Of a stretch of DNA of 64,000 nucleotides, positions 1 through 64,000 are shown one piece after another. Below the pieces are notes generated by a model. It saw only the letters and a program-made list of their open reading frames with translations, made no database searches and was not told the origin of the DNA. This stretch comes from Rhizobiales bacterium 64-17 (GTDB lineage Bacteria > Pseudomonadota > Alphaproteobacteria > Rhizobiales > Xanthobacteraceae), in NCBI GenBank assembly GCA_001899285.1, contig MKWA01000001.1, forward strand, positions 35,448 to 99,447, read 5' to 3'. Every line of letters starts with the position of its first letter. The stretch's first letter is position 1. Both the position numbers and the translations under genes were made by a program.

Positions 1-1066
1 TGAAGCCGCTGGCCTGACCCTTGGCATCGAACACGAACTTGCCGTTCGGGCCTTCATAATTGGTCTTGGTCAGCGCCTCGCGGATCTTCTCCGCGTCGGT
101 CGAGCCGGCACGATTGATCGCCGCCGCGAGAATGTTGATCGCGTTATAGCCGGCAGCCGAATACTTGCCGGGCGCTTCCTTGTAGCGCGCGGTGTAGGCT
201 TCCACGAACGCCTTGTTCTTCGGCGTATCCATGGTCGAGGCATAAGGCACCGCGGCATAGATGCCTTCCGACGACGCACCGGTGAGCTTCATGAAGTCCG
301 CCGTGGCCCAGGAGCCGACGCCGAACACCTTGAGCTGCAGACCGAACTCGGCCTTCTGCTTCACGAAGATCGAGCCGTCCTGCGTTTCCGCGGCGACGAA
401 CGCGCCATCGGCGCCGGACGCCTTCAGCTTGGTCAGGATCGTGTAGAAGTCCGAGGTGCCGTGCTCGAAGAACTCCTTCATGACGGTGGTCGCGCCGAGC
501 GCCGTCATCTGCTTCTCGAACTCGGCGACGCCACCGCGACCCCAGTCGTCGTTCACGCCGATATAGGCGACCTTGCGCAGCTTGAGCTGGTCGAACAGGA
601 TCTTGGCGAACGACTTGGCGAGCAGCGCATCGGTTTCCGTGGCACGGAAGAACCAGCGGTTGCCCTTCTCGGTCAGCGAAGCGCTGGACGACACGCCGGT
701 CACCAGCGGAATCTTGTAGTTCTCCGCGACCGGCATCACCGCGAGCGTCGCGGAGCTGCAGAACGCGCCGGAGAGCGCGGCAACCTTGTCGCGCTGAATG
801 AGCTTTTCAGCGGCGTTGACCGAGTTGGCCGGCTTGCACTGGCCGTCCTCGATCACCAGTTCGAGCTTCTTGCCGAGGACGCCGCCCTTGGCATTGATCT
901 CGTCGAGCGCGAGCTTCGAACCGTTGATATCGGTGGTGCCGTTATAGGCGACCGACCCCGTCAACGGCTGAATTACGCCGATCTTCACCGTCTCTTGAGC
1001 CTGCGCGCTGACAGCGAGCAACCCCAAACCAATCAAGCTCAGTGGAAGCGACTTCGATAACGTCAT
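1..1066 (-). CDS. LIV-type ABC transporter substrate-binding protein, 3' end cut by window edge
   Basis: Periplasmic binding protein of the branched-chain amino acid (Peripla_BP_6) type, which delivers a small organic ligand to a LIV-type ABC importer. About 355 codons are visible from ATG at 1066, and the C-terminus runs off the window, so perhaps a few tens of residues are missing. A strong Shine-Dalgarno (AGGAGGAGG) precedes the ATG. A Sec signal peptide ends near residue 23 (AQA/QE), and the mature start KIGVIQPLTG is typical of the family. It follows coxG-like 1117-1704 by 50 bp on the same strand, so it is probably the fifth gene of the Mo-hydroxylase operon and may bind that enzyme's substrate. 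Ligands of this family are often aromatic acids rather than amino acids; the ligand here is unknown. Confidence 0.9.
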   Translation of the reverse strand, partial: MTLSKSLPLSLIGLGLLAVSAQAQETVKIGVIQPLTGSVAYNGTTDINGSKLALDEINAKGGVLGKKLELVIEDGQCKPANSVNAAEKLIQRDKVAALSGAFCSSATLAVMPVAENYKIPLVTGVSSSASLTEKGNRWFFRATETDALLAKSFAKILFDQLKLRKVAYIGVNDDWGRGGVAEFEKQMTALGATTVMKEFFEHGTSDFYTILTKLKASGADGAFVAAETQDGSIFVKQKAEFGLQLKVFGVGSWATADFMKLTGASSEGIYAAVPYASTMDTPKNKAFVEAYTARYKEAPGKYSAAGYNAINILAAAINRAGSTDAEKIREALTKTNYEGPNGKFVFDAKGQASGF

Positions 1067-1116
1067 GGATTCCTCCTCCTCTACGATTGACTTAACGCCA
1101 GCTTCTCGTTCCCGAC

Positions 1117-1704
1117 TTACGAACCGAAAATCTTTTGAAAGAACGCGCGGATGCGCGCCGCGATCACACTCCAGACCAGATTACCCGCATCGAGCGCCTG
1201 CGGCGCGGGTGCGGCTGCTGCCGATCCCGCCGGCTGATCCAGCGCCGACGTCGCCGCGGATAGCCGCGCCTCGAAGTTCCTGATGAACTCGGCGGTGATC
1301 CGGTTGGCGATCTCCTGGATGATGCCACCCTTGCCGAACTGCGCGAGCGGCCCGGCGAGGTTGATATCGGAGACGACCTCCACCTGCGTGCTGTTCGGCG
1401 TAGCGCCGTCGGCGAGCTTGTAGGTCATACTACCGGACGCGCGCGAACTCGAGCGCGTGTCCGAACCCTTGCCGGACACCACCGCCGTCCAGTCGTCGCG
1501 GCGGCTGTCGATGGCGATGTCGCCGTCAAACGACGCGGCCATCGGCCCGACCTTCACCGCCATCCTGCCCTTGTAGTTGTTGTTGCCGCGATCTTCGACG
1601 ATCGAGGCGCCGGGCAGACACTGCGCGACGAAATGCACGTCGTTGAGCTTGCTCCAGACCAGTTCGCGCGGATGCGGCAGGTCGAATGTCTTTTCGATCT
1701 TCAT
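1117..1704 (-). CDS. CoxG-like SRPBCC protein of Mo-hydroxylase module A
   Basis: 195 aa. Residues 1-150 form a carbon monoxide dehydrogenase subunit G (CoxG, SRPBCC fold) domain starting [16 protein letters not shown]. It is followed by an Ala/Pro-rich linker and an amphipathic C-terminal tail (VWSVIAARIRAFFQKIFGS). In CO-oxidising bacteria CoxG helps attach the Mo enzyme to the membrane, and the tail fits that role. The ATG at 1704 overlaps the stop of the 2Fe-2S subunit (ATGA), so translation is coupled. The open frame extends further upstream, but the overlap and the family N-terminus fix this start. The role in this operon is inferred from family and context. Confidence 0.9.
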   Translation of the reverse strand: MKIEKTFDLPHPRELVWSKLNDVHFVAQCLPGASIVEDRGNNNYKGRMAVKVGPMAASFDGDIAIDSRRDDWTAVVSGKGSDTRSSSRASGSMTYKLADGATPNSTQVEVVSDINLAGPLAQFGKGGIIQEIANRITAEFIRNFEARLSAATSALDQPAGSAAAAPAPQALDAGNLVWSVIAARIRAFFQKIFGS

Positions 1705-2201
1705 GCAGCCGCTCCCTTCGTTTGCGAGACTTGTCCCTTCGCCGTCTGCGCCGCCTTTTCGATGGAGCGAACAATGCCCTGATAGCCGGTGCAACGGCAC
1801 AAATTGCCGCTCATGGCCACGCGGATATCCTGTCCCTGGATATCCGGCTTGCGCTTGAGCAGATCCCAGCCGCTCATCAGCATGCCGGGCGTACAGAAGC
1901 CGCACTGAAGGCCGTGCTGATCGTGGAACGACGCCTTCAGCGTTTGCATCAGCGGATCGTCCGCCAGTCCTTCCAGCGTCGTGATCGCTGCGCCGTCGAG
2001 CGTCACAGCGAGCGCGATGCAGGAGCGCGCCGGCTGGCCGTCGATCAGCACGGTGCAGGCGCCGCACACGCCATGCTCGCAGCCGAGATGGGTCGCCGTC
2101 AGACGCATCTGCTCGCGCAGCACGTCGGCCAGACTGGTACGCGGCTCGACCTCGAAGGTCTGCGCGACGCCATTGATGGTTGCGGACACGGTTGTCTTCA
2201 T
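1701..2201 (-). CDS. 2Fe-2S subunit of molybdenum hydroxylase (CoxS-like), module A
   Basis: 166 aa small subunit of a xanthine dehydrogenase/CO dehydrogenase-type enzyme. It carries two 2Fe-2S clusters that pass electrons from the Mo site to FAD. The plant-type ferredoxin cluster has Cys41, Cys46, Cys49 and Cys61 (CEHGVCGAC), and the second has Cys100, Cys103, Cys135 and Cys137 (CGFC and CRC). All eight ligands are present and the length is normal. It overlaps the FAD subunit gene by 4 bp upstream and the coxG-like gene by 4 bp downstream. There is no signal peptide, so it is cytoplasmic. Confidence 0.94.
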
Positions 2202-3031
2202 TGTTTAGCTGCCGCCTTCTTCACGGCGCGCAGGATCACCGTGCTGTGCATCAGGAGTTTCGCCGGCGCGAAGTCGCGGCCGCTGGCGACGAGTTCAGTG
2301 CGGATGACGGAGGCAAGGCTGTCGTCGGTCTGTCCGCCCGCAACAGCCCGCGCGGTCTCCGCGAGAACGATCGGCGCGCCATCGGCGGCGCCGAGCACCA
2401 CGCGTGCGGTCTTGCGGTTGCGATCGATCAGCGCGATCGCCATCGACTCGGCATATTCGCCGGTCTTGCGCGCCATCTTTTCGTGGCCCCACCGCTCACT
2501 GGCGGGGCGGCGCGGCACGGCGATGGCTTCGATCAGTTCGCCATCCTGCAACGCCGTCATATACGGCCCGATGGCGAACTCGCCGGCAGCGATGGTCCGA
2601 CGACCGTTCGCCCCGATGGCTATGACATCCGCTTCCAGCGCGATGATCGTCGTCAGCCAGTCGGCCGCAGGGTCGGCGAGCGCCACGGCGCCGCCGATGG
2701 TGCCGCGCGTGCGCACCGCGCGATAGGCGATCTGTGTACCGACATAGGGCATCAGACCGTTGCTGCCATCCGGCACCCGGCCGTCCTCGAACGCCGCATG
2801 GGTCGTCAGCGCACCATAACGGATCGCGCTGCTCTGCTCGTCGACGGTCTTGAGCGATGCGACGCGCGATAGATCGATCAGCGTGTCGACTGGCGCAAGC
2901 CGCAGATTGAGCATCGGCACCAGTGACTGGCCGCCGGCCAGCACCCGCGACATCTGGCTGGTATCGGCCAACGCCGCAACGGCATCCTCGACCGAAGTCG
3001 CACGATGATAGGTGAAGTTCGCGGGCTTCAT
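2198..3031 (-). CDS. FAD-binding subunit of molybdenum hydroxylase (CoxM-like), module A
   Basis: 277 aa medium subunit that holds FAD and hands electrons to the terminal acceptor. The two FAD-binding motifs of the family are intact: AGGQSL at residues 32-37 and TIGGAVALADPAAD from residue 111. There is no insertion with extra cysteines such as the 4Fe-4S loop of 4-hydroxybenzoyl-CoA reductase beta subunits. It overlaps the large-subunit gene and the 2Fe-2S gene by 4 bp each, so L-M-S are translationally coupled. Confidence 0.93.
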   Translation of the reverse strand: MKPANFTYHRATSVEDAVAALADTSQMSRVLAGGQSLVPMLNLRLAPVDTLIDLSRVASLKTVDEQSSAIRYGALTTHAAFEDGRVPDGSNGLMPYVGTQIAYRAVRTRGTIGGAVALADPAADWLTTIIALEADVIAIGANGRRTIAAGEFAIGPYMTALQDGELIEAIAVPRRPASERWGHEKMARKTGEYAESMAIALIDRNRKTARVVLGAADGAPIVLAETARAVAGGQTDDSLASVIRTELVASGRDFAPAKLLMHSTVILRAVKKAAAKQ

Positions 3032-5406
3032 GCTGCGGCTCCCGCCGGCTTCACCGCCAGAATGGCATCGAGGATGCGATCCGGCGTCGCCGGTGTTTCG
3101 CCGATCTCGGCGCCGAGCGGCTTCAGGGCATCGTTGATGGCGTTGATGATCACCGCTGGCGGCGCGATCGCTCCGCCCTCGCCCATGCCCTTGATGCCGA
3201 AGCGCGTATGCGGCGACGGCGTCTCCATGTGCAGCACGCGAACGTCCGGCACTTCGGTCGCGCCGGGGATCATGTAATCGAGGAAGGTGGAGGCCAGCGG
3301 CTGGCCGTTGTCGTCATACGGAATCTCTTCGTAGAGCGCGGTGCCGAGGCCCTGGGCTACGCCGCCGACCACCTGTGCTTCGACGATCATCGGATTCACC
3401 ATCGTGCCGCAGTCGTGGCAGACGACGTAATCGAGAATCTCGACGTGACCGGTGCCGGGATCGACCGTGACCACGCAGGCATGGGTCGCGTAGGAGAACG
3501 CGCCGGTGCTGCGGCCCGGCTGATAGACCGCATTGGCTTCCAGCGCCGGCTCCTCGCCTTCCGGCAGCCGCTCGGGATGAAGGAACGCCGCTTCGCCGAT
3601 CTGCGCGAAGCTCACGCTCTGCTGGCCGAAGAACACCTTGCCGTCGCGCAGCGTCACCGCATCCTTCGGCGCCTGCAAAAGATGCGCACCGATACGCAAA
3701 ATTTTCTCGGCGAGTTGCCCACAGGCAATCGACACCGCGCCGCCGGCCATGGTCATGCTGCGCGATGCGAACGTGCCCATGCCGTAGGGCGACACCGAAC
3801 TGTCACCGTGCCGCACGATCACATCGGCGACCGGAATGCCGAGTTCCTCGTGCGCCACCTGCGCCAGCGTGGTTTCAAGACCCTGACCGTGGTTCTGGAT
3901 GCCGACGAACAGGATCAGCTTGCCGTCGGGGGTGAAGCGCGCCAAAGCCGGCTCATAGCCGAACACCACCGGCAGACCGCGCGCCACCCACTCGGCCGTG
4001 CCGTGCGCCGACTGCTCGGTGTAGCTCGCCATGCCGAAGCCGATCAGCTTGCCATCCGGCGACGGTTTTGCCTGACGCGCGCGGATGCCAGGCAGATCAA
4101 CGGCGTCGCGCGCCATCTGAGCGCAGGTCGGATAATCGCCGCTGTCATAATATTTGTGGGTTGCGGAGCGATACGGCATCGCTTCGAGCGGCACCATGTT
4201 CTCGATCCGCACATCGGCGGGCTCGCGCTTCACCTCGCGCGCGACGGCATCGACCAGCGTTTCGATCGCAAAGCAGGCGCCGCTGCGGCCAACGCCGCGA
4301 TACGGTCCGAGCGGCGATTTGTTGGTCGCTACCGAGATCGCGCGGGCATGATAGACCGGGATATCGTAAGGCCCAGTCATGATGCCGGCGGACATGCCGG
4401 CTTCCATCGCCGCGGTCCACGGCCACACCGAATAAGCGCCGGCATCGACCACCACGACGGCTTCGAGGCCGAGAATTTTGCCCTTGCTGTCCGCGTAAGC
4501 GGTGAGTTCGTAGCGATGCTCGCGCGCATGCGGCGACGCGATCAGGTGCTCACGGCGATCTTCGATCCAGCGCAACGGCCGGTTCAGCTTCATCGACAAA
4601 GCGGCGACCGCCAGCTCTTCCGGATGGAAATTGTTCTTCGGACCGAAGCCGCCGCCGACATCCGGCGCGATGACCCGCAGCTTGGCTTCGGAGACGCCGA
4701 GACACGTCGCCATGATGGTGCGGATGACGTGCGGGAACTGGGTTGAGCTGTAAACGGTGAGTTCATCGAGCCGGCGGTTGAAATGCGCGAGAACGCCACG
4801 CCCCTCGAGCGACACGCCGGCATGGCGGCCCATCCGCAGATTGCGCTTGACCGTCACCTCGGCCTTGGCGCGGACCGCGGCGATGTCGCCGGTTTCGATC
4901 CTGGTTTCGACGTAGACGTTGTCGGCCCAGTGATCATGCACCTTCGGTGCACCCGCTGCGGTGGCGACGTCGATATCCCAGACCGCTGGCAGATCCTCGA
5001 AATCGACGATGCAGGACTGGGCGATGTCCTCGGCCTCCGCACGCGTCGGCGCGATGCAGATGGCGATCAGATCGCCGACAAACCGCACCTTGTCCGACAC
5101 CAGCGCCGGATAATCCGACGCATTGAAGCCCTTGGCCGCACTGACCGCGACGATCGGCTTGGCGAACGGAATGTCGGACGCCAGGAACACCGACCCCTTG
5201 TGCGCCTCGGGAATCTCGATGCCGCGAATCCGCGCATGCGCGACGGGGCTGCGCAAAAACGCCACCTCGGCCATCCCCGGAACCTGCAGGTCGCCGAGGT
5301 ATTCGCCCTGTCCGTTGAGAAGCCGCTTGTCCTCGTTGCGCTTCACCGAAGCGCCAACGCCCTGCGTCCTCACGATCCGGTCGCGTCCGTCCAAGGTCTG
5401 ATTCAT
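3028..5406 (-). CDS. Molybdopterin-binding large subunit (CoxL-like), module A
   Basis: 792 aa catalytic subunit of the xanthine dehydrogenase family. It binds molybdopterin cytosine dinucleotide and hydroxylates or oxidises an organic substrate. The cofactor motif GGGFGPK lies at 251-257, the active-site loop PYRGVGR at 368-374, and the catalytic base in GMGEGG is Glu743. The loop is not the AYxCSFR signature of true (form I) CO dehydrogenase, so CO is unlikely to be the substrate. This is the first gene of coxL-M-S-G-binding protein. The ATG at 5406 lies 46 bp from the divergent GntR gene, and that gap holds a palindromic operator. No coxD/E/F maturation genes are visible. Confidence 0.94.
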   Translation of the reverse strand: MNQTLDGRDRIVRTQGVGASVKRNEDKRLLNGQGEYLGDLQVPGMAEVAFLRSPVAHARIRGIEIPEAHKGSVFLASDIPFAKPIVAVSAAKGFNASDYPALVSDKVRFVGDLIAICIAPTRAEAEDIAQSCIVDFEDLPAVWDIDVATAAGAPKVHDHWADNVYVETRIETGDIAAVRAKAEVTVKRNLRMGRHAGVSLEGRGVLAHFNRRLDELTVYSSTQFPHVIRTIMATCLGVSEAKLRVIAPDVGGGFGPKNNFHPEELAVAALSMKLNRPLRWIEDRREHLIASPHAREHRYELTAYADSKGKILGLEAVVVVDAGAYSVWPWTAAMEAGMSAGIMTGPYDIPVYHARAISVATNKSPLGPYRGVGRSGACFAIETLVDAVAREVKREPADVRIENMVPLEAMPYRSATHKYYDSGDYPTCAQMARDAVDLPGIRARQAKPSPDGKLIGFGMASYTEQSAHGTAEWVARGLPVVFGYEPALARFTPDGKLILFVGIQNHGQGLETTLAQVAHEELGIPVADVIVRHGDSSVSPYGMGTFASRSMTMAGGAVSIACGQLAEKILRIGAHLLQAPKDAVTLRDGKVFFGQQSVSFAQIGEAAFLHPERLPEGEEPALEANAVYQPGRSTGAFSYATHACVVTVDPGTGHVEILDYVVCHDCGTMVNPMIVEAQVVGGVAQGLGTALYEEIPYDDNGQPLASTFLDYMIPGATEVPDVRVLHMETPSPHTRFGIKGMGEGGAIAPPAVIINAINDALKPLGAEIGETPATPDRILDAILAVKPAGAAA

Positions 5407-5410
5407 CCTG

Positions 5411-5452
5411 TTTCCACGATATCGTATATCGTATACGATCTAGAAAACGAGA
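5411..5452. promoter_or_regulatory. Divergent promoter region with GntR-type palindromic operator
   Basis: The 46-bp gap between coxL-like and gntR starts holds a perfect 12-bp palindrome ATCGTATACGAT at 5428-5439. It is preceded by an overlapping CGATATCG palindrome (5417-5424) and a tandem ATCGTAT repeat. A GTATAC core with short symmetric flanks matches operators bound by FCD-type GntR regulators. Its position between divergent genes predicts that the GntR protein controls both directions. The -35/-10 boxes cannot be separated from the repeats with confidence. Confidence 0.7.
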
Positions 5453-6268
5453 ATGAGTCAAGACACCCTGCCGATCACTCCTGCTGAAATTGACTCCATG
5501 TCCGGGATCAACAACAAAACGCAGCGTATGGACTCAGAATCGCCAACTCCGCTCGTGCGCTTTGCGCCGATGCACGACCAAATCCTTCCGCATCTGCGCA
5601 AGGACATCGTCGAAAACCGCTGGAAATCCGGCGAGCGGCTTTCAGAACCCCTACTTTGCCGTGAATTCGGGGTGTCGCGCACGCCGTTGCGTCAGGCGCT
5701 GAAAACGCTGGAAGCGGAAGGGCTGATCCGTCTCGTTCCCCATGTCGGCGCTGTGGTCACCGATCCGGACGTGACCGACGTCGGCGAAACCATGGATATC
5801 CTGATCGGCCTCGAACAACTCGCCGCAACGCGCGTTGCGCAGAAGCGCCCGGCCGATGTGCTGATGCACATCGAACAGATCTACAAGGATATGAAGCAGG
5901 CGGCGCGGCGCGGCGAAGCGGCGCTCTATTACGATCTGAACGATCGCTTTCATCGCACCATCGTCGGCGGCACCAATAACCAGTCGCTGATGGACCTGCA
6001 CCAGAAGATCATGTGGCACATCCACCGCGAGCGACACCGCATCAACGAAGGCGAATCCGTCAGCGTGGAAAGCGCCGAAAGCCATGACCCGATCGTCGAC
6101 GCCATTTGCAGCGGCAAGGCGGAACAGGCCGGCCGTGCGATGCGGACGCACCTCGAGAACGTCAGCGAATTGATGCTCAAGCGCCGCCGGGAAGAAGCCG
6201 CGGCAGCACCCGCAACCAACGGCAAAACGCGTAAACCGCGGGCGACGCCACGCCCGGCGCGGCGGTAG
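5453..6268 (+). CDS. GntR-family transcriptional regulator (FCD/FadR subfamily)
   Basis: 271 aa. A winged helix-turn-helix (about residues 41-103, with EFGVSRTPLRQALKTLEAEG) precedes an all-helical FCD ligand-binding domain (about 110-250). A basic Ala/Arg-rich tail ends the protein. The ATG at 5453 is weakly supported by a ribosome site, and Met16 or Met26 are possible later starts that leave the DNA-binding domain intact. It is divergent from Mo-hydroxylase module A with a palindromic operator between, so it is probably the local repressor, relieved by a substrate or intermediate. The ligand is unknown. Confidence 0.9.
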   Translation: MSQDTLPITPAEIDSMSGINNKTQRMDSESPTPLVRFAPMHDQILPHLRKDIVENRWKSGERLSEPLLCREFGVSRTPLRQALKTLEAEGLIRLVPHVGAVVTDPDVTDVGETMDILIGLEQLAATRVAQKRPADVLMHIEQIYKDMKQAARRGEAALYYDLNDRFHRTIVGGTNNQSLMDLHQKIMWHIHRERHRINEGESVSVESAESHDPIVDAICSGKAEQAGRAMRTHLENVSELMLKRRREEAAAAPATNGKTRKPRATPRPARR

Positions 6269-6281
6269 CACGGTCGCGCCG

Positions 6282-7079
6282 TCACGCCAGACCGCGACGC
6301 TCGAGATAGCGTCCCGGCGTCACGCCGAACGCGCCGCGAAACATGGCGATGAACGCGCTCGGCTCGCCGAACCCGATCTCGTCCGAGACCTTCCCGACCG
6401 ACATTCCCGATGCGAGCAATTCCAACGCACGCAGAAGTTTCGCCTGACGCCGGAAGCTGCGCAGCGACAGGCTCGTCTCCGCCTTGAACTGTCGCTCAAG
6501 CGTGCGCGGCGAGACAGCCACCGCGGCCGCGAGCGCGGCCAGATCGCGGTCGTCCGCGGGATTTTCCAGAATACCATTGGCGAGCGCCAGCAGCGCCGGC
6601 GACGTTGGCATCGGCAGATGCAGCGGCAGTTGCGCCGACTGCACGATCTGGTCGAGCAGGACCGCGACGACCCGGCCGTCCGCACCGGCCGCATCGTAGA
6701 GCCGTGGCCGCATCACGATCGCGCCGATCAGTTCGCGCATCAGCGGACTGATCTGGATCACGGTCGTGCGCGGCGGCAGGTTCGGCACGGCGTCGCGCGC
6801 GATGTAGAGCGTGCGCAACCGTGTCGAGGCGAGATGCCGCGTCTCGTGGACGGTGTCGGCCGGCACCCACACGGCACGCTCGGGCGGCGCGACAAAGGTC
6901 GCCCCTTCGGCGGCGACGGCGATGGAGCCCGACGACACGGCAAGCAGTTGCGCCCGCTCATGGCTGTGCGGCGGCAAGCCGCCACCGCGCCGCAGGTCGG
7001 AGACATAGGCCACGACGGAGACCGGATAGGCGCCGGCCGGCGGCGACAGCAGTTCGGGATGGACCTCGGCTGCGTCCAT
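6282..7079 (-). CDS. AraC-family transcriptional regulator with N-terminal cupin
   Basis: 265 aa. The N-terminal half is a cupin-like sensor (PPHSHERAQLLAVSSG; AVWVPADTVHETRH), and the last ~100 residues hold two helix-turn-helix units ending FRGAFGVTPGRYLERRG, the AraC signature. The start at 7079 faces the dioxygenase gene at 7225 across 145 bp, so the likely target is the dioxygenase-aldehyde dehydrogenase pair. It is convergent with the GntR gene, with only 13 bp between stops. Confidence 0.9.
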   Translation of the reverse strand: MDAAEVHPELLSPPAGAYPVSVVAYVSDLRRGGGLPPHSHERAQLLAVSSGSIAVAAEGATFVAPPERAVWVPADTVHETRHLASTRLRTLYIARDAVPNLPPRTTVIQISPLMRELIGAIVMRPRLYDAAGADGRVVAVLLDQIVQSAQLPLHLPMPTSPALLALANGILENPADDRDLAALAAAVAVSPRTLERQFKAETSLSLRSFRRQAKLLRALELLASGMSVGKVSDEIGFGEPSAFIAMFRGAFGVTPGRYLERRGLA

Positions 7080-7224
7080 GGGCGCGCTCCGTGGATTTCT
7101 TCTTGTCGTTTCAAAACAGTTTTTTGTCAGAATATTGATAACACGACGAAATGCGCGGCGCTACAGTACCGCTACGCCTGCCGGTCGCGATCCGGCGCAC
7201 GATCCGTCAGAAAAGGACAGAGCC

Positions 7225-8283
7225 ATGATGTCGACAGTCGTTGGCGGCGCGATGCTGCCCCACGCCCCGCAATTCTTCACGATGCCCGACACCGAGGACA
7301 AAAAGGTCGTCGAGCAGGTCCGCGCCGTCGCCGCCGACATCGGCCAGAAGCTGAAGGCGCTCAAGCCCGACCTTTGGATCATCTTCTCCAACGACCACGC
7401 CGAGCAGTTCTTCCACAACGCCGCCCCGCCCTTCACCGTGCATGTGGGCGGCGAAGCCACCGGCGAATTCGCCGGCCGCAAATTCCACTGGAAGATCCCG
7501 AGCGAGATCGGCTTCGAGATCGTGCGGCAGATGTACCGGCAGAACTTCGATCCGGCCTTCACCAGCACCGCGCACATAGACTACGCGATCGGCATTCCGC
7601 TCACCCATCTCGGCCTCACCGATCCGGTGCTGCCGATCTTCGTCAACGCCTATCTGCCGCCGCAGCCGACCATGGAGCGCTGCTACCAGTTCGGCCAGGC
7701 CATCGCCCGCACCGTCACCGCGCTCGGCCTTCGGACCGTGATCCTGTCGAGCGGCGGCATGTCGCACTTCCCCGGCACCGACCGCTATTCCAATCCCGAA
7801 CTGGCCTGGGACAACAAGGTTCTGGAAAAGCTGGCGAGCGGCAACCTGAAGTCGCTGATCGGCTACGATGAAACCGAGCTCGACGACACCGGCAATATCG
7901 AACTGCGCTGCTGGGCCTGCGCCGCCGGTGCGCTCGGCGAGCGCAAGCCGGATATCGTCTCGATGGACCCGAGCTGGCACCACAACTATGCGTCGCTGGC
8001 CTGGTTCGGCGGCGAGAACAAGCCGAAAGAAGCCCACTACCCCTCGATCAAGCCGGAGCTTGTGGAACTCATCTCCGCGCTGCATGGTCTTGCGCACGAA
8101 ACCGAAAACCGGCAGCAGTACATGAAGGATGCCGGCGCCTACGCCGACAAGTTCAAGCTCTCCTCGGACCAGCGCGACGCTCTGATCAAGCTGGACGTGC
8201 CGCAGATCGTGAAGATGGGCGCACATCCGCTGGTTCCGTTCCTCGCCAACATGCAGATCCAGCGTCTGCGCAATCCACGCTAA
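7225..8283 (+). CDS. Class III extradiol ring-cleavage dioxygenase, LigB-LigA fusion
   Basis: 352 aa. The LigB-like catalytic domain (about 1-270) carries expected non-haem iron ligands His13 (MLPHAP) and His58 (NDH) and the family motif SSGGMSHFPG. Residues 278-352 resemble the LigA (protocatechuate 4,5-dioxygenase alpha) subunit, ending KMGAHPLVPFLANMQIQ. This order is known from gallate dioxygenases, which are somewhat longer. The enzyme should open a catecholic ring with O2. The start is the ATG at 7225, 5 bp after AAAAGGACAG; the frame is open further upstream without a ribosome site. The next gene, an aldehyde dehydrogenase, begins 9 bp later, so the pair probably oxidises a semialdehyde ring-cleavage product. 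Confidence 0.88.
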   Translation: MMSTVVGGAMLPHAPQFFTMPDTEDKKVVEQVRAVAADIGQKLKALKPDLWIIFSNDHAEQFFHNAAPPFTVHVGGEATGEFAGRKFHWKIPSEIGFEIVRQMYRQNFDPAFTSTAHIDYAIGIPLTHLGLTDPVLPIFVNAYLPPQPTMERCYQFGQAIARTVTALGLRTVILSSGGMSHFPGTDRYSNPELAWDNKVLEKLASGNLKSLIGYDETELDDTGNIELRCWACAAGALGERKPDIVSMDPSWHHNYASLAWFGGENKPKEAHYPSIKPELVELISALHGLAHETENRQQYMKDAGAYADKFKLSSDQRDALIKLDVPQIVKMGAHPLVPFLANMQIQRLRNPR

Positions 8284-8292
8284 GGACGACCC

Positions 8293-9729
8293 GTGACCAC
8301 ATCAGCCCTTCCTGTTTTCTCCGACTTCGTCGATGGCACAGCGACCGCGGCCGGCGGCAAGACTTTCGATCTGATCGCCCCGCAGGACAATCGCGTCATC
8401 GGCCGGATCGCGGAATCGGGACAGGCCGGTGTGGACCGCGCCGTGATGGCGGCGGCAGCGGCCTTCGCCGCCAACCGCAAGCAGCCGACGCACCAGCGCA
8501 TCACCTGGCTGCGCAACGCCGCCGCTGCGCTGCTCGGCGCCAGCAAAGAGATCGCCGCGCTGATCTGCGAGGATGTTGGCAAACCGATCCGCATCGCCAC
8601 CGGCGAAGTGAAGCGCGGTGCGGAATTTCTCGAAGCGACCGCGGCCGCGCTGACGCAGCTCGGCGGCGAGACGCTGCCGCTCGACATCACCGCCACCGGC
8701 GTCGGTCATATGGGCTATGTCCGGCACATGCCGTATGGCGTCGTCGCCGGCATCACGCCGTTCAACGCGCCGGTCAATCTACTGGTGCAGAAGGTCGCGC
8801 CGGCAATCGCTGCCGGCAATGCCATCGTCGTCAAGCCGGCGCCGGCCGCGACCCGCACCGCGCTGCGGCTCGCGCAACTGTTCGAGGAAGCCGGCTGGCC
8901 GCGCAACCTGTTCACCGTGGTGACCGGCGACCGCGACAGCGCGGCGGCCCTCGCCGCGCATCCGGAGGTCCGCGCCGTCTCGTTCACCGGCAGCACCGCC
9001 GGCGGCGACGCACTCGCCGCCGCGGCCAAGGCCAAGAAATTCGTCGCCGAACTCGGCTCCAACGCCGCCAATATCGTCATGGCGGACGCCGATGTCGGCA
9101 CCGCCGCGAAGAAGATCGCCGCTGCCGCGTTCGAGGCGAGCGGCCAGCAGTGCATCTCCGCGCAGCGGATCCTGGTCGCGCGCAGCGTACTCGACGCCTT
9201 CGTCGAACAATTCGTTGCCGCTGCCAAGACACTGAATGTCGGCGATGCCACCGATCCGAAAACCGATGTCGGGCCGATGGTGGCCAAGGCATCCGCCGAT
9301 CGCGTCATGAGCATGTGCGCCGATGCCATCGGCAAGGGCGCGCGCTATGCGCTGGAACCGCGCCAGAGCGGCGCACTGGTGTCGCCCGGCATCCTCGTCG
9401 ACGTCAGCAAAGGCGCACAACTGTGGCAGGACGAGGTGTTCGGCCCGATCGCGCTGGTGACGCCGTTCGACAACATCGAGGATGCGCTGCGGCTCGCCAA
9501 CGATTCACCATTCGGCCTGCAGGGCGCGGTGTTCACGCGCGACCTCGCGGCGGTGCTGCGCTTCGCCGACGATTTCGACGTGGGCGCTTTGTGGGTCAAC
9601 GAGGCGACCCGGTTCCGGCTCGACATCTACCCCTTCGGCGGCATGAAGCGCAGCGGCGTCGGTCGCGAGGGTGTGCGCTATGCCATCGAGGAAATGTCGC
9701 AGCTCAAGTTCATCGGTATCACCGTTTAG
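8293..9729 (+). CDS. Aldehyde dehydrogenase family protein
   Basis: 478 aa NAD(P)-dependent aldehyde dehydrogenase. The catalytic pair is intact: Glu253 (VAELGSNAANIV) and nucleophile Cys287 (SGQQCISAQR). The NAD-binding FTGSTAGG and the KPA motif are present. It starts with GTG at 8293, just after TAAGGACGAC, which supplies both the preceding stop and the ribosome site. Co-transcribed with the extradiol dioxygenase, it is a plausible ring-fission semialdehyde dehydrogenase. Substrate not determinable from sequence. Confidence 0.9.
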   Translation: MTTSALPVFSDFVDGTATAAGGKTFDLIAPQDNRVIGRIAESGQAGVDRAVMAAAAAFAANRKQPTHQRITWLRNAAAALLGASKEIAALICEDVGKPIRIATGEVKRGAEFLEATAAALTQLGGETLPLDITATGVGHMGYVRHMPYGVVAGITPFNAPVNLLVQKVAPAIAAGNAIVVKPAPAATRTALRLAQLFEEAGWPRNLFTVVTGDRDSAAALAAHPEVRAVSFTGSTAGGDALAAAAKAKKFVAELGSNAANIVMADADVGTAAKKIAAAAFEASGQQCISAQRILVARSVLDAFVEQFVAAAKTLNVGDATDPKTDVGPMVAKASADRVMSMCADAIGKGARYALEPRQSGALVSPGILVDVSKGAQLWQDEVFGPIALVTPFDNIEDALRLANDSPFGLQGAVFTRDLAAVLRFADDFDVGALWVNEATRFRLDIYPFGGMKRSGVGREGVRYAIEEMSQLKFIGITV

Positions 9730-9735
9730 GCACAA

Positions 9736-9758
9736 GCGGTCCGGCAACGCCGGGCCGC
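9736..9758. terminator. Bidirectional terminator-like hairpin
   Basis: Arms GCGGTCCGGC (9736-9745) and GCCGGGCCGC (9749-9758) pair over 10 bp with one G-U wobble and an AAC loop. The hairpin sits in the 33-bp gap between the convergent stops of the aldehyde dehydrogenase and the dehydratase. There is no clear T tract, so it may not be a strong intrinsic terminator. Confidence 0.5.
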
Positions 9759-9762
9759 CACC

Positions 9763-11475
9763 TCACGGCTGCGGCGCGACCAGAAACCGGAAATCGCAGC
9801 CTTCATCGGCACCGAGGATTTCCCGCGCATAGAGCGCGGAATATCCGCGCGCGGGTGGCGCTTCGGCCGGCGGAATGGCGGCGGCGCGGCGCTTGAGTTC
9901 ATCCTCATCCACCAGCAGGTCGATCCGGCCCTTCCCGACCGAGAGACGGATGCGGTCGCCGGTGCGCACCAAAGCGAGTGGCCCGCCGGACGCCGTATCG
10001 GGCGTCACGTGCAGCACGATGGTGCCGAACGCCGTGCCGCTCATGCGCGCGTCCGAGACGCGGATCATGTCCTTCACGCCTTTGGCGGCAAGCTTCTTCG
10101 GGATCGGCAGATAGCCTGCCTCCGGCATCGCCTCCGGCGCGTGCGGACCGGCATTCTGCAGCACGAGAATGTCGTCGGCCGTAACATCGAGCGCCGGATC
10201 GTCGATCCGCGCCGCAAGGTCGGCGAGCGAGGAGAACACCACGGCGCGACCTTCGTGCTCGAACAGCCGCACATCGGCGGCTGATCGCTTGAGGATCGCG
10301 CCCTGCGGCGCGAGATTGCCGAACAGCGCGACCAGCCCGCCTTGCGGTTCGAGCGGTTCGCTGCGCGCGGCGATGACCGTGCGGTCCACATGATCGTCGT
10401 GCTCCGCCGCGAGTCGTTCGCCGAGCGTCTCGCCGGTGATCGTCATGCAGTCGAGATGCAGCAGGTCTTTCAGCTCCCGCAGCAGACGCCCCATGCCGCC
10501 GCTGGCGTGAAAGTCTTCCATGTAGCCGTTGCCGACCGGCTTCAGGTTCACCAGCACCGGCGTCGTCGCCGACAATTCGTTGAGCCGCTCCAGCGAAACA
10601 CGCACGCCAGCGCGGCCGGCGATCGCCGTTAGATGGATCACCGCATTGGTCGAGCCGCCGAGCGCGAGCAGCACGCGCAGCGCGTTCTCCACCGACTTGG
10701 CATTGACGATCTTCTCCGGCGTCAATGTCGTCGAACCGATCAGCCGCACCGCCGCCGCGCCCGTGGCTTCGGCGGCGCGCAGGCGATCCGCATGCACGGC
10801 CGGGATCGCCGCCGTCCCCGGCAGAATCATGCCCAGCGCCTCGGCGATGCAGGCCATGGTCGAGGCGGTGCCCATCACCGCGCAGGTGCCGGAGGTGGTC
10901 GCGAGCCGGCCTTCCACCGTCGAAATCTCGTCGGCGCTGACATCGCCGGCGCGATAGCGCGCCCAGAAGCGGCGGCAATCGGTGCAGGCACCGAGCCGCT
11001 CGCCGCGGTGCCGGCCGGTCATCATCGGCCCACCGATCAGCATGATCGCAGGCCGCGCCGCCGACACGGCGCCCATCAGTTGTGCCGGAACGGTCTTGTC
11101 GCAGCCGCCCATCAGCACCACCGCATCCATCGGCTGGGCGCGGATCATTTCTTCCGTATCCATCGCCATCAGGTTGCGGAATTTCAGGCTGGTCGGGGAG
11201 AGAAACACCTCACCGAGCGAGATGGTCGGAAACGCCACCGGCAGTGCGCCGGACGCCAGCACGCCACGCTTCACCGCCTCCAGCAATTCCGGAAAATGCC
11301 GATGGCAGTTATTGAATCCCGAGCCGGTATAGGCGATGCCCACCACCGGCTTTTCCAGCATCTCTCGCGAATAGCCCATGGACTGGGCGAACGAGCGGCG
11401 CAGATAAAGCGAGAAATCCCGGTCACCGTAATTGGTGAGACCGTTGGCGAACCCGACGTCGTGCTTCTGCACCAT
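9763..11475 (-). CDS. IlvD/Edd-family dehydratase (sugar-acid or dihydroxy-acid dehydratase)
   Basis: 570 aa Fe-S dehydratase that removes water from a 2,3-dihydroxy acid to give a 2-keto acid. Family landmarks and cluster cysteines are visible: GFNNCHRHFPEL, MGGCDKTVPAQLMG and SGTCAVMGTASTM. C-terminal landmarks are DARMSGTAFG and HVTPD. The length suits pentonate/hexonate dehydratases or IlvD. The location, last in an operon with a Mo hydroxylase and an alcohol dehydrogenase, argues for a catabolic role rather than branched-chain amino acid synthesis. It follows the alcohol dehydrogenase by 32 bp. Confidence 0.9.
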   Translation of the reverse strand: MVQKHDVGFANGLTNYGDRDFSLYLRRSFAQSMGYSREMLEKPVVGIAYTGSGFNNCHRHFPELLEAVKRGVLASGALPVAFPTISLGEVFLSPTSLKFRNLMAMDTEEMIRAQPMDAVVLMGGCDKTVPAQLMGAVSAARPAIMLIGGPMMTGRHRGERLGACTDCRRFWARYRAGDVSADEISTVEGRLATTSGTCAVMGTASTMACIAEALGMILPGTAAIPAVHADRLRAAEATGAAAVRLIGSTTLTPEKIVNAKSVENALRVLLALGGSTNAVIHLTAIAGRAGVRVSLERLNELSATTPVLVNLKPVGNGYMEDFHASGGMGRLLRELKDLLHLDCMTITGETLGERLAAEHDDHVDRTVIAARSEPLEPQGGLVALFGNLAPQGAILKRSAADVRLFEHEGRAVVFSSLADLAARIDDPALDVTADDILVLQNAGPHAPEAMPEAGYLPIPKKLAAKGVKDMIRVSDARMSGTAFGTIVLHVTPDTASGGPLALVRTGDRIRLSVGKGRIDLLVDEDELKRRAAAIPPAEAPPARGYSALYAREILGADEGCDFRFLVAPQP

Positions 11476-11507
11476 GAAACCTTGCAGCCCTGTGACCCGC
11501 TTGCAGG

Positions 11508-12689
11508 CTACTCGGCGGCGACTTTCTGTGTCGAGTCCAGCTTCGCCGAATCAAGCCGCGCCTTGACGACGACCTTGATGGCATCTTCCACGCGATCCTT
11601 GGCGTAGCGCAGCGCCGTGGGCAGATCCGCGAGCGCGAAGGTGTGCGTATGGATCAGCGTCGCATCGAACCGCTTTTGCGTCATGAATGCCTGCGCGCGG
11701 TGCGTGGCGCTGCGGCCCTCGCCGCGGATGCCATAGACATAGAGATTGTTGGTGGCGATCCGGGCGATATCGACCGGCGCCTCGCCGTGTGGGAACGCCG
11801 CGAGGCAAACCTTGCCGCCGCGATTGACCATGCGCAGCGCCTCGTTGAGCGCGCTCGGCGCCGCCGAGCATTCGAGCACGTAATCGACCCCCTTGCCGCC
11901 ATTGCAGTCCTTCACCGCCTGCACGACGTCGTTGACCTTGCGGATATTGATGACGTGATCGGCACCCAGTTTGGTGCCGATCGCCAGCCGGTTATCGCGC
12001 GTGCCGGTCAGGATCACCGGCGAAGCACCGAGCGCTTTGGCCACCGCAACGCCCAGAAGTCCGATCGGTCCCGGTCCCGTGACGACGACACTTTCACCGG
12101 CGATCAAGCCGCCCAGTTCGGTGAAGCCGTACATTGCCGTGCCAGCGGTGACGACGAGCGTCGCCTCTTCGTCCGACATATCGTCGGGAATGCCGACCAG
12201 CGTGTTGATGTTGTTGACCTGGTACTCGCAAAAGCCGCCATCGGTGGTGAAACCGTTGGCGCGGTGGCCCTTGTCGACGTCGCCGTAATTCAGGCCGTAG
12301 TTGTGGCACGAGGTGTACATGCCTTCGCGGCACCGCTTGCATTGCCCGCAGCCGGCATGGATTTCCACGGTGATGCGCTGGCCGATGCGGAATTCGTCGA
12401 CGCCGGAGCCGAGCGCGACGACCGTGCCCATATATTCGTGGCCGGGAGTCCAGTTCTTGTTGAACGGCAGCCCGCCTTCGATCATCGCCGGCGGGCCGTG
12501 ATAGATGTTCTCAAGATCGGTGGCGCAGATCGCCACCGCGTCGATGCGCACCAGCACCTCGGCCCGTTTCGGTACCGGCACCGGCTTGTCTTTATAGATA
12601 AGCTCGCCGGGATCGCCGAGCACCCAGGCTTTCATCCGATCCGGGATCGGGAAGTCCTTGCTCGTTTTCACGCCCGGCGGATTGTACAT
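11508..12689 (-). CDS. Zinc-dependent alcohol dehydrogenase (MDR family)
   Basis: 393 aa medium-chain dehydrogenase. Catalytic zinc residues Cys55 (ICATD) and His84-Glu85 (GHEY) and structural zinc cysteines 114, 117, 120 and 128 (CGQCKRC...C) are all present. The Rossmann motif is GPGPIGLLGVAVAKALG. It should oxidise an alcohol or polyol with NAD(P). It lies 34 bp downstream of the coxG-like gene and 32 bp upstream of the dehydratase, all on one strand, consistent with a six-gene operon. Substrate unknown. Confidence 0.92.
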   Translation of the reverse strand: MYNPPGVKTSKDFPIPDRMKAWVLGDPGELIYKDKPVPVPKRAEVLVRIDAVAICATDLENIYHGPPAMIEGGLPFNKNWTPGHEYMGTVVALGSGVDEFRIGQRITVEIHAGCGQCKRCREGMYTSCHNYGLNYGDVDKGHRANGFTTDGGFCEYQVNNINTLVGIPDDMSDEEATLVVTAGTAMYGFTELGGLIAGESVVVTGPGPIGLLGVAVAKALGASPVILTGTRDNRLAIGTKLGADHVINIRKVNDVVQAVKDCNGGKGVDYVLECSAAPSALNEALRMVNRGGKVCLAAFPHGEAPVDIARIATNNLYVYGIRGEGRSATHRAQAFMTQKRFDATLIHTHTFALADLPTALRYAKDRVEDAIKVVVKARLDSAKLDSTQKVAAE

Positions 12690-12723
12690 GGTGGGATCCC
12701 GTGTTCCTCGGCGTCCCTCTCTA

Positions 12724-13491
12724 TCACGATTGCCTGTCGGGAAGCACCGTCTTGAGCCACGCCGCCATCTCCGGCGCGGCGTTCGCCGGCCACAGCACCT
12801 TGATCACATCATCGGCGCGCCGGACCTCGACATAAATATCGGTCGGCAGCCGCAGCGATTGGATGCTTTCGCCGGCAACTCCCTGTGCTTGCCCCTGCTG
12901 CGGCAATAAACGAGCCCACCATTTTGCCGATGCCGGTTGCGCGGCGCCTGTGCTGGCACGCGCCGTCCCGGCCTCGGCCATGGCCGCGCGGGGCGCCGAC
13001 ACGGCGGCAGGCTTGACGTGAGCAGCAGCGGCCGCCGGATCGCCCGGCCGGCGCAGAACAGCGGCAAGATTGTCGCCGAACTCTTCCCACATCCGATCGG
13101 CCTTGGTCTTCATCACGCTCAGGCCGAAGCTGCCAAGCCGCCCGAACACATCGGCTGTCGCCTTGACGCGCAATTCGGTCGCACCGTCGGGCGCCGAGGT
13201 GAGGAACATCTCGCTGGTCTGCTTGACCGTGCTGGCGACAGTCGAATCCTCGCCGGTGCCTTCGCAGCGCAGATAATGCGGCGGTTTGGTTTCGAGGATC
13301 GTGGTCTTGATCTTGAAGTTCGCCGAAATGAACGAGATCTTGACCTTGATGGTCGACAGATATTCGGTGTCGCTGAGAACCTCGACCGACTGCACGCCGG
13401 GGACGCATCCGGCCATGATCTTTGGATCGAGCAGCACGCTCCAGACCCGATCAATCGGGGCAGCAATCACCATTGATTTTTCAATTTCCAC
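12724..13491 (-). CDS. CoxG-like SRPBCC protein, module B
   Basis: 255 aa with GTG start at 13491, overlapping the 2Fe-2S gene by 11 bp, with GGAG in a suitable place upstream. Residues 1-150 are a CoxG/SRPBCC domain (AAPIDRVWSVLLDPKIMAGCVPG). A low-complexity Ala-rich linker and a short C-terminal segment (IYVEVRRADDVIKVLWP) follow. It lacks the hydrophobic C-terminal tail of the module A protein. An ATG at 13473 is an alternative start but would trim the first strand. Expected to assist assembly or location of the Mo hydroxylase encoded just upstream. Confidence 0.85.
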   Translation of the reverse strand: MEIEKSMVIAAPIDRVWSVLLDPKIMAGCVPGVQSVEVLSDTEYLSTIKVKISFISANFKIKTTILETKPPHYLRCEGTGEDSTVASTVKQTSEMFLTSAPDGATELRVKATADVFGRLGSFGLSVMKTKADRMWEEFGDNLAAVLRRPGDPAAAAAHVKPAAVSAPRAAMAEAGTARASTGAAQPASAKWWARLLPQQGQAQGVAGESIQSLRLPTDIYVEVRRADDVIKVLWPANAAPEMAAWLKTVLPDRQS

Positions 13492-13957
13492 GTAGCTTCT
13501 CCGCGGCCGCCTTGATGGATTCGACGATCCCGACATAGCCGGTGCACCGGCACAGATTCCCGTTCAATCCGTGCCGGATCTCGTCCTCGGTCGGGTTCGG
13601 ATTGTCGTTGAGCATCGCCACGGTGGTCATGATGAATCCCGGCGTGCAGTAGCCGCATTGCAGCCCGCCGTGATTGACGAAAGCTTCCTGCACCGGATGC
13701 AGAACGCCATCGACCGCCAGACCTTCGATCGTCGTCACTTCATGTCCGTCGGCATGAACCGCGAGCGACAGGCACGACTTGATGACCTCGCCGTCGATCA
13801 GAACCGAGCAGCAGCCGCAAACCCCGGTTTCGCAGCCCCGCTTGGTGCCGGTCAGGAACAGATCATCACGCAGGAAATCCGACAGCATCCTGCGCGCGGG
13901 AACCTCGGCGCGATGCGTCCTGCCGTTGACGACGACTTCGATGGTTTTCTTGCTCAT
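13481..13957 (-). CDS. 2Fe-2S subunit of molybdenum hydroxylase (CoxS-like), module B
   Basis: 158 aa. Cluster ligands Cys42, 47, 50 and 62 (GCETGVCGCC) and Cys101, 104, 136 and 138 (CGYC, CRC) are complete. An additional Cys49 adjoins Cys50, where module A has Ala. It overlaps the FAD subunit gene by 4 bp and the GTG-started coxG-like gene by 11 bp. It carries electrons from the molybdenum centre to FAD. Confidence 0.93.
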   Translation of the reverse strand: MSKKTIEVVVNGRTHRAEVPARRMLSDFLRDDLFLTGTKRGCETGVCGCCSVLIDGEVIKSCLSLAVHADGHEVTTIEGLAVDGVLHPVQEAFVNHGGLQCGYCTPGFIMTTVAMLNDNPNPTEDEIRHGLNGNLCRCTGYVGIVESIKAAAEKLRGN

Positions 13958-14832
13958 GCGGCGCTCGTCGCGGCCGATCCGGCCGGATTGAAAAGATCCT
14001 CGATGGTGCGCCGGCAGGCCGTGCGGGCCATGTCACGGCGGAAACTGCCGTCACCGCGAATGTCCGAAATCGGTTCGATTTCGCTCGCGCCCAGGTCCGC
14101 GACCTCGGCGGCCAGACGCGCAGTGACCGTCTTGCCCTTCATCCAATCTTCCGCCTTGCGCAGCCGGGTCGGCACCCGTGTCGAGGCGCCGATGACCATG
14201 CGGACGTCCTCGCAGGCATCGCCCTGCTTGCGCAGGCTGACGGCAAAATTGACCAGTGGGCGATGCTCGGCCGCCGTACGCAGGAACCGGGCATGATAAC
14301 CCGCGTCGAAGGCGGACGGCGGAATCCTGATCTCCGAGACGATCTCACCGGGTTCGAGCGCGGTGGCAAAGTAGTCCGTGGCGAACTGATCGACCTTCAA
14401 GACCCGCGTGCCGCGTGCGCTGCGCAGCACGACATCTGCGTTCAGCGCCAGCAGGCAACTGGGCGGATCGGTCGCAGGATCGCCGTAGCAGAGATTGCCG
14501 CCGATCGTTCCCTGATTGCGCACCTGCGGATTGGCGAGGCGCGAGGCCATATCGGCCAGCATCGGCGCGTGCTGGCGCACCAGCGGCGAGCGCGCCACCT
14601 CCGCATGCAACGCAAGCGCACCAATGCGCAGACCTTCGGCCGGCGTATGGGTAATGCCGCGCAGATCCCGGATACGACGCAACGAAATGACATGCGATGG
14701 CGTGACCATGCGCTGGCGCAACGCCAGCATCAGCGCGGTGCCACCCGCCATCACGCTGCCACCCGGATGGGCGAGCATCATCTCGCTGGCTTCGGCAATG
14801 GATGCGGGTTCGAGATAATCGAAATCTTTCAT
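13954..14832 (-). CDS. FAD-binding subunit of molybdenum hydroxylase (CoxM-like), module B
   Basis: 292 aa. FAD motifs are AGGTAL (29-34) and GTIGGNLCYGDPATD (from 108). It is coupled by a 4-bp overlap to the 2Fe-2S gene and starts 12 bp after the large-subunit stop. It is the flavin site of the heterotrimer. No extra Fe-S insertion. Confidence 0.92.
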   Translation of the reverse strand: MKDFDYLEPASIAEASEMMLAHPGGSVMAGGTALMLALRQRMVTPSHVISLRRIRDLRGITHTPAEGLRIGALALHAEVARSPLVRQHAPMLADMASRLANPQVRNQGTIGGNLCYGDPATDPPSCLLALNADVVLRSARGTRVLKVDQFATDYFATALEPGEIVSEIRIPPSAFDAGYHARFLRTAAEHRPLVNFAVSLRKQGDACEDVRMVIGASTRVPTRLRKAEDWMKGKTVTARLAAEVADLGASEIEPISDIRGDGSFRRDMARTACRRTIEDLFNPAGSAATSAA

Positions 14833-14844
14833 GGTCTCGCCCGT

Positions 14845-17178
14845 CTACCGCGATGCCCCAGATGCGTCCTGCGCCGCCTGTTTGGCGCGCAATCCGGCAA
14901 GGATTTTTTCCGGTGTGATCGGTAGTGTCTTGATGCGCACGCCGATGGCATCATAGACCGCATTGGCGATGGCGGCGGCGCCCGGCACGATCGCCGTTTC
15001 GCTTGCGCCCTTGGCGCCATAAGGCCCGTTCGGCTCCATCGATTCGACGATACCGGACTGTATATACGGCACGGAATCCGCAGTCGGCATCGTGTAGTCC
15101 GCAAAATTGCCGTTCAGCAGACGGCCGTCTTCGTAGCGCATCTGCTCGTAGAGCGCCCAGCCGATCCCCATCACTGCCGCGCCGCAGGTCTGTCCGTGCA
15201 CCGCGAGCGGATTGAGCGCCTTGCCGCAATCGTCGGACACGAACGTCTCCAGGACACGGACCTGGCCGGTTTCCGTATCGACTTCAACCTCGGCCGCCTG
15301 CGCCGCGAAGGAATATCCCGGCGCGACGTTGCCGTATTGCTCCGGCGTCGCCATCGCAAGGAACGTCGGCGGGTCGTAGGTCGCTGTGACCTGAAGCGCC
15401 TCACCGCCCGCGCGATAAATATGCAGGCGCGCGAGATCGCCGAACGGAATCTTCTGGTTCGGCGCCGGCGACTTGGCAAAGACCTCGCCGTTCGCCATGT
15501 CGAGGTCTTCCTTCGGCACACCGAGCTTTTCCGACGCCAGAGTGAGCAGCCGCTCACGCACTTCGCGCGCGGCCTTGATCGCGGCGTTGCCGGCGAGAAT
15601 GGTGACACGCGAGGCGATCGAGCCATGGCCGTAGGGCGACATATCGGTATCGGTCGGGAGCACCGTCACCTGCGACAGTGGGATGTTGAGTTCGTGAGCA
15701 CAGCATTGCGCCAGCATGGTGAAGGCGCCCTGCCCCATATCGCACTCGCCGGTCATCAACGTCACCCGCCCGTCCGGTGCCATCTTGGCGATCACCGTCG
15801 AGCCATCCCAGTTGCCCATTTCGCGGTTGCCGCTGACATGGATCGCCGTACCGAAGCCGATGCCGCGCCGCTTGACACCAATATCCTTCGGCCGCGTTTT
15901 CTTGCTGTCCCAGCCGATGCCATCGCTGACCTGGTCGAGGCATTCCGACAGGCCGCTGCTGCCGATCTGGAAGCCGTGAACGCTGGTATCGCCGCTCTTG
16001 ATCGCGTTGCGTTTCAGCATCTCGACAACATCGAGCCCGAGTTTCTCGGCCATCACCGCGATATGCGAGTTGAGCGCGAACGCGGCCTGCGGTCCGCCGA
16101 ACCCGCGCAACGCACCATGCGGCGGATTGTTGGTATAGGCGAGCTTGCCGTTGAGCCGGACATTCTTGAGATAGCGGTGCATGTTGTCGCTGCGTACCGT
16201 CGACACCTGCAGCACGTGACCGGCAAGCCCCTCATAGGCGCCGCAATCCGCAACGATCTTCACTTCCTTGGCGATGATGATGCCGTCCTTGTCGACGCCC
16301 ATCTTGATCCAGATCTTCTCGGGTGGGCTGCTGCGGCAACCCTGAAAATCGTCCAGCCGGCTGTTGACGAACTTCACCGGGCGATCGACGCGCGTCGCAA
16401 GCCACGCGCAGATCAGGCTGTTGCATTCCTCGGCTGTCTTGCCGCCGAAGCCGCCGCCGACCGTCGCCTGAATGACCCGCACCTTCGAGACCGGCATTTC
16501 GACGGCATCGGCGATGCGCATGCGCTGGAGAAACGCCGTCTGCGTCGAGGTCAGGATATGCAGGCGGCCGTCGCTGGTCCGCCACGCCAGCGTCGCCATC
16601 GGCTCCATATAGCCGGCATATTGCGAATGGGTTTCGTAGCTATCCTCATGGACGAGAGCGGCTTGTGCAAACGCCGCATCCACGTCGCCGCGCACCACAT
16701 TATATTCGCAAGCAAGATTACCCGAGCCGTCGTGCACCTCGATTGTTCCGGCACGCAGCGCCTCGCCGGTATCGAACACTTCCGGAAGCGGCTCGTAATC
16801 GACGCGGATCAGATCGATCGCGTCACGCGCCGTCTCTTCGTCCTCGGCAACCACCGCAACGACTTCCTCGCCGATGAACCGCACCTTTCCGGCCGCGAGA
16901 ATACGATGCTGCTTGTGATGAATTCCGGTCATCCGCGTCGGGGTATCATCACCCGTCAGCACCGCGTGCACGCCGGGCAGCGCGCGTGCTTCCTCGGTGT
17001 GAACGCCGACGATGCGCGCATGCGCATGCGGACTGCGCAGCACCTTAGCGTGCAGCATTCCCGCCATCTTCATGTCGGCGCTGTAGACCGCCTTGCCTAG
17101 AACCTTCTCGATCGCGTTGATCTGCGGCGTTTCGCGGCCGACCGTAGTGAACGCGTTGCTGATCTCGGGTTTATTCAT
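14845..17178 (-). CDS. Molybdopterin-binding large subunit (CoxL/XdhA-like), module B
   Basis: 777 aa catalytic subunit. Cofactor motif GGGFGGK at 241-247 and active-site loop ALRGFGGPQ at 356-364, a form common in xanthine and aromatic-acyl dehydrogenases and different from CO dehydrogenase. The expected catalytic glutamate is Glu728 within GAKGASETAIVP, a variant of the usual GxGE. It is first gene of the operon coxL-M-S-G, alcohol dehydrogenase, dehydratase. The promoter must lie in the 617-bp region shared with the divergent LIV importer. Substrate unknown, but the divergent importer probably brings it in. Confidence 0.93.
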   Translation of the reverse strand: MNKPEISNAFTTVGRETPQINAIEKVLGKAVYSADMKMAGMLHAKVLRSPHAHARIVGVHTEEARALPGVHAVLTGDDTPTRMTGIHHKQHRILAAGKVRFIGEEVVAVVAEDEETARDAIDLIRVDYEPLPEVFDTGEALRAGTIEVHDGSGNLACEYNVVRGDVDAAFAQAALVHEDSYETHSQYAGYMEPMATLAWRTSDGRLHILTSTQTAFLQRMRIADAVEMPVSKVRVIQATVGGGFGGKTAEECNSLICAWLATRVDRPVKFVNSRLDDFQGCRSSPPEKIWIKMGVDKDGIIIAKEVKIVADCGAYEGLAGHVLQVSTVRSDNMHRYLKNVRLNGKLAYTNNPPHGALRGFGGPQAAFALNSHIAVMAEKLGLDVVEMLKRNAIKSGDTSVHGFQIGSSGLSECLDQVSDGIGWDSKKTRPKDIGVKRRGIGFGTAIHVSGNREMGNWDGSTVIAKMAPDGRVTLMTGECDMGQGAFTMLAQCCAHELNIPLSQVTVLPTDTDMSPYGHGSIASRVTILAGNAAIKAAREVRERLLTLASEKLGVPKEDLDMANGEVFAKSPAPNQKIPFGDLARLHIYRAGGEALQVTATYDPPTFLAMATPEQYGNVAPGYSFAAQAAEVEVDTETGQVRVLETFVSDDCGKALNPLAVHGQTCGAAVMGIGWALYEQMRYEDGRLLNGNFADYTMPTADSVPYIQSGIVESMEPNGPYGAKGASETAIVPGAAAIANAVYDAIGVRIKTLPITPEKILAGLRAKQAAQDASGASR

Positions 17179-17291
17179 GTCGCGTTATTCTACCATTGCC
17201 GCGTTGCCCGCGAGGCTGCCGTCTGTGTCAACGGGTGCGAAACCTGCATCGAACTGCCGCCTATCTTTGCAATAGTCATGGCGGAATACAA

Positions 17292-17306
17292 TGTTCGAAT
17301 ATGAGC
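17292..17306 (+). promoter_or_regulatory. Operator-like element, copy 1 (coxL side of the divergent region)
   Basis: The 15-mer TGTTCGAATATGAGC is identical at 13 of 15 positions to TGTTCAAATATGAAC at 17482-17496, near the opposite promoter. It is 114 bp upstream of the module B coxL-like start. Two copies flanking a divergent intergenic region suggest one regulator acting on both operons; the IclR protein at 22405-23265 is the nearest candidate. Confidence 0.55.
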
Positions 17307-17334
17307 GGAGCAATCTGTGCGTATTGCTCCGCTC
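17303..17334. promoter_or_regulatory. Perfect 12-bp inverted repeat with 8-nt loop
   Basis: Arms GAGCGGAGCAAT (17303-17314) and ATTGCTCCGCTC (17323-17334) match perfectly around CTGTGCGT. It lies 125 bp upstream of the coxL-like start and 460 bp upstream of the binding-protein gene, and abuts operator-like copy 1. Neither side has a T tract, so a terminator is unlikely. It may be a protein-binding dyad or an RNA hairpin in the coxL leader. Confidence 0.6.
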
Positions 17335-17430
17335 GGTGGAACACACAGAAAGCTTCGCACCGCCCTCACGGACAATTCACGCACCGTGCGATGACCGCAC
17401 GAAACCGCGCAAACGTTCCGCTTTCGGTGC

Positions 17431-17459
17431 TTGACACGCTTTTTCAAAGTGCGTCTTAT
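17431..17459 (+). promoter_or_regulatory. Sigma-70-type promoter of the LIV importer operon
   Basis: A consensus -35 box TTGACA (17431-17436) is followed by a 17-bp spacer and TCTTAT (17454-17459) as -10. The -10 runs into the TTCAAA repeat array. If used, it gives a leader of about 330 nt before the binding-protein ATG at 17796, and no convincing gene lies in that leader. Confidence 0.6.
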
Positions 17460-17496
17460 TCAAACACATATTTGAACCGTGTGTTCAAATATGAAC
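17459..17496 (+). promoter_or_regulatory. Operator array overlapping the start of the LIV importer transcript
   Basis: The block contains TTCAAA (17459-17464), TTTGAA (17471-17476) and TTCAAATATGAA (17484-17495). A perfect 11-bp inverted repeat has arms CATATTTGAAC (17467-17477) and GTTCAAATATG (17483-17493) around CGTGT. It overlaps the -10 box and the expected +1, a repressor-like position, and includes operator-like copy 2. The IclR regulator of this locus is the most likely binder. Confidence 0.6.
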
Positions 17497-17795
17497 CACA
17501 AAGGACCCGCGTTGCCAGCACCGGCACACAACGTCCTCGCGAACCCGTTACGCACGGCTGTTGCGGACATCGCCGGGCATGCGCGCATGGCCGCGAACGC
17601 AGATGCGCTGCGCGCTGCCAACGACGCGGTTTTCAGCAGATTGCGCAGCGCGTATCGAATCCAGGACGCACCGCGAAAGCAACGCAATACCGCTCTCGCT
17701 TCACATGCCCTGCCGGACACCGGCAATGGATCGATCGGGATCGCGGCACATCAAGGCATCCAATTCAAACAAAACTCAACATGGAGGAACACACG

Positions 17796-19013
17796 ATGAG
17801 CAGGTTTTCGCGCCGAACCGTCTTGAAAGGTGCCGCCGCTGTCACCTCGACGCTATCGATGCCGGGGATTTTGCGGGCGCAGGCCAATACGCTGAAGGTC
17901 GGCGTCATCCTGCCGCTTTCCGGCATTCTGTCGTTCCCCGGCATCGCCACGCGCCGGGGCACCGAACTCGCCATCAAGATGTTTGCCGACGACGGCGTGA
18001 AACTCGATGTCGTGTTCGCCGACACCGAGTCGAAGCCGGAAAATGGCCGCACCGCTGCGGAACGGCTGATCCGCGACGGCGCCACCGTGCTCGTCGGGGC
18101 GTGGGATTCCGGCGCGACGATCTCGGCGGCGCAGGCGGCTGAAGCCGCGAAAGTGCCGCTCGTCGTCAATGTCGGCTCCGCCGCGCAGATCACCGAGCAA
18201 GGCTTCACCCAGATTTTCCGTAATTTCCCGCCCTCGAGCGAGATCGTCACCAAGGGCGTGGAGCTATTCAAGAACCTGCCGCGCAACAACGGGTTCAATC
18301 CGAAAACAGCCGTCGTGCTGCACGTCAACGATACATTCGGTCAGGTCACCGGCGCGGCCGTCAAAGGCGCGTGGGAGAAGGCCGGCGTCGATATCAAGAT
18401 TCTTGACACGATCAGCTACGACGCGCGCGCGCGCGATCTGTCGATCGAGGTTTCCAAAGCCAAGGCCACCGGCGCCGACCTGGTCTGCCCGATCACCCGC
18501 GTCAATGACGCGATCCTGATCGTGCGCGAGATGATCAAGCAGGACTACAACCCGATGGGCATCTATGGGCCGAGTTCGCCCGGTCCTTACGAAAAGGCTT
18601 TCACCGACGCCCTCGGCAAATACGGCGACGACTACATGACGTCGGTGCCATTTTATGATCCGACCCGCGCTATCACCAAGAAGGTGCTGGAACGCTGGTC
18701 CAAGGAGTTCAGCGGCCAGCGGTTCGAGCTGAACGCCGGCTTTGGCTGGGAATCGATCCAGGTCGTGGCCGACGCGTTCAAGCGGGCGAAAGCGACCGGT
18801 GCGCCGGAGCTGCATGCGGCGCTGAAGCAAACCAACATCGCCGAACACCCGATGTTCGGCGGGCCTATCACGTTCGACACCAAGGGGCAGAACGTCAATA
18901 TCGGCATCCCACTGCTGCAGAACCAGGGCGGCAAGCCGCTTGTCGTCGCGCCGGATTCGATCGCGGAGGCGAAGGTCAAGCTGCCGATGACCAAATGGGC
19001 CGACCGGACCTGA
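17796..19013 (+). CDS. LIV-type ABC transporter substrate-binding protein, Tat signal
   Basis: 405 aa from ATG at 17796, preceded by ATGGAGGAAC as ribosome site. The frame is open for 600 nt upstream but without family similarity. The N-terminus has a twin-arginine motif, SRRTVLKG (Arg6-Arg7), and a hydrophobic stretch ending near residue 30 (RAQA), so export as a folded protein is likely. The mature part starts LKVGVILPLSG, typical of Peripla_BP_6. It heads the cluster binding protein-livH-livM-livG-livF-iclR and is divergent from Mo-hydroxylase module B, whose substrate it may bind. Confidence 0.92.
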   Translation: MSRFSRRTVLKGAAAVTSTLSMPGILRAQANTLKVGVILPLSGILSFPGIATRRGTELAIKMFADDGVKLDVVFADTESKPENGRTAAERLIRDGATVLVGAWDSGATISAAQAAEAAKVPLVVNVGSAAQITEQGFTQIFRNFPPSSEIVTKGVELFKNLPRNNGFNPKTAVVLHVNDTFGQVTGAAVKGAWEKAGVDIKILDTISYDARARDLSIEVSKAKATGADLVCPITRVNDAILIVREMIKQDYNPMGIYGPSSPGPYEKAFTDALGKYGDDYMTSVPFYDPTRAITKKVLERWSKEFSGQRFELNAGFGWESIQVVADAFKRAKATGAPELHAALKQTNIAEHPMFGGPITFDTKGQNVNIGIPLLQNQGGKPLVVAPDSIAEAKVKLPMTKWADRT

Positions 19014-19025
19014 GACAATAAAAAT

Positions 19026-19054
19026 CCGGCGCGCTGCGAACAGCGGCGCGCCGG
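19026..19054 (+). other. Stem-loop between binding-protein and permease genes
   Basis: Arms CCGGCGCGC (19026-19034) and GCGCGCCGG (19046-19054) pair perfectly; three further pairs inside leave a 5-nt loop. No U tract follows. Such hairpins after binding-protein genes often protect the upstream mRNA or attenuate read-through, raising binding protein over membrane subunits. That role is inferred. Confidence 0.55.
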
Positions 19055-19075
19055 CCTCGTGCGGAGGGGCGCAGG

Positions 19076-19951
19076 GTGGTCGAGCTTTACGCGAATGCCA
19101 TCGTCAACGGCCTGCTGATCGGCGCGATCTATGCGCTGGTCGCGACCGGGCTGAACATCATTTTCGGCGTGATGCGGGTCGTCAACTTCGCGCACGGCGA
19201 AATGGTCGTGATCGGCATGTATATCGGATATGCCTGCTGGCAACTCCTTGGCCTCCCGCCGTGGGCGTCGGTGCTGGTCGCCATGATCGCAATGTTTGCC
19301 GCCGGCTATCTGTTCCAGCGCGCGATCGGCAACGAGTTCGTCGATAAGCCGCAACACGTTCAATTCGTGCTTTATATCGGGCTCGCCCTCGCCATCACCG
19401 GCCTGCACGCGATCATCTTCGGGCCCGATCCGCGCGGCATCCAGAGTGCAGCGAGCTTCGCGACCTACCGGATCGGACCGCTGCGCATCGACGCGACGCG
19501 GCTGCATGCTGCCGCCGCGGCGCTGGTGATCGTGTTCGGACTGTGGGCGTGGCTGCGCTACAGCCTCACCGGGAAGGCGATGCACGCGGCGGCCGAGAAT
19601 CTCACGGGCGGAAAAGCCATCGGCATCCGCATCACGCATATTTTCGCCCTGACGGCAGGGATCGGAATGGCCTGCGCCGGAACGGCAGGCGCTTTGATCG
19701 CGCCGCTTTATGACACCAACCCTTATCTGTCGTCGGAATTCACCCTCACCGCCTTCATCATCGTCATTGTCGGCGGCCTCGCGAGCCTTCCCGGTGCGCT
19801 GGTCGGCGGCTTGCTGATCGGCGTCTCGGAGGCGCTGGCGGCGGTGATGATCTCGCCATCCGCCAAGAGCTTCGTCAGCTACTGTCTGCTGCTGATCGTC
19901 ATCCTAGTCCGACCGCAAGGGCTGTTCTCGGCACGGAGGACCGGCCGATGA
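19076..19951 (+). CDS. LIV-type ABC transporter permease (LivH-like)
   Basis: 291 aa hydrophobic inner-membrane subunit with about eight membrane segments. The family opening is ANAIVNGLLIGAIYALVATG, followed by LNIIFGVMRVVNFAHGEM, as in LivH. It starts with GTG at 19076, just after GCGGAGGGGCG, and overlaps livM-like by 4 bp. It forms the channel with the next gene product. Confidence 0.92.
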   Translation: MVELYANAIVNGLLIGAIYALVATGLNIIFGVMRVVNFAHGEMVVIGMYIGYACWQLLGLPPWASVLVAMIAMFAAGYLFQRAIGNEFVDKPQHVQFVLYIGLALAITGLHAIIFGPDPRGIQSAASFATYRIGPLRIDATRLHAAAAALVIVFGLWAWLRYSLTGKAMHAAAENLTGGKAIGIRITHIFALTAGIGMACAGTAGALIAPLYDTNPYLSSEFTLTAFIIVIVGGLASLPGALVGGLLIGVSEALAAVMISPSAKSFVSYCLLLIVILVRPQGLFSARRTGR

Positions 19952-20946
19952 CCGTTCAGACGCGTCAATGGACGGCGGCACTTCTGTTCATCGCCGTGCT
20001 GGCGCTGCTGCCGCTCGGCATCGACGAATTTCAGGTCTCGGTGCTCGCCCATGTGTTCCTCGCCGCCGTCGTCGGCATCGCCTGGAACCTGATGATGGGC
20101 TACGCGGGACAACTCTCTCTTGGCCATGCCCTCTATTTCGGCGTCGGCGCTTACGTGGTGGCGATCCTGACCGACCGCTACGGGATATCGACCTGGATCG
20201 CGATGGTGCCGGCGGCGCTCATTCCCGCCGCGCTCGGCTTTGCGGTCGGCGCGCTCAGTTTCCGGTTCTCGGTGCGGGGCGTCTATTTCGCGTTGCTGAC
20301 CATCGCCTTCGCGGAGATGGCGCGAATCCTGTTCGAGCATTGGGAGTTTGTCGGCGACACCAGCGGCATTTTCCTGAAAGCGTTGCGGTCTGACAACAAT
20401 CCGCTCGTTACGCTACGCGGCGACGGCCTGTTCTTCTATTATGCCCTGCTGATCCTGATGCTGCTGTCCTGGGCTTTATCTGTGCTGTTGGTGCGCAGCC
20501 GCATCGGCTATTTCTGGCGGGCGATCCGTGAGGACGAGGACGCCTCGCGCGCCATGGGCGTCAAGACATTCCGCTACAAGCTGCTTGCGGTCGCAATCAG
20601 CGCAGCCATCACCGGAGTCGCCGGCGGCTGGTTCGCGCTGGTGAACGGCAGCCTGTTTCCGGAATCGGTGCTCGGCATGCGCGTCAGCATCGATCTGATC
20701 GTCGCGCCCATCGTTGGTGGCCTCGGCACATTGTTCGGGCCGATCCTCGGCGCGCTGCTGATTATTCCGGTCAATGAGTTCACCCGCGGTCTGGCGCAGA
20801 CCTTCAGCATCAACGGCTTGAACCTGCTGTTCTACGGCCTGCTGCTGATGATCGTGATCAAGATCGCGCCGCATGGTTGCTGGCCGATGGTCGCGCGCTG
20901 GCTCGGTCTGTCCGACTCCGCGCGGCGCCGGAAAGACGAGCCATGA
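19948..20946 (+). CDS. LIV-type ABC transporter permease (LivM-like)
   Basis: 332 aa multi-pass protein with the LivM landmark GYAGQLSLGHALYFGVGAY near residue 50 and RFSVRGVYFALLTIAFAEM further on. The ATG overlaps the livH-like stop, and its own stop overlaps livG-like by 4 bp. It is the second half of the transmembrane channel. Confidence 0.92.
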   Translation: MTVQTRQWTAALLFIAVLALLPLGIDEFQVSVLAHVFLAAVVGIAWNLMMGYAGQLSLGHALYFGVGAYVVAILTDRYGISTWIAMVPAALIPAALGFAVGALSFRFSVRGVYFALLTIAFAEMARILFEHWEFVGDTSGIFLKALRSDNNPLVTLRGDGLFFYYALLILMLLSWALSVLLVRSRIGYFWRAIREDEDASRAMGVKTFRYKLLAVAISAAITGVAGGWFALVNGSLFPESVLGMRVSIDLIVAPIVGGLGTLFGPILGALLIIPVNEFTRGLAQTFSINGLNLLFYGLLLMIVIKIAPHGCWPMVARWLGLSDSARRRKDEP

Positions 20947-21668
20947 ATATCCTCGAAGTCCGCAATCTCACGCGCCGGTTTGCCGGCCTGGTGGCTGTCG
21001 GCGATGTCAGCTTCGACGTCGCGACCGGCTCGATCACTGCCTTGATCGGCCCGAACGGCGCCGGCAAGACAACCTGTTTCAGCATGATCGCCGGTTCGCT
21101 GGCCCCGAGCACTGGCACCATCCGCTATGACGGACAGGACGTTACCGGCCTCGTCCCGGAAGACCTCTGTGCGCGCGGCATGGCGCGCACCTTCCAGATC
21201 ATGCGGCCGCTGTCGGCCATGACCGCGCTTGAAAACGTGATGGTCGGCGCCTTCCTCCACGCGCCGAGCGGCGCGGTGGCGCGCGACGAAGCCATGGCCG
21301 TGCTGGAGCGCGTCGGGCTCGCCGACAAGGCCGATCTCGCGGCGTCCTCGCTCACCCTGCCCGACCGCAAGATGCTCGAACTCGCGAAAGCATTGTCGAC
21401 CAAGCCGAAACTGCTGATGCTCGACGAGGTGATGGCGGCCTTGCGGCCGATCGACGCCGAGCGAATCGTCGATGTGCTGCGGCAGGTCCGGGCCGACGGC
21501 GTGACGATCCTGTTGATCGAGCACGTCATGCGTGTGGTCATGGCTCTGGCGGAAAAAGTGATCGTGCTGCATCACGGAGAGAAGATCGCCGACGGCGCTC
21601 CGGCCGATGTCGTCGCCGATCCGCGCGTCATCGAAAGCTATCTTGGACGACGGGCAAAAGCGTCATGA
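20943..21668 (+). CDS. LIV-type ABC transporter ATPase (LivG-like) with divergent signature motif
   Basis: 241 aa from the ATG at 20943 that overlaps the livM-like stop. Walker A is GPNGAGKTT (36-44). The ABC signature, normally LSxGQ, reads LTLPDRK, and Walker B reads LLMLDEVMAALRP instead of LDEPxxGLxP. A DRK-type signature recurs in some LIV ATPases, so the gene is probably functional, but the site it contributes may be catalytically weak and depend on the LivF-like partner. Confidence 0.9.
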   Translation: MNILEVRNLTRRFAGLVAVGDVSFDVATGSITALIGPNGAGKTTCFSMIAGSLAPSTGTIRYDGQDVTGLVPEDLCARGMARTFQIMRPLSAMTALENVMVGAFLHAPSGAVARDEAMAVLERVGLADKADLAASSLTLPDRKMLELAKALSTKPKLLMLDEVMAALRPIDAERIVDVLRQVRADGVTILLIEHVMRVVMALAEKVIVLHHGEKIADGAPADVVADPRVIESYLGRRAKAS

Positions 21669-22378
21669 CACGGCTTCTCGATATTCAGGATCTGACCGCC
21701 GGCTACAACGGTGTGACTGTCCTCTCCGGTGTCTCCCTACACGTCGATGAAGGCGAAACCGTCGCCGTGGTCGGCGCCAACGGCGCCGGCAAGACGACCT
21801 TGATCCGCGCCATCGCCGGCATGGTTCATGCCACCTCGGGCATCGTCACTTTTTCCGGCACCAATATCACCAACCAGCCGACCGACCGGATTTGCGAAGC
21901 TGGCATCGCGCAATCGCCAGAGGGCCGGCAACTGTTCGTGTCGTTGAGCATTGAGGACAATCTGCGCCTCGGCGCGATCCTCAAGCGGGCGCGCGCCCGC
22001 ACCGACGATAATCTGGCCCGCGTGTTCGATTTGTTTCCCAAGCTCAAGGCGCGGCGTCACCAGCTCGCCGGAACGCTCTCTGGCGGCGAGCAGCAGATGG
22101 TCGCGATCGGCCGCGCGCTGATGGCCGAGCCGAAGGTCGTAATGCTCGACGAGCCGTCGCTCGGTCTGGCGCCGGTGATGGTCGACCTGATGTTCGACAC
22201 CATCGCTGACCTGAACAAGCAGGGCATGTCGATCCTGCTGGTCGAGCAGAACACCGGCGAGTCGCTGGCGCTGTCCTCGCGCGGCTACGTGCTGGAAAAC
22301 GGCAGTGTCGTTCTCCAAGGCACCGGAGAAGCACTGTTGCAGGACGATCGCGTTCGCAAGGCTTATCTCGGTCTTTAG
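21665..22378 (+). CDS. LIV-type ABC transporter ATPase (LivF-like)
   Basis: 237 aa. Walker A GANGAGKTT (37-45), signature LSGGEQQM and Walker B VVMLDEPSLGLAP are all canonical, so this subunit carries a complete ATP site complementing the divergent LivG-like partner. It overlaps livG-like by 4 bp. The iclR gene starts 27 bp downstream and is probably co-transcribed. Confidence 0.93.
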   Translation: MTRLLDIQDLTAGYNGVTVLSGVSLHVDEGETVAVVGANGAGKTTLIRAIAGMVHATSGIVTFSGTNITNQPTDRICEAGIAQSPEGRQLFVSLSIEDNLRLGAILKRARARTDDNLARVFDLFPKLKARRHQLAGTLSGGEQQMVAIGRALMAEPKVVMLDEPSLGLAPVMVDLMFDTIADLNKQGMSILLVEQNTGESLALSSRGYVLENGSVVLQGTGEALLQDDRVRKAYLGL

Positions 22379-22404
22379 ACCGTCGATTTCAGATCGGGAA
22401 TGTC

Positions 22405-23265
22405 ATGGCAAACCGGCCCAAATCCAGGAAGAAGAAGGTCGCCGTCCGTTATGTCGTGCCGCCGGTGCAGCGGGCGCTGCGCCTGCTGCGTTACATCGCC
22501 GACGGTCACACGGTGAAAAGCCCGAGCAAAGCGGCCAAGGAACTGTCGATCAACCGCACGACGCTGACGCGGCTGATCGCGACGCTCGAAGCGGAGCGGA
22601 TGATTGAGCGGCGCCACGATGCCGAAGGCTATCGCCTCGGCATCGGCATGGCGACGTTGACCGCACGCGCCCTGTTCTCGGCCGATATCGTCCAGGTCGC
22701 CGATCCGATCCTTGCCCAGTTATCGAACCATCTCGGATTGTCGTCGCATCTCGGCATCCTCGAGGGACGTGACGTCATCTATGTGGTCCGGCGCGTTCCG
22801 AATCTGCATCTGGTCAGCAATGTCCGGATCGGCAGCCGGCTGCCCGCCCATGCGAGCAGCATCGGCCGGGTCATTCTGGCCAATATGCCGCCCGAACAGG
22901 TATCCGCGCTGTATGCCTCGGTCCGCCTTGAACGGGTGACCGACAAGACGGCGACCACGCTGCCGGCATTGTTGCGGCAGGCGGCGCGCGACCGTCAGGT
23001 CGGCCTCGCCTGGAGCGATTCGAATTTCGAGATCGGCATCTCCTCGGTCGCAGCGCCGGTGTTCGATCACACCGGGGCCGTCACGGGCGGCATCAATGTC
23101 AGCGGCGCAAGCCGGTCGCTGGAAGGCGCGGCGCGGCGCAAGAAGATCGGCGATGCGCTGCTGGAGGCGGCGCACGAGATTTCCCGCCGGATCGGCTACA
23201 TGGCGCTGGACGACGCGCCCGTCTCGGGCGGCGCCAAGACCGGACGCCGGAACGCCCGGCCCTGA
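22405..23265 (+). CDS. IclR-family transcriptional regulator
   Basis: 286 aa. A basic N-terminal extension (RPKSRKKKVAV) precedes a winged helix-turn-helix (about 20-80; PSKAAKELSINRTTLTRLIATLE) and an IclR effector domain (about 95-270). It is the last gene of the LIV importer cluster and the obvious candidate for binding the TTCAAA elements at 17292-17306 and 17459-17496. Effector unknown. Confidence 0.9.
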   Translation: MANRPKSRKKKVAVRYVVPPVQRALRLLRYIADGHTVKSPSKAAKELSINRTTLTRLIATLEAERMIERRHDAEGYRLGIGMATLTARALFSADIVQVADPILAQLSNHLGLSSHLGILEGRDVIYVVRRVPNLHLVSNVRIGSRLPAHASSIGRVILANMPPEQVSALYASVRLERVTDKTATTLPALLRQAARDRQVGLAWSDSNFEIGISSVAAPVFDHTGAVTGGINVSGASRSLEGAARRKKIGDALLEAAHEISRRIGYMALDDAPVSGGAKTGRRNARP

Positions 23266-23271
23266 GTCGCG

Positions 23272-23299
23272 CGGCCGCAGCCGCGGCCGAGTTTGCTTA
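23272..23299 (+). terminator. Possible intrinsic terminator after iclR
   Basis: A perfect 7-bp GC stem (CGGCCGC 23272-23278, GCGGCCG 23283-23289, loop AGCC) is followed by AGTTTGCTT. It sits just after the iclR stop and before the next transcription unit. The T tract is short, so confidence is modest. The remaining bases to 23387 show no clear promoter. Confidence 0.4.
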
Positions 23300-23387
23300 C
23301 AAAAATTTCCGATCGATCCGACCATTAATATGCGTTGGAACTGATTGGTTCGATCTGCGACCAGCGGGCCAGTTTTCGAGGCTCCGC

Positions 23388-24446
23388 ATGACCCACGCCG
23401 ATACGACAAAATCCTCCGCCCCTTCGTTGTCCGAGGCCATCCGCCGGACCGATGTCCCACGCCTGATCGGCACTCTCACGCCTGGCGTCGCGCTGGCGAC
23501 CGCTTTCGCGCTGCTGGCCTACGGTGTGAAGCTGTTACCGGGAACGCTGATCGCCAGCCCGTTCCTGATCGCGATCCTGCTCGGTGTGCTGTTCCGGGCG
23601 ATCTTCGGGATGGCCGCGCGGTTCAAGCCCGGCATCAGCTTCTGCCAGCGGCCGCTGCTGCGGTTCGCGCTGGTTCTGATCGGCCTGCAACTGACCGTGC
23701 AGCAGATCGTGCAGATCGGCACGGTCGGCGTCGTGCTGATCGTCGCCGCCGTGACCGTCACCTTCGCCGCGACCCTCTGGCTCGGCAAGCTCCTGAATAT
23801 CCGGCCGGCACTCGCCTGCCTGATCGCCTCCGGCACGTCGATCTGCGGCGCATCGGCGATCATCGCCACCAGCGCGGTGGTCGAGGCGGAAGACGAGGAC
23901 ATCGCCTATGCGGTCGGCTGCATCACGCTGTTCGGATCGCTCGCCGTGTTCCTCTATCCGTTGCTGCCGGGGCTGCTCGGACTCAGTCCTGTCGACTTCG
24001 GCCTGTGGACCGGCGCATCGGTTCACGAGGTGGCGCAGGTCGTCGCGACCGCGTTCCAGAACGGCAGCATCGCCGGTGAAACCGCAACCGTCACCAAGCT
24101 CGCGCGCATTCTGATGCTAGCGCCGATGATGCTGGCGGTCGGCCTCATCGCCCGGCGGATCAGCCGCAAGACCGGCGCATCGCAACTGCGCAATCCGTTC
24201 CCGTGGTTCGTGATCGGCTTCATGCTGTGCGTGCTGTTCAACAGCCTGGTGACCATCCCCGAACCGGTCCGCGTGCCCGTGACCGCGACCACCAGCCTCT
24301 TGCTGTGCATCGCGCTCGCCGCTATGGGGGCCGAGCTCGACCTGCGCCGGATCAAGGCCACCGGCGCCAAGCCGCTGTTGCTTGGCGCGCTGTCCTGGCT
24401 GATCATCGCCGGTCTCAGCCTGCTGGTGGTGAAATGGCCCGGATGA
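23388..24446 (+). CDS. YeiH-family putative sulfate/anion exporter (UPF0324)
   Basis: 352 aa membrane protein with about ten predicted helices. It matches the YeiH/PSE family: GTLIASPFLIAILLGVLFR, a central CGASAIIATSAVVEAEDEDIA loop and WTGASVHEVAQVVAT. YeiH proteins are proposed anion exporters induced by sulfur compounds, though transport is poorly documented. A LysR gene follows by 7 bp; yeiH next to the LysR gene yeiE is known in enterobacteria. It may relieve sulfite or sulfate released by catabolism nearby, which is a guess. Confidence 0.85.
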   Translation: MTHADTTKSSAPSLSEAIRRTDVPRLIGTLTPGVALATAFALLAYGVKLLPGTLIASPFLIAILLGVLFRAIFGMAARFKPGISFCQRPLLRFALVLIGLQLTVQQIVQIGTVGVVLIVAAVTVTFAATLWLGKLLNIRPALACLIASGTSICGASAIIATSAVVEAEDEDIAYAVGCITLFGSLAVFLYPLLPGLLGLSPVDFGLWTGASVHEVAQVVATAFQNGSIAGETATVTKLARILMLAPMMLAVGLIARRISRKTGASQLRNPFPWFVIGFMLCVLFNSLVTIPEPVRVPVTATTSLLLCIALAAMGAELDLRRIKATGAKPLLLGALSWLIIAGLSLLVVKWPG

Positions 24447-24453
24447 CGGTGAA

Positions 24454-25350
24454 TTGACCCTCGATCAACTCCGCATTTTCGTTGCCGTCGCGGAACGCGA
24501 GCACGTCACCGACGCCGCCCGCGCTCTGAATCTGACCCAGTCGGCCACCAGCGCCGCCATCGCCGCGCTGGAGGACCGCCACGGCGCGCAACTGTTCGAC
24601 CGGATCGGCCGGCGGATCGCGCTGACGCCTGCGGGACGGATGTTCCTCACCGAAGCCAAAACCGTGCTGGCGCGGGCGACCGCGGCCGAACTGATGCTGA
24701 ACGAACTGGCCGGCCTGAAACGCGGCGTCCTCACGGTGCGCGCCAGCCAGACCATTTCCAACTACTGGCTGCCGCGCTACCTCGTCGCGTTCAAACAAGC
24801 CTATCCGGGCATCGAGGTCGATCTCGGCATCGGCAACACCGCGCAGGTGGCGCAGGCCGTCGGTGAAGGCATTGTCGATCTTGGATTCGTCGAGGGCGCG
24901 GTGTCCGACCCCCTGCTGAAAACCCAGGCGATCGGCGAGGATCGCCTGGCGGTGGTGGTCGCCGCCGATTATCCGGGGCTCGAGCGCGGCCGGATCAGCC
25001 CCGCGAAACTGAAGGACATCCCGTGGGTGCTGCGCGAACCCGGCTCCGGCACGCGCTCGGAGTTCGAGGCGGCGCTGCGCAAGGCCGGCGTCAACCCGTC
25101 CCAGTTGAAAACCGTGATCGAACTCCCGTCCAACGAAGCGATCCGCGCCGCCGTCGAATCCGGAGCCGGCGCCACCGCGATCTCCGAACTGGTGGTCAAT
25201 TCCGGGCTGCGCGCGCGGACCTTGCGGCGGCTGCGCTTCGATCTGCCAAGCCGTCCGTTCTACGTGGTGCGGCACCGCGACCGCGCCGCCGGCAAGACGG
25301 CGGAAGCCCTCATCACGCTCGTTCAGGGCCTGATACGGAAACCCGGCTAA
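24454..25350 (+). CDS. LysR-family transcriptional regulator
   Basis: 298 aa. N-terminal helix-turn-helix (about 1-60: LDQLRIFVAVAEREHVTDAARALNLTQSATS) and a LysR substrate-binding domain (about 90-290). The best start is an unusual TTG at 24454; a GTG three bases upstream is blocked by an immediate stop. Co-directional with and 7 bp after the yeiH-like gene, so a YeiE-like regulator of the exporter is plausible. Its TAA overlaps the TAG of the convergent ubiX gene. Confidence 0.88.
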   Translation: MTLDQLRIFVAVAEREHVTDAARALNLTQSATSAAIAALEDRHGAQLFDRIGRRIALTPAGRMFLTEAKTVLARATAAELMLNELAGLKRGVLTVRASQTISNYWLPRYLVAFKQAYPGIEVDLGIGNTAQVAQAVGEGIVDLGFVEGAVSDPLLKTQAIGEDRLAVVVAADYPGLERGRISPAKLKDIPWVLREPGSGTRSEFEAALRKAGVNPSQLKTVIELPSNEAIRAAVESGAGATAISELVVNSGLRARTLRRLRFDLPSRPFYVVRHRDRAAGKTAEALITLVQGLIRKPG

Positions 25351-25970
25351 GACCGCGTCCCTTGCGTCGGACCAACGGTCTCGCCCCAGCGGCGGACATT
25401 GCCGGTGTCGATGCCGAACAGATCGAGCGCGCGTCCGACACTGTGATTGATCATGTCGTCGAGGCTCTCCGGCTTGGCATAGAAGGCCGGGACCGGCGGC
25501 ATGACGATCGCCCCCATCTCCGTCACCTGCGCCATGCTGCGCAGATGGCCGAGATGCAATGGCGTCTCGCGCACCATCAGCACGAGTCGCCGCCGCTCCT
25601 TGAGAATGACGTCGGCGGCGCGGCTCAACAGCCCCGCCGTCACGCCTGTGGCGATTTCCGAAAGACTGCGGATCGAGCACGGCGCGACCAGCATCCCCAT
25701 GGTGCGGAACGATCCGGAGGAGATCGACGCGCCGATATCCTCCGCCTTGTAGACGACCGTGGCGAGCGCATGGACATCCGCCAGCTTGAGCGGCGTCTCA
25801 TAGGCCAGCGTGATCTGCGCCGACCGTGTCATCACCAGATGTGTTTCGATGCCGAGCCGACGCAGGATCTCCAGCGCCCGGATGCCGTAGATGACACCCG
25901 AAGCGCCGCTGATCGCCACGATCAAGGGTGGCGATCCATGCTGAGCCTGCGCCGGTGCGCTCATGATCAA
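25347..25970 (-). CDS. UbiX-like flavin prenyltransferase
   Basis: 207 aa. UbiX enzymes prenylate FMN to make prenyl-FMN, the cofactor of UbiD decarboxylases. Hallmarks: SGASG (21-25), APCSIRSLSEIATGVTAGLL and the KERRRLVLMVRETPLHLGHL stretch. It is the last gene of the operon that starts with a UbiD at 32766, 7 bp after the binding-protein gene, so it supplies prFMN for that enzyme and perhaps for the second UbiD at 33727-35196. Normal length. Confidence 0.92.
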   Translation of the reverse strand: MIMSAPAQAQHGSPPLIVAISGASGVIYGIRALEILRRLGIETHLVMTRSAQITLAYETPLKLADVHALATVVYKAEDIGASISSGSFRTMGMLVAPCSIRSLSEIATGVTAGLLSRAADVILKERRRLVLMVRETPLHLGHLRSMAQVTEMGAIVMPPVPAFYAKPESLDDMINHSVGRALDLFGIDTGNVRRWGETVGPTQGTRS

Positions 25971-25977
25971 CGCCCGA

Positions 25978-26982
25978 TCAACGTTTGGGCAGGAATTCGT
26001 TGGTGTAGAAGACCGACACGTCCGCCTCGGTCTTGGTCAGCCCGCCATAGTCCTTCATCAGCACCTGCGCCTCTTCCCAACGCTGCTTGCTCGAATAGCC
26101 GACACCATGTTCCTTGGTCTCCGGCGTGTCCAGCAAGCGGGCCGTCGCCTTCAGCTTGGCGACTTCGACCTCGGCTTTCAAGCTCGGCGAACGCTTGATC
26201 AGCGATGCCGCCGCTTCTTCCGGATGCTGCAGCGCGTACTGGTAAGCCTTGATGCTGGCACGGACGAAGCCGCCCACCACCTTCGGCGACGAGGCGATCG
26301 TGTCGCGGTGCGCGGCGATGCCGTCGCCCATCGTGTTGATGCCGAAATCCGAATAGGTGAACGCCGTCACCGCGTCGTTGGTGGTCGCAGCAAGGCCGAT
26401 ATAGGAATCGTTGGTGAAGCCGGTGATCGCTTCCGCGCGCTTGGACAGGAAGGTCTGGTTGCGGGTGCCGCCATCGGACGCCACGATCCGCACCGCCGTC
26501 CGGTCGATCTTGTTCTTCGCCAGCAGCGCATAGAGCATGGTCGTCGTCGTGTCGCCCTGCAGGGTCGCGACCACCTTGCCGACCAGATCCGCCGGCTTGG
26601 TGATGTTCTGATCCTTCCAGCTAATCAAGGCGTTCGGGCTGATCTGGTAGAGCTGTGCCACCGTGCGCACCGGCATGCCCTGCGCCGCACCAAGCATCAG
26701 CGACGGCGGATCGACGATGGTGAAAGTGTCCTGCTTGCTGGCGACGAGCTGCATCGAGGACGTGACGCCCTTGCCTTCGAGCACCTCAACGTCGAGACCC
26801 TCGTCGCGGTAGAAGCCCTTGTCGACACCGAGCAGATAAGGCGAGCGGTGGCCGTTGTAGTTGAAAGCGAGGCGCACCGTGGCCTTAGTCAGTCCCTGGG
26901 CAAGGGCCAACGGACCGGAGAAACCGAACGCGCCGGCGGCGACGCCCGTAGCCAGGAAGGAACGACGAGAAAAGCTGTTCAT
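25978..26982 (-). CDS. NitT/TauT-type ABC transporter substrate-binding protein, Tat signal
   Basis: 334 aa NMT1/THI5-like periplasmic binding protein. The N-terminus has a twin-arginine signal, SRRSFLATG (Arg6-Arg7), with cleavage near ALA/QG around residue 28. The mature part (ATVRLAFNYNGHRSPYLLG) fits nitrate/taurine/thiamine-precursor-like binders. It lies 13 bp downstream of the ATPase gene in the UbiD-UbiX operon, so it probably captures the compound the operon degrades. Confidence 0.9.
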   Translation of the reverse strand: MNSFSRRSFLATGVAAGAFGFSGPLALAQGLTKATVRLAFNYNGHRSPYLLGVDKGFYRDEGLDVEVLEGKGVTSSMQLVASKQDTFTIVDPPSLMLGAAQGMPVRTVAQLYQISPNALISWKDQNITKPADLVGKVVATLQGDTTTTMLYALLAKNKIDRTAVRIVASDGGTRNQTFLSKRAEAITGFTNDSYIGLAATTNDAVTAFTYSDFGINTMGDGIAAHRDTIASSPKVVGGFVRASIKAYQYALQHPEEAAASLIKRSPSLKAEVEVAKLKATARLLDTPETKEHGVGYSSKQRWEEAQVLMKDYGGLTKTEADVSVFYTNEFLPKR

Positions 26983-26995
26983 CTTGATCCCCTTT

Positions 26996-27772
26996 CTAAT
27001 ATTTCTTCAGCACACCATGACGCTCGAAGAGATGGCGGACATGTGCCACCAGCTCGACAAAGCGTCGCGTCTCCATGGTTTCCGGCTTGCGCGGGAACGG
27101 CAGATCGACCTCGACGATCTCCGCGATCCGGCCCGGCCGCGGCGTCATGACAAGCACGCGCTGCGCCAGAAGGATCGCCTCCTGGATATCGTGGGTGACA
27201 AACATGACACTCTTGCGCGTCCGCAGCCAGAGCAGATGCAATTCCATGACCATCTGCTCGCGCGTCAACGCATCGAGCGCGCCGAATGGCTCATCCATCA
27301 GCAACAGCGGCGGGTCGTGAATAAGCGCACGGCAAATCGACACGCGCTGCCGCATTCCGCCCGACAATTCGTGGGGATATTTGTCTTCAAATCCGGTGAG
27401 CCCGACGAGCGCCAGCAGATCGCGCGCCTTCTGTTCGTAGAGCTTCATGTCCAGGCCACGGATCTGCGGCTGGATCATCACATTGTCGAGGACGCGGCGC
27501 CATTCCAGCAGCACATCGGTCTGGAAGACGATGCCGATATCCGTCACCGCGTGGGTGATCGGTTTGCCGGAGAGCGCCACATTGCCGGATGTCGGAAACT
27601 CCAGCCCCGACGCCAGCGACAACAGCGTGCTCTTGCCGCAACCACTAGGGCCGAGGATCGACAGGAACTCGCCCTCACCGATGCTGAAATCAATCCCGTC
27701 CAGCGCCTGAACCGGTCCGCTCTTGGCTTGATAGATTTTGCCGACGCTGGATAGCGACAGTGCCGCGCTCAT
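26996..27772 (-). CDS. NitT/TauT-type ABC transporter ATPase (SsuB/TauB-like)
   Basis: 258 aa. Walker A GPSGCGKST (41-49), signature LSGGMRQR, Walker B LLLMDEPFGALD and switch histidine VTHD are intact. The ATG at 27772 overlaps the permease stop (ATGA). The open frame begins 17 codons earlier inside the permease gene, without similarity, so the later start is preferred. Confidence 0.93.
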   Translation of the reverse strand: MSAALSLSSVGKIYQAKSGPVQALDGIDFSIGEGEFLSILGPSGCGKSTLLSLASGLEFPTSGNVALSGKPITHAVTDIGIVFQTDVLLEWRRVLDNVMIQPQIRGLDMKLYEQKARDLLALVGLTGFEDKYPHELSGGMRQRVSICRALIHDPPLLLMDEPFGALDALTREQMVMELHLLWLRTRKSVMFVTHDIQEAILLAQRVLVMTPRPGRIAEIVEVDLPFPRKPETMETRRFVELVAHVRHLFERHGVLKKY

Positions 27773-28554
27773 CGCCCATCCCCCTCGATGGCGCGCTGCG
27801 ACACATGCCACGGCAGCGCCCAACGCTCGACCATATCAACCAGCGCATAGAGCAAAACGCCGAGCAGACTTAAAACGACCAGAACGGTGAACGACAGCGT
27901 GACGTCGAGAGCGCCGTTGGCGACGATCAACTGGTAACCAAGCCCGCGATCCGCGGCGACGAATTCGCCGACGATAGCGCCGACAATGGCGAGCGTGCTC
28001 GCGACTTTCACGCCGGCGAAAATGTGCGGCAGCGCCGCCGGAATCTGGAAGTTGATGAAATTCTGCCACCGCGTGGTGCCCATCGACCGCGCGAGCCAGG
28101 AGACCTCCTTCGGCGCGGAGCGGAAGCCGATCAGCGAATCCACAACGATCGGGAAGAAGCAGATCAGGAAGGCGATCAGCACCTTGGGCGCGAGCCCGAA
28201 ACCGAACCACACCACCAGCAGCGGGGCGATCGCGACCTTCGGGATCGTCTGCGATGCCACCAGAACCGGATAGAGCATCCGCTCGACCGTCCGCATCTGC
28301 GCGAGCGCTGCCGCGAGCGGAATGCTGACGATGATCGCCAGAGCGAAGCCGATCATCACCTCCAGCGTCGTCGCGGCGGTGTGGTACAGGATCGAACCGA
28401 TGTCCTGGACCATCCGCTGCGCGATGGCGGATGGCGGCGGCAGCAGGTAGTTCGGGACATTGCCGACCCGCACGCCGACCTCCCACAGCACGACGATGAT
28501 CGCCCCGACCAGGAGGCCATCGAGAGAACCGGGTATTCGCCAGCGTGTTTTCAT
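27769..28554 (-). CDS. NitT/TauT-type ABC transporter permease (SsuC/TauC-like)
   Basis: 261 aa with six or so membrane segments and the family EAA-type loop (SAPKEVSWLARSMGTTRWQ). The start at 28554 follows GGGAGAACC. An upstream in-frame extension lacks family features. It sits 19 bp after the aminotransferase stop and overlaps the ATPase gene by 4 bp. Confidence 0.92.
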   Translation of the reverse strand: MKTRWRIPGSLDGLLVGAIIVVLWEVGVRVGNVPNYLLPPPSAIAQRMVQDIGSILYHTAATTLEVMIGFALAIIVSIPLAAALAQMRTVERMLYPVLVASQTIPKVAIAPLLVVWFGFGLAPKVLIAFLICFFPIVVDSLIGFRSAPKEVSWLARSMGTTRWQNFINFQIPAALPHIFAGVKVASTLAIVGAIVGEFVAADRGLGYQLIVANGALDVTLSFTVLVVLSLLGVLLYALVDMVERWALPWHVSQRAIEGDGR

Positions 28555-28573
28555 GGTTCTCCCACCCCTCTTC

Positions 28574-29674
28574 TCACGCGATGCGCCGCAGCGCCGCGAT
28601 GAGCCGCTCATTGTCGTTGCGTCCCCGCAGCGAAACCCGCAGCGAACGGTATCGCTCAAGACCGTGGAACGAGGTCGCGTCGGCGACGATGATCCCCTGT
28701 GCCGCCAGAAGCTCCGCCGCTTCGCCGGGCTGATGCTTCTCGAGATCGAGCAAAATCATGTTGGCGTTGCTGCCGCTGATCGAGAGACCGGGCATCGTCT
28801 TGATCGCATCGGCAAAGAACGCGCTTTCCGTCGCGAAGGTCGCCTTGCAGCGCGCGAGGAAGGCGGTGTCGGCCAGCGCCGCCACAGCGGCGGAAACGGA
28901 CGGCGCGGCCAGATTGAACGGCGGCCGGCCAACCTCGGCGATGGCGACGAGCTTCGGGTCCGCGACCGCGTAGCCGATCCGCAGACCGGCGAGACCAAAA
29001 TATTTGGAAAAGGTCCGCAGCACGATGACATTGCGCAGCCGCTTCGGCAGCGCCATGGCGCCATCCGTGGCCGGATCAATCAGCGCCTCATCGACAACAA
29101 AGAGCGTCTCGGCATGGCGCGTCGCGAGATCAGCGATCGTCTCCACGGCAAAACGCTCGCCGGTCGGATTGTTCGGCGAGCAGATGAAGGCGAGCGCAAC
29201 CGACTCGCGCGCCAAAACGGCAGGAAACGCATGGAGATCGGTTCGCGTGGGGGTCTTGCTTTCGACGGCGACGACGCGGCAGCCGCGTAGTCCGGCCTCC
29301 AGCTCATAGCGTGGGAACGTCGGGATATGCACGAGGACGGTATCGCCCTCGCTCGTCCAGGCGTGGATCAGGAGCTTGATCACGTCATCGAGGCCAGCGC
29401 CGAAAAACAGCGCGTCCTCGTCCACATCGTGACGCCGCGCCACGGCCTGGCGCAACGCCGCGAACCGCAGGTCGGGATAAAGATGACCGGTCGAGAGCGC
29501 CTCGCGGGCGGCGGCAATCGCGCCTTCCGGCGGCCCGAACGGATTGATGTTGAGTGAGAAGTCGAGAACCGTCGCGGGATCGAGCCCATGCCGGGCCGCG
29601 ACCGTCGCCACCGAGGTCTCCGCTTCGTAAAGCCGGACGGACGCCAGTTTCTCGTTTTGCACATTCAGCGTCAT
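28574..29674 (-). CDS. PLP-dependent class I/II aminotransferase (HisC/CobD-like fold)
   Basis: 366 aa fold-type I enzyme. PLP lysine is Lys224 (RTFSKYFGLAGLRIGY); Asn169 (CSPNNPTG) and Asp195 (VVDEALID) contact the cofactor. The N-terminal DFSLNINPFGPP resembles histidinol-phosphate aminotransferase and threonine-phosphate decarboxylase (CobD). There are no cobalamin or histidine genes nearby; the context is a UbiD/UbiX catabolic operon. It may transaminate or decarboxylate an amino-acid intermediate. The ATG at 29674 overlaps the upstream stop by 4 bp. Confidence 0.85.
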   Translation of the reverse strand: MTLNVQNEKLASVRLYEAETSVATVAARHGLDPATVLDFSLNINPFGPPEGAIAAAREALSTGHLYPDLRFAALRQAVARRHDVDEDALFFGAGLDDVIKLLIHAWTSEGDTVLVHIPTFPRYELEAGLRGCRVVAVESKTPTRTDLHAFPAVLARESVALAFICSPNNPTGERFAVETIADLATRHAETLFVVDEALIDPATDGAMALPKRLRNVIVLRTFSKYFGLAGLRIGYAVADPKLVAIAEVGRPPFNLAAPSVSAAVAALADTAFLARCKATFATESAFFADAIKTMPGLSISGSNANMILLDLEKHQPGEAAELLAAQGIIVADATSFHGLERYRSLRVSLRGRNDNERLIAALRRIA

Positions 29675-30393
29675 GCAAGAAGCCTGCCGTAGCCGGTGAG
29701 CGACAACGGCAACCCCAGAGCGCGCAGCACGCCCCACAGCGTCACCTGATTGCTGGTCAGGACCGGCTTGCCCAGCTCCTGCTCGAGAGCCGCTGCGATT
29801 TCCATCGCCCGGAAATCGGTGCAACTGACGAACACAGCCTCACTCTCTGCGGTATCGGTCTCGCGCACGAGAGCAGCGACACGCTCCGGCGCGACCTCGC
29901 GGATCGCCTTCCCCGACAAGCCGAGACCGCGCATCGAGACGACCGACAGCCCGTGTCCCTCAAGGAACGATCGCTCGGCCTCGTTGATGGCGTCGAGATA
30001 GGGCGTCGCAAGCGCGATCCGTGTCAGACCGAGATGCGCGAACGCGTCGATGATGCAGCGCGAGGTGGCGACCACGGGACAGCCGACGATCGCTTCGATC
30101 GCCGCAGTCTGCCGCGCGAGTCCCGCTTCCCCGTCGATGAACGTTCCGCTGGTGCAGGCGAACGCCACCACGTCCGGCGTCACCGATGCGATCAGTTCCG
30201 CGGCGGCTTCGACGCCCGCATTCATCGCCCGCAGGCCGTCGGGTGTCGTCTCACGCAGCATCACGCGCGTGGCGTGGAAGGTGATATCCGCCAGCCGTAC
30301 CGCCGCGAAATCCGGCTCGATCACGGCATTCACGGACGGGACGATCAGTCCCACCCGGCGCCGGCGAGCATATGGCGTGGCGGTATCCGGCAT
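29671..30393 (-). CDS. Maleate isomerase / arylmalonate decarboxylase-like (Asp/Glu racemase superfamily)
   Basis: 240 aa. The N-terminus VGLIVPSVNAVIEPDF resembles the VPSSN motif of maleate isomerases, and both superfamily catalytic cysteines are present: Cys80 (FACTSG) and Cys191 (VSCTDFRAM). These enzymes isomerise, racemise or decarboxylate small dicarboxylates by cysteine chemistry. It overlaps the DUF4392 stop by one base (TGATG) and the aminotransferase by 4 bp. Maleate isomerase, an Asp/Glu-type racemase and arylmalonate decarboxylase are all possible. Confidence 0.82.
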   Translation of the reverse strand: MPDTATPYARRRRVGLIVPSVNAVIEPDFAAVRLADITFHATRVMLRETTPDGLRAMNAGVEAAAELIASVTPDVVAFACTSGTFIDGEAGLARQTAAIEAIVGCPVVATSRCIIDAFAHLGLTRIALATPYLDAINEAERSFLEGHGLSVVSMRGLGLSGKAIREVAPERVAALVRETDTAESEAVFVSCTDFRAMEIAAALEQELGKPVLTSNQVTLWGVLRALGLPLSLTGYGRLLA

Positions 30394-31427
30394 CAGACCT
30401 TTTTCCAGGATGTCTGGTAGCCGGCGATATTGCCGCTTTCGCGCTGGCTGAGAACGACGAGTGAGCGTAGCAGATCGACCAGCGCCGCATTGGTGCGGGC
30501 GTCGGTGCCATCCACATAGAGACGCAACTGGCCGCCGACCGGATCGATCGCGCCTGCGCGCACGCAGGCCTCGATCAGCCGCACTTCCTCGGCGCCATCG
30601 TGGAACGCGGCTTCGTTGCCGACCATCGCCGCGAGGCAGGCCGCGATGCCATAAGCGCCCCAGTTGGAGATGTTCGCGATCACGGCGACATCGGCGGGCT
30701 GCGCGGCCGCGATCACGTCGCCAAGCGGGACGTCGGCTTTCACGTCATCGGCGACGACGCCGAGGCCGAGTTCGTTGCCCAGATCGCCGACGCCAATGGT
30801 CGGAATTCCGCGCCGCCGCGCTTCGGCGAACAGCACGTCCGTCTTGGCGGTGAACGACGAAATCTCGAAGCCGCCGCCACCATGATATTCGCCGTCGCTG
30901 CCGGCGCCGGGCCGCTCCACCGCGACGAGTGCTTTCGGCTTCAGGCGATCGAGCAGATCGGTCGCAGCCTGCTGCGCCTTGGACGCATCGACGGGAAATC
31001 CGGAAAAGCCGCAGCGGTTACGGCCGGACTGCAATTCGTCGAACGGGGCCGGGATCAGGCCGGCGGTGGAGAAGCACGCCTCCATGCACGGAACGACGGA
31101 CTCTTCTGAAACGCCGACCGGGATCGCGCCGAGCCCGACGGCGAGCGCCTTGGCGACTACCGCCGCGCCGATCGGCCCATCGGTTTCGGGGCGGCCATAG
31201 CCGCGCATGATGAAGCCGCTGAGGATCAGCACCGTGTCGCCGGCGCCGACATTGTCATGCAGCAACTTGCTCGCGGCCAGCGTCAGCGGCAGCCCACCCG
31301 CCTTCTTGCGCGCGGTGGCGTAGAGCTTGAGCAGCGGAATACCCTTGAGGATCGTCCAGTTCGACATCGGCGCGGTGACGAGATGATCGACCGCCTCACC
31401 GATGCGTTCGATGCTAATGCCCGACAT
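30393..31427 (-). CDS. DUF4392 (D-glutamate cyclase-like) domain protein
   Basis: 344 aa with ATG at 31427, which overlaps the UbiD stop by 14 bp and has GAGG upstream. The segment GRPETDGPIGAAVVAKAL is the recognisable DUF4392 motif. In vertebrates a DUF4392 domain is D-glutamate cyclase, which turns D-glutamate into 5-oxo-D-proline; bacterial stand-alone members are mostly uncharacterised. Further conserved-looking segments include VERPGAGSDGEYHGGGGF and GVGDLGNELG. Between a UbiD and a racemase-like gene, it may act on an amino-acid-like or lactam-forming intermediate. Confidence 0.78.
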   Translation of the reverse strand: MSGISIERIGEAVDHLVTAPMSNWTILKGIPLLKLYATARKKAGGLPLTLAASKLLHDNVGAGDTVLILSGFIMRGYGRPETDGPIGAAVVAKALAVGLGAIPVGVSEESVVPCMEACFSTAGLIPAPFDELQSGRNRCGFSGFPVDASKAQQAATDLLDRLKPKALVAVERPGAGSDGEYHGGGGFEISSFTAKTDVLFAEARRRGIPTIGVGDLGNELGLGVVADDVKADVPLGDVIAAAQPADVAVIANISNWGAYGIAACLAAMVGNEAAFHDGAEEVRLIEACVRAGAIDPVGGQLRLYVDGTDARTNAALVDLLRSLVVLSQRESGNIAGYQTSWKKV

Positions 31428-32766
31428 CGATATAATCCTCCAGGCGAATGCTGCCCTCGCCGGGGAACCGGCGGCGCTCGAAAAGTCCCTTGAGCGGGAT
31501 CGGGACCGTGGCGTCGATGCCGATCTTGCCCCGGTGCACGTCGCGCACGTCCTCACGCGTATAACTCGGCACCCGCGGAATGGCGTAGACACCGGTATCC
31601 GGCGTACAGCGGGTCTGGATCGCCCACAGCACATCGGCGGCGTTGAACGGATCGACATCCTCGTCGACGATCACGACCACCTTGGTCCAGGAATAGCCGC
31701 CGAGCGCCGCCAGCAGCGCATTCTTCGGCTGATCCTCGTTCTGCTTCTCGATCGAGATGACGCAGCCGAACACATAGCCCGGCGTCGCGATGTCCTTGAT
31801 GCGCGGAACGAACGCGGACACCTTCTTGTAGATTTCGGTCTGGATCGGCACGCCGACCAGATTGAGGTCCTCGGTGCCGCCGGCGAGGATCGCGTGATAG
31901 ATCGCATCCTTGCGCCGGGTGATCGCGGTGACGCGGAACACATGGTTCTTCATCACCGGCACGTAGCCGTCGGTGAACTCACCGAACGGCCCTTCCTCCT
32001 CGCGGATATCGCGGATGACCTCGCCCTCGATGACGATCTCGGCGTCAGCCGGCACATCGACGGGGATCGTCTTGCAGCGCACGACGCGCAGCGGCTTGCC
32101 CTGCCAGGCGCCGGCGACCTCCAGCTCATCGACCTCGTAAGGCACCTTCGAGGCGGCGGAGAACATCAGGCCCGGCGGCGCGCCGATGACGATGGCGCAC
32201 GGCAGATTGCGCCCCTTCGCCTCCGCCTCGGCGTGATAGCGGCCGAGATGCTGCGGCGGCATCATGCGCACGCGCAGCTTGTCGTCGCCGACGAGCTGGC
32301 AGCGATTCCACGACGCGTTATAGACCCCCGTCTCCGGATGCGGCGCGATCAGCACGCCGGCGGTGATATAGGCGCCGGCGTCGTGCTCGGCATAAACGAT
32401 CTGCGGCAGGTCGCGCGCGACGTCGATCTTGTCGCCGGTCAGAACCACCTCCTGCACCGGCGCATCGGTGACGCGATCGACCGGCAGCCGGCGGTTTTCC
32501 AGCGCGACGAGTGTTCGCAGCAGATTGCCCTCTTCGAGCCCCAGCGACTCCGCCACCGTGCTGCGAAAGCCGAACACATTGGTCGCAACGGGAATGTCGG
32601 TGCCTTTCACATTCTTGAACAGCAGCGCCTTGTTGTCGCCCCGCTGCATGTGCCGCATCACGGCCGTCAGTTCGTGCTTGGGATCGACTTGTCGGCTGAC
32701 CCTTGCGAGGTCGCCTTTCGCCTCGAGCCGTTCGATCAGTTGGCGAAAGGTTTGCATTGCTGGCAT
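31414..32766 (-). CDS. UbiD-family prenyl-FMN-dependent (de)carboxylase, operon leader
   Basis: 450 aa. The signature EGPFGE gives catalytic Glu258 and Glu263, matching Glu277 and Glu282 of fungal Fdc1, and Arg155 (SWNRCQLV) matches the catalytic Arg173. It should reversibly decarboxylate an aromatic, heteroaromatic or alpha,beta-unsaturated acid. First gene of the eight-gene operon that ends with ubiX. The promoter and an IclR-type operator lie just upstream. Substrate not assignable. Confidence 0.92.
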   Translation of the reverse strand: MPAMQTFRQLIERLEAKGDLARVSRQVDPKHELTAVMRHMQRGDNKALLFKNVKGTDIPVATNVFGFRSTVAESLGLEEGNLLRTLVALENRRLPVDRVTDAPVQEVVLTGDKIDVARDLPQIVYAEHDAGAYITAGVLIAPHPETGVYNASWNRCQLVGDDKLRVRMMPPQHLGRYHAEAEAKGRNLPCAIVIGAPPGLMFSAASKVPYEVDELEVAGAWQGKPLRVVRCKTIPVDVPADAEIVIEGEVIRDIREEEGPFGEFTDGYVPVMKNHVFRVTAITRRKDAIYHAILAGGTEDLNLVGVPIQTEIYKKVSAFVPRIKDIATPGYVFGCVISIEKQNEDQPKNALLAALGGYSWTKVVVIVDEDVDPFNAADVLWAIQTRCTPDTGVYAIPRVPSYTREDVRDVHRGKIGIDATVPIPLKGLFERRRFPGEGSIRLEDYIDVGH

Positions 32767-32775
32767 TCATCACCC

Positions 32776-32804
32776 GTTGCGCATTGCGCAACTCTGTTGC
32801 GCAA
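32776..32804. promoter_or_regulatory. IclR-type operator with three GTTGCGCA half-sites
   Basis: GTTGCGCA (32776-32783) and TGCGCAAC (32785-32792) form a perfect 17-bp palindrome around one base. A third half-site GTTGCGCAA follows at 32796-32804. It lies between the -10 box and the start codon of the UbiD operon and upstream of the divergent iclR gene, the position expected for a repressor of the operon that also autoregulates. Confidence 0.7.
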
Positions 32805-32807
32805 ATA

Positions 32808-32837
32808 ATAATTCCATGCGATAAGCGATGCTGTCAA
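32808..32837 (-). promoter_or_regulatory. Promoter of the UbiD-UbiX operon
   Basis: Reading leftwards, TTGACA (complement of 32832-32837), an 18-bp spacer and AATTAT (complement of 32808-32813) form a good sigma-70-type promoter. It ends a few bases before the GTTGCGCA operator array, about 40 nt from the UbiD ATG. Confidence 0.6.
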
Positions 32838-32862
32838 GCATGCGCGACGTCGGGTCGGCACG

Positions 32863-33702
32863 ATGGGCAAAAGTACAAAAGCAACGACGATCAAACGCCG
32901 TTCGCGGCCAGCGGCCAAGCGTCGCTCCTCCACGGTGCAGGCAGTTCAGCACGCCATCGAGGTGCTGCGCTGCGTCTCGCAGACGCAGCCGGAGATCGGC
33001 GTGTCGGAGATCGCGCGCCGCGTCGGGCTGCACAAAAGCTCGATCTCGCGGCTGGTGTCGACACTCGCGGCCGAGCATCTTCTTGAACGCAACGAGCGGA
33101 CCGAGGGCGTGCGGCTCGGCTTCAGCCTTGTCGCCCTCGCCGCGCCGCTGCTGTCAGGCGCGGGACTGACGCAGGCCGCGCAACCGCAGATCAACGCGCT
33201 CGCCGAGCGCTCCGGCGAAACCGTCAATCTCAGCGTCTGGGACGGCCATCAGGCCGTCAGCGTGCACCAGGCGCTCGGCACCAATGCGATCACGCACTAC
33301 GCCACGCCCGGCCAGATCAACCCCGCGCACTGCACGGCATCGGGAAAACTCCTGCTCGCCTTTGCGTCGCAGGACGAGATCGACAAGGCCCTGTCCGGCA
33401 GGCTGCAACGCTTCACCGAGCACACCAAGACGTCACCGGCCGTGCTGGCCAGAGAGCTTGCGCAGATCCGCACCGAGGGGCGCGCGATCAACCACGGTGA
33501 ATATGCCAGCGATGTCGGCGCAGTTGCCGCAGGCGTCCGCAACATGGACGGCCGGACGCTGGCGGTGGTGACGATCACCGTCCCCGCCTATCGCTTCTCA
33601 TCCGGCCGGCAGACGGAGTTGATGGCAATGGTCGAGGCGACGGCAGCCGTCATTTCCGCGCAACTGGGCTACCGGCCACAAACGGTCCCAAAAATTAGGT
33701 GA
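32863..33702 (+). CDS. IclR-family transcriptional regulator of the UbiD locus
   Basis: 279 aa. Basic N-terminus, winged helix-turn-helix (about 25-85: QPEIGVSEIARRVGLHKSSISRLVSTL) and IclR effector domain (about 95-265). It is divergent from the UbiD-UbiX operon across 96 bp that contain the triple GTTGCGCA operator, and convergent with the second UbiD gene (24 bp between stops). Most likely a repressor released by the substrate. Confidence 0.9.
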   Translation: MGKSTKATTIKRRSRPAAKRRSSTVQAVQHAIEVLRCVSQTQPEIGVSEIARRVGLHKSSISRLVSTLAAEHLLERNERTEGVRLGFSLVALAAPLLSGAGLTQAAQPQINALAERSGETVNLSVWDGHQAVSVHQALGTNAITHYATPGQINPAHCTASGKLLLAFASQDEIDKALSGRLQRFTEHTKTSPAVLARELAQIRTEGRAINHGEYASDVGAVAAGVRNMDGRTLAVVTITVPAYRFSSGRQTELMAMVEATAAVISAQLGYRPQTVPKIR

Positions 33703-33726
33703 TCGCGCCGGCGCGAGCGCTCTTCC

Positions 33727-35196
33727 TTATCGGAAATTGAAAAGATTGCCGCCGACGGCATCGCGCCACGATGATGCCGGCACCGCCGCGATCACTTGCG
33801 CGGGATCGATCTTCTCTTCACCGGGAACGCGAATCCGTTTGAACGTCATCTCGCTCGCATCAAGCGGCTTGGTCGCATCGAGCCCCATCTTTGTGCCCAC
33901 ACCGTTTCGCGTCGACGGGTCAAGCTTCGACCCCTGACTTTCCGGCACCACCAGCAGATCACGATCGGCCTGGAACCGCGTCGCGACCGCCCACTCCACC
34001 TCGGCGGGATTGTGAATATCGACATCCTCATCGACGACGATCACATGCTTCACGTCGTAGTGGCCGGCAAAGGCCCCCATCATCACATTCTTGGCTTCGC
34101 CATCCTGCCGCTTCGCGAGCTGCACATAGAGGTGATATCGGCAGACGCCGCCCAGCGCGAGATGCACGTCGCGCACATTCGGGAAACTGCGCTGCAGATG
34201 CTGAAGCAACGTCGCCTCTCGCGGAATGGCGCCGAGCAGCAAATGTTCGAGCCCGCCGCCGACAATGGTATGGAACAAAGCATTCTTGCGCTGCGTGAGC
34301 GTCGTCAGCTCGATGACATGCCGCTTGGCAGGCTCCCCGTAATATTGCGGAAACTCACCGAACGGTCCTTCCATCTCCCGCACTTTCGGGAGGATACGAC
34401 CCTCGATCACGATCTCCGCTTCCGCCGGCACCCGCACGTCGTTGGTGATGCACTTCACCACCGGCAGCGACGCGCCGTGTAGCGCACCTGCAATGGTCAG
34501 TTCATCGAAGTCGATCGGCGCGATCGCCTGCGACGCAAGCAGCGTCATCGGATCGACACCGATGACAATGGCAACGTCGAGCGGCTGGCCTGACCGCTCG
34601 GCCATCTCATAGAACATGCTGGTGTGGCGCGGCAGCAGCAGCGCGCCGAGTCGGTTCGGGCCACTGACCTGCAACCGGTGGATCGAGACGTTCTGCACGC
34701 CGGTCGATGGGTTGCGCGCAATCACCAGCCCGGCCGTGATGTAGGCACCGTTGTCGTGTTCGTTATGGACCGGCAGCGGCAACTGCTTGCCGAGATCGAC
34801 CTCGCGATGCACGACCTCCTGCACCGGCGCGTTCTTGACCTCCGTCCACGGCAGCGGATTCTGTGCCGCACGCTGAAAACACTCCAGCACCTGGCGTGGC
34901 TCCACGCCCATCGCCTCGGCGATCCACCGCCGGTCCGAGACAAGTCCCGAAATCACCGGCGTCACAAACCCGCCGGGACGCGGAAACAGTGTCGCCTTCG
35001 TGCCATCGAAACGTTTGGCGATCGCCGCCAGTTCGAATGCCAGCGACACTTCAGGCTTGATCACCGCCAGCCGATCGCTCCCCGCCAGCCGGTCGAGCCA
35101 GTCGCGCAGCGTCGTGACCGGATGCAACGGATGACCGGCGGGTCGCGTGGAACGGGCAACATCCGATGTGAAGGGAGTCTCGACCATCATCGTCAT
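33727..35196 (-). CDS. Second UbiD-family prenyl-FMN-dependent (de)carboxylase
   Basis: 489 aa. EGPFGE gives Glu276 and Glu281, and Arg174 (SIHRLQV) completes the catalytic triad. It is clearly different from the UbiD at 31414-32766 in length and sequence (e.g. FPQYYGEPAKRHV versus FTDGYVPVMKNHV), so the pair is not a recent tandem duplication. It stands alone on the minus strand and must take prFMN from the ubiX at 25347. Met3 or Met4 are alternative starts to the ATG at 35196. Confidence 0.9.
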   Translation of the reverse strand: MTMMVETPFTSDVARSTRPAGHPLHPVTTLRDWLDRLAGSDRLAVIKPEVSLAFELAAIAKRFDGTKATLFPRPGGFVTPVISGLVSDRRWIAEAMGVEPRQVLECFQRAAQNPLPWTEVKNAPVQEVVHREVDLGKQLPLPVHNEHDNGAYITAGLVIARNPSTGVQNVSIHRLQVSGPNRLGALLLPRHTSMFYEMAERSGQPLDVAIVIGVDPMTLLASQAIAPIDFDELTIAGALHGASLPVVKCITNDVRVPAEAEIVIEGRILPKVREMEGPFGEFPQYYGEPAKRHVIELTTLTQRKNALFHTIVGGGLEHLLLGAIPREATLLQHLQRSFPNVRDVHLALGGVCRYHLYVQLAKRQDGEAKNVMMGAFAGHYDVKHVIVVDEDVDIHNPAEVEWAVATRFQADRDLLVVPESQGSKLDPSTRNGVGTKMGLDATKPLDASEMTFKRIRVPGEEKIDPAQVIAAVPASSWRDAVGGNLFNFR

Positions 35197-35595
35197 CCTG
35201 TTCCCGGCGCGATCAAAACAAATGGTTTCGTCTTGCGCGACATCATATTGAACGATCGCTTGTCGCTGTCTGCGATAATCCGTTTTAAAAATTTTCTCCA
35301 GCGGTTTATCGGGCGCGCGTCGTTGCCGCCAACATCGCTGCGTTTATTGTCGCGCACAACATGCGTCGAAAATCACTCGCCGCATCCGCGGATCGACACC
35401 GGCAACGCGCACGCGGCCCGTGTCTCAAGAACCTTGCGATCACCAGAACGCGGCGCGTTGCAGCGCGGCATCGCCTGATCGCGCCAGCCGGAAGATCCCG
35501 TCCGGACAGCCGAAATTGCCGAAAATAGCGGTATTTAGCCTCTATGCGCCTGACTCATTTTGCGCGAAACTGACACGCGGAACCCGAGGGACTGA
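35197..35595. other. 399-bp divergent intergenic region without a gene
   Basis: It separates the second UbiD gene (leftward) from an AraC gene (rightward). AT-rich patches such as TTTTAAAAATTTTC near 35281 interrupt GC-rich sequence. I see no clear -35/-10 pair, no copy of GTTGCGCA and no credible reading frame. GAGGGACTG just before 35596 is the ribosome site of the AraC gene. Confidence 0.5.
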
Positions 35596-36456
35596 ATGTC
35601 TACTGCTTTGCGCATCGCTCATGGCGCGTTCGGCCGTGTCGCCCTGCTCGACATGGATCGTTCGCTCGTGCGTCATGCGCATCCCCATTGCCATGTGTTG
35701 CTCAAGGCGGACGGCGCCGACACCCAGTTCGCCGTCGGCGACGGCATGGTGCAACTGACCGATACTCAGGCGGTGCTCATCAACACATGGGAGCAACACG
35801 CCTATGTGCACGACCAGAATCGACCCCGCACCATCATCCTCGCGCTCTACATCGAGCCGGACTGGTTGAAAACCTTCCGTCCGAACTGGGCCGCGAGCGG
35901 CGCGCCCGGCTTCTTCGAGAAGCCGTCCGGCGAGATTTCTCCGCGCATCCGCCGGCTTTCGATGGACCTCGCAACGGTGATGATGGCCGATCCCTGCGCC
36001 AATTCGGCGCAGGAACAGCTGTTGTCCGACCTGATGATCGCGGTGATCGAACGGTTCACGCCGTGGCGCACCATCAGCCGCCGGCTGCAAGACATGGATC
36101 GCGATTATGACCGGTTTGACTGGCGGATTCGCCGCGCCATCAAATTGACCCGGACCGAGCCGGGGCTGATCCACGATGTGGATTCACTGGCGAAGGAATC
36201 GGGCCTGTCGCGTGCGCATTTTTACCGCCTGTTCGAGCGATCGGCGCGAATGACGCCGCATGTGTATCTCAATCTGTTGCGGATGGAGCTGGCGGTGCAG
36301 TCGGTGGTTCACAGCAGCAACAGCCTGTCCGCCGTGAGCGACACGCTCGGCTTCAGCGCGCAAGGCCATTTCACGCGCTTCTTCAGGGACCACGCCGGCG
36401 TCACGCCGAGCGAATTTCGCCATGTGGCCCGCATGGGTTCACCCCCCTATCCTTAA
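35596..36456 (+). CDS. AraC-family transcriptional regulator (module C)
   Basis: 286 aa. N-terminal cupin sensor with a His-rich segment (VRHAHPHCHVLLKADG) and C-terminal double helix-turn-helix (about 185-280: LAKESGLSRAHFYRLFERS; FRDHAGVTPSEFRHV). It is followed by 132 bp and then the 13-gene module C on the same strand, so it is probably that operon's activator. It could also act on the second UbiD gene, from which it diverges. Confidence 0.9.
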   Translation: MSTALRIAHGAFGRVALLDMDRSLVRHAHPHCHVLLKADGADTQFAVGDGMVQLTDTQAVLINTWEQHAYVHDQNRPRTIILALYIEPDWLKTFRPNWAASGAPGFFEKPSGEISPRIRRLSMDLATVMMADPCANSAQEQLLSDLMIAVIERFTPWRTISRRLQDMDRDYDRFDWRIRRAIKLTRTEPGLIHDVDSLAKESGLSRAHFYRLFERSARMTPHVYLNLLRMELAVQSVVHSSNSLSAVSDTLGFSAQGHFTRFFRDHAGVTPSEFRHVARMGSPPYP

Positions 36457-36533
36457 GCCCTCCGTCAGCCAAAAAGAGACGTTTCGGTAAATCGCGAGAC
36501 GCAGCGGCATCGTTCCGCCGGCTGGCCTGCGCC

Positions 36534-36579
36534 AACGTTTCCCATTGATGCGCCGCAAAGAGCGCACCAGGGGAACGTT
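36534..36579 (+). promoter_or_regulatory. Possible regulator site upstream of module C
   Basis: AACGTTTCCC (36534-36543) and GGGGAACGTT (36570-36579) are inverted with one mismatch. A further ACGTTTC lies at 36479-36485 in the same orientation as the first arm. They sit in the 132 bp between the AraC gene and the coxL-coxG fusion. No clear promoter boxes were found. Confidence 0.35.
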
Positions 36580-36588
36580 CAGAGACTT

Positions 36589-39525
36589 ATGGCGACAACA
36601 GCCACAACATGGTGTGGGCAGTCGGTGGAGCGCGTCGAGGACGCCGCGCTGCTGACCGGTCGCGGCCGTTACATCGACGATCTCGGCGTCAAGCCCGGCA
36701 CGCTGCACGCAGCGATCCTGCGCTCGCAACATGCGCATGCGCGGATCGCGGCGATCCGCACCGACGCGGCCACGCAGGTGCCCGGCGTCGCCGCGGTGTT
36801 GACCGGGCGTGACGTCACCGCCCTCTCCGCCAGCCTTGTGGTCGGCGTCAAGGCACCGATCGAATGCTGGCCGATCGCGGTCGATCGCGTCCGCTATGTC
36901 GGAGAGCCCGTCGCCATCGTCGTCGCCACCGACCGGTATCTCGCCGAGGATGCGCTCGATCTGATCGATGTCGACTACGAACCGCTGCCCGCCGTCGTCG
37001 ATCCGAACGACGCCCTCGATCCGGCACGGCCGGTGCTGCACGACGGGCTCGGCTCCAACATCGCCAGCGAACGCAGTTTCCGATACGGCGATCCTGAGCG
37101 GGCCTTTGCCGAAGCCGCGAAACGGGTGTCGGTGACGATCCGTTATCCGCGCAATTCCGGCACGCCGATCGAAACCTACGGTCTGATCGCCGAATACGAT
37201 CCCGGCGAGGATGCCTACGATGTCCTCTCCAATTTCATGGGACCGTTCAGCCTCCACGCGGTGATGGCGCGCGCGCTGAAAGTGTCGGGCAACCGCCTGC
37301 GCCTGCGCACGCCGCCGGATTCCGGCGGCAGCTTCGGCGTCAAGCAGGGCTTGTTTCCCTACATCGTCCTGATGAGCCTCGCCGCGCGTGTCGCCGGCAA
37401 GCCGGTGAAGTGGATCGAGGACCGGCTGGAGCACCTCTCCGCCTCGGTGTCGGCAACCAATCGCGTCACAACGCTGGACGCCGCTGTCGATGCCGACGGC
37501 CGCGTGCGCGCACTGGCCTGGGATCAGGTGGAAGATGTCGGCGCGCATATTCGCGCGCCGGAGCCCGCCACGCTGTACCGCATGCACGGCAATCTCACCG
37601 GCGCCTACGACATCCGCCATGTGTCCGTGCGCAACCGGGTCGTGCTGACCAACAAGACGCCGACCGGCCTCAATCGCGGCTTCGGCGGCCCGCAGGTGTA
37701 CTACGCGCTGGAGCGGCTGATGCAGCGCGTCGCGATCGAACTCGATCTCGATCCCATCGATGTGTTTCGCCGCAATCTCGTGCCGTCGGGCGCGTTTCCC
37801 TATCGCGCGGCGTGCGGCGCGCTGCTCGATTCCGGCGACTATATGCGCACGCTGGAAACCGCGTTGACGGATGGCGGCTTTGCCGAATTGCGCGCGCGTC
37901 AGGCCAAAGCGCGCGCCGAAGGCCGCCTTTACGGCATCGGCTGCGCCGCCGCCGTCGAGCCCAGCGTGTCGAATATGGGTTACATCACCGCCGCGCTGAC
38001 GCCGGCGGAACGCCGCAAGGCCGGCCCCAAGAACGGCGCGCAGGCGACCGCGACGGTGGCGCTCGATCCGCTCGGCGCGGTGACCGTGCATGTCGCCTCC
38101 GTGCCGCAGGGTCAGGGCCACCGCACGGTGCTGTCGCAAGTGGTGGCCGATGCGCTCGGCCTTAAATTCTCGGATGTCCGCGTGGTCACCGAACTCGACA
38201 CCGGCCGCGACGCGTGGTCGATCGCGTCGGGCAACTATTCGAGCCGTTTTGCCGCGGCGGTCGGTGGCGCCGCGCATCTCGCCGCCAACAAGATCAAGGG
38301 AAAACTCGCAAAGACCGCGGCCGCCCAGCTCAACGTCAGTCCCGACGACGTGGAATTTGTCGGCGGAAAAATCCGCGCCCGTGGCAATCCCGACAACGCG
38401 CTGCCGTTCTCTCGCGTCGCCGCGACCAGCCACTGGTCGCCCGGTCTTGTGCCGGAGGAGAACCAGGCGCTGCGCGAAACCGTGTTCTGGACGCCGCCGC
38501 AACTGACGCCGCCGAGCGACGACGACGAGGTGAATTCGTCGCTCTGCTATGGCTTCATCTTCGATTTCTGCGGCGTCGAGATCGATCGCGTCACCGGCGC
38601 GGTCCGGATCGACAAATACGTCACCATGCACGACTGCGGCCGCATCCTGCATCCGGGCATGGTCGCGGGTCAGGTGACTGGCGGATTCACGCAGGCGCTC
38701 GGCGCGGCGCTGTACGAGGAATACGCCTACGGACCCGACGGCAGCTTTCTCACCGGCACCTTCGCGGACTATCTCGTGCCGACTCCGATGGAGATTCCCG
38801 AGCCGCTGATCCTGCACGTGGAAACGCCGTCGCCGTTCACGCCGCTCGGCACCAAGGGCGTCGGCGAAGGCAACTGCATGAGCACGCCGGTCTGCATCGC
38901 CAATGCCGCGGCGGATGCGCTTGGCGTCGCCGCGATCGACCTGCCGCTCACGCCGGCGAAGCTCGCCGCGCATATCCATGCGGCCGAACCGGCCCCGCGA
39001 TCCCGTCCAACCGTGGCTGCGGCGCCGATCAAGGGCCGCGCCTTGCGCGGCAGCGGCGAGGCGCATGCCGATGCGTCGCCCGATGCGGTCTGGCGGATGC
39101 TGCTCGATCCGAAGACGCTGGAAGCGCTGATCCCCGGCTGCCATGGCGTCGAGAAGCTGTCGGACACGCATTTCCGCGCCGAGGTGACGCTCGGCGTCGG
39201 CCCCGTCACCGGGCGCTACAAGGCCGACATCACGCTGTCCGACCTCGATCCGCCGAACGCTGTGACCCTGACCGGCATCGTCACCGGCGCGCTTGGCGAC
39301 GGACGCGGCAGCGGCCGCATCCGCTTGGTGCCGGACGGCGCCGGCACCCGTCTGACCTATGAATATGATGCCGCAATCGGTGGCAAGGTCGCCTCCATCG
39401 CCGGCCGCCTGCTGGACGGTGCGGCGAAGATTGTTATTCGGCAATTCTTCACTGCGCTCGCGCGGCATACCGGCGGCGGCGGGAAATCCGGGTTCTTCGC
39501 TCGTCTGTTCGGGGGGCGTGCATGA
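36589..39525 (+). CDS. Molybdenum hydroxylase large subunit fused to a CoxG-like domain (module C)
   Basis: 978 aa. Residues 1-795 are a full CoxL/XdhA-type Mo subunit: active-site loop LNRGFGGPQ (361-369) and catalytic Glu760 in GVGEG. After a Pro/Ala linker (about 796-817), residues 818-960 form a CoxG/SRPBCC domain (HADASPDAVWRMLLDPKTLE), ending in a Gly-rich, hydrophobic tail (SGFFARLFGG). Modules A and B encode CoxG separately. The fusion ties the CoxG domain to the catalytic subunit one to one and possibly to the membrane. The loop is not that of CO dehydrogenase. The FAD subunit gene overlaps by 4 bp. Confidence 0.93.
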   Translation: MATTATTWCGQSVERVEDAALLTGRGRYIDDLGVKPGTLHAAILRSQHAHARIAAIRTDAATQVPGVAAVLTGRDVTALSASLVVGVKAPIECWPIAVDRVRYVGEPVAIVVATDRYLAEDALDLIDVDYEPLPAVVDPNDALDPARPVLHDGLGSNIASERSFRYGDPERAFAEAAKRVSVTIRYPRNSGTPIETYGLIAEYDPGEDAYDVLSNFMGPFSLHAVMARALKVSGNRLRLRTPPDSGGSFGVKQGLFPYIVLMSLAARVAGKPVKWIEDRLEHLSASVSATNRVTTLDAAVDADGRVRALAWDQVEDVGAHIRAPEPATLYRMHGNLTGAYDIRHVSVRNRVVLTNKTPTGLNRGFGGPQVYYALERLMQRVAIELDLDPIDVFRRNLVPSGAFPYRAACGALLDSGDYMRTLETALTDGGFAELRARQAKARAEGRLYGIGCAAAVEPSVSNMGYITAALTPAERRKAGPKNGAQATATVALDPLGAVTVHVASVPQGQGHRTVLSQVVADALGLKFSDVRVVTELDTGRDAWSIASGNYSSRFAAAVGGAAHLAANKIKGKLAKTAAAQLNVSPDDVEFVGGKIRARGNPDNALPFSRVAATSHWSPGLVPEENQALRETVFWTPPQLTPPSDDDEVNSSLCYGFIFDFCGVEIDRVTGAVRIDKYVTMHDCGRILHPGMVAGQVTGGFTQALGAALYEEYAYGPDGSFLTGTFADYLVPTPMEIPEPLILHVETPSPFTPLGTKGVGEGNCMSTPVCIANAAADALGVAAIDLPLTPAKLAAHIHAAEPAPRSRPTVAAAPIKGRALRGSGEAHADASPDAVWRMLLDPKTLEALIPGCHGVEKLSDTHFRAEVTLGVGPVTGRYKADITLSDLDPPNAVTLTGIVTGALGDGRGSGRIRLVPDGAGTRLTYEYDAAIGGKVASIAGRLLDGAAKIVIRQFFTALARHTGGGGKSGFFARLFGGRA

Positions 39526-40349
39526 AACCGGCCCGCTTCGACTATGTCCGCGCCGAGCATCTTGCGGAGGTTCATGACGTCCTTGCGGAAAACGGCAACG
39601 ACGCGCGCGTGATCGCCGGCGGACAAACGCTGCTGCCCATGCTGTCGATGCGCCTCGCCCGGCCGAAAGTCGTGGTCGATATCATGCATCTGCCGCAGTT
39701 GCAGACCATCGACGCCGACAAGGGCACTATCCGCATCGGCGCCGGTGTCCGGCAAGCGCAGCTTCTCGGCTGGCCCCTTCTCAGCGACAGACAACCGCTA
39801 CTCGCAGCCGCCTTGCCATGGGTCGGCCACGCACAAACCCGCAACCGCGGCACCATCTGCGGTTCGCTGGCCCATGCCGATCCGAGCGCCGAAATCCCGC
39901 TCGTTCTGGTGGCGCTTGGCGGCACCATCGAACTGTCATCTCGGCGCGGCCGCCGGCGGATCGCCGCGGATATCTTCTTTACCGGAATGATGTCCACCGC
40001 CCGCAGCGAAGACGAATTGATCGAAGCGGCGATCCTGCCGGCACGACCAACCGGCAGCGGCTACGCTTTTCAGGAGTTTGGGCGACGGCATGGCGATTTT
40101 GCCATCGCCGCTTGCGCGGCCGTCGCCACCGATAAGGGCACACGGCTGGCCGTTGCAGGCGTCGCCGACCGCGCCACCATGCACGATTTCGCCGCGCTGG
40201 ACGGGAGCGCCCTCGATGACGCGCTCGATGCCTTCGCGTGGGATCTCGACGCCCGCGACGATCTGCACGCCACCGCCCGCTACCGCCGGGAACTCGTCCG
40301 CCGCATGGGCCGCGCCGTCATCGAGGAAGCACGCCGATGCCGCGCCTGA
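39522..40349 (+). CDS. FAD-binding subunit of molybdenum hydroxylase (CoxM-like), module C
   Basis: 275 aa. FAD motifs AGGQTLLPML (32-41) and GTICGSLAHADPSAE (from 110); the usual Gly-Gly of the second motif is Cys-Gly here. It has no 4Fe-4S insertion, which argues against a 4-hydroxybenzoyl-CoA reductase. It overlaps the fusion gene by 4 bp and the 2Fe-2S gene by 13 bp. Confidence 0.92.
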   Translation: MKPARFDYVRAEHLAEVHDVLAENGNDARVIAGGQTLLPMLSMRLARPKVVVDIMHLPQLQTIDADKGTIRIGAGVRQAQLLGWPLLSDRQPLLAAALPWVGHAQTRNRGTICGSLAHADPSAEIPLVLVALGGTIELSSRRGRRRIAADIFFTGMMSTARSEDELIEAAILPARPTGSGYAFQEFGRRHGDFAIAACAAVATDKGTRLAVAGVADRATMHDFAALDGSALDDALDAFAWDLDARDDLHATARYRRELVRRMGRAVIEEARRCRA

Positions 40350-40858
40350 ACGCAACACAGCGCCATCGTGTGCGGCTCACCGTCAATGGCCGCCAGGTCG
40401 AAGCAGATGCGGAGCCACGCATGCTGCTGACGGATTTCCTGCGTCACGAACTTGGCCTCACCGGCACCCACGTCGGTTGCGAGCACGGGGTCTGCGGCGC
40501 CTGCACCATCGATATCGACGGTGTCCCGGCCCGCGCCTGTTTGACACTGGCGGTTCAGGCCGACGGCGGAACCATCCGGACCGTAGAAAGCCTCGCTCCG
40601 GAGCCGGGTCGCCTCTCGATCCTGCAACAGGCATTCCGCCGCCATCACGCGCTGCAATGCGGCTTCTGCACCGCAGGCATCCTGATGTCGCTCGACTGCT
40701 ATCTGCGCGACCGCCCGGAGCCGACCGAAGCCGAACTGCGCGAATTCCTCGGTGGACATCTGTGCCGCTGCACCGGCTACACACCGATCCTGAAAGCGGC
40801 GCTCGAAGCCGCCACGATGCTGCACAAGAAAAGACCGGAGGAGCAGCTTCATGCTTGA
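40337..40858 (+). CDS. 2Fe-2S subunit of molybdenum hydroxylase (CoxS-like), module C
   Basis: 173 aa from the ATG at 40337; the frame is open upstream only within the FAD gene. All eight cluster cysteines are present: 48, 53, 56, 68 (CEHGVCGAC) and 108, 111, 143, 145 (CGFC, CRC). Compared with modules A and B the gene order is L-M-S with CoxG moved into L. It overlaps the CoA ligase gene by 8 bp. Confidence 0.93.
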   Translation: MPRLNATQRHRVRLTVNGRQVEADAEPRMLLTDFLRHELGLTGTHVGCEHGVCGACTIDIDGVPARACLTLAVQADGGTIRTVESLAPEPGRLSILQQAFRRHHALQCGFCTAGILMSLDCYLRDRPEPTEAELREFLGGHLCRCTGYTPILKAALEAATMLHKKRPEEQLHA

Positions 40859-42401
40859 TCTCGGCAACAGCTTTCTGTCCAGCGTCGAACGCGATCCGGA
40901 CGCGCTCGCCATCGTCGACGGGTCGGTCCGCCTCACCTATGCACAATGGTATCGCCGTATCTCATCGATCGTCGCCGCGTTTGATGAGCTTGGCCTTATG
41001 CCAGGCGACCATTTGGTCACGATGCTGCAGAACCGCTGGGAGGCGGCGACGATCCATTGGGCGTGCCAGTTCTCCGGCGTTGTGATTACGCCAATCAACT
41101 GGCGCTCGAAGGACGACGAGGTCGATTATTACCTGGAGAATGCCGAAGCGAAGGCGATCGTCTTCGAGGATGTGTCCGCGGACGCCATACGCGCATCCGG
41201 CATCGCCAAAACCCGCACGCGCATCGCCCTCGATGCCGCGCAACACGGCGAAATCTCTTTCCTGACATTGCTGACGCGCGAAGCATCTCCGGCCGAGCCG
41301 CGTGTCGGAGCCGATTCGTGGTCGATCATGCTCTACACCTCCGGGACCACGGCGAAGCCGAAGGGCGTGCCGCGCCGCCAGCGCGCCGAACGTGCCGCCG
41401 CGGTCGCCCATGTGGCGCAAAACATGTACGCCAACGGCGAGCGCACGCTCGGCGTCATGCCGCTCTATCACACCATGGGCGTCCGCTCGCTCCTCGCCAT
41501 GTCATTGATTGGCGGCACTTTCGTCTGCCTGCCGCGCTTCGATACCGGCAAGGCACTCGATCTGATCGCGGCGGAAAAGATCACCAACCTGTACCTGGTG
41601 CCGACGCTTTACCACGATCTCGTTCACAACGACCGATTTGCAGCAACCGACACCAGCTCCGTGCGCAAGCTCGGCTTCGCGGGCGCATCCATGACCGATG
41701 GGCTCCTGAAAGAGCTGACCGCCACGTTCAAGCCAGACCTCTTCGTCAATCATTACGGGTCGTCGGAGATTTACACTTTCACCATCGACCAAAAGGCGCC
41801 TGCCAAGCCGGGCTCGGCGGGGCGCGCGGGGATCAACCAGCGCATCCGCGTGGTCAAGCTTGGCGCAACCTCACCTGACGACCTTGCCGCGACCGGCGAG
41901 GAAGGTGAAATCATCGCGCTGCTACTCAGTGATGAAGCGTTCGAGGGTTATTGGCGCCGCCCCGAGGCCGACGCCAAGGCGATCCGCAAGGGCTGGTATT
42001 TTACCGGCGACACCGGATTTACCGACAAGGATGGCGACCTGTTCGTCACCGGCCGCGTCGACGACATGATCATTACCGGCGGCGAAAACGTCTCACCGGT
42101 CGAAATCGAAAGCTGCCTGTCGCTGCACCCCGCGGTGTCGGAGGTCGCCGTCGTTGGTCTGCCCGACGAGCGATGGGGAAAGATCATCGCCGCCTTCATC
42201 AAACGTCAGGATTCCGTGAGTGATGCGGAGCTTGACGAATTCTGCCGCAGTTCCGGCCTTGCCAATTACAAACGCCCGCGGCGCTACGTCTATGTCGCCG
42301 ATATCCCGAAATCGACCGTCGGAAAGCTGCTGCGCCGCAAGCTCGTCGCCGGAGAATTCGAGGTCGAAACAGCATCGCGTTCACAAGGAACACCAGCATG
42401 A
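40851..42401 (+). CDS. AMP-forming acyl-CoA synthetase / ligase
   Basis: 516 aa ANL-family enzyme. ATP motif YTSGTTAKPKG (from 162), hinge motif GRVDDMIITGGENVSP and the C-terminal catalytic lysine region KSTVGKLLRRKL (Lys492) are present. It should activate an imported carboxylic acid to its CoA thioester. Its place between Mo-hydroxylase and crotonase genes suggests an aromatic, heteroaromatic or alicyclic acid. It overlaps both neighbours by a few bases. Confidence 0.92.
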   Translation: MLDLGNSFLSSVERDPDALAIVDGSVRLTYAQWYRRISSIVAAFDELGLMPGDHLVTMLQNRWEAATIHWACQFSGVVITPINWRSKDDEVDYYLENAEAKAIVFEDVSADAIRASGIAKTRTRIALDAAQHGEISFLTLLTREASPAEPRVGADSWSIMLYTSGTTAKPKGVPRRQRAERAAAVAHVAQNMYANGERTLGVMPLYHTMGVRSLLAMSLIGGTFVCLPRFDTGKALDLIAAEKITNLYLVPTLYHDLVHNDRFAATDTSSVRKLGFAGASMTDGLLKELTATFKPDLFVNHYGSSEIYTFTIDQKAPAKPGSAGRAGINQRIRVVKLGATSPDDLAATGEEGEIIALLLSDEAFEGYWRRPEADAKAIRKGWYFTGDTGFTDKDGDLFVTGRVDDMIITGGENVSPVEIESCLSLHPAVSEVAVVGLPDERWGKIIAAFIKRQDSVSDAELDEFCRSSGLANYKRPRRYVYVADIPKSTVGKLLRRKLVAGEFEVETASRSQGTPA

Positions 42402-43201
42402 CCGCCCTCACCTTCAATGATCCGCGCCTCAAGACGCTCAACGGATTCCAGGTCGAGCTGAATGCGGACAAACAACGCGCGGACATCATTCTGCACCGGC
42501 CGCCGCTCAACGTGATCGAGATGCCGCAGCGCGATCAGTTACGCCTGGTATTTGAGGCGCTGGACGAGGATGACCGGGTCCGCGTCATCGTGCTTCGCGC
42601 CATCGGCGAGCACTTTTCCAGCGGAGGCAATATCAAGGGCTTCCTGGAGGCCACGCCCGAGCACGTCTCGAAGCTTGCCTGGAACATCGCCGCACCGGCG
42701 CGCTGCGCGAAGCCGGTGATTGCCGCCAATCGCGGCTACTGCTTCGGCGTCGGCTTCGAGATTTCGCTGGCCTGCGATTTCCGTATCGTGTCGGAGACCT
42801 GCTTCTACGCACTACCAGAACAGAAGCTCGGACAAATCCCTGGCTCCGGCGGCTCCGCGCGACTGCAGAAGATCGTCGGCATCACCCGCACCAAAGACAT
42901 TGTGATGCGCTCGAAACGCATCCCCGGCAAACAAGCGCTCGATTGGGGGATCGCCACCGAGTGCGTGCCGGACGACAAACTCGAAGTAGCCACGGACGCC
43001 CTGGTGGATGAACTGCTCACGTTCTCCCCGATCGCTCAACGCACCGCCAAGAAGCTGCTCAACGATACGGAAGATTCGACGCTGTCGATCGCGATCGAAC
43101 TCGAAGGCCATTGCTACAGCCGGCTACGGCAGTCCGATGACTTCCGCGAGGGTGTCGAGGCATTTCACGGCAAGCGGCGCGCGAAATTCCAGGGAACCTG
43201 A
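42398..43201 (+). CDS. Enoyl-CoA hydratase/isomerase (crotonase) family protein
   Basis: 267 aa. The oxyanion-hole segment HFSSGGNIKGF is present, and both crotonase catalytic glutamates appear retained: the Glu in GVGFEISLACD and the Glu in LPEQKLGQIPGSGG. A true hydratase activity on an unsaturated CoA thioester is therefore plausible. Coupled to the CoA ligase by a 4-bp overlap; it may hydrate a dienoyl- or enoyl-CoA produced downstream of the ligase. Confidence 0.9.
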   Translation: MTALTFNDPRLKTLNGFQVELNADKQRADIILHRPPLNVIEMPQRDQLRLVFEALDEDDRVRVIVLRAIGEHFSSGGNIKGFLEATPEHVSKLAWNIAAPARCAKPVIAANRGYCFGVGFEISLACDFRIVSETCFYALPEQKLGQIPGSGGSARLQKIVGITRTKDIVMRSKRIPGKQALDWGIATECVPDDKLEVATDALVDELLTFSPIAQRTAKKLLNDTEDSTLSIAIELEGHCYSRLRQSDDFREGVEAFHGKRRAKFQGT

Positions 43202-43269
43202 ATTCAACCGAACGCGACCGGTACCGGGATCACACCGCTGCCGGCAACACAACAAACAGGGAGGATAAC

Positions 43270-44439
43270 ATGACCTACAAGACGATGATGATGGCGGCGC
43301 TTCTGTCAGCAACCGCCCTCGGCGGCGCTCAGGCCGCGGACCCGATCAAGATCGGCGTCGTGACACCGCTCAGCGGCACCTACGCCGGCATCGGTCAGCA
43401 AGTGAAATGGGGCCTCGATCTCGCGACCAAGGAGGTGAATGCCGCCGGCGGCATCATGAGCCGCCAGATCGAGCTGATCTACGAAGACGAGGAAGCCAAT
43501 CCGTCGGTTGCCGTGCAGAAGGCCGACAAGCTGTTTCAGTCGAACAAAGTTGATTTCCTCACCGGCACCGTCAATTCCGCATCCACCCTCGCCGTCGGCC
43601 AGGTCGCGGAGCGTGCCGGCAAACTAATCGCCACCACCGTTTCGTTCGCCGATCCGATCACCGGCGACAAATGCTCGCCCAACGTTTTCCGCGTCAACGC
43701 CAAGGCCGGCCAGCAATCCGCGGCGCTCGCGGCGTGGCTCGCCAAGGACAAACCGAAAGCAAAGATCTTCTTCCTCGGGCCGGATTATCTGATGGGTCGC
43801 TCCACCGTTGCCGCCTTCAAGGAAGCTGCGGAAAAAACCGGCGCGACCAGTCTGGGCGAAGTGTTCGCCCCGCTCGATTCCAAGGACTATTCGCAATATT
43901 TCGGCCAGATCCGTGCTGCGCAGCCGCAGGTGCTCTACACCTCCGTCGCGGGTAACGACACCGTCCGCCTGCTCACGCAGATGCAGGAATTCGGCTTGCT
44001 GCGAAATCTTCTGGTGCTGGGCGCCTCCGGCACTGTGACCGCGCAGAACATCGCGGCAATCGGCAAGGCCGCCAACGGCTTTGCTACCGGCGTCGGCTAT
44101 TCGGCGGAGCTCAACACGCCGGAGAACAAGAAATTCGTCGAGGCGTTCAAGGCGGCCTACAAAACCGAACCCGATCTCTACGGCGCCGATTCCTACGGCC
44201 TGATCTACGCCTACAAGGCCGCCGTCGAGAAAGCCAAGACGACCGACACCGACAAGGTGCGGGATGCGCTGCGCGGCCTCACCTGGTCCACCCCGCAGGG
44301 ACAAAAGACGATCCGCGCCGGCGACCATCAGGCGATCCAGACGATGTATGTCGCGCAAGTCACGGACGGCAAGTTCAAGATTGCCAGCGAAGTGAAGGGC
44401 GAAGACGCCATTGGTCCCGACACCTGCACCCGGTTCTAG
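43270..44439 (+). CDS. LIV-type ABC transporter substrate-binding protein (module C)
   Basis: 389 aa Peripla_BP_6 protein. Sec signal peptide ends near residue 22 (GAQA/AD); the mature start is PIKIGVVTPLSGTYAGIG. A strong ribosome site (AGGGAGGATAAC) precedes the ATG. It follows the crotonase by 68 bp with no terminator seen, and is followed by livH-M-G-F-like genes. Probably binds the acid activated by the CoA ligase. Confidence 0.93.
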   Translation: MTYKTMMMAALLSATALGGAQAADPIKIGVVTPLSGTYAGIGQQVKWGLDLATKEVNAAGGIMSRQIELIYEDEEANPSVAVQKADKLFQSNKVDFLTGTVNSASTLAVGQVAERAGKLIATTVSFADPITGDKCSPNVFRVNAKAGQQSAALAAWLAKDKPKAKIFFLGPDYLMGRSTVAAFKEAAEKTGATSLGEVFAPLDSKDYSQYFGQIRAAQPQVLYTSVAGNDTVRLLTQMQEFGLLRNLLVLGASGTVTAQNIAAIGKAANGFATGVGYSAELNTPENKKFVEAFKAAYKTEPDLYGADSYGLIYAYKAAVEKAKTTDTDKVRDALRGLTWSTPQGQKTIRAGDHQAIQTMYVAQVTDGKFKIASEVKGEDAIGPDTCTRF

Positions 44440-44466
44440 GTCCGTGCAACACAAGAACCACGAGGC

Positions 44467-45366
44467 ATGATGATGTCCGGTGCGATCGAATACTTCCAGT
44501 TCGTTCTGGCGCCCCAGATGCTCATCGGCCTCGTGGTCGGTGTCGCGGTGATCCTCGTCGCGCTCGGCCTGACGATCATCTTCGGCTTGCTCGATGTGAT
44601 CAACATGTCGCACGGCGAATTCTACGCGCTCGGCGCCTTCATCGCGCTGGCACTCGCCTCGATCGGATTACCGTTCTGGCTCCTGCTCATTCTGGTGCCG
44701 CTGGTCATGATTCCGATCGGCTATGTGGTGGAACGCGGTTTGATCCAGCGGGTGTTCCACACCAGCGAACGGCACGTCACGACGCTGCTGCTCACCTTCG
44801 GGCTCGGCCTGGTGATGGAAGACGTGTTCCGCCTCATCTGGGGGCCGAATCCCTATCGGCCGGAAACACCGATCGCCGGCGGCGTCGACGTGTTTGGCAT
44901 TTTCGTCCCCTCCTACCGCCTGTTCCTGATCGTTGTCGGAGCAGCAATCATCTCCGCCGTCGCTCTCATCATCTATCGGACACGGCTCGGCGCCATGGTC
45001 CGCGCCGCCGCCTATGATCGCCATATGGCGGCGTCGCTTGGCGTGCCGGTGCGGCATGTCTATGCCGGCGCGTTCGCTTTCGGCGTCGCGCTGGCCGGTC
45101 TCGCCGGCGTGCTGCTGGCGCCGATCTATTCGGTGTTCCCCACCATGGGGCGTGACTTCATTCTGATGGCCTTCACCGTCGTCATCGTCGGCGGCATGGG
45201 CAGCATCGCCGGAGCGGTGATCGCGGGGCTGTTCCTCACGCAAGTCCAGGCCATCGTATCGCTTTACATTTCGCCGGTGTGGTCCGACCCGATCGTGTTC
45301 GGGATCATGGTCGCCATGCTGATGGTTCGTCCGCAGGGCCTGTTCGGCCGGCTGGGTCACGGTTGA
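44467..45366 (+). CDS. LIV-type ABC transporter permease (LivH-like), module C
   Basis: 299 aa hydrophobic protein with LivH landmarks (LIGLVVGVAVILVALGLTI; DVINMSHGEFYALGAF). Three ATG codons in a row at 44467 make the exact start uncertain by two residues. The stop overlaps the livM-like ATG. Confidence 0.92.
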   Translation: MMMSGAIEYFQFVLAPQMLIGLVVGVAVILVALGLTIIFGLLDVINMSHGEFYALGAFIALALASIGLPFWLLLILVPLVMIPIGYVVERGLIQRVFHTSERHVTTLLLTFGLGLVMEDVFRLIWGPNPYRPETPIAGGVDVFGIFVPSYRLFLIVVGAAIISAVALIIYRTRLGAMVRAAAYDRHMAASLGVPVRHVYAGAFAFGVALAGLAGVLLAPIYSVFPTMGRDFILMAFTVVIVGGMGSIAGAVIAGLFLTQVQAIVSLYISPVWSDPIVFGIMVAMLMVRPQGLFGRLGHG

Positions 45367-46361
45367 TGCGCATGATCGATGCACTCACACGATCGATGCG
45401 GGCGAGTCACCTGCTTGTGGCGCTGCTGGTCGCCGCATCCCTCGTCTTTGCAGCCATCGGTGCGGCGATGGGAGAGACCTTCTATCTGCGGCTTGCCACC
45501 GAAGCGTTGATTTTCGCCGGGCTCGCTCTCTCGGTCGATATCCTGCTCGGCTACAACGGCCTGCTGTCGCTCGGTCAGGCCCTTTATTTCGGGCTGGGCG
45601 CTTATCTCTCCGCGCTGGTGCTGATGTGGGTGCCGTCGTTCTGGGCCGCTTTTGCCGTCACGGCGGTCGTGTCGGCTGTGGTCGGGCTGATCGGCGGCTT
45701 CATCGCCAACCGGGTTCGTGGCGTCTACTTCGCGCTGATCACCTTCGGCATGGCGCAGGTTGCCGCCAAGGTGGTCTATAACACCCGTGCGCTCGGCGCA
45801 TCCGACGGACTGATCGGCGTCCCGGTCATCGATATCAATCTCGGGATCATCTCGTTCTCCAGCGCCTCCCCGGCGGGTTTCTTCCTGTTCGTACTCGGCG
45901 TGATCGTCATCCTGTATGGCGTCACGGCCTATCTGCTCGACACGCCGTTCGGCCGCCTGCTGATCGCGCTGCGCGCCAACGAGCGCCGCGTGCCGTTTCT
46001 CGGCTACCGCACGATGACATTGCGCCTCTCCGCTTATGTGATCGCGGCGATGATCGCAGCACTGTCAGGCGCGCTCTATCCGATGCTGCGCGGCTTCGTT
46101 TCTCCGGAGCTGCTGTTCTTCTCCACATCGGGAAACGCCGTCATCACCGTTATCGTCGGCGGCGTCGGGACGCTCGCCGGTGCGCTCTACGGCAGCGTCT
46201 TGCTGACCCTGCTGAAATCGGTCGTCGGCAGCTATACCGAACACCATGTGATCGTCATTGGCTTGCTGTTCATGGGGGCCGTCATCTTCCTGCCGCGCGG
46301 GTTGATGGGCATCGTCCGGCCGGCGGTGGAACGGATGCTGACGCGGAGGTCGAAGCCATGA
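45366..46361 (+). CDS. LIV-type ABC transporter permease (LivM-like), module C
   Basis: 331 aa from the ATG at 45366, which shares a base with the upstream TGA. LivM landmark GYNGLLSLGQALYFGLGAY and NRVRGVYFALITFGMAQ. Second transmembrane subunit of the importer. It overlaps livG-like by 4 bp. Confidence 0.92.
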   Translation: MRMIDALTRSMRASHLLVALLVAASLVFAAIGAAMGETFYLRLATEALIFAGLALSVDILLGYNGLLSLGQALYFGLGAYLSALVLMWVPSFWAAFAVTAVVSAVVGLIGGFIANRVRGVYFALITFGMAQVAAKVVYNTRALGASDGLIGVPVIDINLGIISFSSASPAGFFLFVLGVIVILYGVTAYLLDTPFGRLLIALRANERRVPFLGYRTMTLRLSAYVIAAMIAALSGALYPMLRGFVSPELLFFSTSGNAVITVIVGGVGTLAGALYGSVLLTLLKSVVGSYTEHHVIVIGLLFMGAVIFLPRGLMGIVRPAVERMLTRRSKP

Positions 46362-47146
46362 CCGAACGCACAACGACCGAACGCGCAATGGCCGCACACT
46401 CCGGCACCGCGCCCATCCTCGAGGTTCGTCATCTGTCGGTCAGTTTCGGTGGGTTGCGCGCGGTCGACGATGTGAGCTTTACCGTCGCCCGCAACCGCAT
46501 CACCACCGTCATCGGGCCGAATGGCGCAGGAAAATCGACGCTGTTCAATCTGATTTCCGGAGCGCTGCGGCCGCGCGCCGGGCACGTCCTGATCGAAGGC
46601 ACGGATCACACGGGAGAGCCGCCGTATCGCGTTCAAGCTGCCGGGCTAGCGCGCTCGTTCCAGATCACCAATCTGTTCTTTGACTTGTCCGTTGCCGAGA
46701 ACCTTCGGCAGGCCGCGCAGATCCTCGAACCACGTTCCATGATGTGGCGACCGATCGGCGCGAGCCGCGCCGCACATGCGCGCGTCGATGAGCTTCTGGA
46801 ACGCTTCGGACTGACCGCCAAGGCGCAATATCCGGCCGGCAAGCTGTCGCATGGCGAACAACGCCGGCTGGAAGTCGCCGTCGCCCTCGCCTGCCGGCCG
46901 AAAGTGCTCCTGCTCGACGAGCCGACCCAGGGCATGAGCCACGGCGATACTCAGGACACCGCGGCGCTGATCACGTCACTGGCCGCCGACGTCACGGTGC
47001 TGCTGATCGAACACGATATCGGGCTGGTGATGAGCCTGTCCGACCACGTCATCGTCATGCACCAGGGCCAGAAGCTGGCCGAAGGCGCACCCACGGATGT
47101 GCGCAACAACCCGGCCGTGCAGGCCGCCTATTTCGGACACGCCTGA
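46358..47146 (+). CDS. LIV-type ABC transporter ATPase (LivG-like), module C
   Basis: 262 aa. Walker [10 protein letters not shown] (53-61), signature LSHGEQRR and Walker [13 protein letters not shown]. The ~20-residue N-terminal extension before [10 protein letters not shown] could mean Met11 is the real start. In contrast to module B, the signature here is close to normal. Confidence 0.92.
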
Positions 47147-47147
47147 C

Positions 47148-47855
47148 ATGCTGGAGATTCAGAACCTCCACACCCATTACGGGCCGAGCCATATCATCCA
47201 GGGCATCGACCTGACCGTGCGGGACGGCGAAGTCCTTGGCGTATTCGGCCGCAACGGTGTCGGCAAGACGACCTTGCTCAAGACCGTCGCCGGCTGGATC
47301 CAGCCGACAAACGGCCACATCCTGTTCAACAACGAGCCGATCGACGGCCAACAGCCGGATCGGATCGCCCGCCGCGGCGTCGGCTTCGTGCCGGAAGATC
47401 GCCGTATCTTTCCCGGCCTGTCGGTCGAGGAAAATCTCACGCTCGGCTTCCTGCAGGTGCCGGGCCGCTCATCGGCAGACAGCCGCGCCGCGCTCGAACG
47501 CATCTACCAGCGATTTCCACGGCTCGCGGAGCGCCGCTATCAGCATGGAACGACGCTGTCGGGCGGCGAGCAGCAGATGTTGGCGATGGCCCGCGTCATG
47601 ATCGGCAAACCGAGCCTGCTGCTGGTCGACGAACCAAGCGAAGGTCTAGCGCCGATGATTGTCGCGGACCTGTTTGCGATCATCGCGGAGATGAAGGCGG
47701 CAGGCTGCGCCGTTCTGCTGGTCGAGCAGAATGTGCACCAGGCTCTTGCCGTCTGTGACCGGTTCATCGTTATCGAGCGCGGACGCATCGTCCTGAGCGG
47801 CGATGCGAAAGACAAGGAAAATTGCGACCGTCTGCTGGAGACGATCGCCGTGTAA
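47148..47855 (+). CDS. LIV-type ABC transporter ATPase (LivF-like), module C
   Basis: 235 aa from the ATG at 47148, one base after the livG-like stop. Walker A GRNGVGKTT (34-42), signature LSGGEQQML and Walker B LLLVDEPSEGLAP are complete. Together with the previous four genes it makes a full importer. Confidence 0.93.
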   Translation: MLEIQNLHTHYGPSHIIQGIDLTVRDGEVLGVFGRNGVGKTTLLKTVAGWIQPTNGHILFNNEPIDGQQPDRIARRGVGFVPEDRRIFPGLSVEENLTLGFLQVPGRSSADSRAALERIYQRFPRLAERRYQHGTTLSGGEQQMLAMARVMIGKPSLLLVDEPSEGLAPMIVADLFAIIAEMKAAGCAVLLVEQNVHQALAVCDRFIVIERGRIVLSGDAKDKENCDRLLETIAV

Positions 47856-47883
47856 CAAGAAACGACTGGATGGAGGACATGCG

Positions 47884-48867
47884 ATGATGAAAATAACAGC
47901 GCTAAAATCTCTGCTCGCTGCATCGGCGACGCTTCTCGCTATTTCTTTTAGCGGTGCGCAGGCCGATGAATATCCGAACCGGCCGATTCAAGTGATCCTG
48001 CCATTCGCCGGCGGCAGCGCCAGCGACGTGGTAACCCGGATCATGCTCGATCGCATGGCGAAATCCATCGGCCAGTCGTTCGTCGTCGATAACCGACCGG
48101 GTGCCGGCGGCAATACCGGCACCGCGGCTGCGACCAAGGCGGCACCGGATGGCTATACGCTGGTGATGAGCACCTCCGGACCGCTCGCCGCCAACAAGAC
48201 GCTGTTCAAGAACCTCGGCTACGAACCGGAAAAGGATTTCGCGCCAATTTCGCTGTTCGCGGTCCTGCCGAACGTGATCGTGATCAACTCCAAGCTGCCG
48301 CCGAAAACACTGACTGAATTCGTCGCTTACGCGAAGCAGCATCCGAAGGAACTCAACTACGGCTCGGTCGGCGTCGGCAGTTCGCAACACCTGGCCGGAG
48401 CCTATTTCGATCAGGTCGCGGGCGTGCAGCTGGTTCACGTCCCCTATCGCAATATCGCGCAATACACACCGGACTTCATCGCAGGAGCGGTGCCGCTCGG
48501 CTTCCAATTCCTGCCGAACGTGCTCGGTCTGCTACGGTCAGGCGAGGCGCGCGCGCTGGCGGTCACAACCCCGAAACGCATGACGGCGCTTCCCGATGTG
48601 CCGACCGCCGCCGAAGCTGGCGTGAAAAACTACGAGACGTTCGGCTGGCTGGCGCTGTTGGCTCCCGCGGGCACACCAAAGCCGATCATCGACAAGCTCT
48701 ACAAGGCACTGGCTGAGGCGATAAAAGATCCCACCGTCCAGCAGCGTTTCACCGAACAAGGCGCCGAGCCGGTCGCTCCCGGACCGGATGAATTGCAGAA
48801 ATTCATCGTATCGGAAACGGCAAAATGGCGGCGTATCATCCAGACCGCCGGCATCAACCCGATGTGA
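47884..48867 (+). CDS. Bug/TctC-family periplasmic solute-binding protein, orphan
   Basis: 327 aa tripartite-tricarboxylate-type binding protein. Signal peptide ends near residue 27 (GAQA/DE); the mature start YPNRPIQVILPFAGGSASD is the Bug signature. GGAGG precedes the ATG. No TctA/TctB membrane subunits are in the window, as is usual for Bug proteins, which may share a permease or act as sensors. Its place directly after a full ABC importer, 28 bp downstream, is notable. Confidence 0.92.
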   Translation: MMKITALKSLLAASATLLAISFSGAQADEYPNRPIQVILPFAGGSASDVVTRIMLDRMAKSIGQSFVVDNRPGAGGNTGTAAATKAAPDGYTLVMSTSGPLAANKTLFKNLGYEPEKDFAPISLFAVLPNVIVINSKLPPKTLTEFVAYAKQHPKELNYGSVGVGSSQHLAGAYFDQVAGVQLVHVPYRNIAQYTPDFIAGAVPLGFQFLPNVLGLLRSGEARALAVTTPKRMTALPDVPTAAEAGVKNYETFGWLALLAPAGTPKPIIDKLYKALAEAIKDPTVQQRFTEQGAEPVAPGPDELQKFIVSETAKWRRIIQTAGINPM

Positions 48868-48898
48868 CGCCGAGCCGGACAGGACGATAACGAACGCT

Positions 48899-50086
48899 AT
48901 GACTATTGACGAAAGAGTGCTGATCGCAGGCGCCGGGCCGGTTGGCCTCACGGCCGCCGCGGCGCTGGTGCGTCGCGGCGTCCCCGTGACGATCATGGAA
49001 GCTGGCGCCGATCTCAGCCGAGAATCCCGTGCGTCGACGTTTCATCCGCCGACGCTCGACATGCTTGAAGACCTCGGTGTCGCGCAATCCTTGATCGAAC
49101 AGGGATTGAAGGCGCCCTGCTTTCAATACCGGTCGACGCAATATGGGTTGATGGGCCATTTCGATTTTTCCGAAATCGCGGATTCGACGCACCACCCTTT
49201 TCGACTGCAATGTGAGCAATCAAAGCTGACGAGGCTTCTTTTAGACCGGCTGGCGGGCGATCCTCACTTCGACATCGTCTTTTCGAGCCCTGTCCGCGAG
49301 GTGGCGCAGAACGCGGACGGCGTCACAGTAACCGTGGAACACGACAGCGGCCCACGCCGATTGACCGGCCGATGGCTAATCGGCGCCGACGGTGCCCGTA
49401 GCGACGTGCGCCGGGCGCTCGGCACGACATTTGAAGGATTCACATGGCCGGAACGCTTCCTCGTGGTGAGTACCCCGTTCGATTTCCACCAGGCGATCCC
49501 CGACCTCGTGTCGGTGAGCTATGTCGCAAGCCCGGAGCGCTGGCATTTTCTGCTGCAGATTCCGGGCTTGTGGCGCGTCATGTTTCCGGTGTTTGCGGAC
49601 GAGAGCGACGAGCGCGCGCTATCGGAGGATTTCGCACAATCCCTGATGGCGCGGGTGGTTCCCGGCATTTCCCACTACACGATCGCCCATACGACGCTAT
49701 ACCGCGTTCATCAGCGTGTCGCCGCCAGCTTCCGGTCCGGGCGCGCGTTTCTCGCAGGAGATGCCGCGCACATCAATAATCCGCTCGGCGGCATGGGCAT
49801 GAACGGGGGAATTCATGACGCGATCAATCTGACGACGCGCCTTGCCGAAGTATGGCATGGCCGGAAAGCGGGCAGCGAACTTGATCGGTTCGACAAGCAA
49901 CGGCGGCTGGTGACCAAGGAATACGTTGAAAAGCAATCGATCCAGAACAAGAAGAATTTGGAAACGCCGGATCCCGACTTTCGCGATCAGCTTGCGCAGA
50001 TCGGAGCGGATCGCGAGAAGACCCGAAACTTCCTCCTCACGGTCTCCATGATCAACAGCCTGAAACGGGCCGAACAACTCGGCTGA
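48899..50086 (+). CDS. FAD-dependent aromatic-type monooxygenase
   Basis: 395 aa group A flavoprotein hydroxylase. N-terminal dinucleotide fold VLIAGAGPVGLTAAAAL, middle motif RWLIGADGARSDVR, and FAD ribityl motif FLAGDAAHINNPLGGMGMN. It lacks the thioredoxin-like C-terminal domain of phenol hydroxylases such as the protein at 62132-63901. Last gene of module C, 31 bp after the Bug protein; it probably adds a hydroxyl group to an aromatic or heteroaromatic intermediate. Confidence 0.9.
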   Translation: MTIDERVLIAGAGPVGLTAAAALVRRGVPVTIMEAGADLSRESRASTFHPPTLDMLEDLGVAQSLIEQGLKAPCFQYRSTQYGLMGHFDFSEIADSTHHPFRLQCEQSKLTRLLLDRLAGDPHFDIVFSSPVREVAQNADGVTVTVEHDSGPRRLTGRWLIGADGARSDVRRALGTTFEGFTWPERFLVVSTPFDFHQAIPDLVSVSYVASPERWHFLLQIPGLWRVMFPVFADESDERALSEDFAQSLMARVVPGISHYTIAHTTLYRVHQRVAASFRSGRAFLAGDAAHINNPLGGMGMNGGIHDAINLTTRLAEVWHGRKAGSELDRFDKQRRLVTKEYVEKQSIQNKKNLETPDPDFRDQLAQIGADREKTRNFLLTVSMINSLKRAEQLG

Positions 50087-50110
50087 CGCCCCATTTCGCG
50101 GTCATGCGGG

Positions 50111-50144
50111 CCAGCATACGACGTCCAGAGCCGGCGTATGCTGG
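50111..50144. terminator. Bidirectional terminator-like hairpin
   Basis: CCAGCATACG (50111-50120) and CGTATGCTGG (50135-50144) form a perfect 10-bp stem with a 14-nt loop, in the 89-bp gap between the convergent ends of module C and the heme operon. No T tract is visible, so termination may be weak or factor-assisted. Confidence 0.5.
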
Positions 50145-50175
50145 TCAAGAGAGCGTCTCAATCTGCTGTGATCTG

Positions 50176-50682
50176 TCAGCTCGTCTTGCAAAGGCGCTCG
50201 CGCAGCTTCGCGAAAGCGGCAAGCTGATCGGGTTTCATGTTGCGGGCCTCATCACGGCCGACGAACACCTTGAACATGATGCCACCATCAACGTTCAGGA
50301 ACGCAACGAAAGCCGACGAGCGCCCCATGAACGACCGCTCTACGAAAGCGACGCCGCCACAGCGCTCGTGACGCAGGTGGCCGTGCAACGCCCCGCCGCC
50401 CGGCACATTATAATAGCCGCGCCCGACCTCACCCGGCGGAACCCGCCCGCTCGCTTCGAAGATACCGTCATCAGTGTGGACGATGAACGTCACATCGCCC
50501 CATGAGCCGATATCGACCATGGCCTCGACGAAAGCGCCGCCAGGGCCGATCGCCCACATCTCTGCCGGCAAAGCCTCGATCACCTGGCGCGGTGTCACGC
50601 CGTGGGTTTTGACTGCCTCTTCAATGACGACGCCCGGATTCTCCGCCAGCGCACGCGCTAGCGTCCCCTCGACCTGCGTCAT
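50176..50682 (-). CDS. hutX: HutX-like heme utilization cytosolic carrier protein
   Basis: 168 aa. Full-length match to the HutX/HuvX family (N-terminus VEGTLARALAENPG; WAIGPGGAFVEAMVDIGSWGDVTFIVHTDDGIFEASG split over the centre; C-terminal FKVFVGRDEARNMKPDQL). HutX binds heme in the cytosol and passes it to a heme-degrading enzyme. The preferred start, ATG at 50682, lies 2 bp after the stop of the heme monooxygenase gene, with AAGGCGG as ribosome site. The frame is open upstream but without similarity. Confidence 0.88.
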   Translation of the reverse strand: MTQVEGTLARALAENPGVVIEEAVKTHGVTPRQVIEALPAEMWAIGPGGAFVEAMVDIGSWGDVTFIVHTDDGIFEASGRVPPGEVGRGYYNVPGGGALHGHLRHERCGGVAFVERSFMGRSSAFVAFLNVDGGIMFKVFVGRDEARNMKPDQLAAFAKLRERLCKTS

Positions 50683-50684
50683 CG

Positions 50685-51017
50685 TCAGGCCGCCTTGGTA
50701 TTCGTCTGCGTCTGCAGAACGGAGAACCCCTCGAATTGCGGGTGCCCAAGGTAGAGCGAGCCGGTCGACTGGTTGCCGGCGCGGGCGTGCGAGGTGCGGA
50801 ACTCGTCGGATTTCGTCCAGGCGATGAAATCGGCTTCCGTGCGCCACACGGTATGGGTGGCATAGAGCGTGTGGTCGTCCGCCGCCGGCCCCTTCAGCAG
50901 ATGAAATTCCACAAATCCGGCCATCCGGTCGAGAAAGGTTTCCCGGTTCGCCCAAACGGTCTCGAAGGCGGATTCGGACCCTTTCGTTACCTTGAAGCGA
51001 TTCATCGCGATATACAT
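50685..51017 (-). CDS. IsdG/HmuQ-type heme-degrading monooxygenase
   Basis: 110 aa single ABM (antibiotic biosynthesis monooxygenase) domain starting MYIAMNRFKVTKGSE. The N-terminal Asn6, a central Trp and downstream His residues fit the catalytic pattern of IsdG-type heme oxygenases, and the sequence resembles HmuQ/HmuD of Bradyrhizobium. It should open heme and release iron. Between the TonB heme receptor and hutX on the same strand, which supports the call. Confidence 0.85.
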   Translation of the reverse strand: MYIAMNRFKVTKGSESAFETVWANRETFLDRMAGFVEFHLLKGPAADDHTLYATHTVWRTEADFIAWTKSDEFRTSHARAGNQSTGSLYLGHPQFEGFSVLQTQTNTKAA

Positions 51018-51110
51018 TTATTGTCTCCTTGGCTGGCACATGCTGGCGTACGTTCTCGCACATCGACGGCAATCACGTGATGCGTTGATGTGTCGATCAG
51101 ATGATCGCGT

Positions 51111-51136
51111 GTGGTCGCGGAAACCCCCGCGACCAC
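51111..51136 (-). other. GC-rich stem-loop after the heme receptor gene
   Basis: GTGGTCGCGG (51111-51120) and CCGCGACCAC (51127-51136) form a perfect 10-bp stem with loop AAACCC. It is 11 bp past the receptor stop in the direction of transcription. No U tract; probable attenuation or mRNA protection between receptor and heme monooxygenase genes. Confidence 0.5.
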
Positions 51137-51146
51137 GCGCGGCATT

Positions 51147-53410
51147 TCAGGTCGGCCCGAAATGGACCTTCACTCCTCCCTTGAACACGATCCCGGCGCC
51201 GGCGCTCGCCCACAGCGCATCGTTCTGGCTTTCACCGTCCGTTGCACTGCGCGGAACCGCGTAAGGCCGATAGTACTGGTTGAAGATATTCTCGACCGAA
51301 AAGCCGACGGTTACGTTCGGTGACGGCTTCGCCGACAGATAGAAGTTGACGAGATTGTAGGACGTCCCGGCAAATAGTTCACCGGAATATCGTTGTTGCT
51401 CTTGATCGCCGCCCACATCAGCGACAGCACGACCTTGTTGTCGAACAAGCGAACGCCGGCGGTGGTGGTGATCTTCTGCGGCGGAATGCTGTAAAGACCG
51501 ATGCCGGTCTGCATGTTTTTGCCCTTCTGGATCGTCGCCGACAGGCCGACAAACCAGGGACCGGCATCATAGGCGGTTTCCGCCTCGAAGCCTTCGATCC
51601 GCGCCCGCGCGCTGTTTTGATACTGATAGAACTTGCTCGCGGTCATGCCGGGGATCGGATAGCCGGGATTGTCGACAGCCTGCGGTGCCGAGGTCACCAG
51701 ATCGATGTAGTCATAAACATCGTTGCGGAAGACATTGAACTTGCCGCGCAGGCTGTCGCCGGACGTAAACAGATCGTTCTTCTTGAGGTTCAAACCGATT
51801 TCCTTGTTCTTGCCGACCTCCGGCCGCAGATTGGGATTGGGCAGGAAGCAGAAGGTCGAATAAACGCCCGCTGGCTGATCGGCGCACTGGAAGAAGGAGT
51901 CGAAGGCCGTCGCCGACGCATGCGCGCCGGTCACCAGCGTTTCCGTCGTCGAGGGCGCGCGATAGCCTTCCGCATAGCTGACATAGGGCGTCACAACCGC
52001 GGTCGGCAGCAATCCAACCGTGATCTTCGGCGAGAACCGCGAGCCGGTCGTGCCGCCGGCGTTCGAGGTCAGCTCATAGCTGTCGTAACGGATGGCGCTG
52101 ACGATCTCGAGCAGCGACGTATAATTCGCCTTGTACTGGAAGAAACCACCCCACACGGTCCGCTTTCCGGACGGCGTTGTGGTGTCGGACGTTCCCGCCA
52201 GATCGAAGCTGTTCACCTTGTCCTGGAAGCCATCGACACCGTAAGTAAAGGCATGACGCCAGTCGCCCGTCTCCGCGCGCGAGGTGTTGTGAATATCGAA
52301 TCCGAGCGTGTTGATGTTGTAGCTGCGCGTGCTTCCGATGCAGCCGGAGATATTGTTGCCGGGCGCGACGCCCACACAATTACCAAACGACGATCCGCTG
52401 GTATGCCCGATCTTGCGCTGATCGTTCTCGGTCCGGTTCCAGTAGACCTTCGCATCCCAGTCGAACAGCTTGTCGTCCGGCCGCGCATAGGTCCATCCCA
52501 GCGTCGTCATGTAGTTTTTGACGTTGGTCGCGTAGATCGAGGTACCGGTGACATTGTTATTGAGAACGTTCGGATCTGCCAAAGTGCGCCGCGGTTGGCC
52601 GATGTTGAACAGGTTTTCCTGGAAAATACCGCCGAGCTTTATTTCGTGGCCGTCGGCCGGACGCACCGTCAGCTTGGCAATGCCGCTTGACGCCTTGTTC
52701 CAGGTGTTGGCGACCGTGTAGCCAGTGCCGTCCTTGTAGTTGTCCTGCGTCGAATAGGTGCCGCCGGCAAACAGGTCGACGTTCGGATTGACGCGTACGC
52801 CGCCGAACACCGACTGCATGGCCCGGGCGGAGTTGCTGCCGAACACCGTGTGAGAATCGACACCCCAGGTCTCGCCCGGACGAACGACGTCGTTGATATC
52901 CTTGGTGCGGAACGAGGCCACACCGCCGATCGCGCCGGAGCCGTAGATGTTCGCGGTCGGGCCGCGCACTATATCGACGCCGCTCAGCAACTCCGGATTG
53001 AAGAAGAAAGAGCCGTTGGCGAAATGGCCGGTTCGCTGGTAGTTCTGCCGCGCGCCATCAACGATCACCGCGACGCGCCCGAAATCCTGCAGGCCCCGGA
53101 TATTGATCGCCGTCGACGGGTCGTCACCGCGATCCTGCATCCACACGCCGGGGATGCCATAGAGCAGATCGGAAATTCGCGACGGCATCCGCGTCGATAG
53201 CGTCTCGCTGTCGATCACGCTGACCGGCGCGAGCGCATCGCTGGCCCGCTCCTCGGTTTTGCTCGACACCACCGTTACCGCGTCGAGCACCTGCACCGGC
53301 GCTGCGTTTTGCGCGGACGCGGGCTGCGACAGAGCAAACGCGGAAACACCACCCACGGACAGTGCGATAGCAAAAGTCTTTACGCGCCGACGACGCGACC
53401 TGCGCTTCAT
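51147..53410 (-). pseudogene. hmuR: TonB-dependent heme/hemoglobin receptor (HmuR-like), frameshifted near C-terminus
   Basis: Outer-membrane receptor of the hemoglobin/transferrin type, about 754 residues if the frame is restored. Signal peptide after MKRRSRRRRVK, ending near SASA/QPASAQ; a TonB-box-like segment LDAVTVVSSKTEE; plug domain (MPSRISDLLYGIPGVWMQDRG; VDIVRGPTANIYGSGAIGG) and a beta barrel. Frame one reads to NYLPG near 51368, then drifts into unrelated sequence. The correct ending (TSYNLVNFYLSAKPSPNVT ... GGVKVHFGPT, stop at 51147) is in another frame. A one-base deletion near 51366-51371, in a GCCGGGAC context, explains this. It may be a real mutation or an assembly error; the last ~73 residues including the terminal strand are affected. 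Confidence 0.85.
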
Positions 53411-53589
53411 GAAACGCCCCCGATCTTCCAGATTTGTTTTTTGTCTGGCTGGCGGGCGGAAGCGTTGACGCAACGGCTAGCTGGCTCATGCTTGGTACAT
53501 AACGGCTTATTGACGATTAAAACAAGTGTTGCGCCAGTTATTCAAAAGACATAAGCAATAAAAGAAACGATTTCTCAGTTTTTAAATCC

Positions 53590-53631
53590 TCTAAACTAAG
53601 ATTTCGTATCTTATAATCTGTCTAAACTAAG
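53590..53631 (+). promoter_or_regulatory. hmuP promoter region with an 11-bp direct repeat
   Basis: TCTAAACTAAG occurs at 53590-53600 and again at 53621-53631, 31 bp apart (about three helical turns). A consensus TATAAT (53612-53617) lies between, without a good -35 box. The region is AT-rich and separates the divergent heme receptor and hmuP genes. The repeats are candidates for an iron or heme regulator such as Irr, but they do not match the published ICE spacing. Confidence 0.5.
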
Positions 53632-53636
53632 TAATT

Positions 53637-53885
53637 ATGACAGATTTTCACATTAAATACTTTGCTTTGGCAACGATGACGGCGGAAAAAGACAAAGATC
53701 AAAGCAACCTTTCTTTCAGCGACGGCAAGAACAGTCCGGCGCGGAAGCGGCTTGTTACTGTCGTCGACGACAAACTCGACAGTCGAGACCTGTTTTCCGG
53801 CGCACGCGAGCTCACCATCGCGCACGGCAGCGATGTTTATCGCCTGCGGCTGACGTCTCAGAACAAACTCATCCTGACCAAATGA
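53637..53885 (+). CDS. hmuP: HmuP/HemP-family small protein
   Basis: 82 aa. The C-terminal core DSRDLFSGARELTIAHGSDVYRLRLTSQNKLILTK is split here as DLFSGARELTIAHG and VYRLRLTSQNKLILTK, the HemP/HmuP pattern. In Bradyrhizobium HmuP is a coactivator needed with Irr for heme-uptake gene expression. Met14 (MTAEKDKD) is a possible later start. The stop overlaps the hmuT ATG by 4 bp, so it leads the hmuTUV operon. Confidence 0.85.
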   Translation: MTDFHIKYFALATMTAEKDKDQSNLSFSDGKNSPARKRLVTVVDDKLDSRDLFSGARELTIAHGSDVYRLRLTSQNKLILTK

Positions 53886-54808
53886 GCAGAATCGCTCCTC
53901 TTCTCCTGTCCACATGGCTCGCGCTCACAAGCGCGACCGCAGCGATCACAGCAAGTCATGCGGCCGATGCCGCCCGCTACGATACGTCGCGGATCGTTTC
54001 GGTCGGCGGCGCGGTCACCGAGATTCTCTATGCGCTTGGTCTGCAAAAGCAGATCGTTGCGGTCGACTCGACCAGCCTGTTTCCGCGCGACGTGCTCAAG
54101 GAAAAAACGAACGTCGGCTATCTCAGACAACTGTCGCCTGAAGGCGTTCTCGGCCTCAATCCGACCATGATCATCGCCGCCGAGGGAGCGGGACCGAAAG
54201 AAACCATCGAGGTGATCGAGCAGGCATCGATCCCGTTCGTGCATATTCCGGATCATTTCAGCGGCGACGGTATCGTCGAGAAAATCCGCCTGATCGCGAC
54301 CACGACCGGGCGCAACGCAACCGGTGACTGCCTCGCCAGTCAGGTGCAACGTGATCTGGATCGTCTCAGCGCGTTGCGCCGGCAGATCGGCGCGCCCGCG
54401 CGCGTTCTCTTTATCCTGTCGTTCGTCAACGGTCGCGCCATGGTCGCCGGTTCCGACACCGCCGCCGACGGCATCATCAAGCTCGCCGGCGGCGTCAACG
54501 CGATGGCGGGATTCAGGGGTTACAAGCCGGTGTCCGACGAGGCGATCCTCGCGGCGCAACCGGACACGGTGCTGACCATGCAGCGGCCGGATCAGGCACT
54601 CACCGCCGATGACGTGCTGCGGCATCCCGCCTTTGCGCAGACGCGCGCGGCGCGGCGCAAATCCTTCCTGTCCTTCGACGGGCTCTATCTGCTCGGCTTC
54701 GGTCCGCGCACCGCGAGCGCCGCCCACGATCTTGCGCTGGCGCTCTATCCTACCCTGTCCAAGGATGCGCCTGAGCCGCCAGCCGTCTCTTCCTCCTGTC
54801 TGCAATGA
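53882..54808 (+). CDS. hmuT: Heme ABC transporter substrate-binding protein HmuT
   Basis: 308 aa class III binding protein. Sec signal peptide ending around residue 28 (ASHAADA); mature start IVSVGGAVTEILYALGLQKQIVAVD, typical of HmuT/BtuF-like proteins (GGAVTEI). It receives heme in the periplasm after passage through the TonB receptor. Coupled to hmuP and hmuU by 4-bp overlaps. Confidence 0.92.
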   Translation: MSRIAPLLLSTWLALTSATAAITASHAADAARYDTSRIVSVGGAVTEILYALGLQKQIVAVDSTSLFPRDVLKEKTNVGYLRQLSPEGVLGLNPTMIIAAEGAGPKETIEVIEQASIPFVHIPDHFSGDGIVEKIRLIATTTGRNATGDCLASQVQRDLDRLSALRRQIGAPARVLFILSFVNGRAMVAGSDTAADGIIKLAGGVNAMAGFRGYKPVSDEAILAAQPDTVLTMQRPDQALTADDVLRHPAFAQTRAARRKSFLSFDGLYLLGFGPRTASAAHDLALALYPTLSKDAPEPPAVSSSCLQ

Positions 54809-55896
54809 CCGCACCATCCACCGTTGGCAGGCGCAGCAGACGCCGGTTGCGCCCTTCGACGATCATCGTCCTCTCGTCGCTTTTGCTCCTGCTTCTCGTG
54901 GCCGTGATCGTCTCGGCGGCCATCGGCGCCGCCGGCATTCCGCCCACACGATTGCTGGCGCTCGTGGGTTTGACGTCGTTGGATCCGGCGACATTCGCGC
55001 GCGACCATCTGGTGCTGTGGTCGATCCGGCTGCCGCGTATCGCACTCGCCGCCATGATCGGCGCGCTGCTCGCGGTATCCGGCGCGATGATGCAGGGACT
55101 GTTCCGCAATCCGCTCGCCGATCCGGCAATGGTCGGTGTGTCGAGCGGCGCCGCCTTCGCCGCCGCGCTGACCATTGTGATCGTCGACAGATTCGCCACC
55201 GCCGGCGGCCCGTTATCGCTCGGCGCGTTGTCACTTGGCCTGCTGCCGGTCACGGCCTTGATCGGCGCGCTGATCACCACCGCCGCGCTCTATCGCCTTG
55301 CCACGCGCCACGGCCGGACCTCCATCGCCGTCTTTCTGCTCGGCGGCCTGGCCATCGCCGCGCTGACCAATGCGGGTATCGGTTTCCTGGTGTTCATGGC
55401 AGATGACCGGCAACTTCGCGACATCACCTTCTGGATGCTCGGCTCGCTCGCTGGCGCAACCTGGCAGAAGGTTGCGATCGTCGCCCCATTTCTGGTCCTG
55501 ACCGCGGCGGGCATGCCGCTGATCGCCCGTGGCCTCGACCTGCTGGCGCTGGGCGAAGCCGAAGCCTTCCACATGGGCATTGCGGTCGAACGGCTGAAGC
55601 AGATCGCCATCCTGCTCGTCGCCATCGCCGTCGGCGCAGCGGTCGCGTTCTGCGGCGTCGTCGGTTTCGTCGGCATCGTCGTGCCGCATCTATTGCGACT
55701 CGCGATCGGACCCAGCCATCGGCTGCTGCTGCCGGCATCGATGCTGCTCGGCGCGGCGATGATGCTGGCTGCCGACAGCGTCGCGCGGACTATTGCCGCG
55801 CCGGCGGAATTGCCGATCGGCATCGTCACCGCGATCGTCGGCGCTCCCTTCTTCCTGGCGCTGCTGCTCAGACAGCGCAATCTGGTGAGCGCATGA
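54805..55896 (+). CDS. hmuU: Heme ABC transporter permease HmuU
   Basis: 363 aa FecCD-family permease with about nine to ten membrane segments. Family motifs RLPRIALAAMIGALLAVSG, MQGLFRNPLADPAMVGVSSG and GFVGIVVPHLLRLAIGPSH are present. It overlaps hmuT and hmuV by 4 bp each. Confidence 0.93.
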   Translation: MTAPSTVGRRSRRRLRPSTIIVLSSLLLLLLVAVIVSAAIGAAGIPPTRLLALVGLTSLDPATFARDHLVLWSIRLPRIALAAMIGALLAVSGAMMQGLFRNPLADPAMVGVSSGAAFAAALTIVIVDRFATAGGPLSLGALSLGLLPVTALIGALITTAALYRLATRHGRTSIAVFLLGGLAIAALTNAGIGFLVFMADDRQLRDITFWMLGSLAGATWQKVAIVAPFLVLTAAGMPLIARGLDLLALGEAEAFHMGIAVERLKQIAILLVAIAVGAAVAFCGVVGFVGIVVPHLLRLAIGPSHRLLLPASMLLGAAMMLAADSVARTIAAPAELPIGIVTAIVGAPFFLALLLRQRNLVSA

Positions 55897-56675
55897 GCAC
55901 CATCCTCACTCTCACCGACGCCGGGCTGACGATCGGCACGGCAACATTGCTCGATCATGTCTCGCTGTCGATTGGCGCGGGAGAGCGGATCGCGCTGATC
56001 GGACCGAACGGCGCCGGCAAATCCTCGCTCCTGCGCATTCTGTCTGGTGAGCTTCGCCCTTCGCGCGGCAATGTTTCGCTATTCGGCCGGCCGCTGTCCG
56101 GCTATGCGCCGGCCGAATTGGCCGAGCGACGTGCCGTTCTATCACAGCAGATCGCCGTGGCATTTCCGTTCCGTGTGGCCGAGATCGTCGCGATGGGCGG
56201 GCGCGGCGCACCGGTTCCCGATACGACAATCAAAGAGGCGCTCGGTCGCGTCGGCCTGAGCGGCTTTGCCGACCGGATCCTGACCACCCTCTCCGGTGGC
56301 GAACAACAGCGCGCCCATATCGCCCGCGTGCTGGTCCAGATGACCTTTGGCGTACGCCGCACCCCCCGCGGTCTCATTTTTCTCGACGAACCGACCGCAT
56401 CGCTCGATCTGCGGCACCAACTCGATCTGGCAAAGATTGTCGCCGACTGCGCCGAGCAGGGTCTCTCGGTCGTCTCGATCCTGCACGATCTCAATCTGGT
56501 GCCGCTTTTCGCCGATCGGGTGATCGCCCTCGACCACGGCAGGATCGCCGGTGACGGCCCCGTCGAAGCGACGATCACCGAGTCCATGATGCGGCGAATA
56601 TTCAATGTAGCCGGCGCCGTCGGACGTACGCCGCCCGACCGAATGCCGTTCGTTCTGCCGCAGTCGGCCGATTAG
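55893..56675 (+). CDS. hmuV: Heme ABC transporter ATPase HmuV
   Basis: 260 aa. Walker [10 protein letters not shown] (37-45), signature LSGGEQQRAH and Walker B LIFLDEPTASLD are intact; the switch histidine is in SILHDLNL. It powers heme import through HmuU. End of the hmuPTUV operon. Confidence 0.93.
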   Translation: MSTILTLTDAGLTIGTATLLDHVSLSIGAGERIALIGPNGAGKSSLLRILSGELRPSRGNVSLFGRPLSGYAPAELAERRAVLSQQIAVAFPFRVAEIVAMGGRGAPVPDTTIKEALGRVGLSGFADRILTTLSGGEQQRAHIARVLVQMTFGVRRTPRGLIFLDEPTASLDLRHQLDLAKIVADCAEQGLSVVSILHDLNLVPLFADRVIALDHGRIAGDGPVEATITESMMRRIFNVAGAVGRTPPDRMPFVLPQSAD

Positions 56676-56752
56676 CGCACCGAAGCCCGGCTTTTACGGG
56701 TTCATGAAGGCGCCCTATTGCGAACAAAAAACCAGACGGCAGTATTGATTAC

Positions 56753-56764
56753 GTGCAGATTCAC
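56753..56764 (+). promoter_or_regulatory. Possible MarR operator (GTGM-N4-TCAC) upstream of the MarR gene
   Basis: GTGCAGATTCAC differs at one position from the GTGA-N4-TCAC dyads at 59305-59316 and 62007-62018. It lies 66 bp upstream of the MarR gene at 56830, in the 154-bp gap after hmuV. TTGATT at 56745-56750 could be a -35 box. Weak on its own. Confidence 0.35.
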
Positions 56765-56829
56765 GCGCTATTGGCTCTTAAATTACTCGATTCTCAAAGC
56801 CCTGCCCCTCTTATCCAGAGACGTTATCC

Positions 56830-57366
56830 ATGAGCCCGTCGAGAAAGAGCCCGGCACAGCAAAATCGAAGCAAGCCGGCGGCAGAAAAGGCCAAGAGCGT
56901 ACCGGCAAAGAATAAACGAGACAGCCAGCCGTTCCGTGTTCGCGATTATCCGTTCTTTTTCATGCACTGGATCATCACCAAGAACAACCAGAACATCGGC
57001 GATTCGCTGCGCGATCTGGGCCTGACACCCGCGATCTGGCGCATCCTTGCTCTATTGCAGGAACGCGACGGCATCAGCGTCACGGAACTCTCTGAAGCCT
57101 CGCTCATTGACCGGACGCTCCTCAGCCGCCTTCTGAGCGACCTTGAGCAGCGTGGTTTTGTGCGAAAACGAACCGATCCGAAGGACAAACGCTACACCGG
57201 GATCTATCTCGCCCCAGCAGGCGCCAAGGTTTTTGCCGACATCCTGCCGATCGCCCGTCGCCGGATCGAGCGTGCGCTCGAAGGACTAAGTGCGGCCGAA
57301 CTCGCCCAACTCAAGAAAACCTTGTCGGCTATCATCCGCAATCTCAGCCGCTCGCCCTATGGGTGA
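56830..57366 (+). CDS. MarR-family transcriptional regulator
   Basis: 178 aa. A lysine-rich N-terminal extension (about 1-35) precedes a winged-helix MarR domain (about 50-150: GISVTELSEASLIDRTLLSRLLSDLEQRGFV, RKRTDPKDKRY). The DxRxxR-like wing DPKDKRY is present. The first 35 residues are low-complexity, so a later start cannot be excluded. Likely repressor responding to a phenolic ligand; targets could be the monooxygenase genes to the right. Confidence 0.88.
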   Translation: MSPSRKSPAQQNRSKPAAEKAKSVPAKNKRDSQPFRVRDYPFFFMHWIITKNNQNIGDSLRDLGLTPAIWRILALLQERDGISVTELSEASLIDRTLLSRLLSDLEQRGFVRKRTDPKDKRYTGIYLAPAGAKVFADILPIARRRIERALEGLSAAELAQLKKTLSAIIRNLSRSPYG

Positions 57367-57670
57367 CCGCTGACCGCAACCGATCGGCCGATTGTTGGCT
57401 TGTTTATTACGTGACTTTATTATATGATTTTATCATATGCTGAGCCGACCGAACGCCATGCCCCGCTTCCTTGCCGGATCCCTTGTGCTCCTGATCGCCG
57501 GGTGGCGTGGTCTTCTGCGTCGCCGGCCATATCATCCCGAGCGGCACTACATGCGCGGTCCCGGTCCTGCCAGCCGTTCGAAAGGCACCCGCGGCTAGAC
57601 GGTGGACATTGGCCCGCATCGCTCGCCGCTGACGGGAAAGGCCCTTAAAAATCCGCCAGGCAGATCCCCG
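57367..57670. other. 304-bp convergent intergenic region with AT-rich palindrome
   Basis: No convincing gene is present. A perfect inverted repeat, ATATGAT-TTT-ATCATAT (57422-57438), lies in a short AT-rich island after GTGACTTTAT (57411-57420). The rest is GC-rich. An operator-like dyad between two convergent genes is unusual; it may mark a small RNA, a lost gene or a terminator region. Confidence 0.45.
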
Positions 57671-58165
57671 CTAGGCGACCAGTTGACGGAAACGGCTCGC
57701 GTGAAAAACCAGCGGATTAATCTCCGGCCGGCTCACCACGCCACGCAGTTCCAGCAACACGATCCAGTGATCGCCCGCCTCGATCTCTCTGGAGAGCGCA
57801 CAGTCGAGCCAGGCCGCGGCATCGTTCAGGAATACCGCACCCTCGTCTGAAACTTCCCAGTCGATATCCACAAATCGCTCGCCGTTCCGCGAGGCCAGTT
57901 GCTTGCAAGCTGCGTCCTGGCTCTTGGCCAGAATACTGATGCCAAGCCGGCCCGCGCCGCGAAGCTGCGGCCACGTATTTGAGCTTTTCTGCACGCAAAG
58001 CGACACGAACGGGGGCTCAAGTGACACCGACGTGAACGAACTCGCGACCATGCCGACCGGAGTGGGCCCGGACAGAGCACAGACGGCCACAACACCACTC
58101 GGGAAGCAGGAAAAAGCGTCGCGCAACGCGCGGGTATCCTGCGGCAGCGGATCGACGGAAATCAT
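57671..58165 (-). CDS. Flavin reductase-domain protein
   Basis: 164 aa FMN-binding split-barrel flavin reductase (FSCFPSGVVAVCAL; TPVGMVASSFTSVSLEPPFVSLCV split around the centre; HASRFRQL at the end). Reductases of this type supply free FMNH2 to two-component monooxygenases. It lies 34 bp downstream of the luciferase-like monooxygenase on the same strand, an obvious partner. Confidence 0.9.
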   Translation of the reverse strand: MISVDPLPQDTRALRDAFSCFPSGVVAVCALSGPTPVGMVASSFTSVSLEPPFVSLCVQKSSNTWPQLRGAGRLGISILAKSQDAACKQLASRNGERFVDIDWEVSDEGAVFLNDAAAWLDCALSREIEAGDHWIVLLELRGVVSRPEINPLVFHASRFRQLVA

Positions 58166-58199
58166 CGCGGATATCCCCTCTGCTCTGTTGAAATCACTA

Positions 58200-59279
58200 T
58201 CAAGCAGCGATGGAGAGATCGCGGTGCGGGCCGGCGAAGTGCGGCGCCACTTCTTCCATGAACCGCTGCATTTCTTCTTTGGTCTGCACCGGATCTTTCA
58301 GACCGATATTGACGTAGAGACCCAGTTCCTCGATCCCCATAGCCTCGAACCGCGCAACAGAATCGACGATCTGCTGACTGCTGCCGAGCAGGACATTGCC
58401 CGAAACCAGATCTTTCGGCTGCATCGCTGCGACCCGCGCCGCCATGTCCTGCCAATAGTCGTAGGAGTTCGTTTTGGCAGAAGCGCTGGTGCGCATCGAC
58501 GGCAGCGCATTTTCCTTGAAGAAACGGATCTGCCGTTCGCGCGCCGCAGCCTCTCGCTCCGGTGTGTCGGCAAAATGCAGGAAGATCGACGAGGTGACAA
58601 AGCCTGGCTTGTGGCCGTTGGTCACACATCCCTCGCGATAATATTGGACCATCTTGTCGACACCGCCGAAGCTCATGCCGGCGGCGAACGGCGCAATCGA
58701 CATATGATAACCGAGCTTGCAAGTCAGATCGACGGTCGGTTTGGAAAAGCAAGCCACATGGATCGGCAGCGGCCGCTGCACCGGCTTGGGAACGATATCA
58801 ACATCGTCGAACTGATAAAACGCGCCGTGATGCGACCAGCGCTCCTGTTCGCTCCAGGACCGGCGGATGATCTCCAGCCCCTCCGCCATGATCGCGGAAT
58901 TCTGCTCGAAGCTGACCGCGAAGCGATCGTATTCGTGCTTATCGAAGCCGCGGCCGACAGCGAGATCGACGCGGCCGCCGCTCAACACGTCCATGGTCGC
59001 CCAATTCTCGGCCACGCGCAGCGGATGGTGTAGCGGCAAAACCGTCACCGCCGGCATGACGCGGATGCGCTTGGTCTGCGCCAGAACATGGGTCAGCAGG
59101 ATTTCTGGCGAAGCGTTGACGCCGAATTCGTTGAAATGGTGCTCGCCGACCCAGGCGCCGTACATGCCGATCGTCTCGGCGAAGATCGCCTGTTCCGCGA
59201 TCTGCTGCAGCAGCTCACCGACGCTGCGCGGGTTTCCGTGATAGGTGTTATCGGCGTTTGAGAAATAGCTGAAGCGCAT
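58200..59279 (-). CDS. Luciferase-like (LLM) flavin-dependent monooxygenase
   Basis: 359 aa TIM-barrel enzyme of the bacterial luciferase family (AEQAIFAETIGMYGAWVGEHHFNE and LDVLSGGRVDLAVGRGFDK-like segments are recognisable). It uses reduced flavin from the downstream reductase and O2 to hydroxylate or cleave an organic substrate. The promoter carries a TTGACA box and a GTGA-N4-TCAC dyad. Substrate unknown. Confidence 0.9.
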   Translation of the reverse strand: MRFSYFSNADNTYHGNPRSVGELLQQIAEQAIFAETIGMYGAWVGEHHFNEFGVNASPEILLTHVLAQTKRIRVMPAVTVLPLHHPLRVAENWATMDVLSGGRVDLAVGRGFDKHEYDRFAVSFEQNSAIMAEGLEIIRRSWSEQERWSHHGAFYQFDDVDIVPKPVQRPLPIHVACFSKPTVDLTCKLGYHMSIAPFAAGMSFGGVDKMVQYYREGCVTNGHKPGFVTSSIFLHFADTPEREAAARERQIRFFKENALPSMRTSASAKTNSYDYWQDMAARVAAMQPKDLVSGNVLLGSSQQIVDSVARFEAMGIEELGLYVNIGLKDPVQTKEEMQRFMEEVAPHFAGPHRDLSIAA

Positions 59280-59304
59280 CGCACCAATCTCCCTTGCTCG
59301 ATTG

Positions 59305-59338
59305 GTGATTATTCACATATATTAGCACCTATTGTCAA
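59305..59338 (-). promoter_or_regulatory. Promoter and operator of the LLM monooxygenase operon
   Basis: Reading leftwards: -35 TTGACA (complement of 59333-59338), 17-bp spacer, TGAATA (complement of 59310-59315). The dyad GTGATTATTCAC (59305-59316) overlaps the -10, a classical repressor position. The same GTGA-N4-TCAC pattern overlaps the -10 of the binding-protein promoter at 62002-62042. Confidence 0.6.
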
Positions 59339-59405
59339 GTCCTCAATTTATCGCCGGGGCGACGGCGCAGGGATCACAGGAATGACGCTTCAATGTAACT
59401 CCCGG

Positions 59406-59888
59406 TTAGTCGACGGCATCGAGCCAATCCGGCCCCGGCAAGCCGTTCCGACGGATCCGGTCGAGCAATTCCATCAATGTCGCGCGCTCGGCCTCCGTCA
59501 GCACCGACATCATCCGGTCGAGCAACTCCCGCGCGACGGGAACCGATTCCCGATAGAGCTTCCAGCCTTCCGTGGTGAGATGCAGCAGCGAGGAACGCAG
59601 ATCGCGTGGATCGGAGCGGCGCTCCACCAGCCCGTCTGCTTCGAGCTTAGCGATAATCCGGCTCAATGCAGATCGCTCGACAACGATCCGCCCCGCCAGC
59701 GCATTGATGGTGATGCCTTCCGTTTCCGACAACATGGCGATGACACGCCACACCGAGGGCGACATCCGATAGCCACGCACGGTATTGACGATCCGATTCT
59801 GAGCTTCCGCGACGATGTGCGCCATCGCGAACAGCGGATAGCTTTCAATCCGGAAATCGGCCGTCTGGTTCTTCTGCTTTCCCGCCAT
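59406..59888 (-). CDS. MarR-family transcriptional regulator
   Basis: 160 aa from ATG at 59888, which has GGGAGCAACG in front; an in-frame ATG 21 bp upstream lacks such a site. MarR winged helix about 45-130 (ITINALAGRIVVERSALSRIIAKLE, wing RRSDPRDLRSS). Divergent from the SDR gene across 77 bp and 126 bp downstream of the LLM operon start. It is the nearest candidate to bind the GTGA-N4-TCAC dyads. Confidence 0.88.
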   Translation of the reverse strand: MAGKQKNQTADFRIESYPLFAMAHIVAEAQNRIVNTVRGYRMSPSVWRVIAMLSETEGITINALAGRIVVERSALSRIIAKLEADGLVERRSDPRDLRSSLLHLTTEGWKLYRESVPVARELLDRMMSVLTEAERATLMELLDRIRRNGLPGPDWLDAVD

Positions 59889-59965
59889 CGTTGCTCCCGG
59901 ATCAATCATCGTGCCGCCCGGATATCCGCCCGGCCGGCATCATATTTTTGCTCGTGAGGTCCCTA

Positions 59966-60769
59966 ATGAATCCCCGTGCCGACGACAAGCCGAGCGACCT
60001 TTCATTTCCACCCCTCACCGTAGCCGGCCGCGTGATCATCGTCACGGGCGCCGGCCAGGGTATCGGCCGGGCCTATGCGCTTGGTCTGGCCGAGGCCGGA
60101 GCGCACGTCGTGGTCGCGGACATCGCCGCCGACCGCGCGACAGAGGTGGCCCAGCAGATCGTAGATAACGGCGGTACCGCCCTGCCGTTCGCCGTCGACG
60201 TCGGTAATGGCCCTGCCACCGCTGCAATGGCCCAGCGTATCCAAGACCGGTTCGGCCGCATCGACGTTCTGATCAACAACGCGGCGCTGCATGTATCGTT
60301 ACAGCGCATGCCGTTTTGGGAAATCGCCGACGAAACCTGGGACGCGGTGATGCGGGTCAATGTCGCCGGCTGCTTCCGCTGCAGCCGCGCGGTCGTTCCG
60401 ACGATGCGGCGCGGCGGATGGGGACGCGTCATCAACATCTCGTCTGTCGCGGCGCTCGTCGGTCAGCCGAACTACCTGCATTATGTTACCAGTAAATCGG
60501 CGATGATCGGTATGACGCGGTCAATGGCGCGGGAATTGAGCGGCACAGGCGTCACCGTCAATGCCATTCTCCCGGGCCAGATTCTCACCGAGGTCGACAA
60601 TCCGGCCCAGACCACGGAAGCCATCAGCCGCGTTCTCGCGCGCCAGATCGTGCAACGCTCCGGCACGCCCGACGATATGCTCGGCCTGCTGATCTATCTC
60701 GCCTCTCCGGCCAGTGATTTCGTCACCGGACAATCGTTCGTCGTCGATGGCGGCCTCACCCATCTATGA
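59966..60769 (+). CDS. Short-chain dehydrogenase/reductase (SDR)
   Basis: 267 aa classical SDR. Cofactor motif TGAGQGIG (27-34), NNAA (104-107), catalytic Ser160, Tyr173 and Lys177 (YVTSK), and VNAILPGQI are all intact. The start at 59966 follows GTGAGGTCC. Divergent from the MarR gene and convergent with the binding-protein gene. Expected to oxidise or reduce an alcohol/ketone or a dihydrodiol-like intermediate with NAD(P). Confidence 0.92.
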   Translation: MNPRADDKPSDLSFPPLTVAGRVIIVTGAGQGIGRAYALGLAEAGAHVVVADIAADRATEVAQQIVDNGGTALPFAVDVGNGPATAAMAQRIQDRFGRIDVLINNAALHVSLQRMPFWEIADETWDAVMRVNVAGCFRCSRAVVPTMRRGGWGRVINISSVAALVGQPNYLHYVTSKSAMIGMTRSMARELSGTGVTVNAILPGQILTEVDNPAQTTEAISRVLARQIVQRSGTPDDMLGLLIYLASPASDFVTGQSFVVDGGLTHL

Positions 60770-60787
60770 GGTCGAGGTCGGGCACCA

Positions 60788-61936
60788 TCAATTGCCGGAG
60801 CGCAAGGGTTCATCACGCTCCCAGGGGGCGAGATAGGCCTCCAGCGGTTGCGGAAGATTTTGCAATTTGATCTTGAGAGCTTTCTTGACCGTGGGATCGT
60901 CTTGCAAGCCAAGATCGTGCAACGCAGGCGCAATGAATTTCCGCGCCGGTTCGATCCAGTAGCGGTCGAACACAGCCTTCGGATCAGGGAACGCTTGAAA
61001 CTCGCCAGTGCTCACCATGAGATGGTAGAAGTCCCAGATGCTCGGCATCATTTGGTAACCGTTGCGCGGGAAATAGGATAGCCGCATCGTCTTGTAGACA
61101 TCCTCGGGCAGCTTAATGTTCTTGCCGAGGATTTCGCGCGCTTTGTACGGATTGTCGTTGATCCAGCGATTGGTTTCGATGGTGATCTTGACGATCTTTT
61201 TGACCGTATCTGGATTCTTGTCGGCCCAATCGCGGCGAACAGCGATCGCGTTAACCACCGTGTAGGGATTCCAAGCGGCATCGTCGACCAGCAGCTTGCC
61301 TCGACCGGATTTGGCGATCAGCGTATCGAACGGCGGCCAAGCATAAACGGCATCGACCTGTTTGCTGGCGAGGAGATCGCCCATCTGCGGAAACGGAACA
61401 AAGACTTCTTTCAGATCGCTACGCTGCATGCCGAACTTGTTGGTGGCGTTCCAAAGCCAGAAATAAGTGTTCGTTCCTTTGCCAAGCTGGCCGATCTGCT
61501 TACCTTTCAGATCCTTGAATGAACGCGTTGTCGTATCACCGTTCCGGATCATGATCGTGCCACCTGGATATTCCGGCGTGGTGATGCCGCCGCTCGTCAG
61601 GTAATAGACGGGCAGCCCTTGGCCGGCCATGTTGAGCATCGGCACGACGCCCGCCTCTGAGACCTGCACATCGCCGGACAGAAGCGCGCGCAGGGAAGCC
61701 GGGCCGTTCTGGAATAACTTGAGTTCGACCTCAAGGCCGTATTTCTTGTAGAGCCCGAGATATTCGGACACCGCCTCCGCCTGATTGAGGATCGGCATGT
61801 AGCCGATGACGATCTTTTCAGCATGCGCCGGGTGCGTGCCCGCCATCAGGCCGGCTGCCGTGAGCGCCGCTCCGACCGCGAAAGATCTCCGGACATATCG
61901 GATCACACGGTGGTGGAATGCGTGACGTTCCATCAT
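60788..61936 (-). CDS. NitT/TauT-type ABC substrate-binding protein, orphan
   Basis: 382 aa from ATG at 61936 (a second ATG follows directly at 61933; GGGAG lies just upstream). Signal peptide with a twin-arginine-like VRRSFAV and cleavage at AHA/EK. The mature start KIVIGYMPILNQAEAVSEYLG resembles taurine/aliphatic sulfonate binders. No permease or ATPase gene is nearby in the window. The promoter carries GTGA-N4-TCAC dyads. Confidence 0.88.
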   Translation of the reverse strand: MMERHAFHHRVIRYVRRSFAVGAALTAAGLMAGTHPAHAEKIVIGYMPILNQAEAVSEYLGLYKKYGLEVELKLFQNGPASLRALLSGDVQVSEAGVVPMLNMAGQGLPVYYLTSGGITTPEYPGGTIMIRNGDTTTRSFKDLKGKQIGQLGKGTNTYFWLWNATNKFGMQRSDLKEVFVPFPQMGDLLASKQVDAVYAWPPFDTLIAKSGRGKLLVDDAAWNPYTVVNAIAVRRDWADKNPDTVKKIVKITIETNRWINDNPYKAREILGKNIKLPEDVYKTMRLSYFPRNGYQMMPSIWDFYHLMVSTGEFQAFPDPKAVFDRYWIEPARKFIAPALHDLGLQDDPTVKKALKIKLQNLPQPLEAYLAPWERDEPLRSGN

Positions 61937-62001
61937 AGGCTCCCACACGTTGAGGCGAGACGTTTCAGCTCTTGGACGGTCGCTTCCGTTCTATATGAAA
62001 T

Positions 62002-62042
62002 AGTATGTGACTTTTCACATTTATGAGCAAGTGAAACTTTAC
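62002..62042 (-). promoter_or_regulatory. Promoter and paired operators of the orphan binding-protein gene
   Basis: Leftward promoter: TTGCTC (complement of 62025-62030), 17-bp spacer, CATACT (complement of 62002-62007). The dyad ATGTGA-CTTT-TCACAT (62005-62020) overlaps the -10, and a second near-dyad GTGAAACTTTAC lies at 62031-62042 upstream of the -35. Spacing of 4 rather than 6 bases argues against CRP/FNR. Confidence 0.6.
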
Positions 62043-62131
62043 GTGAAATCGTGCCACCGCCCACCACGCGATGGTGCGGTGCAAACCGTCGCGCCCGCAA
62101 ACCGGCTCTGCCAACAAACAACCAACGATCG

Positions 62132-63901
62132 TCAACAGCCGAGAATGGTCGTGAAAGCCTGTTCCAAAGTCTGCCGCGGATCGCTAGTCAATTCCGGCGC
62201 ACGGAATCCGACATAGCGGTCTGGCCGCACGAGCACGGCGCCGCTCCGGCCGATGCCGCGGACCTTTGCCCAGACGCCGCGGATGTCGATGTAATCGCCG
62301 TCGTGCAGTCCGATCCGCAGCGCGGTCAGGGATATCCCGCGTGCAACGGCAAGCCCCTGCGCTGCATTCAGCCAGGCCTGACCTTCCTCGCCGGCGATCA
62401 CAACGAAGCGACCCGCGCTGAACAGGGAGCTGATCGCGATCGGTGTGTCATCCTGCTGGATCAGTGCATGCGGCACGGGACTGCCCGGCCGCGTGTTCGG
62501 GCGATAAACCAGAACGGGATCGATCGGCTCCGGCGATGACGTCCCGTCCGGCACCAAAGCGCCAGCGGAATAAATATAACCGAAATCGACATTGTGATGC
62601 CGGAAGCCGATCCGCTGCGACAGAACCGCTTTCTGTACCGAGCGACGAATGCCATCGGCATTTTCGCCATCCTCCCACAGAATCTTCATCCGCTGCCAGT
62701 TCTGCTCCGGCGTCGCCGTCGGCGACAAGCCGAGCGCCTTGTCGATCGCAAACTGGTTGACGGCGTTCGCCGTCGCACGCTCGATATTGTTCTCTGCGAC
62801 AGGCTTGCGCTCTGTCTCATAGCTGTCGAGCAGCGCATCATCGGCGCGGCCGGCGAGCACCGCCGCCAGCTTCCAGCACAGATTATAAGCGTCCTGGACT
62901 CCGCTGTTGAGACCAAGACCACCCGTCGGCGGATGGCGATGGCAGGCATCACCCGCAAGAAACACCCGGCCCGCGCGATATCGCTCCGCGATCACCGAAT
63001 CCATCTTCCATTCGCTGACGCCGACAATCTCGACGTTGAGCTGGCCGATGCCGAGCACCGCATACATCCGGTCGACCACCACCTGCCGATCGAACGGGCC
63101 GTCGCCGCCGGTATAGGTCGCATGATAGACCCACTCTTCCGACTGATGCCCCCACTTCGTCGGCCCTTCCGGAAGCAACACGCCGCTGGCCCACGAACCG
63201 CCGTGATCCGGATTGACCAGAAAGCGCGTCAGGACATCGTGCCCGCTGGCATATCGCGACAGGTCCGCGCGGAAATGGACCGACGCCATCCGCATCAGAC
63301 TGCCACGGATCAGTTGCTTGATGCCGGCCATTGGACCGACCGTTCTGCCCCCATCCGCGCCGAGCAGATAGCGGCAACGCACGCGATAGCGCGTCTGCGT
63401 CGCGCGATCAGAGATGGTCGCGGTGACGCCCTGTTCGTCCTGTGCGAAATCGATCAATTCCTGATGGAAGCGAACGCACCCCGGCGCGTGCTTCTCCGCA
63501 TGCGTCTTCAGGATCGGCTCAACGTAAATTTGCGGACAATTCGCCGGCCGGCAGGCGCTCGCGGCGACATAATCGGGATCGGCCGAGCCCGCACCCCAAG
63601 CCTCCACGCGGCCGATCTCCCGCCCGTAATATGGCCCCGGCCCCGCCAGTCCCGCGTACCAGCCGGCATATTTCATCTGCGCGGCCGGCGTGCCGGCGGC
63701 ATAGACGTCCTCAGCAACGCCCATCTCGTGGAAAATCTCGAGCGTCCGCTGATTGAGAATGTGCGCCTTGGGATGCTTCGAGGTGGCCGGATGATAGGTC
63801 ACCAGCAGGGTGTCGACACCAAGCGCCGAGAGCAGGATCGACGCTGATAATCCGACCACGCCACCGCCGACGATCAAAATATCCGTCTCGACGTCCTGCA
63901 T
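62132..63901 (-). CDS. PheA/TfdB-type FAD-dependent aromatic hydroxylase
   Basis: 589 aa. N-terminal FAD fold DILIVGGGVVGLSASILL, RCRYLLGADGGRT, and FLAGDACHRHPPTGGLGLN; the extra C-terminal ~170 residues end in the thioredoxin-like domain found in phenol and chlorophenol hydroxylases. It should ortho-hydroxylate a phenolic ring using NAD(P)H and O2. It ends 195 bp before the binding-protein start; the gene at 63917 precedes it by 15 bp on the same strand. Confidence 0.9.
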   Translation of the reverse strand: MQDVETDILIVGGGVVGLSASILLSALGVDTLLVTYHPATSKHPKAHILNQRTLEIFHEMGVAEDVYAAGTPAAQMKYAGWYAGLAGPGPYYGREIGRVEAWGAGSADPDYVAASACRPANCPQIYVEPILKTHAEKHAPGCVRFHQELIDFAQDEQGVTATISDRATQTRYRVRCRYLLGADGGRTVGPMAGIKQLIRGSLMRMASVHFRADLSRYASGHDVLTRFLVNPDHGGSWASGVLLPEGPTKWGHQSEEWVYHATYTGGDGPFDRQVVVDRMYAVLGIGQLNVEIVGVSEWKMDSVIAERYRAGRVFLAGDACHRHPPTGGLGLNSGVQDAYNLCWKLAAVLAGRADDALLDSYETERKPVAENNIERATANAVNQFAIDKALGLSPTATPEQNWQRMKILWEDGENADGIRRSVQKAVLSQRIGFRHHNVDFGYIYSAGALVPDGTSSPEPIDPVLVYRPNTRPGSPVPHALIQQDDTPIAISSLFSAGRFVVIAGEEGQAWLNAAQGLAVARGISLTALRIGLHDGDYIDIRGVWAKVRGIGRSGAVLVRPDRYVGFRAPELTSDPRQTLEQAFTTILGC

Positions 63902-63916
63902 GGGCGACCCGCCGCG

Positions 63917-64000
63917 CTAGAGATCAATCCGCATCAAGTCCCGTGCGAGATGCAGCGAGCCCTTGTAGTTTTTCCGGATATCGGCTGCGACCTCGTCGAG
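63917..64000 (-). CDS. C-terminal end of an unidentified protein, cut by window edge
   Basis: 27 codons followed by TAG (63917-63919), ending NYKGSLHLARDLMRIDL. The upstream part is outside the window. Same strand as and 15 bp before the aromatic hydroxylase gene, so the two are probably co-transcribed. Too short to assign to a family. Confidence 0.55.
   Translation of the reverse strand, partial: LDEVAADIRKNYKGSLHLARDLMRIDL

Follow-up and report, generated by a model that had tools for sequence, protein, structure and literature searches.

A candidate catabolic operon for a nitrogen-ring acid that pairs UbiD with DUF4392

The solved UbiD-family enzymes closest to the predicted decarboxylase described here are HmfF, as structure 6h6v is named (PMC8988006), and the indole-3-carboxylate decarboxylase AnInD, in which docking and mutants assign the ring nitrogen to Asp169 (PMC8988006). 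HudA (PA0254), placed in the Fdc1-like dimeric branch of the family, is reported to decarboxylate pyrrole-2-carboxylate fully only as the wild type and as N318D, with N318C and N318S considerably active; imidazole is bound at the N318 site, and imidazole-2-carboxylate is given as no substrate (PMC7976604). Among DUF4392 proteins, TON_0340 is reported to act on many phosphate compounds as a weak, unspecific, Mn-dependent phosphatase (PMC5132392), and a mouse protein to turn D-glutamate into 5-oxo-D-proline (PMC5339696). Arylmalonate decarboxylase (AMDase) carries Gly74 instead of a second cysteine (PMC4996985).

Here we describe an operon that combines relatives of these enzymes with an ABC importer. 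It is a rare gene set in scattered bacteria and looks like an import and breakdown kit for a small nitrogen-ring acid. The sequence-only reading knew of no described pathway with this combination, and none appeared in titles and abstracts among the matches listed from open-licence papers; a catabolic role for bacterial DUF4392 was likewise not found in print among the matches listed there.

The operon, its regulator and its conservation

The window, the whole stretch of 64,000 nucleotides that was analysed, contains eight minus-strand open reading frames at 25347-32766, each assigned by Pfam and NCBIfam except the DUF4392 protein, for which there is no NCBIfam model. Their 5' to 3' order is UbiD, DUF4392, AMDase-like enzyme, PLP enzyme, permease, ATPase, binding protein and UbiX. 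With the likeliest start codons used for gene boundaries, the gaps in this order are -14, -1, -4, +19, -4, +13 and +13 bases, in agreement with the tightly coupled same-strand genes of the sequence-only reading. At 32837, the end given there, a promoter-like TTGACA box starts; no gene ends at this position. The features are as follows.

31414-32766, minus strand: UbiD1, predicted prFMN-dependent decarboxylase, HmfF-like (PF01977, E 2.8e-62; TIGR00148 over cut-off)
30393-31427, minus strand: DUF4392 / GLUCM-like_C protein, predicted binuclear-metal cyclic-amide hydrolase or cyclase (PF14336, E 3.3e-72)
29671-30393, minus strand: predicted Cys/Cys isomerase or racemase of the AMDase superfamily (PF17645, E 1.8e-36)
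28574-29674, minus strand: HisC/CobD-like PLP enzyme, probable aminotransferase (PF00155, E 2.6e-45)
27769-28554, minus strand: ABC permease (PF00528)
26996-27772, minus strand: ABC ATPase, NitT/TauT type (PF00005)
25978-26982, minus strand: NMT1/THI5-type binding protein with twin-arginine signal (PF09084, E 1.2e-47)
25347-25964, minus strand: UbiX flavin prenyltransferase (TIGR00421 over cut-off)
32863-33702, plus strand: divergent IclR-family regulator (PF01614 and PF09339)
32776-32799, minus strand: predicted 24-bp IclR operator, CAACAGAGTTGCGCAATGCGCAAC, between the IclR and UbiD genes
32808-32837, minus strand: promoter-like TTGACA-N18-AATTAT next to the operator on its upstream side; on its own not significant (1 found against 0.8 expected)

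In the window and in eight other distinct proteobacterial loci, the IclR gene lies next to UbiD and is transcribed divergently from it. The operator sequence is unique in the 4.63-Mb genome at up to 1 mismatch, its pattern is expected 0 times in 100 shuffles, and eight of the nine proteobacterial loci, the window included, carry an operator-like site in the corresponding position; the ninth (L020) has two GTTG-N9-CAAC sites instead of the exact operator. From the regulator gene and this conserved promoter site we infer an IclR-controlled regulon, to whose operator the regulator is predicted to bind. The proposal of an uptake and degradation gene set with its own IclR regulator is thus borne out by the conserved set, the divergent gene and the candidate operator.

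A search for conserved co-occurrence of UbiD, DUF4392 and the racemase-like gene found the gene order in eight proteobacterial loci including the window, so that the neighbourhood is not peculiar to one genome. The seven other loci are alpha- and betaproteobacterial, share the divergent IclR gene and include one on a predicted conjugative plasmid. Since the whole order is repeated in them, a chance neighbourhood is ruled out, and the conserved proteobacterial set amounts to nine genes (the operon's eight plus IclR). In these counts L018 and L019, 99.7% identical over 12 kb, are one locus, as are L016 and hit G1356 (identical coordinates), and L021, L024 and L045 are one and the same plasmid; contig ends cut L017 after DUF4392 and L019 after the PLP gene. 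Across six loci the pairwise protein distances of different genes correlate at 0.32 to 0.95, lowest for the permease with UbiX, and inheritance as one block is therefore not established for every gene.

In two Clostridia UbiD and DUF4392 are still adjacent and an AMDase-like gene lies nearby, alongside molybdenum hydroxylases whose subunits are orthologous (50-66% identity); neither Clostridial locus yielded the PLP gene. These patterns bear on whether the operon serves plain aromatic-acid uptake and UbiD decarboxylation, with the DUF4392, AMDase-like and PLP genes as unrelated passengers. A cluster of UbiD, NMT1-type ABC and IclR genes without the three does exist (L018, 2056-7649), but eight loci show the three in identical order, and the Clostridia retain two of them near UbiD; we regard passenger genes as very unlikely.

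The predicted decarboxylase and its candidate substrates

UbiD1 has 6h6v as its nearest PDB structure (E 5.7e-85), and its triad, R155, E258 and E263, is invariant in a 10-row alignment. The domains and this E(D)-R-E triad place it in the UbiD family, and prFMN binding and decarboxylation are predicted. The residue of most interest for its substrate is the following.

31867-31869, minus strand: codon (GAC) of UbiD1 Asp300, aligned at HmfF His296/297 and, via HmfF, equated with HudA Asn318

In the alignment Asp300 and Ile308 stand at HmfF His296 and Arg304, the His/Arg pair of that enzyme. Asp300 thus occupies the place of the HmfF specificity histidine (H297 in the numbering of PMC7976604). 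Because UbiD1 lacks the HmfF His/Arg pair, its reading as an ordinary hmf/FDCA operon enzyme is ruled out. The Asp300 motif is kept in 10 of 11 other linked loci, both Clostridia included; the sole locus without it, L019, differs from L018 exactly there. At HudA position 318, where Asn or Asp would mark a pyrrole enzyme by recognising the ring nitrogen, UbiD1 would have Asp300, an equivalence drawn by way of HmfF only, with HudA in another UbiD branch. AnInD is the second-nearest solved relative, and UbiD1 has Met169 in the alignment at its ring-nitrogen partner Asp169; the Asp300 argument therefore rests on the more distant branch.

No UbiX-type match other than the operon's own was found in the genome: PF02441 has two matches there, and the second reads as a CoaBC-like fused protein when its translation is inspected by eye. 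As the UbiX of the operon presumably also serves the genome's three other UbiD matches, the label 'self-contained' of the sequence-only reading is not strictly true; its conserved uptake-plus-catabolism set stands. An hmf-like cluster with an HmfF-type UbiD2 adjoins the operon at 33727-43198, identified by what we take to be the hmf gene order, and the HmfF His/Arg signature belongs to this neighbouring UbiD2.

The PLP enzyme has the motifs SPNNPTG and RTFSK, with Lys224. It is nearest HisC, scoring 251.1 bits against the HisC model (TIGR01141, cut-off 276.55) and 237.0 bits against CobD (TIGR01140, cut-off 290.55), and is probably an aminotransferase. This kinship, together with the imidazole bound at the HudA N318 site, would suit a histidine-linked substrate of imidazole type, in which an imidazole carboxylate or imidazolone is decarboxylated and hydrolysed and the HisC-like enzyme acts on an imidazole-bearing amine or amino acid. 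Both Clostridial loci also hold a DapF-family gene nearest histidine racemases. Its scores of 168 and 141 bits, however, lie below the cut-off of 400, and the nine genes conserved in the proteobacteria include none of this kind; many amines are handled by HisC-like folds, and imidazole-2-carboxylate is no HudA substrate. We consider an imidazole-type substrate unlikely.

For the importer, the best NCBIfam models of the ATPase are taurine and SaoA ATPases, below cut-off. The binding protein, whose twin-arginine signal RRSFLA was read by eye, is nearest to 4nmy and 3ix1 (THI5 type), neither of which names a ligand for it. Besides the Pseudohalocynthiibacter plasmid, plasmid searches found nothing above 37% identity for the PLP enzyme (best 15 of 625 records) and nothing above 33% for the binding protein (best 15 of 432 records).

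A predicted route through ring opening

All six TON_0340 metal ligands are kept in the DUF4392 protein: E83, D85, E173, D217, E221 and D308, counted from the translated stretch, two residues ahead of the likely Met. They are invariant in nine of nine aligned sequences; for the E83/D85 pair, the alignment with TON_0340 is a separate and weak one. Structure prediction and Foldseek search, applied to this protein only, match the AlphaFold2 model to TON_0340 (TM 0.83 by target, 0.66 by query). PF14336 and the six acidic ligands make it a DUF4392 / GLUCM-like member; a DUF1445 partner domain was not found in it by Pfam. Sequence alone does not justify assigning D-glutamate cyclase activity to this bacterial subfamily, and neither that activity of the mouse protein nor the TON_0340 phosphatase activity establishes lactam opening by the operon protein.

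The linkage to UbiD sets the subfamily apart. Around DUF4392 genes outside it, no UbiD was found in 19 contexts of 9-25 kb (14 genomic, 5 plasmid), and on the five plasmids the neighbours are amino-acid, dicarboxylate or other transport genes. The remaining hits, in stretches of about 2.4-4 kb, have neither UbiD nor AMDase-like matches; one (L051) has a weak PLP match at 28% identity. If DUF4392 were instead a phosphatase, as the TON_0340 activity might suggest, the pathway would run via a phosphorylated intermediate, and HisC and CobD relatives do bind phosphorylated substrates. The operon has no kinase, however, the TON_0340 activity is low and unspecific, and the mouse protein forms 5-oxo-D-proline, all of which makes a phosphatase highly improbable.

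In the AMDase-like enzyme two cysteines, Cys80 and Cys191, whose motifs both occur in all 10 other loci read, point to the Cys/Cys type of the Asp/Glu racemase superfamily. It is not an AMDase, since the second active-site cysteine, Cys80 (CTSG), stands at AMDase Gly74; its AMDase score is 113 bits (cut-off 225). The earlier label 'maleate-isomerase-like' matches its best PDB hit, a putative maleate isomerase, but is loose, because the best NCBIfam scores are against EutA and AMDase, below both cut-offs. Its two top-listed relatives outside the cluster, on annotated plasmids, adjoin hydantoinase/oxoprolinase genes, which encode ring-amide hydrolases; three others (the third and fourth listed, at 38% and 35%, and one at 36%) have no such neighbours.

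Maleate isomerase relatives are known from pyridine pathways, and a pyridine-type substrate such as a dihydroxypyridine carboxylate could give a glutaconimide-like ring, opened by DUF4392 and isomerised by the AMDase-like enzyme. The molybdenum hydroxylases of the Clostridial clusters, with two sets in L022 and one large subunit over the XdhA cut-off, are consistent with this. The proteobacterial operon, however, lacks a hydroxylase, and of 43 open-licence papers matching UbiD and pyridine terms, none of the 25 listed contains UbiD; we judge a pyridine substrate distinctly unlikely.

Starting from the observed gene set, synteny, operator sequence, catalytic residues and distinct DUF4392 subfamily, we see roughly even chances that the operon, under IclR control, serves the catabolism of a small heteroaromatic acid with a ring N-H (azole, pyrrole or hydroxylated azaarene type). 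The Asp300 signature of UbiD1, the metal site of DUF4392 and the molybdenum hydroxylases of the Clostridia would all suit an acid with a nitrogen-containing ring or a lactam. In the proposed order of steps, the NMT1-type importer would bring in the substrate, and UbiD1, with prenylated FMN made by UbiX, would strip the ring carboxylate, Asp300 being the predicted acceptor of the ring N-H. The two-metal DUF4392 enzyme would then open the resulting cyclic amide (enamide or lactam), in the same reaction class as D-glutamate/5-oxoproline interconversion but in the hydrolysis direction. The Cys/Cys enzyme would move a proton on the ring-opened acid (cis-trans isomerisation or racemisation), and the PLP enzyme would transfer the amino group to leave an acid of central metabolism. 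In the Clostridia, the molybdenum hydroxylase may first oxygenate the ring and so turn it into a lactam; as the proteobacterial operon has no hydroxylase gene, the imported acid would be already oxygenated or the molybdenum enzyme encoded elsewhere. By way of illustration and not as a claim, 5-hydroxypyrrole-2-carboxylate would pass through a pyrrolinone and cis- then trans-4-aminocrotonate to 4-oxocrotonate. The histidine-racemase-like gene of both Clostridial loci is superfluous to this pyrrole example.

We suggest, tentatively and at somewhat less than even chances, that the operon encodes a prFMN pathway not described before: once an N-heterocycle has been decarboxylated, a two-metal enzyme of the DUF4392 family would open its ring with no need for ATP. 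If so, bacterial DUF4392 would gain a catabolic role, and the same three-gene core would act downstream of a molybdenum hydroxylase in anaerobes and downstream of uptake in aerobes. The DUF4392 family, which is poorly understood and present in humans too, may in this operon have a function in bacteria, and the prFMN decarboxylases could be extended by a new class of ring acids. With one DUF4392 subfamily tied to UbiD chemistry, an isomerase, an importer and one operator, the substrate is testable by induction, binding and growth.

Comparison with described systems

The operon resembles the hmf (furfural / 2-furoate / FDCA) system in that the solved structure nearest to UbiD1 is HmfF, and in the pairing of UbiD1 with UbiX. 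In contrast to hmf, it has no CoA ligase or furoyl-CoA dehydrogenase and carries the DUF4392, AMDase-like and PLP genes. With PA0254/HudA, if the equivalence by way of HmfF holds, UbiD1 would have in common a polar residue at the ring-nitrogen recognition position, Asp being functional in HudA N318D; UbiD1 is HmfF-like and HudA Fdc1-like.

The PF17645 fold is common to AMDase, maleate isomerase, EutA and the operon enzyme, in which Cys-Thr-Ser replaces the AMDase Gly-Thr-Ser; the second cysteine and the sub-cut-off scores separate it from AMDase and EutA. Hydantoinase/oxoprolinase clusters (HyuAB, PxpB) house the two top-listed outside relatives of its gene, whereas the operon has no HyuAB or PxpABC gene, and in our proposal ring opening would fall to DUF4392. 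That protein has the six acidic metal ligands and, by prediction, the fold of TON_0340, and differs from TON_0340 and the vertebrate D-glutamate cyclase in belonging to a distinct, UbiD-linked subfamily.

Operon structure and a candidate IclR operator

The operon (25347-32766) consists of eight minus-strand open reading frames whose intergenic gaps measure -14 to +19 bases, in agreement with the coupled same-strand genes described in the sequence-only reading. Pfam matches them to UbiD, DUF4392 (PF14336), the arylmalonate decarboxylase (AMDase) superfamily (PF17645), an aminotransferase-fold PLP enzyme, an ABC permease, an ATPase, an NMT1 binding protein and UbiX; NCBIfam is concordant wherever it has a model. 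By eye, the N-terminus of the binding protein, MNSFSRRSFLA, is a twin-arginine signal. The proposal that the operon has its own IclR regulator is supported by a divergent gene and a conserved candidate operator between IclR and UbiD, and three CAAC/GTTG half-sites are found in the IclR-UbiD intergenic regions.

32776-32799, minus strand: predicted operator CAACNNNGTTGSKCNATRSSCAAC, once in the window
32863-33702, plus strand (opposite to the operon): IclR-family gene, 96 bases from the operon

With up to two mismatches allowed, the operator pattern did not occur in 100 shuffles; in the 4,627,262-base genome it is unique even at one mismatch and absent in reversed reading. The exact operator is present at the same place in loci L015, L016, L017, L018, L019 and L021 from other genomes or plasmids, and in L080 and L081 too; L020 has partial sites only. 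Since the first locus set served to define the pattern, finding it there is built in; its genome uniqueness and its occurrence in L080 and L081 are independent of the derivation, though these two loci share their genus with L016. In the window the operator follows a TTGACA-N18-AATTAT box (one found, 0.8 expected), and by eye similar boxes precede it in other loci, a predicted placement that fits repression. Judged from sequence, regulation of the operon by the adjacent IclR protein is well supported.

On the opposite strand, facing the operon end, ORFs that read as LysR-like and YeiH-like occupy 23388-25350, with a 4-base overlap between the former and the UbiX stop. On an Aminobacter plasmid (L025) a LysR-YeiH pair is again present, some 10 kb away from a DUF4392 gene.

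Conservation and spread of the gene order

A pattern-based scan with a single DUF4392 protein (one genome per species, 84,980 species), which detects close relatives only, returned nine loci. By tblastn of the window proteins, five of these carry the complete order IclR / UbiD-DUF4392-AMDase-PLP-permease-ATPase-binding protein-UbiX.

Loci with the complete order
L015: Chelatococcus asaccharovorans
L016: Afifella marina
L018: Bosea MAG
L020: betaproteobacterial MAG
L021: Pseudohalocynthiibacter plasmid

L017 and L019 are cut by contig ends, and L019 is 99.7% identical to L018. Among 397 genomes from the order to which the window belongs, three more members turned up, all from one genus: L016 again, and L080 and L081 with the complete order. 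The suggested co-occurrence of UbiD, DUF4392 and the racemase-like gene across genomes was found, as the full order in eight loci, window included, and as a three-gene core in two Clostridia.

Clostridial loci
L022: Formimonas warabiya; UbiD adjoins DUF4392; AMDase-like gene about 8 kb upstream
L023: UbiD adjoins DUF4392; AMDase-like gene adjacent; UbiX (39%)

No further subfamily-level DUF4392 member was found beyond the known one among 385 genomes of the window's class, and the known member was the sole subfamily-level match among 398 genomes of its phylum (E 1e-80), 274 of the class of L020 (G388), 198 of the family of L021 (G389) and 43 of the class of L022 (G390); these figures are estimates, as the samples overlap, most were drawn from larger groups and the first-pass search was loose.

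Horizontal spread is suggested by the Pseudohalocynthiibacter copy, whose plasmid is typed as conjugative and which has an IS6 transposase and transposition genes of Mu/TniB type nearby. Over six complete loci, mean protein identity ranges from 0.51 (IclR) to 0.81 (UbiD1, the operon decarboxylase) and between-gene correlations of pairwise distances from 0.32 to 0.95. The correlations are high among IclR, UbiD, DUF4392, PLP and ATPase and mostly lower for the AMDase-like protein, permease, binding protein and UbiX; they neither prove nor exclude transfer as one block.

L017 is a MAG titled Bordetella parapertussis, which is a bin label only, with UbiD-DUF4392, IclR and the operator. At L018:2056-7649, a second cluster (UbiX-UbiD-permease-ATPase-binding protein-IclR, without DUF4392) lies back to back with the operon.

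Enzymes of the operon and their relatives

Among solved structures, the closest to UbiD1 is HmfF (6h6v, E 5.7e-85; 6h6x is a near-identical chain), followed by the indole-3-carboxylate decarboxylase AnInD (7p9q). UbiD-type decarboxylation by UbiD1 is a well-supported prediction. Where HmfF has His296 and Arg304, UbiD1 has Asp300 and Ile308. In a study of the related HudA (PMC7976604), N318, corresponding to HmfF H297, is within hydrogen-bonding distance of an imidazole ring nitrogen, and pyrrole-2-carboxylate was fully decarboxylated only by wild type and N318D. Of the 11 other linked loci, 10 keep the Asp motif. The L019 UbiD (MAG contig) differs from that of L018 exactly at this motif, around residues 296-306, perhaps an assembly error. 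The single residue Asp300 suggests an N-H ring substrate. Against the Asp300 argument, a study of AnInD (PMC8988006) assigns the ring nitrogen to Asp169, which is Met169 in UbiD1.

The AMDase-like protein contains Cys80-Thr-Ser and Cys191. Because Cys80 occupies the position of Gly74 in AMDases (PMC4996985), it is more likely an isomerase or racemase than a decarboxylase. Its top two plasmid relatives outside the cluster, among the best 20 of 617 (47% and 43%), adjoin hydantoinase/oxoprolinase genes; no such neighbours were found beside three others examined (38%, 35%, 36%).

UbiD-linked DUF4392 proteins form a distinct subfamily, those scored reaching at least 586 bits against their own profile, with the next best in the same searches at 250 bits. 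No tblastn match (1e-6) to UbiD1, UbiD2 (of the neighbouring hmf-like cluster), the AMDase-like or the PLP protein was found in 9-19.5 kb around 14 other DUF4392 genes (L053-L056, L060, L082-L090), nor in 23-25 kb around five plasmid ones (L025-L029). All six metal ligands of TON_0340, another DUF4392 protein, are present in 9/9 aligned sequences, and an AlphaFold2 model of the operon's DUF4392 protein (pLDDT 83.1) matches TON_0340 with a TM of 0.83 by target length and 0.66 by query. DUF4392 genes also occur as nearby or tandem pairs in four contexts (L026, L027, L029, L003), with amino-acid or tricarboxylate transporters near them in the three that are annotated.

The PLP enzyme scores below the HisC and CobD cut-offs. 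No match to it was found in L022 or L023, so an FAD enzyme may handle the amino group there. L022 runs AMDase-like, hydroxylase large subunit, ETF beta (by reading), ETF alpha, hydroxylase small and medium subunits, DAO-family FAD protein, UbiD, DUF4392 and a second molybdenum hydroxylase, whose large subunit is above the XdhA cut-off; L023 runs UbiX, molybdenum hydroxylase subunits, UbiD, DUF4392, AMDase-like. The first hydroxylase sets of the two loci match at 50-66%, and beside each cluster lies a DapF-family gene whose nearest matches are histidine racemases, at scores under the cut-off (L061:15143-15994, L023:2847-3767).

The operon UbiX is the only UbiX-type match found in the genome, the other PF02441 match reading as a CoaBC-like protein. 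Since there are four UbiD matches, the operon probably supplies prFMN to other decarboxylases too, including UbiD2. The hmf-like furoate/furandicarboxylate cluster (33727-43198), in which UbiD2 carries an HmfF-type LEHLLLGAIPRE stretch, further encodes an AraC regulator, a CoxL-type subunit fused to CoxG, CoxM, CoxS, an AMP-ligase and an enoyl-CoA hydratase. Right after it, at 43270-47852, is a branched-chain-type ABC importer, to which Pfam assigns a binding protein, two permeases and one ATPase, with a further, unassigned ORF at 47097-47852, followed by a TctC-type binding protein (47803-48864).

A proposed pathway and its place among UbiD/UbiX systems

The conserved catabolic operon is real. 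In the simplest chain that fits the evidence, an N-H ring acid would be imported and decarboxylated, a cyclic amide would be opened in a metal-dependent step, and a proton shift and amino transfer would follow. We infer the ring-opening role of DUF4392 by analogy with the D-glutamate cyclase reaction (PMC5339696) and from its gene company. The substrate would be of pyrrole, imidazole or pyridine type, with no firm choice among the three. We give this N-H ring-acid pathway as a whole an even chance of being correct, an estimate that the contrary evidence from AnInD and the unevenly correlated distances left unchanged. The open-licence papers searched yielded no description of the operon, in line with the sequence-only reading, which knew of no pathway with this combination; it would add a variant to the known catabolic systems built on UbiD and UbiX.
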